In this document: positions 1 through 64,000 of the stretch, one piece after another | Layout: every line of letters begins with the position of its first letter | Numbering within the stretch: the stretch's first letter is position 1 | NCBI RefSeq assembly: GCF_020921035.1 | Contig: NC_063151.1 | Coordinates: forward strand, 4,526,001-4,590,000 | DNA length: 64,000 nt | From: Rhodamnia argentea | Taxonomy: Eukaryota > Streptophyta > Magnoliopsida > Myrtales > Myrtaceae | Reading direction: 5' to 3' | The notes under the pieces: generated by a model | What the model was told of the DNA's origin: nothing | The model's input: only the letters and a program-made list of their open reading frames with translations | Database searches by the model: none | Made by a program: the position numbers and the translations under genes

Positions 1-356
1 ATTTAAAAAGGTTAGTTACTTTTTCCTTCTCCCAAAATTCTAAAATAAAATAAAATAAAAGATCGAGTAAAATAATAATGATAAGTTTTAAATCAACATT
101 CTCAGTATTTGTATGCCTGAAATGTTTTTAGGTCACATAAAAGTCATGTTTCAAACATTACGAAAAGATATAAAGCCTTGATAGTTTTTGCCGTCATTGT
201 TCTCCAAATTTCTTGAGCGGGCAAAGTTCAAAGGCAGCATTATAATCCCATCTCCTTTGGCTATGGTGTATCAGTGAACTTATTAAAAAAAAACAAAAGC
301 TGTTAATAGGATAGTTTAATAGTATTATCGGTTATTTCTGACCGTACGATCCCCCA
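1..356. other. AT-rich flank, no gene seen
   Basis: AT-rich sequence with simple AAAAT-type runs and no convincing reading frame, splice site pair or repeat. It is the left flank of the CACTA element; its last three bases (CCA, 354-356) are the left copy of that element's target duplication. Confidence 0.6.
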
Positions 357-369
357 CACTATAAAAAAA

Positions 370-1800
370 CATGGATTTTGCCACGAAAAATTTGCGACGA
401 AAAAAATTCATTGCTAATTTCCAACGAAAATAGCAACAAAATGAAGATTCGTCGCTATTTGCGACGAAATTAGCGACGAAAAAACTTGTTGCTCATTAGC
501 CACGAATTTAGCGACAAAAAATAATTCGTCGCTAATTTGCGATGAAAATGCCCACGAAAAATATTTCGTCGCACATTAGCGACGAAATTAGCCACGAAAA
601 ATATTTCGTCGCTAATTAGCGACGAAATTAGCCATAAAAATATTTCGTCGCTAATTAGAGACGAAAATGGCCATGAAAGATTATTCGTCGCTATGTCCTT
701 TGCGACGAAAATGGGCTTTGTCGCCAATTAGCCACGAACTTCTTTTTTCGTCGCAAATTCTTTTCTTAAAAGTTAGCAACGAAAATCAGCATTTGTCGCT
801 AATTAGCGACGAAAATAAACATTCGTAACTAATTAGCGACGAACTTTTAGTTTCGTTGCAAAATTAGTATTATGAATAAAAATAACAAAGAAATTATTAA
901 AATTAACGACGAATCATTATTTCATCGCTAATTTAGCGACGAAATGTATTATTCGTCGCTAATATAATGTCAATAAAAATAAAAAAGAAAATATTCAATT
1001 TAGCGACGAATTAGCTTTTTCGTCGCCACGGTAGTGACAAATTTGTTTTTCGTCGCTAATACGATATAAGTAAAAATAAAAATAAAAAAATAATCAGCGA
1101 CGAGCAATGTTTTTCGTCGCTAATTAGCGACGAAAACAAATTTTGTCGGAAATTTGTTACTATCATTTAGCGACGAAAACCTATTTCGTCACTAATTAGC
1201 CGCGAACCATGTTTTTCGTCGCAAATTCTCTTCTTAAAACTTAGCGACGAAAATTTCCATCTGTCGCTAATTAGCGACGAACGTTGATTTCGTCGCAAAA
1301 TTAGCACTATGAATAAAAATTAGAAAGAAAATAGTAAAATTAGTGACGAATCACATTTTTTGTCGCTAATTTTATAGAAATATAAATAAAATATAAAATA
1401 TTCAATTTAGCGACAAATTAGCTTTGTCGTTGCTAATTTAGCGACGAAATTCATTTTTCGTCGCTAACATGCTATAAATAAAAATAAAACTAAAAAATAA
1501 AATATTAAAATTAGGGACGAATTATATTTTTCATCGCTAATTTAGCGACGAAAAACTTTTTTCGTCGCAAAAATAGCACTATGAATAAAAATAAAAAATA
1601 AAATATTTCAATTTGGCGACGAACTAGTTTTTTCGTCGCTAATTTAGCGACCAAATGTATTATTCGTCGCTAATATGATATAAATAAAAATAAAAAAGGA
1701 AATATTAATATTAGCGACGAATTTGTTTTTCCGTCGCTGATTTAGCGACGAATTTCCTTTTTCGTCGCTAAATCAGCCACGAATTAGCTTTTTCGTCGCT
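370..1800. repeat. Left subterminal repeat array of the CACTA element
   Basis: Dozens of copies of TTAGCGACGAA and its reverse complement TTCGTCGCTAA, often back to back so that the pair forms a perfect palindrome, separated by AT-rich spacers such as AAATAAAAATAAAAAA. Variants with GCCACGAA also occur. In CACTA elements such motifs serve as binding sites for the element's own DNA-binding protein; that role is inferred here. Confidence 0.9.
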
Positions 1801-1829
1801 AAAAAAAATGAAAAAAGAAGGAAAAAAAA

Positions 1830-2043
1830 AATCCCCACGAGAGCCTCCAAGGGAAGCGGCGTACCCTCTCACAATTCAAAAAGCTGATTTCGCCTTCTCG
1901 TCTTCCCCAAGAGAGAGAGAGAGAGAGCTTCTCTTTCTTCCTCCCACCTTCCAAACTCAACTCAAGGTTTCTCTCACCTTATAATCTTATATACATTCCC
2001 GTCTCCATTCATCAACCTCACTCTCTCTCTCTCTGCGACTTTA
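1830..2043 (+). promoter_or_regulatory. Captured UPM1 5' UTR and possible core promoter
   Basis: Between the repeat array and the UPM1 start codon the base composition changes abruptly to pyrimidine-rich sequence with GA and CT runs, typical of a plant 5' UTR, and includes a TATA-like ATAATCTTATATAC at about 1981-1994. It looks like the native leader of UPM1 carried along with exon 1. If active, it would drive transcription through all four captured fragments. The TATA call is weak. Confidence 0.35.
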
Positions 2044-3088
2044 ATGGCTCTCGTCAACAGGCTCGCTTCGTCCGTGTCACCTCGTCTTCGACCGAGCTCC
2101 TCCCCTGCTCAGCCTTGAATCTGCTCCCTCCACTACACCCCCTCCTCCCCTCCTCCTCCTCCTCCTCCTCCTCCTCCTTCTTCTTCTTCGCCGTTCACCG
2201 AGAAACACTCGCCAGAGAGGTACCGCAGCGACGGGTGGCTCTACAGCGACTCCCTCTGCCAGACTCCTCTCTCCCCCCCCTCCTCCTCCTCCTCCGGCTC
2301 CGATCCCGACTCCCTCAGGCGGGACGACTTCGCCCTCCAGCTGCCAGAGCTGAAGAACCTGCTCCGGGTGCTCAAGGACAAGAGGGAGCGCTCCTGCGGC
2401 TGCGGCGGCGAGAAATGCGGGCCCGGGAACGTCTACTTGGTGGGGACGGGGCCGGGCAATCCCGAGTTGTTGACTCTGAAGGCGGTCAGGGTCATCAAGG
2501 GCGCCAATTTGTTGCTCTACGACCGGCTGGTGTCGAACGACGTGCTGGACTTGGTTGGCCCCGACGTGAGGGTACTCTACGTGGGGAAGACTGCCGGGTA
2601 CCATAGCCGCACTCAGGTAAATTAATTTACCGTTCTCGTCGCTCTACTTCTGTGTTCTATCGGGTTTTGAGGAATTAGGCTGGTGTTTTTGCTTTGATTA
2701 GTGTCATTTGGAAGTGAGTTATTATGGTGGTTGCTGGCATTATTTTTTTTCCACCACGTGTTTGAGTTTTGGTGAATGTATTGTTGGGTTGTGAAAGGTG
2801 GTGTGATCTTTTCGGTACTTGTGTGGGCAGGACGAGATCCATGAGTTGCTTCTCAATTTTGCGGAGGCGGGGGCTACTATTGTTAGACTCAAAGGTGGTG
2901 ATCCTCTGGTGAGTAAATTTCAGATTTAACATTTTATTAATCTGCAATTCTTCTAATGTCGACTTGGAATGCCCTTTCGTTCCTGTTTATATGTGGATTT
3001 TGAACATGGTTTCTGTAGGTATTTGGGAGAGGTGGGGAGGAGATGGACTTTCTGCAACAACAAGGCATTCAAGTACAAGTTATACCAT
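2044..3088 (+). pseudogene. UPM1: UPM1 fragment (uroporphyrinogen-III C-methyltransferase, first three exons), captured and broken
   Basis: UPM1 is the plastid SAM-dependent methyltransferase that makes precorrin-2 for siroheme. Exon 1 (2044-2616) encodes a transit-peptide-like start (MALVNRLASSVSPRL), a Pro/Ser run from a CCT repeat, then FTEKHSPERYRSDGWLY, LRRDDFALQLPEL and the SAM-site motif GNVYLVGTGPGNPELLTLKA. Exon 2 (2831-2908) gives DEIHELLLNFAEAGATIVRL and GGDPL; exon 3 (3019-3088) gives VFGRGGEEMDFLQQQGIQVQ then VIP. GT/AG sites are intact. Codon 25 is TGA (2116-2118), so the frame closes inside the transit peptide. Everything after VIP, about half the enzyme including the rest of the catalytic domain, is missing. 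The last exon base is T where I expect G. It is a non-functional transposon-borne copy. Confidence 0.9.
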
Positions 3089-3492
3089 GTAAAGATGAGC
3101 TTCAATCACATGCGTACTCATCTTAAACAGGAAAGGAATTTGCTGGCCGTGACTTTAGAGCTGCAACTTAACTTCCATTTGATCCTAATTTGTAATTGTA
3201 CTGATGATAAGAGGTTACATACACATGTGAGAAAATATTGCATCAATCTTGGGTTGGTTTCTTGCCAAATGCTTGTGATTTTGGGGGTCTTGTATACTCT
3301 GTTTCAATTCTGGAGGCTGCCTAATGGTGTTAATTTAATGTGATTCTAGGTCCTTTAGGCTTGATTTCATCGTTCCTTTACTCATTCGTGATTAAGGGTT
3401 GACATGTGGCCAATTCCATAGACTTCTTATCAAGATTCAAGAATACATTGGTTCATATTTTTCATTGTTCATTTGTTGGACATTCTTTGTAG

Positions 3493-3746
3493 TTCTTCCC
3501 CACTGCTGAGGAGTCTATTGACTACTACAACCAGAACAGATGTGTAGATGGAAAAAGGGCTTGTCTTGCCAAGTTAGATAGTGAGTTGCTTTATGAATAA
3601 CAATTAGTGATACACTTTGGTTTAATGTCCTCAACCTTTTTCGTTATGTTTGATAACATCATCGTATTTTCTTTCCAGAGATATGTCAAGTACTTTGAAC
3701 GTGTTTTGACATACTTCAATGGAGAAAACCAGCATGGGCGAAGGTA
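3493..3746 (+). pseudogene. PTEN2: PTEN2-like phosphatase fragment (two exons), captured and frameshifted
   Basis: The family is the plant PTEN2 dual-specificity/lipid phosphatase. Exon 3493-3580 reads FFPTAEESIDYYNQNRCVDG and is followed by GT at 3581. The second part starts at 3679 after CAG and reads RYVKYFERVLTYFNGENQHG then RR, matching the end of the phosphatase domain and the start of the C2 region of plant PTEN2. In the first exon one extra A in an A-run (about 3550-3555) shifts the frame away from the expected GLVLPSQI, and in the original frame the expected CAG (Q) is TAG. The catalytic HCxxGxxR loop is not present. The segment ends abruptly inside an exon at about 3746, where CSN7 sequence begins without an intron. 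Confidence 0.85.
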
Positions 3747-4137
3747 TGTTGTAAATGTGCGAGAACTTGAAGATTTTCTTATCAACAAGTGCATGTATGC
3801 GGTAAGTTCTCCATCGACTTCGTCAAATATATCCTTGCATCACCATGATTTAGATCTTGCTGTTTGAACTTTGGCTTTCCTTGTCATTGAGATATTTCTC
3901 TTGCTAAAAAAGTAAAAATAATACGAATCTGCAAATCCTCATGTTCAGTTGAGCATCTACTTTCTGAATGGCAGCTGTCTTTCCTTTGGATAGAAGAGAA
4001 GTGAAAATATTACAGAAGTTGCAAACTTCTTGTTGCATAATGAACAATTGAGGCACAATGAATGTGCTTATATTTGTTATTTGTCTTTTCAGGGTATAGT
4101 TAGAGGAAAGCTTGATCAATTGACAAGATGCTTCGAG
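3747..4137 (+). pseudogene. CSN7: CSN7 fragment (COP9 signalosome subunit 7, PCI-domain region), captured
   Basis: CSN7 (FUS5 in Arabidopsis) is a PCI-domain subunit of the COP9 signalosome, which removes NEDD8/RUB from cullins. The sequence reads VNVRELEDFLINKCMYA up to 3801, then a GT donor at 3802. It resumes at 4093 after CAG with GIVRGKLDQLTRCFE to 4137, again followed by GT. These are two consecutive pieces of the conserved CSN7 PCI/winged-helix region, and the junction between them is a proper intron. The native protein has E where this copy has K (FLINKCMYA). The 5' side is fused in the same exon and frame to the PTEN2 fragment. No downstream CSN7 exon is visible. Too little remains to assemble into a complex. 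Confidence 0.87.
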
Positions 4138-4529
4138 GTATGAAATTCTTACAATTGTGGAATTTGTTTTTCTCCTTAATCTTACTGATGGAAATTTAAG
4201 GTGATCAACTGTTTACCAGGGGAGGTAAAAACTTGGATCCTCTTCTTCTTGATTATTACTCCATGTTCAAAATTTTGATATGATTCCATGCACTAATTCA
4301 TGATGCGTACAGTTTGAATGCCATATTGGTATGTTAAAAACAAAAATTACATGTAATTGGCTTAGAAATTGCGAAAGTTAGTTGTGAGACCAGTTTTAGT
4401 CTATTTCCTGAGTTGACCCACATTGTGCTCATATTCAGTACAGTTACAATAAGAGAATAGTTATCATTTTTGCTGCAGTCCTTTTATGTGACATGGAGTT
4501 TTGCTGGCAATATTCGTGTGTGGATGCAG

Positions 4530-4753
4530 AGCTGATAAATATTGGGCAGAAGCGAGGTGCTCTGCAAGAACTTCACGATCTTGTTACCTCGAAGAGATCC
4601 TGAGCATGGCAAACTACCCTTGAGAGGATTATGTTTAAGTACATTGAGCTATGTGTTGATATGCGGAGGGGGAGATTTGCCAAGGATGGTCTGATTCAGT
4701 ATGGCATTGTATGTCAACAAGTGAATATCACCTCTATGGAGGAGCTACTGTAA
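4530..4753 (+). pseudogene. eIF3a fragment (translation initiation factor 3 subunit a, N-terminal exon), captured
   Basis: After an AG acceptor at 4528-4529 the frame reads ELINIGQKRGALQELHDLVT, SKRS, a TGA stop (about 4600), then [40 protein letters not shown] and NITSMEELL, ending at TAA (4751-4753). This matches the N-terminal part of plant eIF3a, the large PCI-domain scaffold of eIF3. The internal TGA sits where the family has an Arg codon, as expected from a CGA to TGA change at a methylated CpG. The rest of the roughly 900-residue protein is absent. It lies on the same strand as the other captured pieces. Confidence 0.87.
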
Positions 4754-4825
4754 TACGAGGAACTAATTATGTGCAAATTCCCTAAAGAAAAATATTTATG
4801 TCATTCTTGTGAAAAATGTAGATGA

Positions 4826-4875
4826 ATGTATCTCATTTTCACCTTACCAAAAAAAAAAAATGTATCTCATTTTCA
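4826..4875. repeat. 16-bp direct repeats around a poly(A) stub
   Basis: ATGTATCTCATTTTCA occurs at 4826-4841 and again at 4860-4875. Between them is CCTTACC followed by a run of A. The layout (target duplication, short unique piece, A-tail, duplication) is what a very short 5'-truncated SINE or LINE insertion would leave. The repeats are seen; the origin is inferred. Confidence 0.5.
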
Positions 4876-4984
4876 TATTATTATAAAATTTTGATATTAT
4901 TAAGTGCTTAATCAATGTTAAATATAAATTGTAGAAATTAATTTTGCTTTTAATTAAATTTAAGATCGAAAAGTAAAAGAAATG

Positions 4985-5845
4985 ATTTTATCATGAAAAA
5001 AATAAAATTTCGTCGCTAAATTCGTCCCTAAACTATATTCATCGGAGAGTTCGTCGCTAAAGAATTAATAAAAATTTGTCACTAATTTTGTCGCTAAATT
5101 ATTTTAAATTTCATCACTAAATACTTTTCATGGCTATTTTCGTTGCAAATGACAATGCTAAACTTTCAAATTCGTAATCGGCAATGACTTTTGCCACGAA
5201 TTCGGGGAAATTAGCGACTAATTTTGCCACGAATATGTTCATGGAAAATTAGCAACGAATAATATTTTTGTGGCTAAATTTGATTCGTGCTAATTAGCGA
5301 CGGAAAAATTTTCGTCCAAAAGTAAATCAAATTTAGCGACGAAATCACAAGTTCGTCGCTAATTTTGCCACGAAAAATTTGGAAAAATTCGTCGCTAATT
5401 GGGTTTTATGACTAATTTTGCCACGAAAAAAATTCATGGCTAATCTGGCGTCACAAAATTTAGGGACGAAACATTATTTTTTCGTCGCTAAATTTTGCGA
5501 CGAATATAAAATTCGTCACTAAATTCATCACTAAATTTAGCGACGACATTTTATTTTTGTGGCTAATTAGCGACGAATAAGTTTCGTCGCTAATTTGCCA
5601 CGTAAAGTAATTGGTCGCAAAATTCGTGGCTAATTTGTGACAAAACTTATTCGTCGCTAATTAGCCACGGATAAGTAGTCGTCGCAAAATTCGTCGCTAA
5701 TTAGCGACGAACTTTAGTTTTTCGTGGCTAAATTTTGTGACGCCGAATTGGCGACGAATATTTTTCCGTCGCTAATTTTCGTCACAAAGCAATTTAGCGA
5801 CGAATTTTGGTCAATTTTTCGTGGCAAAATCCGTGGCTAAATCCT
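4985..5845. repeat. Right subterminal repeat array of the CACTA element
   Basis: Same motif as in the left array (TTCGTCGCTAA / TTAGCGACGAA and GCCACGAA variants), in both orientations, up to the right terminus. The array is shorter and denser in the GCCACG variant than the left one. Confidence 0.88.
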
Positions 5846-5900
5846 TATTTTTTTGTAGTGCCAATTAATAAGTGTTTTATGTAAAATATATGGTGATGGT

Positions 5901-8900
5901 TGTTGACACCTGATTTTTAATCAATCTTTTTTTCGATTTATTTTTGAAAATTCATAAAAAATTCACAAAAAATTAGAAAATTGTAAAATCAACTTTGGTA
6001 GCCTTGGCCAAGCTCAAGGAACCATTTTTGATCAAAAAATAATTTTTCATATTTTTCGCATTTTTTGATATTTTTCAGAAAATAAGAAAATACCCCAAAA
6101 ATCAAGAAAAATACTATTCGAGGTCACAAAAATACAGAAAAATAGTCAGTATTTTTCTTTTAATTTCCTTTTCATTTTGACCTCTTAAAATTTGAAAATT
6201 CCATTTCGGATTTGTGTGTTCCTTCACAAATGCACCCTCGAATTAGACATGAAAATACCATTTGGGGTCATTTTATTTTTCTTTTTTCACTTTTGAGGGT
6301 TGTGACATGTTTCTCTAGCATTACATTTCACATTCTGATCCAATTACATGTTAATTTGCTCAATTTTGGCACTAGGGACTTAATTGCACAAAAATTCCTT
6401 TCATTTTAGTCCCTACCATGCCAAATCCGAAATTAAATCTTCCTAAGAGACACCCATGGAACCCCATGACCCTTATCCTATAATTTTCCACCTCCTGAAT
6501 CTAATGACGGGCTCAATTGATGCTAATTCCTTCATTAAGGACTCCAATTTTGTGAAAATCAATTTCGGATCTTACCCAATATTTGGGGTTTTCTCTCAAT
6601 TCCAAAGGAATTTTTTACGAAAATCACATCTTTAGAGGTAATCCATGATGGGAAATCAATTTTTGGCATCAATTTTATGAAAAAATGTTAATTGTTAGCT
6701 CAATTTGGCCATTTATTGCACGAATCGGGTCAGCCGGGTCGGGCGGATCCGATCCGGTGACCCGGCACTATTCATCGTCTCTCCCAAAGCTCCACAGGCG
6801 CAGGTTAGAGAGAAGACGGCCGTTTTTCGAACGGTTTTCAGCAACGAAGCTTCGGGAAGCTTCTGGAAGGCCTGGCAGTTAGAGGAGCACGGGAAAGAGG
6901 AACAAAAGGAAAGAGAGTGCTCGCAAACAAAAGGGGAGGAGATTCGAGAAAAAAAAAAAAGGAAAAAAGGAGAACACAAGAGAGAAAGAGGGAGAGGGAG
7001 AGAACGAGAAAGGAGGATCTTCAACAAACGAGCGGGGGGGGCTCGCTAGAAGTGCTCGTCCGCCATTGAAGCCCGGGCAGCCGAAAAGCTTCAAGCTCGG
7101 TTCCCGATCGGCGCAGGCGACGCCACGCCGCAGCACCAGCGTCGTTGGCCTCGTCTCACTCCTACGAACGCGTCGGATACTCTCGCAATCGTCGACGCTC
7201 CCGAAACAGGTGAGTATCGTCGCCGCACCCTATCCCGGGTTTCAATGGCAACTCTTCAATCCGATCATTTTTCTTCAATTTTTCTGGTTGATTCGAGTCT
7301 TTAGCAAGCCCTAAGCTCGCATCCATGTCTTTTTTGCATGGAATCTACTCGAAACCTCACGATTGAACCACGAGAATCCGTGACCTCTCATGAACTCGTA
7401 AGCTTGACGAATGCGAAACCGATCCTCGATGATGAACAGGTAAGCTTCTTCGACTTATATTGATGTTATTTGATCAACCGTTTTGAGGTTTAAACGTTGA
7501 ATATGCGAGATTGAGCTTGCCGCCGGAAATGTGACTGTGGAGGTCTGTTTAGTTTAGTTCTAAGTGGGTTAGGCCTCCGAATCTCATGTATGTTGATCGG
7601 GATTTGCGAGGATTCAGATTCGTGCAAAAATGGTGAGAAAACGAAGTGTTTTCACGTCGGAATAAAGCTTCCGACGAGGCGCCGGCGAGATCGCCGGCGC
7701 CGATCGTCTTCCCCGATCGGACGTTGACCGGTCAACTCGAGTTGACTCGGTCAAGTCTACGTGGCGATGACGTGGCGGCCACGTGGCGGCCACGTCGGCG
7801 CGGTTTGTTATAACCGAATAACGGAAAAAAAAAAAAACAACCTTGATCCGACGGCCCAAAATAGGCCACGTGTCGAGATCTCGGATTTTTTGAAAATAAA
7901 AATCATTTTTTAAAAATATTCCATTTTTGAAAAATAAAAAAAAAATGTTTTGTGATCGGGTGGCCCAGGTTTGGCCACGCGTCACGTTTCCGATCGTAGG
8001 ATCAAAAAATTCTTTTTTTTAAAAAATAAATAAATAAATCAATTTTCGAATAAAAAATAATACTCTTGATCGACGGTCGTGGACTAGCCACGTTGTCAAA
8101 TCCCCACCGCAGATCTGATCGAAGGATCAAACGGCCGTGGATTAGCCACGTGTCTTTATCCCGACCGTAGATTCGATCTCTCGATCAAAGAGCCATAATT
8201 TCGCCACGTGGCGAACCCCGAGCCATCGATCTTAATGTCCGATCTGAGCGTCCGGAGAGCGCCACGTGGCGTAATCCGAGACACATATTTTTTTAGGCGG
8301 GAATTTCCAAAATTTCGAGCGCGAACGTTAGACGACGCCGTTTTTGGAGGGGTCCCGGTCCGGGCGTGTGTTCGGACCGGGCTGATCGGTCCGTGGACCG
8401 GGCTGACCCGGTCCGTTGACCGGGTTGACTCGGTCCGATAAATAATAAAAAATAATAAAAAATCGAAAAAAATGATTTTTAAAATCCAAAAAAATTGGAA
8501 AAATCATAGAAAATCCAAAAAAATTAGGAAAATTTGTAGAAAATTCCCAAAAATTCCAAAAATTCTCAAAAATTGAGGAATGGCCACAATCAACTGGCCA
8601 ATCCTATTTTTGAGATTTCTTTTCCCCATCTTTCCAAAAATGACAATTTTACCCTTTAGGGGTAATTTGTCTCCAAAAATTCTCGCGGACTTCCAAAAAA
8701 TGTTGGAAATTAGGAAATGGGTCGGTTTAGGTGGCCAATCCTATTTTCAACATTTCTCATTCCGAATCTCTTCCGAAATGACGATTTTGCCCTTTTTGGC
8801 AAATCGTCCCCAAATTTTCTCAAAATTACGATTTTGCCCCTCATGGGCGAATCGCTTCCAAATCACTCCCGATCCCCTCCTATGCTTTGGATGTCCCTTC

Positions 8901-9430
8901 TCTAAGCCAATAGGGCTATACTAGGAATGCCACGCTGATTTGATGCGATTTATCCGCATGTTATGGATTCCTTGATTTGCGCATTTACTTTAACTCGGTT
9001 GTGATTGCTAGGATAGTTACTCTCATCCGCATGAACTCCTAGATTAGGATTCGTACCCCCACTCCTGCATGAAATCCAAGATTAGAAAATTCAATCAACT
9101 TAGGTACCGAAAGGGCGTCAACTACGATAGTTGGCGTAACTAAGTCCCCGAACCCACTTCTGCGGTTCTCGCAGAATCGAATAGAAACTCCCGACTATTC
9201 GATAGGGTTTCCAATCGTACCTTCCACGAAACGATTGGTGGCGACTCCTTGGCATGCACACGTAGCACATGCCACTAGACCGCACCGAAGGTCGATCACG
9301 TTATCCTCCGTTGCGATTTGGGTAATGGGCCTTGGGAGGGGCCCGCGTCCGAAGGTCCACACGCAATCGGGCCGGAAGGGCGACCCATTAACCCTCTTCC
9401 TCGCTTCTCCGATCGAGGAGGGTCGCGGCT
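5901..9430 (+). repeat. 5' LTR
   Basis: Begins TGTTGACACCTGA and matches 19999-23529 along its whole length apart from scattered substitutions and 1-3 base indels. It contains a GA-rich stretch (about 6880-7020) and a GC-rich part with repeated CCACGTGGC-like motifs (7760-8270). A run of ATAAATAATAAAAAATAAT (about 8438) follows. The final bases are GGCT where the right copy has GACA, so the canonical CA end appears altered here. Confidence 0.92.
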
Positions 9431-9433
9431 GAT

Positions 9434-9452
9434 CGGCGACTCCACTGGGGAC
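9434..9452 (+). other. Primer-binding site (tRNA-Arg type)
   Basis: CGGCGACTCCACTGGGGAC lies 3 bases after the 5' LTR. The consensus I know from Tat/Ogre-like elements starts TGGCGACTCC and pairs with the 3' end of a tRNA-Arg; here the first base is C rather than T. The identification as tRNA-Arg is from memory of the lineage. Confidence 0.65.
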
Positions 9453-10198
9453 CGGTTACGAAGCCATTAGAGGACTTGAGCCGATTAAAAAGTTGATTGG
9501 TTTTCCTAACCTAATTTTATGCGGATGCGCTTGAAGGTGAGGTACGTACGCCAACGAATGTGTTAGATGTTTTTGCGGATGGGAGAAATAAGGGGTGGAG
9601 TGATTGTTGACATTGTTTCTTGCAGGTTGGAGTAAGGAATGTATGTTTGTGGATGTGATTATAGAAGCGGTGTTTTGATATAAATTGTTGTGCATGAAAG
9701 TGCATTTTGGCGATCACGACACATTGCACACACCGGCGGTCAAACCCCGATCGCAACCACCCATAGGTTACCTTAGATAGGGAAAGGGTGCGAAAGGATC
9801 TTGTGTTCGATGGCACTTGAGACTTTCGTATTCGTTCCCGCTCATGATCTTGATTAGCAAGTTCCAACCCTCTCGGGTAGGTACCCTCGAGGGCGAATTT
9901 GCCATATTTTGATCGTGGGAGCCTTTAGCCATAGGTTCCATACCCGATCTTTTGATTTTTAGAGTATACCCCTCACTTGTCTCATGCGCATGTCTGTGGA
10001 TGGTTGGTATACCTAAAACCACACAAAAAATCGGCGAGTTCGGTTGGTAAGATCTTTCTATCCCTCAAACTTGTTACAGTTTATATCATGTTTTTTGAAA
10101 TATTCAACTCATTGCACATTTTAAATGTGATCATTACATCCATTGCATTTGAATGGTTCTGGTGATTGGATTAAATGCCATTTGGTGGGTAGATAGAG

Positions 10199-10360
10199 AT
10201 GTTTTCTCCCAGTATTTTGGATGTGAAGGCAAAGATAGCACCGTTCCTTCACGAGTATAAGGTGGTAAAAAAAAGAGAGGAGTCCCCCATGGAGGTCATT
10301 GAAGTTTCATCCAATGAAGACGACGATTTGGCGATGAAGACGGCGATTTGGAATAGCTGA
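10199..10360 (+). CDS. Small acidic ORF upstream of gag, 53 residues, unknown
   Basis: ATG at 10199 opens a 53-codon frame that begins MFSPSILDVKAKIAPFLHEY and contains ESPMEVIEVSSNEDDDLAM before TGA. Upstream extra ORFs are known in Ogre-type elements, though they are usually longer. VIEVSS followed by N-E-D-D-D resembles a SUMO-interaction motif. No homology is recognised and the frame could be chance. Confidence 0.25.
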   Translation: MFSPSILDVKAKIAPFLHEYKVVKKREESPMEVIEVSSNEDDDLAMKTAIWNS

Positions 10361-11194
10361 TCCCAAAGTTAACTCTTGAAGACCAGAACCGGGGGCGTCT
10401 CTAAGTGTTTAGGATCACATTCCTTTGATTTGTTTTACGTTCCTAGTTCGCTTGTATAGGATTTATTTTTCCGAGATCCCTTTCATCTCATCCTTTAGAC
10501 CGATTGTATTAGGGATCTATTTTGGTTGTACTCATTTAGTTGGAATTTTGTTGTATTTCTTTTGATTTATCATTGGAATGTGACAATGGCATTTCTTTCA
10601 ATTATTCGAACATTTCCAATCAATTATATAATTCCCTTTGGAGGAAATTGGAATTAGAACCCTTGTTTGACCTTTTGGTTATATAGAGGAGTCTAATCCC
10701 AATTTCGCCAGAATGAACTATAAAATTGAATTGGTTCATGCATGTTGCATATCATTTTCATTATTTGTAATTCACGATAATTGACCAAGATTTTTCGTGT
10801 TTTTCAAATTTAATGAAAGATAGATATTCAAATTACTCTCGTTCTTAGCAAACGGCTTTAATTTGGATACCATATCTTCAATTGAATTTAAAACACATTA
10901 AAATTGTGTTTTACACTTTTTGAACATTCCATTGATTTTTTCTTGGAATTGATCAAAAGCAATTATCGTGGATTACACTCTTTTCAATGGTATGCTTTCC
11001 TTGAAAAATATTGATAAGAGCTTTTCACACGAGGCTAAAGCTCATGTAAAGATTCTTATCTTTATTAATCGCGAGCAAGCATAAAATTGAAAAGATTTAC
11101 GCTTTCTTTTTTCATTTTTCTCTTCTCATATCGCCTTTTTCATTTGAAACAGGTGATAAAAACTGGTGGTGGAAACATCCATTCGTGGATAGAC

Positions 11195-12472
11195 ATGGAG
11201 GATAATGACACCAACGCACGACCGACTAAGTTGGAGAGTCAAGTGGCCCAGATTGTTGCCATGCTTTCGAAACTCTCGAAGGAAGATAGTCCTTTCACTC
11301 CATTGTCTACTATGGAGAGCCCTATTATCACACCCACCAGATTGTCCGTTATCGATACTAATAAGGAGGATGTGGCTGAAGAAATCCTTTTGATCCCGCG
11401 CTCTAGTGTGAGAAAGGAATCTAGTTGCTTGATGGAGGGAAAAGACCCTACAAACTCGATCGGAACTGGAATTCATCCAGATATTCCTCAAAAGGATAAC
11501 ACATTGTCTCCTCGTTCGAAAGAGAAAACTTCTGAAATTTTTCAAAGGCCAGAATTCATCAAGAAGTATGATGGCATTGGATGTCCGCAAACTCATATCA
11601 ATTACTTTTTGGGAGAGATGACTGATTATGTTTATGATGATGCACTCCTCATTCAGAATTTTCAGTATAGCTTGATTGGTCCCGCTTTATCTTGGTTTAT
11701 GTTACTTGACACTGGGAGTATCCAAGAATGGGAAGATCTCACCGACCGGTTTCTGCAACAATATAGATACAACATGAAGGCTAGGCCTACCAGAATGAAT
11801 CTGAATGATATGAACATGAGAAGAAATGAGACTTTTAGAGAATTCGCACTGAGGTGGAGAGCGAAAGCTGCTCAAGTTCAACCCGCATTGAACGAGGATG
11901 AGTTGATGGGATACTTTTCGAAAGCTCTTCCGTACAAGTTCTTTGATCGATTGTATACATCTCGTTGTCAATCATTCTCGCATCCGGTAGACGTTGGTGA
12001 AAAGGTAGAATGGGCCATGCGGAATGACAGGTGCAGAAATAAGCAAGGTTATAGAGGATACTCTCAAGCAAATGAAGGATCGACTAACAAGATGAAGATC
12101 ATATATCCAGGAAAGGCAACCATAACTGAAACTTCTGAACCAAACAGATCCTTTAAAAAGGCATCAAAATCTGTTGAGCATAAGAAAAAGCCACCCCCAA
12201 AGCAATTCACTCCACTTCCATGTTCACTCTCGGAGCTTTTACCCGTACTTCTTGAGAAACGAATGGTTGCCATGGTGCCATCAAGGTATAATCCTCCTAA
12301 ATTTGTTGGATATAATGAAGCCAAATCATGCATCTACCATATGGGAGAAAAAGGACACAGCGTTAATAATTGTCGGGCTCTCCAACACAAAGTTCAAGCC
12401 CTTATAGACAGTGAGATGTTGAAGTTTGATGAGGTGAGGCCAAGCGTGCGGGAGAACTTCTTATTTGATTAG
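11195..12472 (+). CDS. Retrotransposon gag polyprotein (Tat/Ogre-like capsid)
   Basis: The 425-residue product forms the virus-like particle of the element. It starts MEDNDTNARPTKLESQVAQI. The Retrotrans_gag-type core runs from FIKKYDGIGCPQTHINYFLG through ALSWFMLLDTGSIQEWEDLT to FREFALRWRAKAAQVQPALN. Near the C terminus CIYHMGEKGHSVNNC has the spacing C-x2-H-x5-H-x4-C, the modified zinc knuckle I associate with Tat/Ogre gag, followed by KVQALID. The frame is open upstream to an ATG at 11087, but those 36 extra residues come from a pyrimidine-rich stretch ending in CAG (11150-11152) that looks like a 3' splice site, so I chose the ATG at 11195. The gene ends at TAG with no continuation into pol in any frame. 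The intact frame suggests recent selection or recent insertion. Confidence 0.88.
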   Translation: MEDNDTNARPTKLESQVAQIVAMLSKLSKEDSPFTPLSTMESPIITPTRLSVIDTNKEDVAEEILLIPRSSVRKESSCLMEGKDPTNSIGTGIHPDIPQKDNTLSPRSKEKTSEIFQRPEFIKKYDGIGCPQTHINYFLGEMTDYVYDDALLIQNFQYSLIGPALSWFMLLDTGSIQEWEDLTDRFLQQYRYNMKARPTRMNLNDMNMRRNETFREFALRWRAKAAQVQPALNEDELMGYFSKALPYKFFDRLYTSRCQSFSHPVDVGEKVEWAMRNDRCRNKQGYRGYSQANEGSTNKMKIIYPGKATITETSEPNRSFKKASKSVEHKKKPPPKQFTPLPCSLSELLPVLLEKRMVAMVPSRYNPPKFVGYNEAKSCIYHMGEKGHSVNNCRALQHKVQALIDSEMLKFDEVRPSVRENFLFD

Positions 12473-15400
12473 CAAGGACTAAACTTCATATGGGGTGCCA
12501 AAGAAGAGAGGAGATTGGATTTCTTAGTTCGCATCAACAAATTACAAGGTCCGGACGTGAAGCCATCAAGTCTTGGAGGGATCGTGAAGGAGGTGACCAA
12601 TTGATATGAGGAAGATATCATATTGGAGCGCGAAGAAGCTGGGTCATCTGAGGCTGTCATTCACTTTTCAGAATAAAGCGGTTTATGCTAGTTGTTTACT
12701 TTGTGATTGTTTTCATTTAGTCTTCAAATTCATTCCGTAAGGAAGACTCTTTGACACCTTGGATCTTGAGCCGTTGGTCCAAGGTGATCCGCCTTGTAAA
12801 ACGGCCTTATCATTTGAATTTCGATAAATGCATGTGCACGTTTTATTAAGGACGTGTGGGAATATTCCAAACCAGCCCGATGATGATAATTGTCTTCAAT
12901 TTTCGAAGACTTGAGGCCTGGGTTCCCGCATGCTTCCTAATTTTCAAACGAATTTTAGAGAAACGAGGATATCCGATGACACGAGGATTAGTTCCTATTT
13001 CTTGATTTACTTTTGAGAAATTGCCTTTCATATTCAGATTAGAGGAATGAAAATGTCCAATGATAGGAGGATAAGTTCCCCTTTCCTTCATTTTTTTTTC
13101 ATTAAAACATCTTTCAAAAGGGTTTTTCAAAATTGCATGCATAAACTTTGATGTTACTCACATGATGATTTGTGCAGAAGCTACAGAGGAACAGTTCTTC
13201 AAGACGGTAAACATGATCGTTCCAATAAAAATACCTCCTATACGATTTAACTTGCCAACCTATTCCTTTTGACCAAGGTTGAAGATGGTCAATCATTCGA
13301 GCTGCTAAAAGAGATGCTTGAAGATCGACAAGGAAAATTCATTGAGGCAAATCATTCATATTCTACCAAAGGAGCATATGTAGAAAATGTGTGGGGGCAA
13401 GCTGCCCAAGCGTGACTACGCTCCCAACTAAGAAAAGGAGCAAAACCGGATCATCTGTTTTGGTAAAAAAGGACGTATCGTTCCTAAATAATTTTCAATC
13501 AGATGTGGAAATAATGTTTCCTATCTTTTTTTTTCTCCCGGGCGATAAACAGGGGCAAGGCACCCAAGAAGCGATGCATTCAAATGGCAAAACAAGAAGT
13601 ACCCCCCTTCATGGCATCTCGGACATGCATTTAGGATAAAATGATTTTAAGAACATTTTTATGGCTCATTTGTGAACAAAATCCTCGAGGAAACCCGAAA
13701 GAGTTTTCTTTGTCAATTAGAAGCCTCTTTGAAAAGAGCATTTAAGAAGAAAGAATTCAAACTTTGCAGATTGACATGTTTGATAAATATATGCTCTTTA
13801 TGAATAGAGTGAAGGCCACAAAGCCACCCTTTCATTGTAAACACGAATCAACTTAGATCACTCGCATCATGCATATCATACATGTATCATTTTTATCCAT
13901 ATTCTTTCTTGAAAGATGTCGACAAGTCAAGGCAGAAGAATCCAAAAGAAAGGAAAATGCCTAAACCCAAAAGACAAAGGCGAAGGGTAAAATGTATGGA
14001 TTCCAATCCATTTTATGTGCCATTTAGATATGAGGTTTCTTTTTTGTGACAGGGAAACGTCAAACATGATTGAAAGAGTTACCAAGTTGCCATACGATAA
14101 TTGCCAAAGTTGTCCAAACTACCAAGATAAAAATAATCAGTGATTCAAATGGCTGAGATAGATGACCAGAATCAATAAAGAAGATTCATTGGGAGCAAAT
14201 TCTTCCCTTCCTATCAAGAGACCAAGCTTGGGGCAAAATTCTCATATGACCAAGTGAGCATATTGGAATAAAGTTATCAAGTCCAAAAGGGGACAAACAT
14301 CAAGACAAGCCCTCTTGGGGCAAAAAGTGACGGAAAGGATAATTTCCTCAATCATCGAGAATGCAACAACTCAAAGGGGGTATCATGTTCCTAAAATAGT
14401 TCAAATGAAATCGGATATGCGCCGACATTCGTTCCTTCATGTGTAGGTACAAAGACATCCTTAAATTGGATAGGAAATTGCAAAAGACTATGGAAAATTG
14501 CCAAGCCATTTGGCCGAGACAGATATCGCCCAACCGGGGCAAATGGATCGTGAACGCACGCGAAGGTTTTCTCGTAGTTAACATCTTCAAGGACGAATGG
14601 AAATATTTGGTAGAGATTATCGATATCGAATGTGTCGATAAGACCTCTTCTTAACTCCGGTAAAGAGAAAACGTCACAAAGGAGATGACAAGCGACAAGA
14701 CACCTGTGGAGGACAATTTTCTCAAACATTGAAGATGTAATACCCCAAAGAGAGGTAAACAAGAAGAAAGAAATCAAAACTCCAAACAATGGGTATTCCA
14801 AATTGGACAGAAAATGCGGAAAAGAATTAAACTCTTTAGCTGGGGCAAGTGTCGCCAAGCTGGGGCAAGTGTCGACTAGCCAGAGCAAATGAATCATTTC
14901 AGCAACCGGATATGAAAGAGAGACATTTCGTTTCTATCAAGTCAATGGATGCGAGAGAAATACATATCCATCAAGCAAACCCGATATAAGTCTTCTTGTA
15001 TGTAACACCTCTAAAAAGTAGAATGGCTGGATTCAACGGAGGTCGTGCACATCAGAGCAAAATCTCAAAATTGTCAACATATTGACTCAAGTGAAGGGTA
15101 ACTTCGTATCGTTCTAATTTGATCTTCGATTATCCTATTCCTAATGTGAGTTTGTCCTCATTTCAACAGGAAATTATTGACATTCAAGAGAACTCAAAAG
15201 AAAGGAACTCGTCGATATGGGCTCAAGGCGAAAAGAAATACCAGTTTCGAAAATCAAGCATTCAAGAAACGATCTTTGATTATAAGATTGAGTGGAGGGT
15301 AAAACGTATCACTTCCATCTTACATGTTCTAACGTACGTTTTAACAAGAATTTCCTCATTTTTTGAATAAGGAACTCCGAAGAATGGCATGGAACACGTT

Positions 15401-17880
15401 CAAAGGGATTCACAACCATCGAGCAGATATAGAATATGCCAAAGGAGCTGCTAAGATGAAAAGCGACATGCAATGCCTAACACAACCTGATGAAGAGATC
15501 TTTTCCAAATTCATGAGAAAGATTCATTGCCGAATTAAGCAGAGCAATCATCGCCATAGCAGTAACATAGCAGAGACCCGCCATCATGGTGGACAAATTT
15601 CCACAACTCATGCGTTCCCCTCTAAATTGGAGCACATAATCAAGAGTAAGACCGTATCGTTCCAACTTGTTTGAATTTGGGAACACGAACCGATATTTAA
15701 TGTTTGAACTTGACGGGGACTCGCCATCATGGTGGACGGGTAAGTGTCATGTCCCTTCAAAATCCGAAAACTTCGAGAGATTTTATAATACTTAACAATC
15801 CTATCTTGTTGAGTACATTACTGATTTTCACAATTCATGCATTCTCCTTTAAATTGGAGCGCATAACCGAGGGTAAGTTGTATCGTTCCAATTTTTTCAA
15901 AAATTCGGGAACATACACTGACATGTTCCTTTTATATTCCTAGGAATGTTCAGCCACGACGGGCAGGTAAGTATTCATCTTCCCAATCTCTTAGGGTTTA
16001 AAGCTTTCAGAAATCTTTTCATCCTAGAATGTTAAGACTTCTAGGAATCTAGGATGTATTCAATTCTCATGTCTAGAAAAGGCGTAGAATTCTCACAATC
16101 ACTTTGTTAGCATTCATGTTTAAAAATTGGAGGTTATTTGAACATGATTGGAACATGCATGGTGCATCACAAATCCTAATGGGATGTAAAATTTTAGAGA
16201 AAACAAAATGAACTTTTCCAACAAGAGTTGTTTAAACCATTCATTGGATGTTTTCTCATAAGACAAGAGGCAAAACTTATCCAAACACGTCACATACACA
16301 CTTGAGAGATGAGTGGAGTGGAAGAGATAGTGAAACCTTGACCTGGAGACGTAGGGGTTATTCGCAGCGATTACATGGATTGAGATGACGGAGGCATTCA
16401 TTTCTCTATCTTAAACACTACAGGTGACCATTGATAACCCCTTTGAACGGCGGTTTCATTCTTTATCCCTGTCAAGAACCACCCCACATTGGGGTCAAAT
16501 GGAGGTAAATCGGCAAGTATCGGGAGGAAAATGGTTAGAAATTTTCTTGCTTGGACTAACATCAATCTTCGTGTGTTGCTTATACGATAATTCAAGTGCT
16601 TTAGGATGACGAAAAGCATTCGTTTCTTTATCCTATACACTTTTATCCTTTGTATAGCCCAATTGAGCCTGCATATTCGTTTCATGAACCCTGTTGGTGA
16701 TCATTGCATATCTCAAGGTGTGAGCGACAACACTCCAAGAACGGAAGAGTTCAAGAGATAGGATTTACGAGAAATTCTAAAACCAATCTTGGGGCATGCT
16801 AGAACTCTCAATTGAATAGCTAGCACAACCATTGAAAAATCTTATTCCCAAAAAGAAAAGAAAAGGCGGGATTTTGAAAAAAGAGCGAGAAAGAAGAAAA
16901 AGCCGATCTCGGGCATCAAGAAAAAGTAAAGTGCCTGGTAAAAGCAAGGCCAATGCCCATTCAAATACTCGTACACTGGTAAATCATGTGTTCGATCTTG
17001 TAAGCATCAAAAGATTCCATAATCTCCAATGAGATCTGGTTGTAAAAGAAAACCCCCGGTGGAGATAGATCACTCTGTAGTTATGTCATTCTCGGATGAC
17101 CAAAACAGAGATAAAAGTTTGCACTATTCTGATGTGATAGAGGTGCTATCTGAAGACAAATGTGTACTTTGAAGAGCGAGAATGCTCTCCAAAGAATTTT
17201 GGGTATACCTTCAAGATTGAAAACGTTCTTCGAAGGATAATCCCTAAGGGTCAGTATCGGTGGTAAAGCTGCAATGATCACCAACGACACACCCATTTAC
17301 ATGTTCTGGGCCCAAAAATAAGCCTTTTTTACAATCCCCGATCCATACCTGCGTTACAACCCCGAAAAGTCTTTTCCGATTAAAGCACTTGGATTAACGC
17401 AGAAGCTTAGCTCGAAGAAGTACGAGCAAGGTCATTTCTTTCTCATTTTGCAGGTTTCTTGACTTGTAAACCTGGAGCGGATGTTGAAGATTTTCGTTCA
17501 AAGAGCCTTGACTCAATTGTGAGTCCCACTTGGAAACCATTGTCCAAGCCCAACATTACGGTCCTTTCGAAGACCTCCCGATCGATCAAGATGTATGCGC
17601 TGCGAATGATCCCGAATCCTAGGCATAGGTTCGATAGGAAATTTGAGTGCTCTCAAAATGAAAAAACATTATCTCAAATTGGTGAGAAACCCTCTTTGAT
17701 GAGAATACTCCAATGGGTGTTTTAACCAAACTCTGTTGGTAGTTTCAAATCGTTGGATTCAAACTTTCCCCACAAGGAATTTTTGATCACTTTAGCATGT
17801 TGCAAGATGTTTTGGATAACCTCCAGCATCATAATGCATTCACTCAAACTTTTTCACGACTTCAGTTTGAGTCATAAAGT
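12473..17880. other. Retrotransposon internal region without pol
   Basis: About 5.4 kb in the place where protease, reverse transcriptase and integrase should be. Frames are all short, and none shows YXDD-type, DSG/DTG or HHCC motifs. A partial direct repeat is present (CGCCATCATGGTGGAC at about 15579 and 15721, each followed by a shared TAAATTGGAGC block). The remainder looks non-coding. Confidence 0.7.
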
Positions 17881-19170
17881 TTTATCGGTTTGACAATAGA
17901 TATCACCTGGAGATCGCCGATGCTATCTTGATGAGAAAGAATTTACATGTTTAAACTTCTGCAGGATTCTTGGTAACCCCCGGATCCAGGAATGACACAT
18001 CTTTTGATAAGAAAAATTTTCAGGTTTGAACTTCTGCAGGATTCATGGTAACCCCGGATCCCAGAAGGACATTTCTCTTGTGGAGAAAAATTTTCAGGTT
18101 TGAACTTCTGTAGGACTCATGGTAACCCCGGATCCCAGAAGGATATCTCTCTTGATGAGAAAGAGTTCGGGTTTGAACTTCTGCAGGATTCCTGGTAACC
18201 CCGGATCCCGGAAGAATACCTCTCTTGGTAAGAAAGAGTTTGCAGGTTTAAGCTTCTGCAGGATTCCCGGTATCCCCGGATCTCAGAACGCTACCTCTTA
18301 TGGTAAGAAAGAATTTCCATTGCTTGATAAAGAGAAATTTTTAGGTCCAAACTTCTGCAGGATTCATGGTAACCCCGGATCCTAGAAGGACATCTCTCTT
18401 GATGAGAAAGAATTTACATGTTTAAACTTCTGCAGGATTCTTGGTAACCCCCGGATCCCGGAATGACACCTCTTTTGATAAGAAAAATTTTCGGGTTTGA
18501 ACTTCTGCGGGACTCATGGTAACCCCGGATCCCAGAATGACGCCTCTCTTGATGAGAAAGAATTTTCAAGTTTAAACTTCTGCGGGACTCATGGTAACCC
18601 CGGATCCCGGAAGGACATCTCTCTTGATGAGAAAGAGTTTTCGGGTTTGAGCATCTGCGGGACTCATGGAAACCCCGGATCCCGTAATGACACCTCTTTT
18701 GATAAGAAAAATTTTCGGGTTTGAACTTCTGCGGGACTCATGGTAACCCCGCATCCCGGAATGACGCCTCTCTTGATGAGAAAGAATTTTCAAGTTTAAA
18801 CTTCTGCGGGACTCATGGTAACCCCGGATCCCGGAAGGACATCTCTCTTGATGAGAAAGAGTTTTCGGGTTTGAGCATCTGCGGGACTCATGGAAACTCC
18901 GGATCCCGGAAGGACGCCTTTTGTGGTGAGAAAGAATTTCCACTTTTTGATGAGAAAAGTTTTCGGGTTTGAACTTCTGCGGGACTCATGGAAACCCCGG
19001 ATCCCAGAAGGATGCCTTTCGTGGTGAGAAAGAATTTCCACTTTTTGATGAAAAAAGTTTTCGGGTTTAAATTTCTGCGGGATTTACGGTAACCCCGGAT
19101 CCCGGAATGACACCTCTTTCGTTAAAAAGAATTTTCGGATTCGATTTTCTCAGGGATTTCAGGTATCCCC
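17880..19170 (+). repeat. Tandem array 1 in the retrotransposon 3' region (about 16 units of about 75 bp)
   Basis: The block AACTTCTGCAGGATTCATGG (or CTGCGGGACTCATGG) followed by TAACCCCGGATCC recurs at about 17954, 18029, 18103, 18176, 18252, 18351, 18427, 18500, 18573, 18648, 18725, 18799, 18874, 18978, 19073 and 19147. Spacing is mostly 73-77 bp, with a few units of 95-104 bp that carry an extra TTTGATGAGAAAA-type piece. Nearly every unit has a BamHI site (GGATCC). Short frames of about 80 codons run through the units in both directions, but I see no reason to call them genes. Confidence 0.95.
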
Positions 19171-19269
19171 TAAATTCTTGATCAGTCATCTTATTAGGTG
19201 AACCTTTTAGTAGGTAAGCCTTTTCTAAAGATTTTTGACAAGTCCCGAAAGTGGGATAAATCATCTTAC

Positions 19270-19690
19270 CGGTAAAACTTTTTAGTAGGTGAGCCTTTTT
19301 CGGATCGATCCACCGGTCGGATCGGATCCTTCGACGAATCCCACGGGCGGGATAGGTCGTCTTTAGAATCCCCGTAAGTAGGAATTCTTTTTCCGAGCTG
19401 ATCCACCATACGGATCAAACCTCCCGACGAATCCCACAGGCGGGATAGGTCGTCTTTAGAATCCCTTTAAGTAGGAATTCTTTTTCCGGGCTGATCCACC
19501 ATACGGATCAAATCTCCTGACGAATCCCACAGGCGGGATAGGTCGTCTTTAGAATCCCTTTAAGTAGGAATTCTTTTTCTGGGCTGATCCACCATACGGA
19601 TCAAATCTCCCGACGAATCCCACGGACGGGATAGGTCGTCTTCACATTCCTCTAGTTAGGAATTCCATTATGGTTTGACCTACCATACGG
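19270..19690 (+). repeat. Tandem array 2 in the retrotransposon 3' region (4 units of 93 bp)
   Basis: GACGAATCCCACxGGCGGGA recurs starting near 19332, 19425, 19518 and 19611, an exact 93-bp period. Each unit also carries GTCTTTAGAATCCC, TAGGAATTCTTTTTC and CTGATCCACCATACGGATCA. The outer units are more diverged than the inner ones. Confidence 0.93.
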
Positions 19691-19985
19691 GTCAGAGCTT
19701 AACCTCCCTAGGACAATTCTGGTGATGAATCCCTAGGTATCTTCTAGAATCCGCTTGCACTCACGGGAAAGCCTCTCGAGTTCGGACAGGTAAGCGCCGG
19801 GTAAATCTCTTCCTACTTTTTTTTTTATAACTACCGCATGGGACCTCATTTTGGATAAGAGCTTATCTACGGGAATGCTTGAAGATCAACTGTCACAACT
19901 CTTTCTTTTCTCTTTTCCCAATCGAGTCGATTAGATTTCAGGTGTCACCTTATCTTTGGAAGTGACCTCTCACGAGATCACTCCC

Positions 19986-19998
19986 AAAGAGGGGCAGT
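19986..19998 (+). other. Polypurine tract
   Basis: AAAGAGGGGCAGT immediately precedes the right LTR. A purine-rich tract here primes plus-strand DNA synthesis in LTR elements. Confidence 0.75.
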
Positions 19999-22900
19999 TG
20001 TTGACACCCGATTTTTAATCAATCTTTTTTTCGATTTATTTTTGAAAATTCATAAAAAATTCACAAAAAATTAGAAAATTGTAAAATCAACTTTGGTAGC
20101 CTTGGCCAAGCTCAAGGAACCATTTTTGATCAAAAAATAATTTTTCATATTTTTCGCATTTTTTGATATTTTTCAGAAAATAAGAAAATACCCCAAAAAT
20201 CAAGAAAAATACTATTCGAGGTCACAAAAATACAGAAAAATAGTCAGTATTTTTCTTTTAATTTCCTTTTCATTTTGACCTCTTAAAATTTGAAAATTCC
20301 ATTTCGGATTTGTGTGTTCCTTCACAAATGCACCCTCGAATTAGACATGAAAATACCATTTGGGGTCATTTTATTTTTCTTTTTCACTTTTGAGGGTTGT
20401 GACATGTTTCTCTAGCATTACATTTCACATTCTGATCCAATTACATGTTAATTTGCTCAATTTTGGCACTAGGGACTTAATTGCACAAAAATTCCTTTCA
20501 TTTTAGTCCCTACCATGCCAAATCCGAAATTAAATCTTCCTAAGAGACACCCATGGAACCCCATGACCCTTATCCTATAATTTTCCACCTCCTGAATCTA
20601 ATGACGGGCTCAATTGATGCTAATTCCTTCATTAAGGACTCCAATTTTGTGAAAATCAATTTCGGATCTTACCCAATATTTGGGGTTTTCTCTCAATTCC
20701 AAAGGAATTTTTTACGAAAATCACATCTTTAGAGGTAATCCATGATGGGAAATCAATTTTTGGCATCAATTTTATGAAAAAATGTTAATTGTTAGCTCAA
20801 TTTGGCCATTTATTGCACGAACCGGGTCGGCCGGGTCGGGCGGATCCGACTCCCAGTGACCCGGCACTATTCATCGTCTCTCCCAAAGCTCCACGGGCGC
20901 AGGTTAGAGAGAAGACGGCCGTTTTCGAACGGTTTTCAGCAACGAAGCTTCGGGAAGCTTCGGAAGGCCTGGCGAGTTAGAGGAGCACGGGAAAGAGGAA
21001 CAAAAGGAAAGAGAGTGCTCGCAAACAAAAGGGGAGGAGATTCGAGAGAAAAAAAAAAGGAAAAAAGGAGAACACAAGAGAGAAAGAGGGAGAGGGAGAG
21101 AACGAGAAAGGAGGATCTTCAACAAACGAGCAGGGGGGGCTCGCTAGAAGTGCTCGTCCGCCATTGAAGCCCGGGCAGCCGAAAAGCTTCAAGCTCGGTT
21201 CCCCGATCAGCGCAGCGACGCCACGCCGCAGACACCAGCGTCGTTGGCCTCGTCTCACTCCTACGAACGCGTCGGATACTCTCGCAATCGTCGACGCTCC
21301 CGAAACAGGTGAGTATCGTCGCCGCACCCTATCCCGGGTTTCAATGGCAACTCTTCAATCCGATCATTTTTCTTCAATTTTTCTGGTTGATTCGAGTCTT
21401 TAGCAAGCCCTAAGCTCGCATCCATGTCTTTTTTGCATGGAATCTACTCGAAACCTCACGATTGAACCACGAGAATCCGTGACCTCTCATGAACTCGTAA
21501 GCTTGACGAATGCGAAACCGATCCTCGATGATGAACAGGTAAGCTTCTTCGACTTATATTGATGTTATTTGATCAACCGTTTTGAGGTTTAAACGTTGAA
21601 TATGCGAGATTGAGCTTGCCGCCGGAAATGTGACTGTGGAGGTCTGTTTAGTTTAGTTCTAAGTGGGTTAGGCCTCCGAATCTCATGTATGTTGATCGGG
21701 ATTTGCGAGGATTCGATTCGTGCAAAAATGGTGAGAAAACAGAAGTGTTTTCACGTCGGAATAAAGCTTCCGACGAGGCGCCGGCGAGATCGCCGGCGCC
21801 GATCGTCTTCCCCGATCGGACGTTGACCGGTCAACTCGAGTTGACTCGGTCAAGTCTACGTGGCGATGACGTGGCAGCCACGTGGCGGCCACGTCGGCGC
21901 GGTTTGTTATAACCGAATAACGGAAAAAAAAAAAACAACCTTGATCCGACGGCCCAAAATAGGCCACGTGTCGAGATCTCGGATTTTTTGAAAATAAAAA
22001 TCATTTTTTAAAAATATTCCATTTTTGAAAAATAAAAAAAAAATGTTTTGTGATCGGGTGGCCCGGGTTTGGCCACGCGTCACGTTTCCGATCGTAGGAT
22101 CAAAAAATCTTTTTTTTTTAAAAAATAAATAAATAAATCAATTTTCGAATAAAAAATAATACTCTTGATCGACGGTCGTGGACTAGCCACGTTGTCAAAT
22201 CCCCACCGCAGATCCGATCGAAGGATCAAACGGCCGTGGATTAGCCACGTGTCTTTATCCCGACCGTAGATTCGATCTCCGATCAAAGAGCCATAATTTC
22301 GCCACGTGGCGAACCCCGAGCCATCGATCTTAATGTCCGATCTGAGCGTCCGGAGAGCGCCACGTGGCGTAATCTGAGACACATATTTTTTTAGGCGGGA
22401 ATTTCCAAAATTTCGAGCGCGAACGTTAGACGACGCCGTTTTTGGAGGGGTCCCGGTCCGGGCGTGTGTTCGGACCGGGCTGATCGGTCCGTGGACCGGG
22501 CTGACCCGGTCCGTTGACCGGGTTGACTCGGTCCGATAAATAATAAAAAATAATAAAAAATCGAAAAAAATGATTTTTAAAATCCAAAAAAATTGGAAAA
22601 ATCATAGAAAATCCAAAAAAAATTAGGAAAATTTGTAGAAAATTCCCAAAAATTCCAAAAATTCTCAAAAATTGAGGAATGGCCACAATCAACTGGCCAA
22701 TCCTATTTTTGAGATTTCTTTCCCCATCTTTCCAAAAATGACAATTTTACCCTTTAGGGGTAATTTGTCTCCAAAAATTCCTGCGGACTTCCAAAAAATG
22801 TTGGAAATTAGGAAATGGGTCGGTTTAGGTGGCCAATCCTATTTTCAACATTTCTCATTCCGAATCTCTTCCGAAATGACGATTTTGCCCTTTTTGGCAA

Positions 22901-23529
22901 ATCGTCCCCAAATTTTCTCAAAATTACGATTTTGCCCCTCATGGGCGAATCGCTTCCAAATCACTCCCGATCCCCTCCTATGCTTTGGATGTCCCTTCTC
23001 TAAGCCAATAGGGCTATACTAGGAATGCCACGCTGATTTGATGCGATTTATCCGCATGTTATGGATTCCTTGATTTGCGCATTTACTTTAACTGGTTGTG
23101 ATTGCTAGGATAGTTACTCTCATCCGCATGAACTCCTAGATTAGGATTCGTACCCCCACTCGTCTGCATGAAATCCAAGATTAGAAAATTCAATCAACTT
23201 AGGTACCGAAAGGGCGTCAACTCTGATAGTTGGCGTAACTAAGTCCCCGAACCCACTTCTCTGGTTCTCGCAGAATCGAATAGAAACTCCCGACTATTCG
23301 ATAGGGTTTCCAATCGTACCTTCCACGAAACGATTGGTGGCGACTCCTTGGCATGCACACGTAGCACATGCCACTAGACCGCACCGAAGGTCGATCACGT
23401 TATCCTCCGTTGCGATTTGGGTAATGGGCCTTGGGAGGGGCCCGCGTCCGAAGGTCCACACGCAACCGGGCCGGAAGGGCGACCCATTAACCCTCTTCCT
23501 CGCTTCTCCGATCGAGGAGGGTCGCGACA
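19999..23529 (+). repeat. 3' LTR
   Basis: Begins TGTTGACACCCGA and ends GCGACA, followed by the ATGGT target duplication at 23530-23534. Near-identical to the left LTR, with scattered differences such as a missing T in CTTTTTTCAC and several 1-base changes. Confidence 0.93.
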
Positions 23530-23901
23530 ATGGTGTGTAAATCTATAGTTGAGATTATATTGTTCCCGACACTACTATCAAAGAAGCATTTCCCTATAAA
23601 AAAAAAAAAAAAAAAACTCCCAATGGTGTAAGATTGAGAGAGAACGGTACTCTAAAGCTCATTACTTAAAAATTTCAATGTTCTTTTTTTGAAGTAATTT
23701 TTCCCTCAAGTTTTTTTTTTTTTTTTTTTTGTGGTCGGAATTTTTTCCCTCAAGTTCACAATGAACGTTTATGTGTATAAACTTATGATGTAGTATTTTG
23801 AGAACCAAGATCGAAAATTAGGATTTCTTTTTTATCATCATTCAAAGGTAGATATTTCGATGCATTGAGAAGGGGAACGGTCCTACCATCACATCGTAGA
23901 T

Positions 23902-24293
23902 AAATTATCAGAAAAATCATAAACCTATTGTAATTTATGCTAATTTAGTTATTTTTTTTTTTTTGCCAATTGAGTCCTGACCCTTTTTTTATTTGTGTCA
24001 ATTCAATTATTCTAACCAAAATTGATTGAAAATTGATGACATGGTCGTCAATCGTCTATCAACCATCTCACGTGACATGATGGCGCCGACATGAAACTTT
24101 TCTTATCTATAAAAATACAAAAATTTTATGTTAGAGTCAATAGTATCACGTAGGAAGGCTGATAGACGGATATCCATGTCAATAATTTTTAATCAAATTT
24201 GGTCGAAGTGATTGAATTGGTATAAATGCAAAAATATTTATGATTGAATTCATACAATTGTAATAGATTTATTTTTTATTTTTTTGGTAATTT
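23902..24293. mobile_element. MITE-like inverted-repeat element (family with TCATAAACCTATT ends)
   Basis: The left end contains ATCATAAACCTATTGTAATT and the right end is its imperfect reverse complement (AATTGTAATAGATTTATTTT followed by GGTAATTT). The interior is AT-rich without coding capacity. Relatives occur at 26.4, 29.3, 32.7 and 56.3 kb in this window. Confidence 0.6.
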
Positions 24294-26394
24294 CTCCATC
24301 ACATCACACACACCTGTTGATTTTGAATGTATAAGGGCCCCTATCATGTCTACGTGCACTTCCGGTTTGAATATAGCCAAAATTATCACTTCCATTTGGT
24401 CTTACTGTTAGCTCAATCATGGATTTAGATATCGTTCGCAATCAGTGCAATCCATTTATTTCACGAGTCCCATCGATAACAATTCCCATGGAAAGTTATA
24501 TCAAAATTTACTTACTATTCAAAGCAATGATAATAGGCGTTGATTTTACTGTAAGCAAAATTATCAAAAAAGTCCCAAATATATTGTAATCGTGTCAATT
24601 TAATGCTAAACTTTTTTTAATCGATTCAGTCCTAAATCTTTTATAATTATGTCAATTCATTCCATCCGTCGAATTTTGACCGGTCTGTATCGATGTGTAT
24701 ATCGGCCATCGGACCGGCAATCGAATATTTTAGTATCCATTCAGTAGTTACACATCTTTTGGGATAACTTAAACCCCATTCGCCTTTACTTTTGAGTCAG
24801 GTTGGTCGTAGATCAGGATGCTCTAAATCGCGTACTATTTCTTTTGAATGTTTTGAATTTTTTTTTTATTTTCTTGTCTCTTTTTTATTTTCTTTTTTTC
24901 TCCCCCTTCCCTCTTCTTCCACTTTTGCAATTTAGGTGTTCTTATTACCATAATTGCAAAGGGAGTCACTTGTAGTGTCCTTATTACTAAAAAAGTCATA
25001 AACCTATTACAATTGTCGTATCTTCCGTACTACGCTCACATGATTGTCATGACTGTTTTTTTAAATCATTTGAGCGCAACATTCATTAAAAATCATTCGC
25101 TTAAGCGTTGTCGGCAACACTTCTTGCTGAAAAATTTGATATGGGAACAATTTATTATATATTGCCTGATGTGTCTTGCCGGCAAAATGAATCAGCACAC
25201 GAGTGGGCAAAACAACTTCGTATTGCCATATGTTTGCCCCAAATTAACAAATTCGAGCAAAATTACTATTTCTTAAAAAGGAAACCCTAACCCAAATCCT
25301 CAAATTGGGACAAAGTCATCTCCTGAAGCTTGCACGAGTCATAATTTCCGGATCAGCTTCAAACTCTCGTGCTTGTTTGTTCAGTTGTTCGTCCAAACTC
25401 TTCATGGGGGTGAGAAGTGTTGAAGTTTGTTTGTAAAATAAATTAAAAGTTACATTTTCTAATCCCACAAAGGATAGAAAGAAGAGTGTAAGTCTCTTTA
25501 TTAGTTAGAATGCTACTATGATATTTCAAAATAAAGAAATGGACAAATGGACTAGATTTCATTATACATGCATGTGGATGCGCGATTTTAATGCTATTAT
25601 TAGACGCACTTACCACTTATATTTGGCACTATTCAGTAATTATTTTTTTTTCGAAATCATAATAATAATCAACTGTTAAACCGTACCGAAATAGTACAAT
25701 TGTTTATGTAGGAGTTAAATTTAATTTTTATTTTATTTTTAGTATTATTTAATTTCGAATTTTATACATTGAAGAGTTACAATTTTTCACATGCGATAGT
25801 TTTCATACAATGAAAGGTTGCGTTCGTCCGAATTAGCAATTTTGAACATGAATAGGTGTGTCCGAATGGTGGTTTTCACACACGAATAGTCATGTCCTAA
25901 TTATGATTTTTCGAACATGAATAGTTGTCTCCGCTTGACGATTTTCACACACAAATAGTCATGTTTGAATTGCGATTTTTCGGACATGAATGGGTGTGTT
26001 CGTATGGGCAGTTCGGCACAAAGAGGTGTGTTGTATTAGTATTATATAATAGACAGTTCTGTTCATTTTCGGTAGTTACTTTTCATTTTTTTATTTTCCT
26101 TCAAAAGAGAAACATCAATCTTTCCATTGTTTCACTGAGAGTTTTAGGAGATTTACTAGAATTACTATCCAGTATTTTTACCTTGACTTTATTGTATCAT
26201 GAAGGGAATTTGCCAGAAACCTATAGCAACTCCGTAGGGCAAATTGATCTTAAAAGAAAGTGATTACACGCCTCAAAGTCCGATTACATTATTACTCCAG
26301 TATCTTCGATTATTTTTCAACAATAAGTTCATCGGCGGCGGTTACAGACAGTCAATTCTTCATACTACTTTTAGAATCTATGTCTCAACCTTAG
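24294..26394. other. Gene-free AT-rich stretch with repeat fragments
   Basis: No convincing gene. It holds two partial copies of the TCATAAACCTATT family (about 24556-24740 and 24982-25018) and a short minisatellite described separately. The remainder is low-complexity AT-rich DNA. Confidence 0.6.
25780..26025 (+). repeat. Degenerate minisatellite, about 68-bp unit
   Basis: Blocks containing GAACATGAATAG, GTGTGTCCGAATGG, ATTTTCACACACGAATAGTC and ATGATTTTTCGAACATGAAT recur about 2.5 times at roughly 68-bp spacing, with clear divergence between copies. Confidence 0.65.
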
Positions 26395-27206
26395 AAAAAT
26401 TGCCAAAAAAAAAGGTCATAAATCTATTTCAATTGTGCTAATTCAATCCTAATTTTTTTAATCTATTTAGTCGTAAACCTTTTGCAATTGTGTTAATTCA
26501 TCCATTTGTCCAAAATTGGTTGGCACTAACCAATCGACACCGACCATCCGACGACCTAATATTTTTTTAAATTCTTCCTTTCTTTTTTTTCGCTTTCCTC
26601 TTCTTCTACCTTTGGCTAGTCGCTGGCCAGAGGCAATGCCAGTGATCAGGCAAAGCTCATGGCAAGCCTCAGTGGCCTAGATCTGGTGAGGTCTTGACCG
26701 GTCTTGCTTGGCGACGGTGAGGTCGAGACTCGGCCTAGCACAGCCACAGCGAGGCCGGCCTTGGCCAGCAACGACGAGGTTCCCCCACAGACCTGAAGTC
26801 CGATGAAGTCCTCCGCCAACCACCGCGGCTTCAAAGATCTGTTCGCCACTACTATTGGTTTCTCAACTCAGTGTTCTTCTATAAGTTGATGCAGATCCGT
26901 GATGGCCTTTTTGAACCAGTACCGCTATGATTGGTCATAAGGCACTGGTTTCTCAATTTAGTGTTCTTCTATTCACATCGGTTGAACACCGGGTGCCATT
27001 GGGTTGCCCAGCGACAGAGAAAGGAGGAAAAGGTAACAAAAAGAAAAGAGAGAAAAAAAAATAAATCATAAAAATTAAAATATTATGTTGCCGAAATTTT
27101 GGTTGGATGGATGGAAATGACACAATTGCAAAAGATCTATGACTAAATAGACAAAAAAAAATTAAGACTAAATTGATATAATTGAAATATGTTGTTTTGG
27201 TAATTT
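26395..27206. mobile_element. MITE-like element with GC-rich core
   Basis: The left end includes AAAATTGCCAAAAAAAAAGG and TCATAAATCTATTTCAATTG; the right end gives AATTGAAATATGTTGTTTTGG then TAATTTCC, its imperfect inverted copy. The centre (about 26600-26870) is GC-rich, with GGCCAGAGGC and GAGGTCGAGACTCGGCC-type sequence unlike the AT-rich arms. It has no transposase, and I see no clean target duplication. Confidence 0.55.
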
Positions 27207-28044
27207 CCCCTTCTAATCTCTGAATCTTGTTTTCTAATTCGTGCGTATTTCCAATGTTTAATTTGGGTTAGGTTTTCTTTTATATTCCAACATTTGAATC
27301 TGGTTCATCAAAATTGCTTTCTGAGTCGGACTTAATATTTAATTTAAAAAGCAATAGGGGATGAATGGTTGGAACTTGGAATAAACACTCAAATGAATTA
27401 TTTTTTTCGACACTCAACTTATAAAAAAAAAAAAGTAATGACACTAGCGCCGTACGAAAATTATGACATTTACTGTGTCCTTATCCCTTTGACTTTGTTT
27501 AGGTCTTCAAAATCCATCGCCTTCATGAGTTTCAGATTGGTTTTCTATTTTCAAGTCCATTTTCTTAGCAGTTTAAGCATGGATTTTTTGTTTTGCACTT
27601 GAAATTTCGCGACGGTTAGCTCAGGACTTTCTTGGGTTTTTAAGATTTTTTTTTTTTTGGGGGTCGAATGGTTTTTGAGATATTTGTTCGTCATGCTTAA
27701 GGAGGGAATACTGTTATTACAGAAGAAATAAAATATGATTAGAGACTTTATTTAATTTTAAGCTTGCGTTCATGAGGGCGCGTGCTTCGAGCGTGTTGCG
27801 TGCGAATGATTCGAGTCGTGATATGATCTCCGCTATGCCACTAACTTACAGGAAACTTAGCTGTGACGGGAACTTCATACATGGATTGGAGGCTAGATTC
27901 TCTAGAGCTGTTCCCAAAAGGTGGAGTCCCCATTTATTTAACGATAGGCAAGAGCTTTAAGCTTGTTAGGATTTGCAGGATGCATTACATTCCAACATAA
28001 AGTAGCGTAACATAGGGGAGGATCAACGAGAATCCATGCACCAT
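27207..28044. other. Intergenic, includes the 3' flank of the glycine-rich protein gene
   Basis: AT-rich sequence with a few short open frames and no recognisable product. The last part should hold the 3' UTR of the minus-strand glycine-rich protein gene. Confidence 0.5.
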
Positions 28045-28828
28045 CTAATTCTTGACATCTTCAGTTTCTTCCGGAGGGTGACCGCCACGGCCACCACCGC
28101 CGCGACGGCCACCACCGCCACGGCCACGGCCGCCACCTCCACCGCCGCCGCCGCCTCCGCCGCCTCCACCTCCGCCGCCGCCGCCACCACCACCACCACG
28201 GCCTCCACCACCGCCGCCGCCACCGCCGCCGCCGCCACCGCCACGGCCTCCACCACCGCCACGGCCTCCGCCACCGCCGCGGCCGCCACCACCACCACCA
28301 GAGCTGCCATGACCTCCTCCGTGGCCAAAGCCACCTCCATATCCGTGACGGTAGTTCGCCTCCTCCACGCTCTCCTCTACAATTAAATGGAAAACCATTA
28401 GCATGCTAATACATCTTGGTTTTCATCGGATGAAATAAAAAAGGATCGCCATTTCTTCCGTAGCTCGCCAAAAAAAAAAGAAAAAAGAACACAATTGGTC
28501 CTTCGCGCGTTGCTCTGCACATGCATATTGGAATCTTGAAGTTTTGTCACTTTTGGACACATTTAACTACTTAGGAAGTTGATGCCAGCCCTAAGGAATG
28601 CAGTTTTTAGATTGACCTAGATTAGTTCGCCGAAACCTAAACTTTACACGATCAAAATTCGAACGAAATAATGTTCGAATAATGTAATTCCGGCGTTTAA
28701 TTAGTAAGAATCGGACACTCACGAGACAGAGCCTTCTGGGTGAGCTCTCGTGCCGAGACCTCGGAGGAGATGAGGAGAACAATGGCCAAGAGGAGGCCTA
28801 AGAGCAGAATAGTCTTCGAGGACGCCAT
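28045..28828 (-). CDS. Secreted glycine-rich (cell-wall-type) protein
   Basis: Two exons on the minus strand: 28723-28828 and 28045-28376, with GTGAGT donor and TTGTAG acceptor, give 145 residues. The N terminus MASSKTILLLGLLLAIVLLI followed by SSEVSA is a clear signal peptide, with cleavage likely before RELTQKALSQESVEEANY. The mature protein starts YRHGYGGGFGHGGGHGSSGG, continues as long Gly runs broken by single Arg, and ends HPPEETEDVKN. Signal-peptide GRPs of this type are extracellular and often stress- or wall-associated; the exact role is unknown. A TATA box lies 68-75 bp upstream. The Gly tract is repetitive GGN DNA, so its length is likely polymorphic and prone to assembly error. 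Confidence 0.88.
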
Positions 28829-28895
28829 TTCGATTCAACGCAGTGAATTTTGCAAGTGATGATTGTGTAGTGACCTCGCCGTGGTGCGCGTCCAT

Positions 28896-28903
28896 ATTTA
28901 TAG
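28896..28903 (-). promoter_or_regulatory. TATA box of the glycine-rich protein gene
   Basis: TATAAATA on the minus strand, with its last base 68 bp upstream of the ATG at 28828. This is a normal distance for a short plant 5' UTR. Confidence 0.75.
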
Positions 28904-28999
28904 GAGGAGAAGCAAGAAGAAGGTGACTCTTGGGCCGGGACCAGATGGTCTTTGGACGGTTGTGGTGGTGGATGGATAAGTGTCCAAGTGTTCAACCCC

Positions 29000-29700
29000 T
29001 AATAGTCCAATCATAAGTACTATTTTAGTATTTTTTTGGATATTTATTTTTATTTATTTTTTTATCTTTTCCATTCTTTATCTTTTTTATTTTTCTTCTT
29101 CCTCCTGGCCTCCAAGTCTAGCAATCGGCCAAAGGTGAGGGCCGGCGAAGTTTGCCCCCTCAGGCCCATAGCAAGGCGCAACCTTGCCCAGCGACGGCGA
29201 GGTCGAGCCTCGCATAGCCATGGCGAGGTCGAGCCTCGCATAGCCATGGCAAGGTCGCGCCAAGGTCGGCCCTCACCTCTAGCCGGTCACTCGATTGGAA
29301 GAAGAAGAAGTTAAAAAATAAAAATAAAATAATTAAAAAATATTAAAATATTATTAAAAATCGGCCATATCGGGACTAGCCGTGCCACACTAGCAATTTT
29401 TGATCAAAGTTGGCCGAAAGGATTGAATTGGCACTAATGCAAAAGAATTATGACTGAATTAATAAAAAAAAGTTTCAGGCCCTCACCTCTAGCTGGTCAC
29501 CCAACTAGAGAGAGAGAGAGAGAGAGTAAATAAAAATAAATAAATCGAGAAATATTAAAATATTAGTAAAATTTGACCACGTCAAAGTTGGCTATGCCAC
29601 ACTAGTAATTTTCAGTCAAAGTTGGTCATAATGACTGAATTGGCACGAATGCAAACGATTTAGGACTAAATTGGTAATAAAAGAAATTGGATTTTTCCTA
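29000..29700. mobile_element. Degenerate MITE-family sequences with GC-rich core
   Basis: A GC-rich core (29110-29290) contains GCGAGGTCGAGCCTCGCATA twice in tandem. Two tandem right-arm copies follow (about 29380-29470 and 29590-29690), each with GTTGGxCxxAATGACTGAAT-like sequence and GGACTAAATTGGTAATA-type ends. A matching left arm is not clear, so the boundaries are approximate. Confidence 0.45.
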
Positions 29701-32093
29701 TACATCCATTTGAGAAAGCGGGTAACTGCCGTGTAAATTTTTTTTTGTGGGTAGTAAAAATATATGTTCTATTTTCCCTCTATTTGTTCATGTCTTCGGC
29801 CATAGTTCTTGGAGATTGATTTCTATAAACCTACATGTCATGTGGTCATTGGAATAATTTATTCTGGTGTTAAGTTCTGTGAACTTCCTTAATTTAACAG
29901 GATAAATGTTGTGATAAGATGATGTTAAATTGCTAGTTATTGATTGATAAAGTCGACGGTAACGGGATAATCCAAAATCCCCGAATTATTTTTCCCTATT
30001 GGTTGCCGACATCCATATACAACCATTAGATGATAGTCAGAGTGGATAACTCAAGGATGCGACGAATCGGTTTGTCATTTGCCGTGGACCATCAAGTGAT
30101 GCAGCTTTTTCCTTAGAATGAAAATCTGATTGTAAAATCATGAAACTCTCCAATCTCTACATAGAGCGATTATGAAAGCGGAAATAATTAGACAAATATG
30201 TGAGGACAATAAATAAATGTACAAGTAATAGAGATTATGAACGCAGGCTTTAAGCTCGAGCTACAACTTAAAGTTGGGTATTATTGACATGACATGCGAT
30301 TTATATTTGGCACCTAATATTTAGACCATCAACTTCCAATCCCATACGGAACTTGAGAATGATAATCATTCATACCACAATAGGACCGTATTCGTTTGAC
30401 TTGTTCAATCCAAAGAAATATAGGACGCGGCGTGTGCCTGAAATGTGCACGCATTGGGGGCAAGCCGATGTTGCACTCGGCCAAATTTCATTCTCGCGAC
30501 CATTGATCCTTCGACCCTCCGCTCAAGAAGTCAGCTCTGTTTGCGATGACATTGGATCTCTTCTTAGGCCTAGATGCGTACTCGATGATGGATTTATCAG
30601 AAGTTCGATTCACTCTTCTTCTCCAAACTCTGCCATGGACCGCAAGCACTCTTGGCGGCCTCTCGGTATGCCATTCACGGGAAAAGTAACTATGCTTCCA
30701 AACAATAATTGGTCGAAGTACGGAGGTCCCCTCTTCGGGTTGAATCTGGGTGCAAGCTGTGCCCTCCATTAATGGTGGTACCGACTTTTAGTCAGCAACC
30801 TAAGAAATGCCAAAGTCACACGTCCCTCCTTACGTCACATGTTCGACAAGAGCCTGTCCTCAAGGAGATGATAATGCGTGCCCCCACACGACTAACTTTC
30901 GACGCCGTCTGCTCCTGGCAGAGGCAACCGGTAACCTGCAAGATCCTGTCTGAGAGTGAGAGTCCCACACGATTGACTTTCGACGCAATCTGCTCTTGGC
31001 GGAGGCAACCTGTAACCTGCAAGATCCTGTCTGAGTCTCTCTCTCTCTCTCTTATCAGTTGTGTCGTTTTCTTAGAATGGTTACGTTCCGTCTGGCGTCA
31101 CTTCCATGTCCTCGTCCCCGTGCGTCTCTGTCCCCAACGGTGCGTCGCACCCCGAGCCATGCGAACTAGGGTTCACAAGGATGTGAGAACGCGGTCCACA
31201 TCGTGAACTAAATGCATGGGAGAGCTCTTGAGGGATCTGAAGAGCGCACAAAGAGTCCCACTTGATCCGAAACTCTAGATGCATAGATCTATCCCGAATT
31301 CAACGCATGGGATACTTTTGACGTGCTCCTTTGGCCGGTGTCCGCATTAAATATGGGATAGGAAGGGAATAATTAAATAAATTATATCTTATCAATAAGT
31401 ATTGAGACGAGGTTCATATTTTTCATCAATAAGAAAATACGGAAATCCTATTGAGTGAGCACGAGTCCAGGAGAGCCACCTTGGTGGGGGGTCACAAGGG
31501 GCAATGCTTTAGAGACGCGAGAGGATTTTTATAATTTTAGCGTGTAATTTATTAGTCACGGGGGGCAGCGCTCCTATGTCTAGCTACTAAGTGGATATAT
31601 ATTCTCATTCTCTTATAATTAAGAGTTGCAACAAAGAGATGAAATGTGCTAATTGTAGTGAAATCCTCTATTGGATGTCACCCTAGTTTAAGGATGAATT
31701 AGGATAAATCTTGTATCTCGATTTTTTTTTTCTCGTTTTTACTCTCCATTTCGTTGTGTTCCTAATCCTTACCATAAGTATTTCTTTTTTGATCTTTTAT
31801 AAGAATTGAATAAGTGTTGATACGTAGGTGGTAGCCATACTTTGTAATTCATCAATGGTGGACATTATGGGGAAAGCCAATTTCTCTCTTTGCCCACGAA
31901 ACTTTCTTGGTAAGTCACAGCTATTCACTTATATGGTCAGTGAGGAATAAGAAGCGTCAGAGTACTCGTTTAATTTTTAGATATACATACCGCCTTTAGA
32001 CACGGTGTTCACGAAACATGTATGAGATTGTATTCTTGTCGATATGTCAAGGCTAAAGTTCCAGAATTATGTCATGGCAATTGTAAAGTAATT
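29701..32093. other. Gene-free stretch with a short tandem duplication
   Basis: Several open frames of 60-165 codons lie between 30350 and 31210, but they overlap in both strands and show no domain I recognise. A duplicated block of about 75 bp (CTTTCGACGC ... GCAAGATCCTGTCTGAG) sits at 30896-30955 and 30974-31037. Confidence 0.5.
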
Positions 32094-32276
32094 TAGTATA
32101 ACGACTTGGTCCGATAAGGGCGGGGAGTGATCGTCGAAATAAGACGGGTGGAAGCACTCTTAGGATAGGTGACCTTTTGGAAAAGTGCCCACTTGTACGT
32201 CAAAGGGAAAAACCGTGAGGTTTGATATGAGATGGGCCAATGCATACAATATCTCAATGAGTTAATCTATAATGTC
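32094..32276 (+). repeat. 5S rRNA-like sequence, probably a degenerate Cassandra TRIM LTR
   Basis: CTTAGGATAGGTGACCTTTT then GGAAAAGTGCCC (32159-32190) matches the 5S rRNA internal promoter C-box region, and CGAAATAAGACGGG just upstream resembles the A box. Cassandra TRIM retrotransposons carry 5S-like promoters in their LTRs, and the following AAAAACCGTGAGG and GGGCCAATGCATACAATATC resemble their downstream part. Too diverged to be a functional 5S gene; the ends are not defined. Confidence 0.45.
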
Positions 32277-32652
32277 ACGATTAGGCTATAAAACTTATTA
32301 TCGCGGTACTTTTTTTATACTCTTTTTTGTAGGTTTCATACTGATAATATAAAATTGCGAAGTAAAGTTTCTGCAATATCCCAAAAAAATAAACAAAAGC
32401 TTTAGATAAACCGCGTCTACAAAGGGATGAGCTGCATTATTGCAAGTTCCGAGACCCCAATTTGAAAAAGAGCAGGAATGGATTGGGAGTATGGGAAACA
32501 AGACGGGATATTCCAAACAATTATTCCGATCCATCCATGAAGGGTTTTTTTGGTGAATTCACTCAGTTTTTTTATGACCACTAAAGTCATTGATCTTAAT
32601 TTAATTAGTGGGTCCATTGCATGTGCTATACCTCCACTAGTCCACAAAGGCG

Positions 32653-33156
32653 GGATAATTAAAAAAAAATCATAAACATATTATAATTGTGTCAATTCAG
32701 TTCTAAATTTTATGCATTTATGTCAATTATTTCCATCCGAACAATTTTAATCGGCCGGTAGTGATGTGACTTTTAATAATTTTTTTAAAATTTTTATAAA
32801 TCTTTTTTCTTTTCTTTTGTTCTTTCCCCCAACATTTGGGGCCAGCAAGGGCATCACGGCCATCGCTCAATTTAGGCAAGCAAGGCCATCATCCAAACTA
32901 GGCGAGGGCCACTACGCCCTCGTTTAGAGCTTGCAAGGGCCGGGACACCCTTGCCCCGTGCCGGCGAGGGTGTCGTAGCCCTCGCAAACCCTCGCATCCA
33001 TAATTTTTTTTTTTAAATATTCAAATTAGTGCTGGTAGTGCCATGTAATGCCAGTCGGGTTTTGACTAAAAATAAAAATCCAACTAGGCAAAATTGGCCG
33101 GACATATTGAATTGATACAATTGAAATATGTTTAGGATTTTTTTTTGTAATTATCC
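32653..33156. mobile_element. MITE-like inverted-repeat element with GC-rich core
   Basis: The left end GGGATAATTA plus AATCATAAACATATTATAAT and the reverse complement of the right end, GGATAATTAC plus AATCCTAAACATATTTCAAT, align over more than 40 bases. The core (32840-33000) is GC-rich (CTTGCCCCGTGCCGGCGAGG). It has no coding capacity. This is the cleanest copy of the family in the window. Confidence 0.7.
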
Positions 33157-33923
33157 TTACAAAAGACTCTACAAAAGAATTTGGTTTGTCTTTATTTTTT
33201 TTTTAAGATTAAAGCTCCATTTGCTTCACAAAAAATGAATGATTTGAAAAATATTTTTTTGAAAAATGATCGCTTATATCGTTTGAAATAATTAATCAAT
33301 GACAATTTTTTTCATCACCGATGAGAATTTAGCTCTAACCATTTCGTCAACAGTGAAAATATTTTGCATTCTTTAATTTTCGTAAACGATACAAGCAATC
33401 GTTTTGTATCATTGTTTGAAAAAATATTTTTGAAATGATCCACTATTCATGGGCCTGTAGAGATTTGAACAGAGAAGTGGCCCTCAGTTTTACACTTCGA
33501 CAGCTCAAAACGGGAGCCCAAGTAAAGCACTTCTCGTTCAGCTGTCGTGGGCTTCCATAATGAACCCGAATCGGGCCTAAATCGGTTTGACCCGACTCGT
33601 CCGGTTAAATCGAACGAGGCAGGTCCACGATCACCAGTCACGACTCACAAGCCACGACAACCGATTTTAAGTTCGCTACGGGAGCTTCACGAGCGATCGA
33701 TCCTCTCCTTCGTGAGCACCGAGCGGGAGCGATCGGAAGATCCCGAAGGTGTGACTTCGGTTTCATTTCGTTGTTGTAGTTGTTGATCGTGATTTTGGCT
33801 AGCTGGAACATGCGTGTTGATCCGCGATTTGGTGTCTTGGCATGATCTGAAACCCTAGTTGTGGCTTCAGATTCCGAATTCGATCGCCGGACTGTGCGTT
33901 CTTGGCTGTAGATACGGTGATCG
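33157..33923. other. Upstream region and probable 5' UTR of the V-ATPase subunit e gene
   Basis: AT-rich repeat-like DNA up to about 33430, then a shift to balanced composition with CTTCCATAATGAACCCG and CGAGCGGGAGCGATCGG, consistent with promoter and 5' UTR. No clear TATA box. Confidence 0.4.
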
Positions 33924-36428
33924 ATGGGGTTTATGGTGACGACCCTAATCTTCATCGTGATTGGGATCATTGCGTCTCTCTGCACCAGAATCTGCTGCAA
34001 CCGAGGGCCTTCGACAAACTTGTATGCTCTCTGCTCTGACGTTTTTGTCCTTTCCTTCTTCCTGCACTGGTTCGATAGTGTGGTTTCAGATAGAACAATA
34101 CCAAATTGCAAGTAATCGGTTGTTTTCCGTTTAAGGAATTATGACATTTTAAGTGTTTCTGTTGATTTCTCTGTCTGTAATATCATCTGTATGCCGCAAT
34201 GCAAGCCTTGTGAAGTGTGCTGGTCATTAGCTAAGTTTGCTTTTGCTTGTACTTGGTCGCTATCTAAGTAGATTCTCAATTTTAGTGCAGTTTGGGGCTT
34301 CTGTTATATTGTTTTAGGAATGTCGATGGTTAATTCATTTCCAAATGGCCCATTAGATTAGATGTTTTCCGCCAAATCTCTTCTGTGAATGTCGATGGCA
34401 TAGTAGGAGACTTGATGGTGGAAGTAGGATTGGCCTTACGGTTTGCATCTGTGAAGAAGGAAACTGTCGCTAACTGGTTGTGGTGGCCTATATTTAATAA
34501 GCTGTCGCCTTAGTTTATTTGATGAAAAATTGTAGTCTGTTTGTAGACACGAACAGGTCTGAAGGTAGGAAAAGATATGAGGAAACTAAAATGAAGAAAA
34601 GAATCCTGACAATGTGGTCAAATAATGAATCTGTTAACATTTGATAAAAGTCTTTTGTCTCATCCCATTTTATTATGCTTGTTTTGTTGCAAATGAAAGA
34701 GCTATGGTATCTTAAAAGTCGAATTCCATTGTTCGTGGATTGTCTGTTTCCTGCTAGCCAGCAACCATGAATTTGTCCAAGTGGCTCTGAATGTGAATGA
34801 TGCATAACATATCTGATTCATTTGAACAAAGAAAAGAATCCTGACAACATGATCAAATAATGAATCTGTTAAAATTTGATAAAAATTTTTTCTCTCATCC
34901 AATTTTGTTGTGCTTGTTCCGTTGCAAATGAAAGAGCTATGATATCTTAAAAGTTCAATCCGATTGTTTTCGGGGATTGTGTCTGTTTCCTGCTGGCTGG
35001 CAACCATGAATTTGTCTAAGTGGCTCTGAATGTGAATGATGCATAATGTATCTGATTCATTTGAACTTCAAAATGCCAAGTCCGACTGTTATATCTGGAT
35101 TGTGCATAAGTTTCTATTTAAGGACTGCTGTTTGAAATATATATATTCATTTGTACATTCTTTGATTTTGCATGTTCAAATATCATCTGCTGATACTTTG
35201 ATGGTTTGATCTCTTGAACTGGCTGCATTTGTTTGGGCAGCTCATCTATTGTTGGATATTTCTCGGTTTATGCCTTGTAATGCTTAATAGTCATTCCTAT
35301 TTATAAAATCTCTTTGTGTTCCCATGAAAAGAGTTAAATTTTACTTTTGAGTTGCTGATGTTAAATGTTTATATAGAGTGTCTGCTCATTGTAAGACATA
35401 TATCAGAACTCTGCAGCAACTCTCTCTTAGCGGAAATGAATAACATCTAACCATGGTGGTTCCTGTAGAACATTTTGGTTGTTTCTCTCTTATCACATGC
35501 TTAAGAATATTTGTGCCTTCCTGACATTTGTTTCTTGTTCATTTTTTCTTAAATTTAAAAGTACCGTGTAGATTTCTTGCCATGCTGAATGAACATGTTC
35601 TTGCAATGCAGGTTCTATCTAACGTTGATCATTACTGCAACAGTATGTTGTTGGATGATGTGAGTACTTTTATCATAATTTATCTGCTTAAGTTTTTGTG
35701 AGCATTTAGTTCTGTGTGACTGCTTTCTTGCTACTCAAGCTATTTCAGTATCTCATTTTTTTTTTTTATGGTATTTTGAATTGTGAGGATGTCATATTAG
35801 TTTAGCGACAATAACTGTTGCATGAATATTTTCTAAATCTGACTCTCATAAAAATGGATGTATTGAGATGTACTAATTGTTGGTCACATGAATTGAAGCT
35901 ACAATATTGTCCTTTTAAGCTTGTCAGGGTGGTGAATATTAGAAAAACAGATCAATAAGGTTTTTAATAGTTACATGGATTACAAATCCTTCCAATAAGA
36001 GTGGAATCTTATAGGCATGCTTACGATTGCATAAGAGATAAGATCGAGAAGGGCTTTCTTTTTACTTTAAAGGAAGATGAGTGAACTTATAATTTACTTG
36101 TTCGATGATCATATATGCTATTCACTTTTGGCTCTGCAGTATGTGGATTCTGTCACTGCCAATTGTATGATTAATAATATGGAAATCAATATAGATTAAG
36201 GCATGCAGTGGATAACGCTTGGACTGTTGTTATAATGAGGTCTGATTGTACTTTTAGAAATTGGAACTTTGTTACAATGAGCTCTGATTGTTCTTTTAGA
36301 AATTGAAACTTGACTGCGAATTGCTCCTGGAGATGAGTTTAGTTCATTTCGTTCTCTTCAGGTGGGCAATTGTCTATCTTGCTCAAATGAAACCACTGAT
36401 TGTCCCCATTCTGAGTGAGGGAGAATAA
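33924..36428 (+). CDS. VHA-e1: V-type proton ATPase subunit e
   Basis: Three exons (33924-34021, 35612-35659, 36362-36428) encode 70 residues, the normal length of the plant protein. Exon 1 gives [20 protein letters not shown] and [12 protein letters not shown]; exon 2 gives [16 protein letters not shown]; exon 3 gives [20 protein letters not shown] then E and TAA. Two hydrophobic helices span the membrane; the protein is a small Vo-sector subunit (yeast Vma9 family) of the proton pump of vacuole and trans-Golgi. All splice sites are GT-AG. Codons split across both introns rejoin correctly (TT|G and AT|G), which supports the model. Intron 1 (1.6 kb) contains a tandem duplication of about 235 bp. 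Against Arabidopsis VHA-e1 as I remember it, only a few conservative changes are seen. Confidence 0.96.
34596..35066 (+). repeat. Tandem duplication in VHA-e intron 1 (two copies of about 235 bp)
   Basis: Copies at about 34596-34827 and 34831-35066 share GAAAAGAATCCTGACAA, AATAATGAATCTGTTAA, TTGCAAATGAAAGAGCTATG and TGGCTCTGAATGTGAATGAT in the same order, with scattered substitutions. Confidence 0.9.
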
Positions 36429-36699
36429 AGCTCTTCAAGTATATATGCCATCGTTGGTGGACCCAGGATTTGATGAGAAGTATCGGATTCCTGGTCGACA
36501 GGACCATTTGATTATTTTTTGCAGTATTTGTGTGTGAGCGAGTCTTTTCCTCCTTTCTTAGTCCCCATTGATGTATCAGCTTCTTAATTAATCTTTGCCA
36601 GTCTGTCTCTGTCGTCTTAAAAATATTTTGCTTTAAACGGGACCCCAGATGGGTTCAATTAAAATCCAAAATTAAAATCACACGTGCTTTAGTGGCCTT

Positions 36700-38035
36700 C
36701 ATTAGGGCACTAATGGTCCAATTAAGACCACGAATGAAGGCCATAAAGTCCACTGGAAATGGGCCTCATTATACACGACATAAGCGTCAAAAGGAGGCCT
36801 GTTGCCGGTAATGGGCGAAACAATGGGACTACATGGCCCTTTTGAGAGCCCAAAGGGCCCAACATCGGGACACGCGGTCCACTTGAGGCGTCAAAGTGGG
36901 CCTTAGTTAATGGGCCCCTCCAATTCAAAAAGGCCAAGCATTGGGCCACTTGGCCCAATTTAGGTCCCAAAGGGAGCGGCCCTTATGGTGGGCATCGCTA
37001 CAGTTAGAAAGATGGATGCAATATGGGCCTTGTTAATGGGCAGGTCCACCTAAAGAGGACCTACGTTGGGCCAAGTGAGGCAGCCCAACAATGGACATTT
37101 AGCCCGTTTGAAGTGCTACAGTGGGCCATGTTAATGGGCCCATCACAACTCGAAGGGGCCCAACATTGGGCCAGCTGGCCCATTTTAGGCGCTATGGGAG
37201 TGGCCCTTACGAAAATATTAGACGGAAACATGGGCCTACTTAATGGGCCGTTCCACCAAAAAAGAACCCACGGGCTACGTGACGTATTTGAGGCCCATAA
37301 TTGGGGTTCGAAGTGGGGTTTCACGTGTTGTTCTACGGTGTAGCCGTATACAGCAAGTGGGCCACACATGTAAACATGGGCTGTATTCATGGGCCGGTCC
37401 ACAGATAAAGGACATTTGGGCGGCGTCACGCGGCCCAACATTGGATACTGGCCCATTTTAGGCTCCAAAAGTGGGCCTTCCTAATGGGCCCGAGAATGCA
37501 AATGGGCCCAACTTTGGGCCAATCGGCCCTCTTTAGTGTCTATAGGGAGCGGCCCTTATGATGCGTATCGGTAAACTAAGACCATAAGAAAACATGGGCC
37601 TAGTTAATCGGCCGGTCCACCGAAAAATGATCCAAGTTGGCCCACGTGACGACTACGAGACCCAAAGTTGGGCATCATAGTGGGCCTGCAAGTGGGCAGC
37701 TATAATATGGCGGTTTACTGCAATTGGGCCCATCATTAGACCATGTAGCCCACTTAAGGTCAAAAGAAGACCTCGAGAATGGGCATTAAATGTTCGTCCG
37801 TACAGTAAAATGTCACCGAATGGGCATTCGACTTCTAAAGGCCCAGAAAAAAGTTTCACCTATTAGGCCTACGTGGGGGCATCAATTGGGCGTGAATGAC
37901 CCTTTATGGCCCTTTGCTTAAAGGCCCACTTTGGGGCTTGAGGCCAGTTAAGGCTTAAGGAACCCACTCGCGAATTTCACCCACAAACTATAGCTCATGG
38001 GCCAGCTCCGGCCTAATCACGGCCCCGCCACAGTG
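36700..38035. repeat. TGGGCC/GGCCCA-dense degenerate repeat block
   Basis: Roughly thirty copies of TGGGCC or its complement GGCCCA occur in 1.3 kb. Larger recurring phrases include TTAATGGGCC, GGTCCACC, GGCCCAACATTGGGCCA and AGGGAGCGGCCCTTATG. Two unit types alternate irregularly (TTAATGGGCCGGTCCACC and TTAATGGGCCC) at 90-220 bp spacing. It lies between the 3' ends of two convergent genes, so a promoter role is unlikely despite TGGGCC being a known TCP (site II) motif. No terminal repeats or target duplication are found. Confidence 0.75.
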
Positions 38036-38260
38036 ATGGGGAAAATGAACGATCGTAATTCCCTTCAGTCCAATTTGGCAGAACAGCATAGCACATCTTC
38101 CGGCTTCAAAGGGACGGGCCAGCGCAATGGCTCTTACATTACCCTTTCCACAGATTACTAGAAGAATAATTAAAACGGTTCAATTATACAGGTGCAACTT
38201 AAATTTTCCACAAAACATGGCCCTGGATAAGATAAAACAAGGTACACACAGCTTAAATAA

Positions 38261-41200
38261 TCACAAAAAGATGGACAACTCGGGCTTCGGAGTGAAACAG
38301 AACATGCTTTCGCCGAAATATTCGAACAGCGACGCGAGCAAGTGTCCAGCATTCACATCCTCTTTCCAAGCCTGGGCTAAGGTGTTTGATGTCTTTAAAG
38401 CTGAACTACCACCGGCACCAATTCCTGAGGTGCCTTCATTGGGCAAGTGACGCAATACAGCAACACCAGGACCCCCCACTGCCCCTGAGAATCCGCTCGC
38501 TACTCCTTGCATGGGATTGGCAGGCATGCCACCAATCATTCCCTCTGTGGCTACCCTTTTCAGTGGAGGTTGCTGCATTAAGTTGTCTGAACTCGCTCTT
38601 CGTTTATCTGAGTGCCCATGTGAAAGTACATCACATATAAGAATGTCTAAGTTAACAACAAATTGATTTTAAGGAAAGTAACTGATTGAAAAGAATTGCA
38701 GCAAGATTATCATAGGCTTTACTAAGATTGGAGGGAAGGAAAACTGAACATGACGAGAGCAAAATCCAAAAGTCCTCACATATAAAAACAGAACTAACAA
38801 CATAACCGGACAACATGAGTTGAATTTGGTTCTTTCACAAAGCTTTATATCAGCCATCATCACTTTAGCTTAGTGGGAACCATCAGCATGACAAGATCTC
38901 CATTAACAAGCAAGTTTTAGTACCGCTATAGTAAGACCACGTACACCATGAGCCCATCTAGTGAGAGAAAATAACGCTGCCATGAACTATCTGGAAGAAA
39001 ACACCACACAGGAACAAAAAACCATTCCATTCTCAGCAGGCACTGCTGGGACTAGACATGGCCAAATGGAACCGTGGGCCAGGAACCGGCCCGTTGACCG
39101 GGCCCACGGTTCCAACCCCTTTTTTTATTAAAAAAAAAAAGGGGGAGGCCCAGGAGGAAAGAGCCGTTGGGCTCGGGAACTGGTGGTTCCGAATTGGAAC
39201 CGGCCCGGAACCGCCGGTTCCTGAACCGGAACCGGCCGTTCGGCCAAACCGGCCATGTCTAGCTGGGACCATTAGCAGTTGAATCCTACGGTACTATCAA
39301 GTAAAATTATAAAATAAGACAGGCAAATAGTCACATCATTCCTATAAAAGGACATTTAATTTGCAGAGGCCTCTAGGGCTCACAACAAGCAGATGGCCAA
39401 CGATGCAAAGCACATTTAACATTCCAATCATGTGCAGAACTTCTCTACACGCAATTATTACAAGTACAAAATCAGCGCTAATTATCAAACAATGCTAGTG
39501 GGACAATCAATTGATAATATGCAACTGCTATAGGGTTTGAGCTCATACTTGGCATCACCATCACGACCTTCCTGTTGGTCTTCCAAACAGCACGAGTTGG
39601 GGGTGAGAGCAAATTAGGGAGCATCTTTAGCCGGTTGTACATACAAAGGCCAGCAGCATTCTGGAAGCAACAAATTTCACACAATTAGACTAATCTGTAT
39701 ACCCATATTCTCGAGAGAGGCAAGACAACAAACTAACCAGCAGTGCTCCATAAACACGCCATGCTTCAAGCCTCTTTATCTCATTTCTTTGATTCTCAGG
39801 CAACAATTCTGACGAAAGAAGTTGCAGATAAGGCTCAAGATTTGGTATTATCAGCAGCCGAACCTATGTTGACAAAGATTGCAAATTGTTAAAAACCGAC
39901 AGTAACAAATTATTGCAAATGAACAAGACCAAAAGGAAACATAAACATCTCAAACAAGAGCATAAAGTAAAATTCAATGCAGTTCATATTTTTCAAATGG
40001 AAATCACAAATAATGAAATTACAAGGATTAGAGAAGTTCTAAAGTGAGTGAACTTCGGTTGCTTAAAAGTTTTAGCCGAAGCTATTCTTATATTTTAAAG
40101 CATATGGGCACTACAATCTTTACCAGTGCTGAACATACCACACTAGGTCCAAGCGCTGCTAATCCTTTAATTGCACCATAATGCTGAGGCAATGACTTCT
40201 TTGGATCTAGGAAAGCATGAACAAGAGTCCGTATGACACGCGGCTGCAGATTATGATAAACATGCCCGTATCTGCAACAAATACCTCAGGTAATGTGATT
40301 CGCTGATTCTCATAAAACAGAAAAGCAGCTATAGCACATGCACATGCCTGCATGCAGGTCTGAGCCATGAGTGGACTTTATTCCTCTTCCAACTGAGCAG
40401 CTAAAATCTTAAATGAAGAGTGCATAAAGTATTATCACCACAGGTGAGGTAGATTATCTAAATAGCCAGAACTTACTGAAGAATATTCCTCCTCTCATCC
40501 TTGATGCTTGCACAAGGACAAATGCCAAGGTACAAGATTGGAGGCAGCATGAAAGCTCTCAGCATCATGAAATGCGCGTAAAGTAAAAATATCTCCAGTT
40601 TCTCAACATCTTTAAAACTCACTCAAAAACAAAAAAGAAGGAAGAACATGACTACCTTTTACATATTGATGCAACCAGACTCGCTGACATGTTTCTGAGC
40701 TCCCAGTGATTGTCAGTTAACCGATTACCCAATCTTTTGGTAACAAGACAAGTAACAACAGATGGCATCAATTGGTGCAGCTGGAGAAAGGAGATTTAGA
40801 AAGTAGAAGATCAATCAATGACAATGTAAAACTTTACTTCAAACAACTGAACAGTGAATGATTATAGGGTGCAAGTAAACTGAAACTGCCTCCCACAAAC
40901 TCAATAAATTATTGTAAATAAGGCCTCTAGTTAGTCCAGGGGTAAAAGGCAAACATATAGAGGAAAGCAAAATAGAGATATGCATATAATATTCATGCTG
41001 TTATTTGATCCTGCAAGCTCATGACTACATGGTATAGCTGTCCACTTTACAGGATTACATGTGTAGTTCGATACACAAACGGATCAAGGAAAAAGTACAT
41101 AGATTTTGGCATGGATCATTGGGTACTCATTTCTTTTGTCCATTTAACATCATAATAACACTTGAATGTAAGTCTAATCAAAATTAAATTTGAAAAACAG

Positions 41201-43272
41201 CTGATGTTGCAACTTACATAGGGTTCAATATGAACATGTGGATTTCGAAGAAGGCTTCCCACAATGCGCACTAGGGCAAAAAGCAAAGAGATCTTGCTCA
41301 AATTTCGTGTAACCTAGATAATCAGACAAAAGGAACTAAACTAAGAGTAGGCAGTACATGTTAATTGTAGTGAAAAGACGACATATAATACAAGAAGAAT
41401 AAGTAGTACCTCATCTGTGATAAACTGCGTAAAATGGGGAATCAAAGGATGAAGACCCGAGTCAGTGGCCAAGCTTACAAGTGCTTGGTTAAAGAGGACA
41501 GAGTCCGACTTGCTAACAGTAAGTTCTCTAATTTTGTCAAAGTATAGCTGCACAGCAGAATGAAAGGAAAGTATTAGCAGATGATCTTTCTGTTAGGGTC
41601 AGGGAAACTAGGAAAAGAATAACTGCATCAAAAAATCACGATACTTTACCTGAAGCTCCCTAGATAATACACACTTAATGGGTAATTTGATGTCAATAGA
41701 AATTCCGTCTTCCCTGTTTTCGAACCTTTTGCCATCCGATGCCAGTGTAAGCGCTACAAATGAAAAAGTAGAATCACAATAGTTAACAGACAATCTAGAG
41801 TTATTCATCCAACATATTCCACATAATAAGGATCTACAGAGGAACAAATCCCTTAAAAATCAGAAAGCAAACACCTATTTTTGTTTTATTATGAGGTTAA
41901 TTAAGAAAGTATAGCTCCAGCATATGCCAAATTTCACCAGGATACCTTCAAAAGGAGGGTTTTCTGGAATTGCAGGCTGAACCCCTTCAATCGCTAACCA
42001 ATGAGCAGAAACTGTTGTATCAAGCGGAGCTCTCGGCAAAGGGGCATCAATGATCTTCAAGCTAGAGCTCATTAGAAAATCCACACAAACTTAAGATGGA
42101 AGAATCTATAGAAAAATCAAATATGTCTTACATCTTTGAATTCCACGTCCTTTTCATCTACGTAAAACAGGTCATTATGTCCAGCAGCTCTTTTGAATCG
42201 CAGTGCATCACTGGAGGCGAATCCATATATTGGCTACAACAAGGAAATGGCACACAAGAATGAAGAGAACTACATTGCAGAGAGAATGCCCGTATAAAAC
42301 GTGACCGCTGTCACTTGGCAGGTACATGAAGGGGAAAGTTATAAAGAAAGGTTTCACATGAGAGTCATTCCATTGTCCATCCAAAAGAACAGTAACAAAA
42401 AGAAATTAGAAAGGGACGTTGGAGGTCTTATAAGTGCCATATTTAGATGGAATTATCAATGATGGTTGTATTCACCTATATTTGCAATAATTCCTTGTTC
42501 CACAGCAGGATTAACCGCAAATGGAAATCTCCTAACCTGCTATGTTCTCATCCAAACAGACAATACTTCAAGTAATAGCAGTAGCATATGACAATCACCT
42601 CCACATTTCTCAATTTAAGAGCGCTGTCCACATGATCAACAGTCAGTGTCGTTCGCTTCGAGTGGCGCATGCATTTGATTGCCTCCTGCAACACCCAAAC
42701 AGAAAAACCCCTAATTAACAAAACATCAAGACTGCAACTGGTATTCCAACAACAACACTTCTACAGCAATGATTCGTGGACGGGAAAAATAGCTTCACCC
42801 TACAACACCATAACAAAAGCCCCTCATAACCTAGGTAATTGCATCCCCGTCTCCGAAGCAAAGTTCTTCTTTCTACTAGCGCACCAGAAACACCAGCCTA
42901 GCAACATGTCATCGTCATTTCTCACAGCAATCGACCACCATCAACACTAGGTTTAGCTCCAATTAGGGAAACCAATTCACTCAAGCGGGAAATAGGAGAG
43001 CGGCATTTCGTGCGTACGAGTGAAAATTGGGGATCTACCCAAAAGCGAAGGCAGCTCAACAGTCACCGACTCATGCCGTGTCATACAGAAGACATCGCAG
43101 TACGATAATAGACTCGAAGAACAGGCAATCGATTCGGCGACCGTACCTGCATGACTTCTCGAAGGTGGTACTCGACATCAGGAGCGAGAGCGCCGGCAAC
43201 ATCGGGGGACAAATTTGAAACGCCAATGGTCTGCGCGAGAACCTCGATAGACTCCTTCGGCACAATGCTCAT
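38261..43272 (-). CDS. TAF6: TFIID subunit TAF6
   Basis: Twelve exons on the minus strand: 43147-43272, 42599-42685, 42132-42233, 41946-42054, 41650-41753, 41410-41547, 41218-41313, 40656-40780, 40139-40271, 39738-39863, 39549-39660 and 38261-38607. They join in frame to 534 residues, with GT-AG sites throughout. Residues 1-71 form the histone fold ([40 protein letters not shown]), which pairs with TAF9. Exons 3-10 cover the TAF6 linker and HEAT-like domain ([78 protein letters not shown]). The C terminus ends [20 protein letters not shown] and KPELSIFL, the plant-type tail. TAF6 is a core scaffold of the general transcription factor TFIID. A GA repeat abuts the start codon, and a hAT MITE sits in the last intron. 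Confidence 0.95.
39053..39261. mobile_element. hAT-type MITE in the last intron of TAF6
   Basis: Element of 209 bp with terminal inverted repeats TAGACATGGCC ... GGCCATGTCTA, flanked by the 8-bp target duplication GCTGGGAC (39045-39052 and 39262-39269), diagnostic of the hAT superfamily. The interior is rich in GGTTCC/GGAACC palindromes (GAACCGGCCC, GGTTCCTGAACCGGAACCGG) and can fold into a long hairpin. No coding capacity. Its insertion does not touch splice sites. Confidence 0.92.
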
Positions 43273-43314
43273 CTCTCTCTCTCTCTCTCTCTCTCTCGCT
43301 CTCTCTCTCTCTCT
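43273..43314. repeat. CT/GA microsatellite directly against the TAF6 start codon
   Basis: CT dinucleotides with one CG interruption fill the 42 bases before the ATG; on the coding strand this is a GA tract in the 5' UTR. GA tracts bind BASIC PENTACYSTEINE proteins in plants, so a regulatory role is possible but inferred. Confidence 0.9.
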
Positions 43315-45317
43315 ATTTGAGCGGCTAACAAAACTGCATCATTCGAGGCCGCCTACGAGCTTTCTCTCCACGCCGCGATCACCGAAGCCACGGAGGACAC
43401 AAAGCTTGATTCGGAACAAGGAAGAAACCACGAACAACACATCAAATTGAAGAAAAGCTACGCAAATCGATTGAGCTGTGCCTTCAATTTCTCGAATTCA
43501 GGGGTTGAAAAAAAATCTTCGACTCTAGGGTTTATACTGCGAGACGAATCGACAGTTAACTCCGACCCAGGAAGGGAAGAAGGTTTTATTAAAGAAAATG
43601 GAAAATAACATAAATGATGCCTCAACTTTGATCAACTTTTCATTTATTTAACGTTTTGACCCGCAAAAGAAGAAGTTGCGCTTACTATGCAATATGTTGC
43701 ATAAACTATTAATTTATTCAATATAATCTTAGACTTTTGACATATTTATTTAAATTCGTGAATTATACTTAATATTGTTCCCGAACTTGAACTAATGATA
43801 GAACAATATTGAACATTTTCATATAATTCGGAGACTAAATTAAACATGTACAAAAAATTCATATGCCACATTAAATAAATTAAAATTCTATGGATCACAT
43901 TACACAGTGAGTTGAAAGTCACGAATCACATTGAATAAATTCAAATCCCATGAACTTTTAGTTTGTTTAATTTGACCTCTAGATTTTTGGCACATGTTAA
44001 TTTTAGTCGATGAACTAAAATACTCAATATTATCCCCGAACTTAAACTAATGGAGAGACAATATTGAACATTTTCATTTAATATAGAAACCAAGTTAAAC
44101 ATGTATAAAAAAAATTCATAAATTACATTGAACAAATTAAAAGTTAATGAACCACATTACATATTGAATTAAAATTCAAGAATTATATTGAATAAATTAA
44201 ATTTTAAAAGTCGTATGCACATTGAGTCAAATTTCAAAGACTTTCTCATTATCCCTGAACAAAACTTGCGTTGGCAATGCACAATCTTCGATTCGTCATG
44301 TGGGCCCAAACCGGAAATGGAATTACTCCTTACGGGCTGAACCAGAAGGTGACCAACCTATCGCTTAGGCCTCCAAATGAAGAGCCCAAGAAAGGAGCAT
44401 GACCATGCGTCCATCAACTAGATCGAATTCTTATTGCTTCGGAGCTACGAGCGCCTTGAGTCAAGCAACGTACACCGTATTAAGACTTTCGGTAGCTGCA
44501 TCCAATTCATTCGGCCACATTATTTACTCGATTACGCATGTTAGTACTGCTCAAAGAGTTATCCTCTCTGCCAAGGAAAGGTTTCGAGATCATCCCATTT
44601 TCTCCGGTGTCCTCAACCATGTATCTATTTTAATCAAAACTTGAAAGCAGGCAATCGAAAGAGGCGAAAGGGGGGTTTCCAACAGGCGGCGCGACATCCG
44701 GCTTCGCCACCTTTAATTCCCTCGTCTTCGCATGCTAAAAGGCATCAAAGGTCAACGATCAAATACGAAAAAACCAAAAACCTATCAAGCATGACAAAAC
44801 CATGCATTCCTGCAGTGTGCCGGGGTTTGTAAACGAAAATCTTCCCCTTCACATATTGACAGCTTCCTTTGTGTGAGAACGAAGAGCTACTCCCATAGGA
44901 GTATTTTCTCGCCTGGGCCTAGGATCAAAAAGGACACGCGACCTAGGCGTCATCCTCTGGGCATGAAATCCACAACGCACATTGGTCAATGAACGGTATA
45001 GCTCGACCTTCAAGTATACTTTGAGCATCGAGCAATTTCAATGCCATAAACGGGGCTCTCTGTGGTTGAAAAAAAAAAAAGACATTCATCCGAAGTGAAA
45101 AAGGTTCAGAACTCTGAACTGCCTCGTTTGCTGAACAGAGAAGGTTGGATTCACAATCAGCCATATGGAGCCGCCCACACTTTACACAACAGATTCAATT
45201 CGCAGGACAAAGACAACAAACAGTGGAACACACCCAGACAGAAGAAAAAAAGAATGTCCACCATGGCCAGATTCAAACCACGCTCAGGCGAAATTAGTCG
45301 CTTCTCAGTTGTTCAAT
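43315..45317. other. Region between TAF6 and the syntaxin gene, no gene supported
   Basis: 43315-43580 is probably TAF6 5' UTR and promoter. 43740-44200 carries two diverged copies of a block (AATATTGTTCCCGAACTTGA / AATATTATCCCCGAACTTAA ... GAACATTTTCAT) about 260 bp apart. 44280-45060 has no frame I recognise. The syntaxin 3' UTR should begin to the left of 45318. Confidence 0.5.
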
Positions 45318-48300
45318 TTACAGGTATTTGATCAACAAATATATAGCCACGACCAAAATCACGATCCCGATAACAGACAAAATCATGCACATGCAGGTGC
45401 AGCCTCCCTTGGTGCGCTTGTTCAAAATTGCCAGGTTCTTCTGCACTCTCTGTTCTCGTAATAGATCAATCAACAAAACCAATATCCTTCAATTTTTTTT
45501 TTTTAACGAATGAAATGTGCAACACATAAACAGACATTCCTAAAAGAGACAGCATGCTCTCTGAGTTCCGTCGGACCAAAAAAAATCTCAACTAGCGTGC
45601 ATAAAGCATACTTAAAGTATTGAGTATTAATATTATAACATCCATGGTACTGTGTTTGACAACATTTTGTCAAAGCCCTTTGTGGCTTTAAAAGCCCTTG
45701 GGGAAATGCAAGGACTGTTTGACAATTTTCGTTAAGAAAGATGCAATTGCATTTCCAAAGCCATCTAAAGGCCTTTAGCCCAAGGCCCAAGGCTCCCATT
45801 TGGGCTTTGAACATTTCCAAAATGCTAATACATTTTCTCCCCCAAATCTGCTCTCAGTAAAATTTCGAAATTCCGAAAATTCCGTCATCATGCCGACGAG
45901 GCCACTATGACCGCCAGCAAGCTAGATCTGGCACCAACGAGGCCAGATCTCAGGCTAGGTCGCACGACCTCAAGCTAGGATCATCGATGCCAGATCTAGC
46001 TCATTGATGAAGGATTGGGGTTTTTTCTTTACTTTTATTTTAAAAATAGCAAAAGTGTATTTTTCTCCAAACGGCATTTGAAGCAAAGTTGCTTCCCAAT
46101 GCACTTTAAAATTACACTTTACTAAACACTATTTGCATTTAGAAAGAAAAAAAAAAAAAAGCCTCTTTCACCCAATTACTTTGCATTTTCCCAAAACTTT
46201 CCCCAAAAACCTCACGAAATGCAGCCTAAGTATGTTCAAAATAGTTATCTAAATATCTTTAGTATTTTTTAATCATGAACTATATCCTTTAAAGCATATA
46301 GAAAAGGACCTCATGTAACCTTGAAAATCTACCTCATTACAATTTGGATAAGAAATATAGGGAAATATAGGGAAATATATTAGTGCAAGCTCTCCAAGGC
46401 CAGAACAACCTAGAAAGTATAGAACCTCTGGTCTCATCGTTCAACCATGTTTCAGAACCCATATAAGACCTTTTTATTTTTTATTTATTTATTTTTTTTG
46501 TGAAAGTTCCACATGAATATGACAAATTCTAAGTTTATTGAGATTCAACCCGCTTCATTCAAAATTCTTGCACACAGTATACTAGAGCTCGGAGAAAGGC
46601 CACTTATCCCGAGTACTAACCAACTAACTTCACTGAAATTCAAGCTTGTAAAAGTAATATGTATTTGCAAGGAAAATACCCGAAGACGAGAATCCGTAAC
46701 ATCCACATGTTGATCCAAGTTATCCTGCAGATCATAAGAGGCAACTGAATAAACTTCCAACTGGAAAATTCAGTCCCGACAATCTATAGATGAGATAGTA
46801 AAGGGTAAAAAAAATGCAGCATACAATAGACAACACACGTCACATACAATTAGTCTAGTATGCAAGTCGAGTTCCTCGTTCACTGCCAATGCAATATGTT
46901 TTGTGCTTACTACTGTCTCCTCCAGTTTCTCAAGACCTTCGTCTTGTTCTGTCAAAGGCACACACAGACAAAGACTTAATTTTCTCACCAGTGCATAAAT
47001 GATAGATCACCAAGAGGAGAAAACTCTATATCCAGGCCTTCCCATACGCCAAATTCCAATGGTAGGATGGCAAGTGAAAGAGTCCTAGATAAGAAACTTG
47101 CCTCTCATAATTTGTCGCTGAAGAACCACGATTCCTTGATTGTCCAACCCCACAGTCCTGCTCATGGCGTCCGCCGGCTTTATCTCTGGCCCAAGCAAGC
47201 TATCCCTGTTAGCAGCCTGTGACATTTTCAAGGTGGAATCCATCTGGTTCACTCTTGTTCTCAAATTTGAAAGCAAGTCCTTGCGACGATTAATCTCTTT
47301 CTCTGATCTGTGAAAGAAAAGAGGAAGCATTGCCAGAAAATCAGAAAATAACTGAACTCACAAAAGTAGCAGAAACTACTCTGACTAACACAAGCATTTT
47401 GTTATCTCCAGCAGTTTTATTGACCAGAACAACAATTCATGAGTTTAATTACGTTTCAATAGTTCAAAAGGCTCGCAGCTCTCCGCTTCTTTGTCAAACC
47501 ACACAAAGAAGACTTGACTGTTGTTAGAATGTACTCCACTTTCACACATTGTGACAAAAATTCAATCACCATGCTGGGTCCAAAAACTCCATCCAAGTTA
47601 ATAAGAAACTTATCTAAAAAAAGTTAGAATACTTAAAAGGAACATAATAACAATAGAAGAAGCTTAGACATTATTGTAAAGATCTAGTGTGAAATGAAAA
47701 GGAGATCTTATGAGAAACATTAAGACTGCACGCAGATCGATCAAAGTAAAGTTCCATACATATACTTGTACAAATTTATGCTGAAAATTGGCTCCTTGTA
47801 ACTCTACACGTAAATCTATGAAAAAACAATTATATGCTGAAGCTCATTTTAGCCAGTAGCACTTCCAGAAAAATATTAGTCCATTTGCTGCTTGGTTATC
47901 ATGCCAGAAAGAAAGATCAACATACAGGAAGATCACCAGAGCAATAGCATCAACAAACAACTTTTCAATCGGCAAATTCAGCAAACAATTCATGGAAGGA
48001 TAGAATCATCAATATACACCATACAATCGCCAGAAGATTCTTTGATAGAGGCCCAAGAGTTCATAATTTCCGCAGAACCATCAAAGCAATGGCCTGAAAT
48101 GGACTTACATGGGCCTGCTGAATGGCTTCGTCAAAATGTTCTGTAAGCTGTCGAGTCTAGTGTTCAATATGGTAATTTTTCTCCGTACAGCAGATGCATG
48201 ACGCATGCTTTCAGGTCCTGATGTGGGCAATGTATTGCGTTCAGCAACCATGCTACTGATCTCATCAACCAGTTTTACTGCATCATTATATTCTTTCATC

Positions 48301-48323
48301 CACGAATCTCCGGAAGAGGCCAT
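45318..48323 (-). CDS. SYP51: Qc-SNARE syntaxin of the SYP5 group (SYP51/SYP52)
   Basis: Five coding exons on the minus strand: 48109-48323, 47102-47307, 46848-46948, 46680-46724 and 45318-45449, total 232 residues, the family's normal length. It starts MASSGDSWMKEYNDAVKLVD with an N-terminal helical domain (RKITILNTRLDSLQNIL). The linker is ISEKEINRRKDLLSNLRTRV and RDSLLGPEIKPADAMSRTVG. The SNARE helix follows (EQDEGLEKLEETVVSTKHIA, LAVNEELDLHTRLI|DNLDQHVDVTDSRLR). It ends in a cysteine cluster (GGCTCMCMI) and a C-terminal anchor (LSVIGIVILVVAIYLLIKYL). SYP5 proteins act in fusion at the trans-Golgi, prevacuolar compartment and vacuole. SYP51 and SYP52 cannot be told apart here. Intron 2 uses a GC donor. 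A further 5' UTR intron (about 48328-49601) is inferred from CTTTAG just upstream of the ATG and AAAAG|GTATTT at 49601. Confidence 0.94.
45640..46225. mobile_element. Possible hAT-like insertion in syntaxin intron 4
   Basis: The left end has ACTGTGTTTGACAACATTTTG and the right end, reverse complemented, reads GGCTGCATTTCGTGAGG, both resembling the GGCTGYGTTTGG-type terminus of plant hAT MITEs. The core (45890-46010) is GC-rich with GAGGCCAGATCT and AGGTCGCACGACCT. No 8-bp duplication could be matched, so the boundaries are uncertain. Confidence 0.4.
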
Positions 48324-51303
48324 CCTCCTAAAGGAAAAACGAATGGTAAGTTGCAGTTGAGTACAGCAACAAATAATAACCTTCTACGACACCATACAAG
48401 GGAGTACAACTTCTGTGAAGTCCCCACCACTATAAATGAATAATGAAAATGATAGAAGGCACATGAAAGACACGGACATGACAGTAAAGTAAAGATGGGA
48501 GGCAAATCTATAACAGTGCTTATGAAAATTTACTAGTAAACATTGTCAATCCATAGTTTTTGTTAAAATCCAGTCTTCACACCATCAATTGTTGCTAAAA
48601 CTGTAAAAAAAAGAGTATAGGCATTAGCACAACAGATCCCCAGAGAACCAACTTAGATGCTCTTTCAAGCTAACGGCTGAATGGTGGGGAAAACCCAGAT
48701 ACTCTTTCAACCATACCGAAGAACACACATCATTTCACCTGAAAGCCAACAAATCAGCACACTAAGCAGCATAGCTCACAAAGCTGGTCGCTTGTTATGC
48801 CTCCTTTTCAATGGGCACAAGAGTCAAAATTAAAATAGAACATCTAAAAGACAACTGCTATTATTGAATAGTAGAACCGACCAAACGTGATTGCCTACCA
48901 TGAATCAGACCAGAGGATGACTCACAAATTGCTACCGGAAAAAATAACTACACAATAATCAACAGATATGAATGGAAAATGATCAAGTGGGCAAGCAACA
49001 GAGCATAAGGTATGATGTCCCCGAATCATATCAAAGTTAGTATGTATTCTGGCATTGAAGCATGACAATCCACATTCTTGCTTCAAGCATGAAAATCCAC
49101 CAGTAGGTCTCAAGAACAAGCTCAAATCTATAGAATGAACGCCCTCAGCACATATATGTACGTCACAGACGTTACATGCATGCGCAAGAACAGTCGTGAG
49201 GTCTTGGATCATCTACTGATCCACTACAATGTGGCCACATTCATATGTTCCCCGATATTTGAAAAGGCTACCGTACCCTGGAGAATGCCACTAGACATAA
49301 AGTACCGCCTTAATATTCACACTATGACACGAGTCTCAACTTGCGCATTCAGTTCTTTACCCTAGCGATGCACCATGACCTTTAGCATAAATCGATCCTT
49401 GTCCCCGCTCAAATATCAGACTAACAACTCCCAACAATGTACTATCGTCCAACAAAAACTTCTATTTCACGGGACGACCGACAAGAAGAGGTATAATTGA
49501 GCCACAGTATCTTCCATTCGAACAAAAAGAGGGAAAAAGAAAAAAAGAGTCAAAGAATGCCTTCCAGTACCAGAATCGAATCGAAGAAGTGAAAAAAATA
49601 CCTTTTGAAGTCTCTCGATCTCGCCGGCGACGGAGAAGGTGAGGAATCGGAGGACGCGACTTGAAGACGCGATTCCTGGTGATCCTAATGGAGGCACCAA
49701 CTGCAGCGATGGCGATCGTTGCCCTAGTTGAGTGGACAGAGGGAGAATGATTATCGTGGAACTGGAGAAGGGGAAGATGATGGAGAAGATGAAGAATTCC
49801 TTTCTATGGAGAAATCGAAGGGCGACCCAGGCTCGGAGAGAGAGAGAGAGAGAGGGATTCCGACGTTTATCCTTCTTCTTTTTCTTTAAACCGTGCCTCA
49901 TCATAGATTAAACAAATTCACTTTATTAGAAATATTTGATGGGAATGAATCATTACATGATAAAAAGAAGTTATATGCACATCGAATCGGAAAAACATTT
50001 TTAGATTTGATAATTTTTTTAAAAATTGTCTCAAAATTACAAAAATGAAACATGTGAGCCATAAAAAAAAAAAAAAAGAGTACTAATTTACACATTTCAA
50101 CAAGATTTAGATCGTCTAATATTAAGATTTCCGTGACATGCGTGATATTATTTAAATCAATCCGCTCAAAATGAAAATGAACGGCGTGATTTGAACCACG
50201 TCATGTATTGAAAAGGAGGGAAAAAATATGAGTAGGAATTTTTTTGGGATTTGAAAAATTTTGAATCTCAAACGTGGCTCAAATCGGGTCGTCCATTTTT
50301 ATTTGGACGGCTTGATTTGAGTAACGTCACGCATGTCACGAAAATTTCAATGTTAGACGATTCGGATCCCATTTAAGCATGGGTACAATACATACAAAAT
50401 AAGTAGTTGAGCGATACTTGGAAAAGAAAAAAAAATGATGAGATTTTTTTTAAAAATAATATAGAATTGAAAAAATCACGACAATAACATTAAATTATGA
50501 TTCTTAATAATAACAGAAAAGGTAGGAATGCAATAATTTATCGGTATGATGTCACGGATCACCGACAACATTTGATCGGCCACGTCGTCCGAATAACGAC
50601 GATATGGAAATTAATAAATGATTGGGTCGATTCGATTTTTTTTTTTTTTTGTCAAAATATTAAGAAGATATCTAAAAATTTTCTGGTCAGAATTAAGAAG
50701 GTATATTTTTTTTGTCGGATAATTGAGGAGGTATTTAGTAGGTGAAAAAGAGACCCTTTTTAAGGAGTAGAAGCATCAAGAGATATTCCAAATTCCACTA
50801 GAGTTAGGTATGTTCTCGCAGGTAAGAATTCCTTCATTCTCCGAGCCCGCCATAAAACCTGGAAAACGGAAGAAGAACGTGGGGAGATTCGATCCCGGTA
50901 GATGCGAATCTCGAGCTTCCGTCTCATCTTATCGCTCTCCACATTTGCCATCTTCATTTCCACGCCCTGTACACGCAGCCTCATCTCGCGTTCGCTGTCA
51001 ATCCTTATAATATCTGAGAGACTCATCCCGATTGTTGTTCACTTTAATGAACAAGCTTCCAAGAAACTTCAACCCTTCTCTTGCAACTTGTATGGATGCG
51101 AATTACGTTTCTCTGAATCGACAAGCACAAATTGCTTTCTTGCTCTCTCTCTTTCTTGTTGCTAGTTTCGATAGACAGACCCATCAGTTGCTTTGAAGCT
51201 TCTTTGCCCATGTCCCAGATGAACACGATATCAATTACCCAAGTGCTAAAAACTCCTCTTTCTCAATCCATGGCATCTCTTCGAGCTTGATTTTATCACA
51301 AAC
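48324..51303. other. Shared upstream region of two divergent genes
   Basis: Holds the inferred syntaxin 5' UTR intron and leader (to about 49850, with a GA/CT tract at 49840-49858), a long inverted repeat at 50.1-50.4 kb, AT-rich DNA, and the promoter and leader of the BPI/LBP gene (about 50760-51303). No additional gene is supported. Confidence 0.5.
50100..50372. mobile_element. Fold-back MITE-like inverted repeat
   Basis: The left arm (AGATCGTCTAATATTAAGAT ... CCGTGACATGCGTGA ... AAATCAA) and the reverse complement of the right arm (GAATCGTCTAACATTGAAAT ... TCGTGACATGCGTGA ... AAATCAA) align imperfectly over about 80 bases around a loop of about 100 bases. No coding capacity. Target duplication not resolved. 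Confidence 0.7.
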
Positions 51304-54300
51304 ATGTGTTGTTCATCACAGCTCAAGGTCACAACCTTCTTCTTCTTCGTTGTTCTTCCACTTCTTTTGAGTCCTGCGAGTGCCCAGGTCCGTGCTAACG
51401 AAGAAGGCTTCATTTCTATACTCGTGTCCGACAAGGGTCTTGATTTTGCTAAAGACTTGCTCGTGCACAGAGCGGTGTACTCGATCATCCCGCTTCAGCT
51501 GCCACAAATTGAGAAATATCTGAAAATCCCAGTTGTGGGCAGCGTTCATGTTGTTCTTTCGAACATCAGTGTCGATGGGGTTGAGGTAGATTATTCATAT
51601 GTCAAGACTGGTGAGGAGGGTATTGTGCTAATAGCTTCTGGGGCTACTGCGAATTTGAGCATGAATTGGCAGTATTCTTATAGTACGTGGCTGGTCCCTT
51701 TACCGATATCTGATGAAGGTAGTGCTTCTGTGCAGGTACCGTGAAGATCTCTTATTGAATATGTTCTCACGATTTTCTTGTTGAATTAGTGAAGTATGAG
51801 CTTGAAGTTTATTGGTTCTAGTATGTCTTCTTAGAGAAGTAGCTGGTTAAATAGTAACAGTTTTGACAGTCTAACGCGAGTATTTGCTTATTGAGAAGAA
51901 AGTTTTCACTTTGAACTTAATCTGATTCCAAAGCATGGGTTGATCTAGGTGCGGTTGCTTTTCCAACATAGTTGTCAAAAGGAAACCTGGCATTGTGAAT
52001 ATATGCGATTGAGTCGGTGATAGCTGCTTGGATGATGGGTGAGCTAAGCTTTTATATGGCAGGAAGTGCTGATGTTCATCTGGAACTTTGATGATTCTAT
52101 GTGGTTAGGACTAACTGATGCTTACTGAGTTTCTTCAGTTCTCCTTCAATTTTCCTGCTCTCTCTTTCCTAATCTCTTTGAAAGCTTGTCGAAAAGATGT
52201 CATTACACTTCTGTGTCTTTTATCTCATAAAAGTTTAAAAGATTTGTCAATCTTGTGAAAGGAGATGATATTGCTACTCCTATGAGCGTGATGCTTCATT
52301 CTCATTAGTACACTCAGTCATTTGCAGCACAACTTTTAAAGTTTCATGTTATTGTTTCTCTGATTCTTAGGCATTTTTTTTATCACGCATATGCTGTAAA
52401 CAGTGTAAAGAATAGTGTTGAGAAGTGCTGCAAATGACAGATTGAAGATATGGAAGTGGGACTTACCTTGGACTTGAAGGATCTAGGTGGTTTTCTTAAG
52501 CTATCTGTCCCTGAATGTGGATGCTATGTGAAAGCCATCTCGATCAAAATTGATGGTGGCTCATCTTGGCTATATCAAGGGTACGCAATCGTGTTGAATT
52601 AGTGTTTTTTCTCTGAATTTTCAATATCTTATAATCTATCCACTATTACTGGGGTCACTAACTGATCTTTTTGAGTTTCTCATGGAAAAGTTTTAGTGTG
52701 TGTCTCCCATTGATTTCTCTCCCGGTAGAACAAGTACATAGTTGACATATCATGAATACTTAAGCGTGGTGGTAAATGAACTGAAAGTTGTCAAAAGCAT
52801 CGGTTAATGACTATAGAGACACCCACACGTACTTATATTTTGCTGAAAAGGTTGGGTTTCTCCAAGTCAGTCCTGTTTTGCAGTAATTTGGCAGATGATT
52901 GAACAGTTATTTGCCTTTGCCAACACTCTGAATTTTTTGATTACATATCTAGAGATATACTACTGCTTCTGTAAATTACCTGTAAAAGCTTTGCTTTGGC
53001 ATTGCTTTGATGCCTCTCATAAGGGCCATGGACCTGCCCTTTTTCTGGTTGCTGCACGAAACCTGCTACTTACAGTGTTTGCTTCGCTTCTCTAATCTCA
53101 GGGTAGTGGGTGCTTTCCAAGGGAAAATAGTGTCGGCAGTCGAGGAAGCTATTCCCAGGAAGATTAGAGAAGAAATACTGAAGCTAGATGCCTTACTGCA
53201 AGATCTTCCAAACAAAATTCCAGTTGGCAATGTTGCTTCTCTGAATGTTACTGTCGTGAGCGATCCACTGTTGAGTAATTCTTCCATTGACTTCGAGATC
53301 AATGGGCTATTCACAGCAGAAGACAAGATCATTGCATCCAACTATCCTCACAGACAACAAACCACTTCAGTTACCTGCACTGGTGCCAATGAAATGATTG
53401 AGATTTCCTTACATGAAAATGTACTTAAATCAGCATCTTTTGTCTACTTCAATGTAAGTTCTTGTTCTGTTTCCTGTTTTTCCAGTAATGAAACTGATTA
53501 AAAGCTTTGATGTGGTTGTCTTTGTATGTTTAGGCTTTTATGAAAGGCTGATCGGTGCCGTCGGCTTACCGGATATTGTTTTCTTTATTTTATTTTATTT
53601 TGTTTTGGTCAGGTAGATTATATGCACTGGCTTGTGGACAAGACACCAGATCAAGCCCTACTGAACACGGCTGGATGGAAATACATTGTGCCTCAATTGT
53701 ACAAGCAGTATCCAGATGACGACATGGACCTCAACATATCCGTATCTTCTCCACCTCTTATAAAAGTTACTAAACAGGGAATTGGTGCTACCATCTACAC
53801 AGATGTTATAGTTGATGTTCTGGATGCCGGTGAAGTCATACCAGTTGCCTGCATTTCACTGGTGTGTTTGTTCTACAACTCTTGAGATCTGTAACAATCT
53901 TGCGTCGATTTGTCCCGGTGGTTGTGCTTATATGGACTTTGCTATTATTTAGCTAAAGTCCATCTCCCTTTTTCTAAGTTATGAAACACCTAAAGTAAAC
54001 TGGTGCTAGAGATTAAGCTTGTATAGGGTATGAAAGAAGAAGAGCTTGTAAGATGCTAACAGCCGTCATCCCACTGACCTGAATTAGACGCTGGCTATAA
54101 TTCAAAATCCTGGTTATTATAAAACCCAGAAATTGATAAGCTTCTGATTTATTTTGGAGGAATTGACCTTTTCTGTCACTCTTTCTCTCCCTTTCTTTTT
54201 GGCTCAAGTGGTTTGTTGGAAATGATAGACATTTTGTAATAATGATGATAGAAACGTTCCTGTTGCATCAGGTGATAGATTCTTCAGGTTCGGCGCATAT

Positions 54301-55019
54301 ACTGCAGAATAATTTGGCTGGAAGCATTAGAGTGGAGCACCTAACTGCCTCTTTGAAGTGGAGCAATATTGGTAATCTGCACATGCTAATGGTTCAGGTA
54401 TATTATCTAAAACTCCTAGATTACAAACTGAACTGACAGAGGGATATTACTGTGCGCCTGTTAACAATTACAGAAGCCTAAAGCCTAATTAGCACGAGGG
54501 TGAAAGTCATGGTGCTTGTGCAGCAATCAAGATTCTCCTCTTTGTAATTTGTTCTGTGGTTTGAATCGCTTAGCTGCTATTGGGGTCCGATACTTCAAGT
54601 TGCCGTGTAGGCTTGTCTGGTCTCACCTTAGGACTGACATGGCATCCTGCATAGAAACTGAGACTTTCTTTTCGAATTTGCCCATTTTAATGCCGCGGTA
54701 AGTACGTCATGACAGGATCTAGGAGTGCCACAATGAATACCGATGTTTTCTGATGTTTCCCTTTATCTGTTGTTCATTTCTTCAACTGGTCCAGTGGAGA
54801 ACTCGTCCTTGAAATCACCTGCTACTATATTCTGTGCAGACGGTTTTGTCAACAGTCATCAAGACCGTGGTTGTTCCTTACGTGAACCTACACCTTATGA
54901 GGGGATTCCCACTGCCACTCCCTCACGGATTTGCACTTGAGAATGCAAGAGTCTGGTACGCTGATTCGGGCATCCTGGTCTGCAGCAACGTGAGCTACAA
55001 GACATCTGTTTCGATTTAG
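51304..55019 (+). CDS. BPI/LBP family secreted lipid-binding protein
   Basis: Six exons (51304-51735, 52441-52580, 53102-53453, 53613-53861, 54272-54397, 54840-55019) join in frame to 492 residues. A signal peptide (VTTFFFFVVLPLLLSPASAQ) is followed by the BPI1 domain: EEGFISILVSDKGLDFAKDL, SIIPLQLPQIEKYLKIPVVG, LSMNWQYSYSTWLVPLPISD. The second half has WLVDKTPDQALLNTAGWKYI, DMDLNISVSSPPLIKV, EVIPVACISL and LKWSNIGNLHMLMVQ, then RGFPLPLPHGFALENARVWY. The order matches Arabidopsis At1g04970/At3g20270 (LBR proteins), the latter reported to bind bacterial lipopolysaccharide. A role in LPS or lipid sensing in the apoplast is therefore plausible, not shown. All introns are GT-AG. The two conserved BPI1 cysteines of animal proteins are represented by the pair in PECGCYV. 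Confidence 0.93.
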
Positions 55020-55263
55020 TTGTGGTGGTTCTTTCACTACTTGAAGTGTGCAATTTGTCATGTACAGTTTGGAAAAATGTATGTAGGAGATTGGTAAAGC
55101 CTTGCACAGTAGAAAAAGCCCAAAATTTCTTGCACAATAAGTCACTTGGTACTTATATTTCCTGAATCTCTTGTCCTTGTATCATGATACATTTTTTGTC
55201 TGGAATTCCTCAGATGCTGTAACTTTAAGTTGCTTATATTATGGGATGTGAATCAAAATACAC

Positions 55264-55295
<32 letters not shown>

Positions 55296-56322
55296 GCGTT
55301 GTCACCAGTCGGCACAGTTGAACTTGTTTATCCGAGAACTTCGAGCAAGCCAGACAGAGAGACCCATACATTGCGCAAAATTAATACGCTCGACAAATAA
55401 TTAAAGAGAATACTTGAACAAAAATTGACAAATTATATGGATTATAGTTCAGAAAGTTCAGTAACTTGGATTCTTTATTCTCTTAAACAAACCATACTCC
55501 TAGATGGAACATTATGTTAAAACAACTACAAAATCAGATAGAATGCATGTCTCAACAACAATTTTCTTATTAATAGCTTTCATTGAACCTCGAAGACGGT
55601 TGATAAAAACAAAAGAGTTGAAAAAGAAAAATTTTAAAAAGAAGAAGAAGAAGAAGAAGAAAAATATCAATAAATGCGAACTTAAATTAAATTAAACCAC
55701 GAAGAGAAATCCATTGAAATTTGCATTATTGCTTAAACGCGGGGAAAATACCTATAGATTTGAAAAAATATATAGTGGAGTATATCATAAAAGGCAAATA
55801 AAAAGATAATACCAATTAAATTTAATTCGAAAATGTGGATTGTGGATATAATGGGAGAATGGAAAGTAAAATTAATACTAAACGTCGCAGTTAAGCAAAT
55901 TATTAATTCTGCTGAGATGGTTTCTAGGTGACGGCGACTTTCATGTAAACGCATAACGATCTTTTTCCTTTTTATTTTTATTTTTATTTTCAACAACCAA
56001 AGGGTCATTTTAACAATATACAATCTATGGTGGCTTACTTAGAGAAAACACTTAAAAGGAGACTCTATTGTAATTGTAATTATAGAGTATATAGCTTCCA
56101 CTCATAGAGTCTCCTTTAAGCGAGCCAGGTCTTTATAACTAATTACAATTTTAGGTGCCACACTTAACAAAAATAAAAACTTCTTCGAGTACCAAAAAAA
56201 AAAAAAATCCAACATCTTCGGTGATACTAAACAATCTTAAGTGAATCAGTCATCCTACTTTCGCCAAATACCAAGCTTGTCGCGGACTAGAGCACTCTTA
56301 GGAGCTATTTTGAGCTGAGAAA
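55020..56322. other. Intergenic, 3' flank of the BPI/LBP gene, SSRs and a small hairpin
   Basis: 55020-55260 is likely 3' UTR. A (CT)n microsatellite lies at 55267-55294 and a (GAA)n run at 55641-55660. The 14-bp arms AAAGGAGACTCTAT and ATAGAGTCTCCTTT (about 56055 and 56106) form a hairpin. No gene seen. Confidence 0.55.
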
Positions 56323-57092
56323 GTTGTCCAAAAAGTCTTAAACTTATTGTACAACGGCTAATTTAGTCTTAAAATTTTCAATTATGCTTGATTAGTTGTA
56401 AACCTTTTGATTGCTAATTTAGTCATAAACCTTTTAGTCTTAAATCTTTTGATGATTTGCCAATTTAGTCCCAAATCTTTTACCGAATTGCCAATGGAGT
56501 CTTTTTGAACAATTATCCAAATAATAGGTTTATGATTAAATCAACACGATTGAAATGTTTGGGACTAAATTGGCATAATGGAATAATTACCAAAAAAAGT
56601 CATAAACTTATTGTACTTGTGCCAATTCGGTCCTAAACATTTCAACTGTATCAATTTAATCATAAATATTTTGATGATTCACCAATTTAGAGTCCTAAAC
56701 CTTCTAATCGTGTTATTTTAGTCCTAAATCTTTTGAAATTTTGTCAATTTAGTCTTATATCTTTTGAAGTTTTGCTATTTTAGTCCTAAACCTATTATTT
56801 GAGTAATTGGCCGAAAGAACTAAATTGATAATTCGTTAAAAGGTTTAAGACTAGTTTGGCAATTTGTTAAAAGGTTTAGAACTAAATTGGTATTATTGAG
56901 AGGTTTAGAACTGAATTAGCAAATTGTTAAAAGGTTTAGGATTGAATTGACATAATTAAAAGGTTTATGACTAAATTGGCACAAGTGTAATAGGTTTAAG
57001 ACTTTTTCGACAATTTTCGCTAGGGATAATTGAAAGATGTATGACTAAATTGGTCACCGTAAAATAGATTTAGAACTTTTTGAACAATTATT
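56323..57092. mobile_element. Nested MITE-family elements (TCATAAACxTATTG ends)
   Basis: The outer left end GTCCAAAAAGTCTTAAACTT is mirrored at the right by AGATTTAGAACTTTTTGAAC. An inner copy starts at about 56583 (AATTACCAAAAAAAGTCATA) and ends at about 57020 (AGACTTTTTCGACAATTTT). The interior repeats TTTAGTCCTAAA / TTTAGGACTAAA-type words many times in both orientations. It looks like one family member inserted into another or a local duplication. Confidence 0.55.
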
Positions 57093-60000
57093 TCATTTTG
57101 AGCTCTATACGACAATATTCAACATCAAACATCGCCTCATATTCAAGCATAGTATTGAGGGTGACAACGTTTGGCAACGCAATTCAACAGATGGGGGCCT
57201 GGTCATCGCGGCTTCAATGAGTTCTTGCACAAGTCCCACGCTTCTCTTGGTATTAGAAACATAACATGAATAACGATATACGCCAAGAGGCTAATTAGGC
57301 TATAATCCTGGCAATCAAAACCTAACTTTTAGTTTTCCCTAGTTTCTTTAGCTATAACCTAGAGATTAAAGTTGTCTTTGCCTTCAACCGCAGGAGCGAT
57401 CTCTTTGCTCGATCTTGCCCACGAATCTAGAACCAAACATTATTGAATTGTAAGTGGAAAAGCTGCTCAATGTGCGCTTGGAATGAGGTAATGTCTAGGG
57501 CAATAAATACGATGTACCTATAAGTATGGACAACCTCAAGAAGTTATGGATCTACTGTAGTGAATCCACCGAGCAAGGGCACACCGGACGATCCCCGTGT
57601 CATTCAAAAGCCTTCCAGTATTTCTGGGCTTCACTTAGATGCTTCTCTTCTCGTTTTTGGTTCCCCAATAATTGAGAAGCTAATGTATATTCAAGCAAGG
57701 AGTTACATGAAGGTCAAAATGTCGTCTGCCAACTACATTTTACTAGGACGACCAAGTGGATTGCGATAGCTAAATCTATCCGAATTGTCGATTGTGCGAA
57801 CATTGGCTCATTGCATCTTGCATAGGTCAATATGATTGATCATTGTCATATGTTCTTCATATAGGTCGGAACAAAGAGATTGATGTGATAAACGCATATC
57901 GAGCTTCTACACCAAAAACTCTCCCGTAAGAATCGGTATATATGCAATCTCATGAGTTATAGATATGTAGGGCTGCCACAATCTACTAAATCTTGATTTA
58001 GTCGTTTCTTGGTAAATAATTCTACCAAAAGTTTCATTAAATTTGGATTTCACGAAGTTTGATGTTGCTATCCTGCAGTATAGTTGCTTGGGGTGGTTAT
58101 TCAGTTCTAAAAAAAAAAGCATGCAAGACTATATGTTCATACTCACTCAATACAACATGAAACATTCAACCTTAAGATTCACTTGTCGGCATGACTGCTC
58201 CTGAGGGTTTAGGCCAAGACAAGGGCTAAAAGTAAAACCGAACAACCTCGCCGTTGTTCCTCCAATGAAACAACAAGTTAGTGCCTTTTTCCCCCTTCTT
58301 GTTTCGGGGCAATTGACCCTCCCAAGTCCAAACATTTGGCCTTTTCCCAGTCGACAAAGGACGAGGATATGATTAGCACCTTCTTTGACCATTCCACCAG
58401 ATTCTCTCTCTATCTCTCCCCTCTTTTTCTCTACCTTTCTTCCAACTCTCGGCAAATTCAAAGACGACCCTTCATCGGTCGAAATCAAACAGTTCCTCGC
58501 AATGTCAAGGGCCGTAATCATTTCAAAAGAAAAATAACACAACACGAAACACCACGATAACCGAAAGAGTCTGTACGTTCTGACTTGACTCGACTCGTAA
58601 AACTCTCTCTTCTTTAACCTTTCTGCATGGCTAGGGTTAGCAGTAACAAAGCAACATAACAAAACAAAAGCAAAAGCATGCTATGGTGGTCTTTATAGGG
58701 GTAGTTGGTCGTTAAAGGGGCGAAACAGTCCGCCCTAGATTCACGTGAACCGGCGACTATCACGGCGCTGTGAGGACTTTCATGGAGAAAAAAAAGGAGG
58801 TTTCTTCAAACGAAAGAACAGTAGAGAACATGATTCCGGGTCTTTCGAGCGAGTTAAAAGATGATTTCGAAATTTTTTTTTATCATCGTTCTCTCTCCGG
58901 TCTCTAGATTTTGTTCTTCCTCCGCTCCGCGTCCCTCCTCCTCGCATGTGATGCAATCACTTCCTTTTCAATCTAGTGGTAGGATAACATGATTATGTGT
59001 ACGAAATCTCTTCTTCTTTCTTGTTCTTTTTCGGTATTTTGCGGGAAACGACATGTGAGGGCGAAGTAGATCTCGATTGACCCAAAGGCCGCGTCCACTC
59101 GATGCGTCATTCAAGATTAATCGAGCCAAAGTCTTCAGATATTTTGCGGTAAGAAGAAGAAGAAGAAGCAAAAGCAGAAACTCGGGATTGCTCGAGCAAT
59201 CTAAGATAATACGCTTGTGCCAATTGATACCGATGCAATCCATAAATGGAATTTCTTTACAAGATACACTAGATAAGTTCGACACAAAAAGGCATTCAAA
59301 TTAAAATGCTAGATTACTGTGATTAACACTAATGATGAATCTCAAAAGAAACTCATTTTTTTGGACATAGTAATGGTTGTCATGTGATTGGATAGTGGAT
59401 ACAAGTGTGCCACACGGGCTAAACTTGTTCGAGGGATAGGTGGCTTTTAACACAAATCATCAATCCAACAAAGACTAGGAGTCTAATCACTACTTAAAAG
59501 GGGGTTAGGTTTACAAACTTAACTTGATTTCTGGGATATGACTTGAATCAAGCAGTTTTATAATCATCCTCGTTCGTCTTGGATTATGGTCTCTTTCCCT
59601 TCCCATTATCTCATTATGTCCTCGCATAGGGACGATCGTTTTCTCCTTTAAAAAAGGAGTATAATGATGCTAGGAAAAGCTTGCTTCCTGTTTGGTTCAA
59701 AGCCGTAATAATCGAAACTTTTTAATCATTTCTTAAACGTAATTTAGGTTCAGGTTCAACTTGTGAACTCCATTATTAGTGACATAAAGTAGAGGTTAGA
59801 AGTTGAAGGAGCAGACACATTCTTGTGTGTCTTAAAAAGTCCATCTCCTCAATTTTCTTCTTTCTTCTCCATTGCACCGTGATTTACTTTGACAATGATA
59901 CCATACTCATTCTTCTTTTGACCTCATTTTCCTAGCAAAGAAATGGGGTATGCTTATATCGCCTTTACCATTATCAAATTGAGTTGACTCAAGTATGGCT

Positions 60001-60209
60001 TTTTATTACATCTATCTCGAAATTGATATCCGATAATCCGACGGTTTATCTGGTAGGTAAAGGAAGTTGCATCATACATTGCACTCGATATTCAATAAGA
60101 TACTTCTGGCACTTAGTCAATTAACTTAAGTTGATCGCATATGCTAAGAAACAAGGGATGAGGATCATCTGCCCTCGTTGATTTCCCCATCATCTTTCCC
60201 ATTCACGAA
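57093..60209. other. Gene-free stretch
   Basis: No conserved protein recognised on either strand. A 171-codon minus-strand frame at 58147-58662 has no domain I know and atypical composition. Low-complexity TTC/GAA runs occur near 59155. The remainder looks like ordinary intergenic DNA. Confidence 0.5.
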
Positions 60210-60830
60210 GGGTGCATTTGTTTCACATAAAACTCCATGAAAAAGGAAAATAATTTCGGGGAAATCATTTTTTGATAATATATGACCAAAAATGTTTGCT
60301 CGTATTTGGTTCTCATTTGAAAAATGATTTCAATCTCATAACTTTATTTTAGGCTAAAAAATAAATTCAAAATTTTAAATTTTGTTATTTTAATTTTTTA
60401 TTATTTTTTCTTTCTTATTCTTTTATTCTACCTTGTCGGTCCCCGAGAGAGCTCGAGGCCAAGATTCGTTAGGCCTCGAGCTATCCAGATCTAGCGAGGC
60501 TCGGCCTCGCTCCAGGTCGAGCCTCACCGGCCCATGCTTATGGCTGGTCATTAAGCGTAGCCGAGGCCAGGCGATCGGTCGAGGGAAAGAAAAAAAATAT
60601 AATGAAATATTAAAATGTCAAAATAAAGTATTAAAAAATTCTAGAGGAGTAATTCTGAGAAAGTGTTTTCATCTTTTCAGATTGGGGAATTCACTTTCAT
60701 GATCTTATGCATAAATATTTTCATTGACGGGCAAGTTTTTTCGGTTAACTTGTCATTTTCGGAGAACTAAACCGATAAAAGTTCGGAAAATGAATTCCCG
60801 AAAAACACTTTCACTCAAACAAACACACCC
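60210..60830. mobile_element. MITE-like element with GGGTGxxTTTGTTT ends
   Basis: The left end reads GGGTGCATTTGTTTCAC and the right end, reverse complemented, GGGTGTGTTTGTTTGAG. The centre (60430-60580) is GC-rich, with GAGCTCGAGGCCAAG and AGGCCTCGAGCT. The arms contain AATGATTTC- and AAATTATTTT-type sequence. No matching target duplication was found. Confidence 0.5.
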
Positions 60831-63017
60831 TAAATCCCAAAACATATCCATTTCAAGATGACAAAACAAGTTCGAGAATAAGTTGATTTCTCTCGTGCGG
60901 TTTTATCTCTGAATCCTCAGTTGTCCTCCTCGTCCCTGCTGTTGGCTGCGGTCTATTTAACATCGCTCCATCGTACAAAAGGAAAAGACCCAGCAACATT
61001 ATGGGAAACTAATCATTTGGCGCTGGTTTTCATTGGTCTGGTTGCTGGTTGCTTGTTGGCTCGTCTCCGCTTCAGAAGACAGCTTGTGTACATGGATGAC
61101 ATATGTCCACAATGAAGCCAAGCCCTACTGTTATATGCTTCTGGTTTCTTTTTAAACTTAAAGGTCTTCTTTCGGGACAAAACTTTGAAACTTAAACGAT
61201 AATCGGCCGGCAAAAGTTTTCATTCAAAACACCTCTTGATGAAATAATCGTAACCAGACAAAACAAAGGACATACATAGTCCCCTATGTGGTAGTGATTG
61301 TCCCTGTAGTAAGATACAAGAAAACCCAGCATACTTTATTGCTTACTAAGTGCCTCGCTCTGACAAAAAGACAAGAAAGAATGAAAAACATATAGGCGGC
61401 ATATTGTTTGATTTAGACTGAACGATTCGTCCTGTAGGAATGACTGGTCATAGTACAGTAAATAGTGAATACTATTTGCAATTCTTCAAGATATTAAAAA
61501 GCTATTAATGTTCAAAATTTATGATATCCCGATACGCCGAATAATAATAACATTTAAGGATACTAAAATCGATATGTAAAATTGAAATACTGAGTGACAT
61601 AGCTGCAGATTATAAATAGAATCATAGTAGACACTCGAATCCTTTATGTTATTGAATTTCTCTTAAAATTTTAGTCACGCCAAAATAATATTTTCAAGTT
61701 ATTTGTGGCTTGTTGAGCACAGCCTCAAAGTCTTACTGAATTATAGATAACACCAAATAAAAGAGGAAAAGCCTCTTTGGTTTAATTTCCATACCCTTTC
61801 TTTTTCTTTTAGCGCTTTAAACTTGAGCTTGAATTTATAAAGAAAATTTTCCAAAATGCATGTGTTTTTCTTAATAGCCCTGCTTCTCTCTGTCTCTCTC
61901 TCTCTGTCTCTCTCTCTCTCTCTCTCTGCGGACAAACATCATTGCTAGAGTAGAGACAGTGTCTCGAGATGGATATCAGGCGTCAATCTTGGGCCAGCCT
62001 TGTCGCTGCATGTGATCGCCATGTCTGTGAGATTTCGCGTATACCATGACACTGCAACGAAAGGTACTTGCAAAAATAAAAAAAGCCCTGTAACGTAAAG
62101 TGTCGTCCATAATTGCAAGCCACTTTTTCTCTCGCCACTAGTTGCCTCATAGGTAAAAAGGAGAACATAGTTACCTCATCTTTTGGGTGCTAATTATTTT
62201 CTCTTGTGAGGATAGTCGCAATTGCAAAAATAAACGAAGAATAATATCCACTCATGTACATTTAACCGATGACATATTTATCACAAGAAAATACAATACG
62301 TAAAAGAAAATGCAAATGAACAAATCGGTTTTAATAAACAAAAAAAAAACAATTAATTTTTCATAATATTGTAACTGAGATCAACTTTAAAGTTGTCGTT
62401 GATCTTGTTATCCAGAGCTTATGATTGATAGTGCTGACCCTATTTTGCTTGAAGATATCATATGACTGTTCCGCTCTCACTTTGAGTTTAAAGTGCAACA
62501 TAACTTGTGAGAAGGAAATTGCTCTACTAATTGGCTTGCTAATCTTGGAATGCATAATCGCTTGGATACTAGTTTCTTTTCATGACCTCTACTTGATGTT
62601 TTATTAGGTGATAAAATAGAGATAGTAGATCTACGACCTTAAATTTTTCGTATTCGGCTCTAGCCCTTTTTCATTCCAAAGGGAAAACCTAAATATGGTA
62701 TAATATCCGAACGAGCCTATTCACTATGTAGACGAATTAAGCTAAATTTGGCGTACCAACGGATCTATGCTTCCGATTATATACACTAATTAGCATTTTT
62801 GTGTTGTAGTGGTCCAAATGCAACTATTTATGCTCCTGTCTAATTACTCGACAAGACTTCCTGCCCTATTGGCCTTACCCTAGGAGCTCACCTTCTTCAT
62901 TCTCTATATATATATTCAACCTCACTAGCCTCTTCTTCCAACTCCTGTCTCTTCTCTTCTCACTCCAGCAAGCAATACGTTAACGAAGAGCCACCTTCTT
63001 CATCACGCTCTCTAGCC
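60831..63017. other. Upstream region of the IAMT1-like gene; one unexplained short frame
   Basis: 60921-61115 (+) is open for 64 codons and has a hydrophobic stretch (LALVFIGLVAGCLLA) followed by basic residues (RLRFRR). A CTCAG acceptor-like site sits just before it, so it could be a terminal exon of an unrecognised membrane protein or chance. A CT-rich SSR lies at 61886-61926. The remainder is AT-rich, leading to the IAMT1-like promoter. Confidence 0.45.
62905..62915 (+). promoter_or_regulatory. TATA box of the IAMT1-like gene
   Basis: TATATATATAT about 105 bp upstream of the ATG at 63018, a reasonable distance for a leader of about 70-75 bases. Confidence 0.65.
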
Positions 63018-64000
63018 ATGGATTTTAAGGGAGACAACGTTGTCATTTCGAACATCAAGCTCGAGAAGTTGCTCTGCATGAAAGGTGGCAAAGGAGAGAA
63101 CAGCTATGCTAATAACTCCCAAGCTCAGGTTTGATTTGCTTCGCTCATCTCAGTTGTCTCCATCTCGTTCTCTCCCGATCATCTAAGCCATCGCGTAACT
63201 CCACCATGTGCGCGAACCGGATCTCTCTCTATGATTAGAGAAAGCAAGATTGATCTAGCTCTCTTCTCTCCATGAAAAAGTTGGAGCTTTTAGCATCCGA
63301 GTTTCATTTGGTCCGAGAGCTGGACCGGTTTCCTTGTATATAATGTTCGTCAGGCTTCATTTTTTTTTTTCTTGTAATTTTCTATGATCCATATGCCTGA
63401 TATCTATTCATCAAATTCCGGCTAATGCTTAAAAGTACTCATTTAACCTTCAAAAGGAACCATTGTTTTTGATTTCCTGAAAGTTTTCGAGAGAAGAATG
63501 AACTCTGAACAAAGGTTTATTTTTTTCATGCAGGCCATACATGCTCGCTCCATGCTTCACCTCCTCGAAGAAAACCTAGACAGGGTCCAACTCATGACCT
63601 CCCCGGAAGTCCCCTTCGTGGTGGTCGACTTGGGTTGCTCCAGCGGCAACAATACCATCTACGTCATCGACGTCATCATCAAGCACATCACCAAGCGATT
63701 CGAAGCCCTCGGGATTGAGCTGCCTGAGTTCTCAGCGTTCTTCTCCGACCTCCCGAGCAACGACTTCAACACTCTCTTCCAGCTCCTCCCACCCTTAGCT
63801 GTGGGCAGCATGGAGGAGTGCCTCGCCGCCGACCACCACCGATCCTACTTCGCAGCCGGTGTGCCCGGGTCGTTCTACCGCCGGCTATTCCCGGCTAGAT
63901 CGGTCGACGTGTTCCATTCAGCGTTTTCCTTGCATTGGCTCTCGCAGGTGAAGATCTTGTACATATTCCAACTAAATTCAATTCTGGGTGCGTATGTGCA
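63018..64000 (+). CDS. IAMT1: SABATH methyltransferase, IAMT1-like (indole-3-acetate O-methyltransferase), 5' part
   Basis: Two exons are visible: 63018-63128 and 63534-63947, joined in frame to 175 residues; the gene continues past the window. Exon 1 reads MDFKGDNVVISNIKLEKLLC then MKGGKGENSYANNSQAQ, the N-terminal motif that shapes the SAM and substrate pockets in this family. Exon 2 has the SAM-binding VVDLGCSSGNNT, then PEFSAFFSDLPSNDFNTLFQ, SMEECLAADHHRSYF and GSFYRRLFPARSVDVFHSAF, ending SLHWLSQ. The early exon pattern and the SDLPSNDFNTLF and MEECLAAD segments fit IAMT1, which methylates auxin (IAA) to an inactive or mobile ester, better than salicylate or jasmonate methyltransferases. 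That choice rests on memory of IAMT1 sequences, and the substrate-deciding C-terminal part is not in the window. Confidence 0.88.

Follow-up and report, generated by a model that had tools for sequence, protein, structure and literature searches.

A CACTA element of Rhodamnia argentea with pieces of four host genes, and its partial relatives

Introduction

Tgm-Express1 of soybean is a 5.7-kb CACTA element in which five unrelated host genes are represented by exons and introns. The accessible part of its description presents it as one element, located within a pigment gene, whose transcription was demonstrated (PMC1947982). In Chenopodium, gene fragments carried by CACTA elements were placed in the 5′ region (accessible part of PMC8978399). 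How DNA transposons gather several genes is still debated. Here, we describe a CACTA element found in a window (the whole stretch of DNA analysed) of 64 kb from Rhodamnia argentea. Its partial relatives, source genes and transposase suppliers occur in one genome, where capture order, block size and repair signatures can be measured and where tandem fusion can be compared directly with gap repair.

Results

Ends of the element and subterminal arrays

The left terminus, CACTATAAAAAAAC, starts at position 357 of the window and the right terminus, ...TTTTTTTGTAGTG, finishes at 5860 (Table 1). The motif TTAGCGACGAA (at most one mismatch) has 77 matches in the window, all within 391-1802 and 5009-5804. 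Shuffled sequences gave a mean of 0.78 matches, and none of 100 shuffles reached 77. A scan of 1803-5008 revealed neither an inner CACTA end nor a subterminal motif. The 29-base end has 110 exact matches genome-wide, against none for its reversed control. A matching 3-bp duplication was found in all nine elements with both ends identified, and these duplications vary between sites. The stretch 357-5860 is confirmed as a CACTA element.

Table 1. Features of the element and its flanks (positions in the 64-kb window).
Feature	Position	Strand	Description or basis
Target duplication CCA, left	354..356		sequence reading
Left CACTA end and subterminal repeat array	357..1802	+	same end present in sister elements
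UPM1	1801..3106	+	about 240 bp 5′ of the ATG, exons 1-3 with introns; ends in intron 3
Filler, 28 bp, between UPM1 and fifth piece X	3107..3134		–
Fifth piece X	3135..3312	+	80-82% to five places, C9:26.2-27.1 Mb
Stretch of about 127 bp without assigned source	3313..3439		also in element C3a
PTEN2	3440..3751	+	two exons with introns; matches C5:18622300-18622609
CSN7 part 1	3746..4181	+	two exons and the intervening intron; matches C9:10353457-10353885
CSN7 part 2	4178..4454	+	matches C9:10355796-10356074, about 1.9 kb further along the CSN7 locus
eIF3a	4458..4744	+	intron and most of one exon; matches C1:32201978-32202268
Inner right part of the element	4744..5008	+	common to related elements
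Right subterminal array and right CACTA end	5009..5860	+	motif scan, end reading
Target duplication CCA, right	5861..5863		sequence reading

Captured pieces and their donor loci

The UPM1 piece matched PF00590 (E = 1.8e-12) and the eIF3a piece PF22591 (E = 1.2e-11) in Pfam, and the CSN7 piece matched a PDB chain of COP9 signalosome subunit 7 (E = 7.4e-16), which we take to be from Arabidopsis. The PTEN2 piece gave no PDB match with its 52-aa peptide and no usable Pfam match with its exons; the host gene that it matches encodes PTEN2_C2 (E = 2.7e-33 and 4e-15). In the window, all 12 of the splice dinucleotides inspected by eye are intact.

The host matches are scattered: UPM1 at C1:3.82 Mb, PTEN2 at C5:18.62 Mb, CSN7 at C9:10.35 Mb (a nearly identical copy, inverted, lies at C9:12.13 Mb) and eIF3a at C1:32.20 Mb. 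The whole UPM1 piece aligns unbroken with C1:3822056-3823315. Around each donor, 3.3 to 10 kb of sequence proved free of CACTA ends and of the motif forms looked for. The fifth piece, X, resembles a repeat family of contig C9.

No cargo piece has kept an intact coding unit. An in-frame stop interrupts UPM1 at 2116-2118, PTEN2 carries one extra base relative to the host gene, and in eIF3a a stop lies at 4601-4603. Two open frames, 2115-2606 and 2969-3343, do not correspond to the captured gene frames.

The initial annotation had described CACTA termini with CCA at both ends, enclosing exons of UPM1, PTEN2, CSN7 and eIF3a on one strand and with introns. The terminus positions and flanking triplets bear out the former; Pfam, the PDB, the host genes and the splice sites bear out the latter. 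Outside this CACTA family the four segments do not lie together: their host matches are at separate loci without CACTA ends nearby. The same annotation had proposed copying at the DNA level. The introns that remain show capture at the DNA level, in which donor DNA may have been copied or excised.

Related elements and the nesting of their cargo

Three copies, on two contigs, carry all four genes, with 97.9-98.1% identity over the cargo. Since their target duplications differ, the chimera appears to have moved as a unit, a movement deduced entirely from copies at different places. Another 11 elements carry subsets or trimmed versions. Of 677 first-look candidates, 40 were scored, and cargo-sharing elements number at least 14. 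This count leaves aside the L047 and L049 elements and also C5b and C5c, which have the right end and part of Y only. The comparisons rest on BLAST rows selected for length, overlap, strand or target.

Cargo content is nested following the physical order UPM1, PTEN2, CSN7, eIF3a. UPM1 is found in seven of the 14 elements, and all seven also carry PTEN2; its absence from C5a, C3c, C3d, C4a and C7c means that no match is among those listed nearby, the left ends of these elements lying outside the comparison. PTEN2 is found in 11 elements, scored in C5a on about 22 bp read at a junction and in C8a on a 66-bp remnant, and ten of its carriers have CSN7. All 11 elements with CSN7 also have eIF3a, which is present in 13 of the 14. 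Related copies are not independent in these counts; C3a and C3b, with identical right flanks, are probably one duplicated insertion.

Several relatives carry longer blocks. C3c has a contiguous 1 kb of CSN7 DNA, and most copies are without about 1.9 kb of this gene. C6a and C8b, in which UPM1 is shortened, contain a stretch from the 5′ side of PTEN2 that is about 3.4 kb long (locus 3234-6670). Because this part is missing from the C2 and C3 elements, PTEN2 would either have been much longer in the ancestor or have been taken twice. X extends further left where UPM1 is absent, and C3a and C3b have a block V at the position of UPM1 in addition to a longer X. Neither X (L038) nor V (L020) gave a Pfam match, nor did the middle of C8b (L013), which on comparison with the PTEN2 locus is largely the 5′ side of that gene. 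Matches to V occur at several places, and for four of these a listed transposase match is 3 to 8 kb away.

In C5b and C5c, the right end comes with half of Y, and eIF3a is absent. C8a has lost most of PTEN2. Some elements depart from a simple series. C6big has UPM1 and PTEN2, and CSN7 and eIF3a are absent; its UPM1 is 77-85% identical to the donor, more diverged than in other elements. In the composite L047, a second left end lies internally, and C6big is a composite whose second left end has decayed. Insertions in C6big (judged by eye) and C5a (Pfam) are Copia. The L012 element, without PTEN2, was considered as a stage preceding PTEN2 capture and rejected, the alignment showing an internal deletion.

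In the tree of eIF3a and the right end, C3c groups with C3a and C3b (85/85), yet it keeps CSN7 DNA that those have lost, and C5a, where no UPM1 was found, sits among the UPM1 carriers. Recombination between elements would explain both placements. Divergence from the donors agrees weakly with the order of gain proposed below, eIF3a being the piece most different from its donor. Comparing left arrays was uninformative on order, as these are repetitive and C7a is without their inner part.

Transposase and autonomous relatives

Among 112 PF02992 matches listed, none lies inside 357-5860. We compared 100 of the 110 end matches with 68 of the 112 transposase rows. Eleven of these 68 have a 29-base-type end upstream on the same strand, not counting one row near an end on the opposite strand; 1000 random draws, in which the size of one contig was roughly approximated, gave a mean of 0.06 and a maximum of 2. 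At one of the eleven, L049, the PF02992 match coincides with a 601-aa frame that lies between two motif arrays, and the right end was not located. Very probably, transposase from autonomous CACTA elements that share its ends mobilizes the element.

Discussion

Proposed origin and growth of the chimera

The element has the features of a Pack-CACTA: CACTA terminal inverted repeats, a 3-bp duplication, no transposase of its own, host coding DNA with its source elsewhere, and autonomous same-end relatives in the genome. We consider it likely that this non-autonomous Pack-CACTA gained its host gene blocks in separate steps, from right to left, that these were later trimmed, and that it was then mobile as a unit. 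Host gene DNA, introns included, would have come from separate chromosomal sites. Separate acquisition, already suggested by the initial annotation, is supported by the partial relatives; sister elements with fewer pieces, which it had proposed to search for, were found, and the ends are kept in other copies. The most probable order, from the right end leftwards, would be eIF3a, CSN7, PTEN2, X and UPM1. Each incoming block, of kilobase size and shortened afterwards by deletions, may have been placed beside the left subterminal array, trimming the left margin of the resident cargo. The completed chimera would then have transposed as a unit, moved by autonomous CACTA relatives of the same genome.

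A more general form of this reading, that growth of CACTA elements can be unidirectional, genes being added in turn at the left edge, where each truncates its predecessor, with the active capture site at the border of the left subterminal array, is tentative and somewhat doubtful, its odds lowered by the conflicts in the tree of eIF3a and the right end. If true, cargo order would be a record of time.

In the capture reaction, neighbouring insertions may have fused and lost their inner ends, or DNA may have been copied during gap repair. By the latter route, repair from the right after excision would switch to other genes where short matches occur, before being joined to the left array. We regard this as a real possibility, without favouring it. 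Short shared sequences read by eye (a 6-bp overlap at the PTEN2/CSN7 junction, 3 bp at CSN7/eIF3a), the 28-bp filler, donor loci that remain in place and an interior free of CACTA ends and motifs are all consistent with it, but fusion of neighbouring insertions is favoured by Gisby and Catoni in the accessible part of their paper (PMC8903248), the composites L047 and C6big exist, and blocks of several kilobases are compatible with fusion as well.

That a single large ancestral composite contained everything, and that the present variety arose by deletions alone, is unlikely. Deletions are frequent, as the losses in PTEN2 of C8a, in CSN7 of most copies and in UPM1 of C6a and C8b attest, but deletions alone fit poorly with the nested order of 10/11, 11/11 and 7/7 carriers, with V in place of UPM1 and a longer X in C3a and C3b, with C5b and C5c and, weakly, with the greater divergence of eIF3a from its donor. 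A longer ancestor has certainly lost some sequence, and the two histories, deletion-only and stepwise, differ in degree.

Helitrons make no target duplication and have no inverted ends, Pack-MULEs have a target duplication of about 9 bp and Mutator ends, and both classes, like retroposed chimeras, can carry pieces of host genes. The element shows the features of neither class, and although the accessible part of PMC1947982 names both as carriers of host gene pieces, a Helitron, Pack-MULE or retroposed origin is practically untenable: the CACTA ends and 3-bp duplications of all nine elements with both ends identified argue against it, as do the retained introns, and these classes and capture of processed transcripts were rejected.

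Comparison with known systems

As a Pack-CACTA, probably grown in steps, the Rhodamnia argentea element resembles the CACTA elements of Chenopodium and grapevine in carrying host gene fragments; those, in the accessible parts of their descriptions, have one captured gene per case and contain transposase sequence (PMC8978399, PMC2528002). It also resembles the Pack-CACTA or Pack-TYPE elements, which are non-autonomous, have CACTA ends, carry coding DNA from multiple loci and multiplied as units. Unlike in the accessible account of these, sister elements here trace one chimera through nested partial forms, and growth appears one-sided (PMC8903248). With Tgm-Express1 it shares the exons and introns of unrelated host genes. 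The initial annotation regarded four donors as an unusually rich case, a view set aside since Tgm-Express1 already has five. That system is, in the part of its description available, a single element, whereas here at least 14 cargo-sharing elements, known from their DNA, carry different subsets (PMC1947982). Multi-gene CACTA elements were already known; the set of partial relatives is the unusual part.

Structure of the element and its donors

The Pack-CACTA element of the window (called C2; we named it and its relatives after their contigs) has CACTA termini and a CCA on both sides and contains pieces of four host genes, as the initial annotation had described. UPM1 and eIF3a were recognised by Pfam, CSN7 by a PDB match, and PTEN2 through PTEN2_C2 in the host gene. 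The subterminal motif TTAGCGACGAA, searched in the window with at most one mismatch, has 77 matches (0.78 expected for the entire window), confined to two arrays.

Features of the window, with donors located by genome search (donor coordinates are contig:position)
Feature	Window position	Description	Donor or similar place
CACTA element	357-5860	CCA directly outside both ends	
Left end, read inwards	begins at 357	CACTATAAAAAAACATGGATTT	
Right end, read inwards	ends at 5860	CACTACAAAAAAATAAGGATTT	
Motif arrays	391-1802 and 5009-5804	all matches to TTAGCGACGAA	
UPM1 piece	1801-3106	between arrays	C1:3822056-3823315
Filler	between UPM1 and X	28 bp	
Piece X	3135-3312	fifth piece	five places at C9:26.2-27.1 Mb, 80-82%
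Stretch without assigned source	between X and PTEN2	about 127 bp	
PTEN2 piece	3440-3751		C5:18622300-18622609
CSN7 piece	3746-4181 and 4178-4454	two parts	C9:10353457-10356074
eIF3a piece	4458-4744	element's own right part starts after it	C1:32201978-32202268
LTR retrotransposon	5899-23526	very long LTRs	
Direct repeats	5899-9427 / 19997-23526	3.5 kb, 98.9% identical	
gag frame	11087-12469	PF03732, between the repeats	
Frames similar to host LBP/BPI-type gene	51304-53501	first frame PF01273, E 1.2e-07	

The donors anticipated in the host genome were located using the element interior as query, and the four genes matched at separate places. The UPM1 match starts ahead of the ATG and ends within intron 3. 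In the examined stretches around the donors, searches for CACTA ends and for the chosen forms of the motif gave no match. The CSN7 gene is present in two inverted copies, at C9:10.35 Mb and C9:12.13 Mb (analysed stretches L031/L034, L030/L035), 99.8% identical over 5.6 kb, which may be either a recent duplication or an assembly artefact. Next to the element, 36 bases past its right target duplication, starts what is, by its sequence, a young LTR retrotransposon.

All four gene pieces have the same orientation and the splice dinucleotides are kept (12/12 read in the window), so the element could give rise to spliced chimeric RNA. None of the pieces is likely to yield a normal protein, as UPM1, PTEN2, and eIF3a are interrupted by stops and frame shifts. 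UPM1 exon 1, for example, is open in the donor and has a stop in the window's copy; this stop and the frame shifts are identical in the related elements C7a and C7b. Together with a DUF868 piece in another element (L047), the five recognisable gene pieces (the window's four within 1801-4744) are all directed from left to right end, a number too small to call a bias.

Related elements and proposed order of assembly

The genome also holds the sister elements with fewer pieces for which the initial annotation had suggested a search. The chimera of C2 recurs in C7a (C7:22.48 Mb) and C7b (C7:19.42 Mb), with cargo 97.9-98.1% alike and target duplications AAA and TTG. C8a has UPM1, X, CSN7, and eIF3a, most of PTEN2 having gone through internal deletion. 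C3a and C3b have X, PTEN2, CSN7, and eIF3a, with a block V where UPM1 would be, and C7c is their decayed relative (~72%). V (L020:377-1300, in C3a) is itself mosaic: it matches places on several contigs, and four of these places lie at a distance of 3 to 8 kb from transposase matches. C6a and C8b carry only fragments of UPM1, then the PTEN2 5' side (locus 3234-6670, three stretches), a short CSN7 end, and eIF3a; the left-array/UPM1 junction of C6a is identical to that of C2. C6big combines UPM1 and a portion of the PTEN2 5' side with a Copia-like insertion; its right part resembles that of L047, and its inner left end is decayed. C5a, next to a Copia element, retains the PTEN2 tail, CSN7, and eIF3a. 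The smaller subsets include C3c (~1 kb of contiguous CSN7 DNA and eIF3a, then Y, an extra stretch ahead of the right end), C3d (eIF3a and Y), and C4a (eIF3a preceded by a 0.5-kb unassigned stretch). C5b and C5c have the family's right end and part of Y, and gave no eIF3a match.

We counted content over 14 elements (C2, C7a, C7b, C8a, C3a, C3b, C6a, C8b, C6big, C5a, C3c, C3d, C4a, and C7c), leaving out C5b, C5c, L047, and L049. UPM1 is present in 7, PTEN2 in 11, CSN7 in 11, and eIF3a in 13. PTEN2 occurs in 7/7 UPM1 carriers, CSN7 in 10/11 PTEN2 carriers, and eIF3a in 11/11 CSN7 carriers. Content is therefore nested in physical order from the right end leftwards, with the exception of C6big. The reading we prefer, at slightly better than an even chance, is that cargo would have been gained stepwise at the left edge. 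X starts at donor position 1288-1291 in C3a/C3b vs 1501 behind UPM1, as if cut back by the arrival of UPM1. The captured blocks were, on the sequence evidence, initially long: C3c keeps CSN7 DNA that the other elements lack, and, taken together, the PTEN2 stretches of the various elements span ~5 kb of the gene. Non-exon differences from the donors (eIF3a 8/68, CSN7 26/327, PTEN2 9/151, UPM1 35/572) and exon differences (14/219, 2/101, 2/159, and 13/704, respectively) show a trend consistent with eIF3a having come first, the numbers being small and constraint unequal between genes.

The main rival is a larger ancestor that lost DNA from the left. In a tree built on eIF3a and the right end (12 rows, 4/9 inner branches well supported), six UPM1 carriers and C5a form one group (98/97), with C3a/C3b outside it. 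C3c joins C3a/C3b (85/85), though without their CSN7 deletion, a placement that argues against a simple series, as does the old-looking UPM1 of C6big (77-85% to the donor). C6a and C8b fall among elements with a common X/PTEN2 junction, yet hold a different PTEN2 part, which would require that the ancestor was longer, that PTEN2 was captured twice, or that elements recombined with one another. Stepwise growth at the left edge is our preferred account; gain and loss certainly both took place.

Mobility and capture

The element contains none of the 112 matches to the transposase family PF02992 listed for the genome. Its exact 29-base end has 110 matches genome-wide (reversed pattern, 0), and at 11 of the 68 transposase loci compared it lies on the same strand, no more than 8 kb upstream (random places average 0.06). 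At one of these loci, L049, a frame of 601 aa at the site of the PF02992 match is flanked by two arrays of the motif. The chimera is therefore very probably moved in trans.

Two published ideas on capture fit the data, which choose neither. Two neighbouring insertions may be mobilised jointly after losing their inner ends (PMC8903248, section 9). L047:6125-8935 (C11:14.37 Mb), of a sister Pack-CACTA subfamily, has a DUF868 exon (PF05910, E 1.8e-14) and a second left end within outer ends sharing the duplication TTC, and looks like such a fused tandem pair. Alternatively, repair of an excision gap may jump to other loci (abortive gap repair, a term used in PMC8978399); this idea is consistent with the 28-bp filler and with the 6 and 3 bases shared at capture junctions. 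Deletion junctions (CSN7 inner, loss of Y) likewise have 3 shared bases.

Comparison with known elements

In searches of open-licence PMC papers we met no CACTA case with a comparable nested series of partial relatives, and one may still exist. The number of donors, which the initial annotation had considered unusually rich, is not exceptional. In maize, Pack-CACTA elements that draw on several donor loci have been described (PMC8903248), and the 5.7-kb CACTA element Tgm-Express1 is described with exons and introns from five unrelated host genes (PMC1947982), against four named genes in the window's element. Hence, four donors per element are not new.
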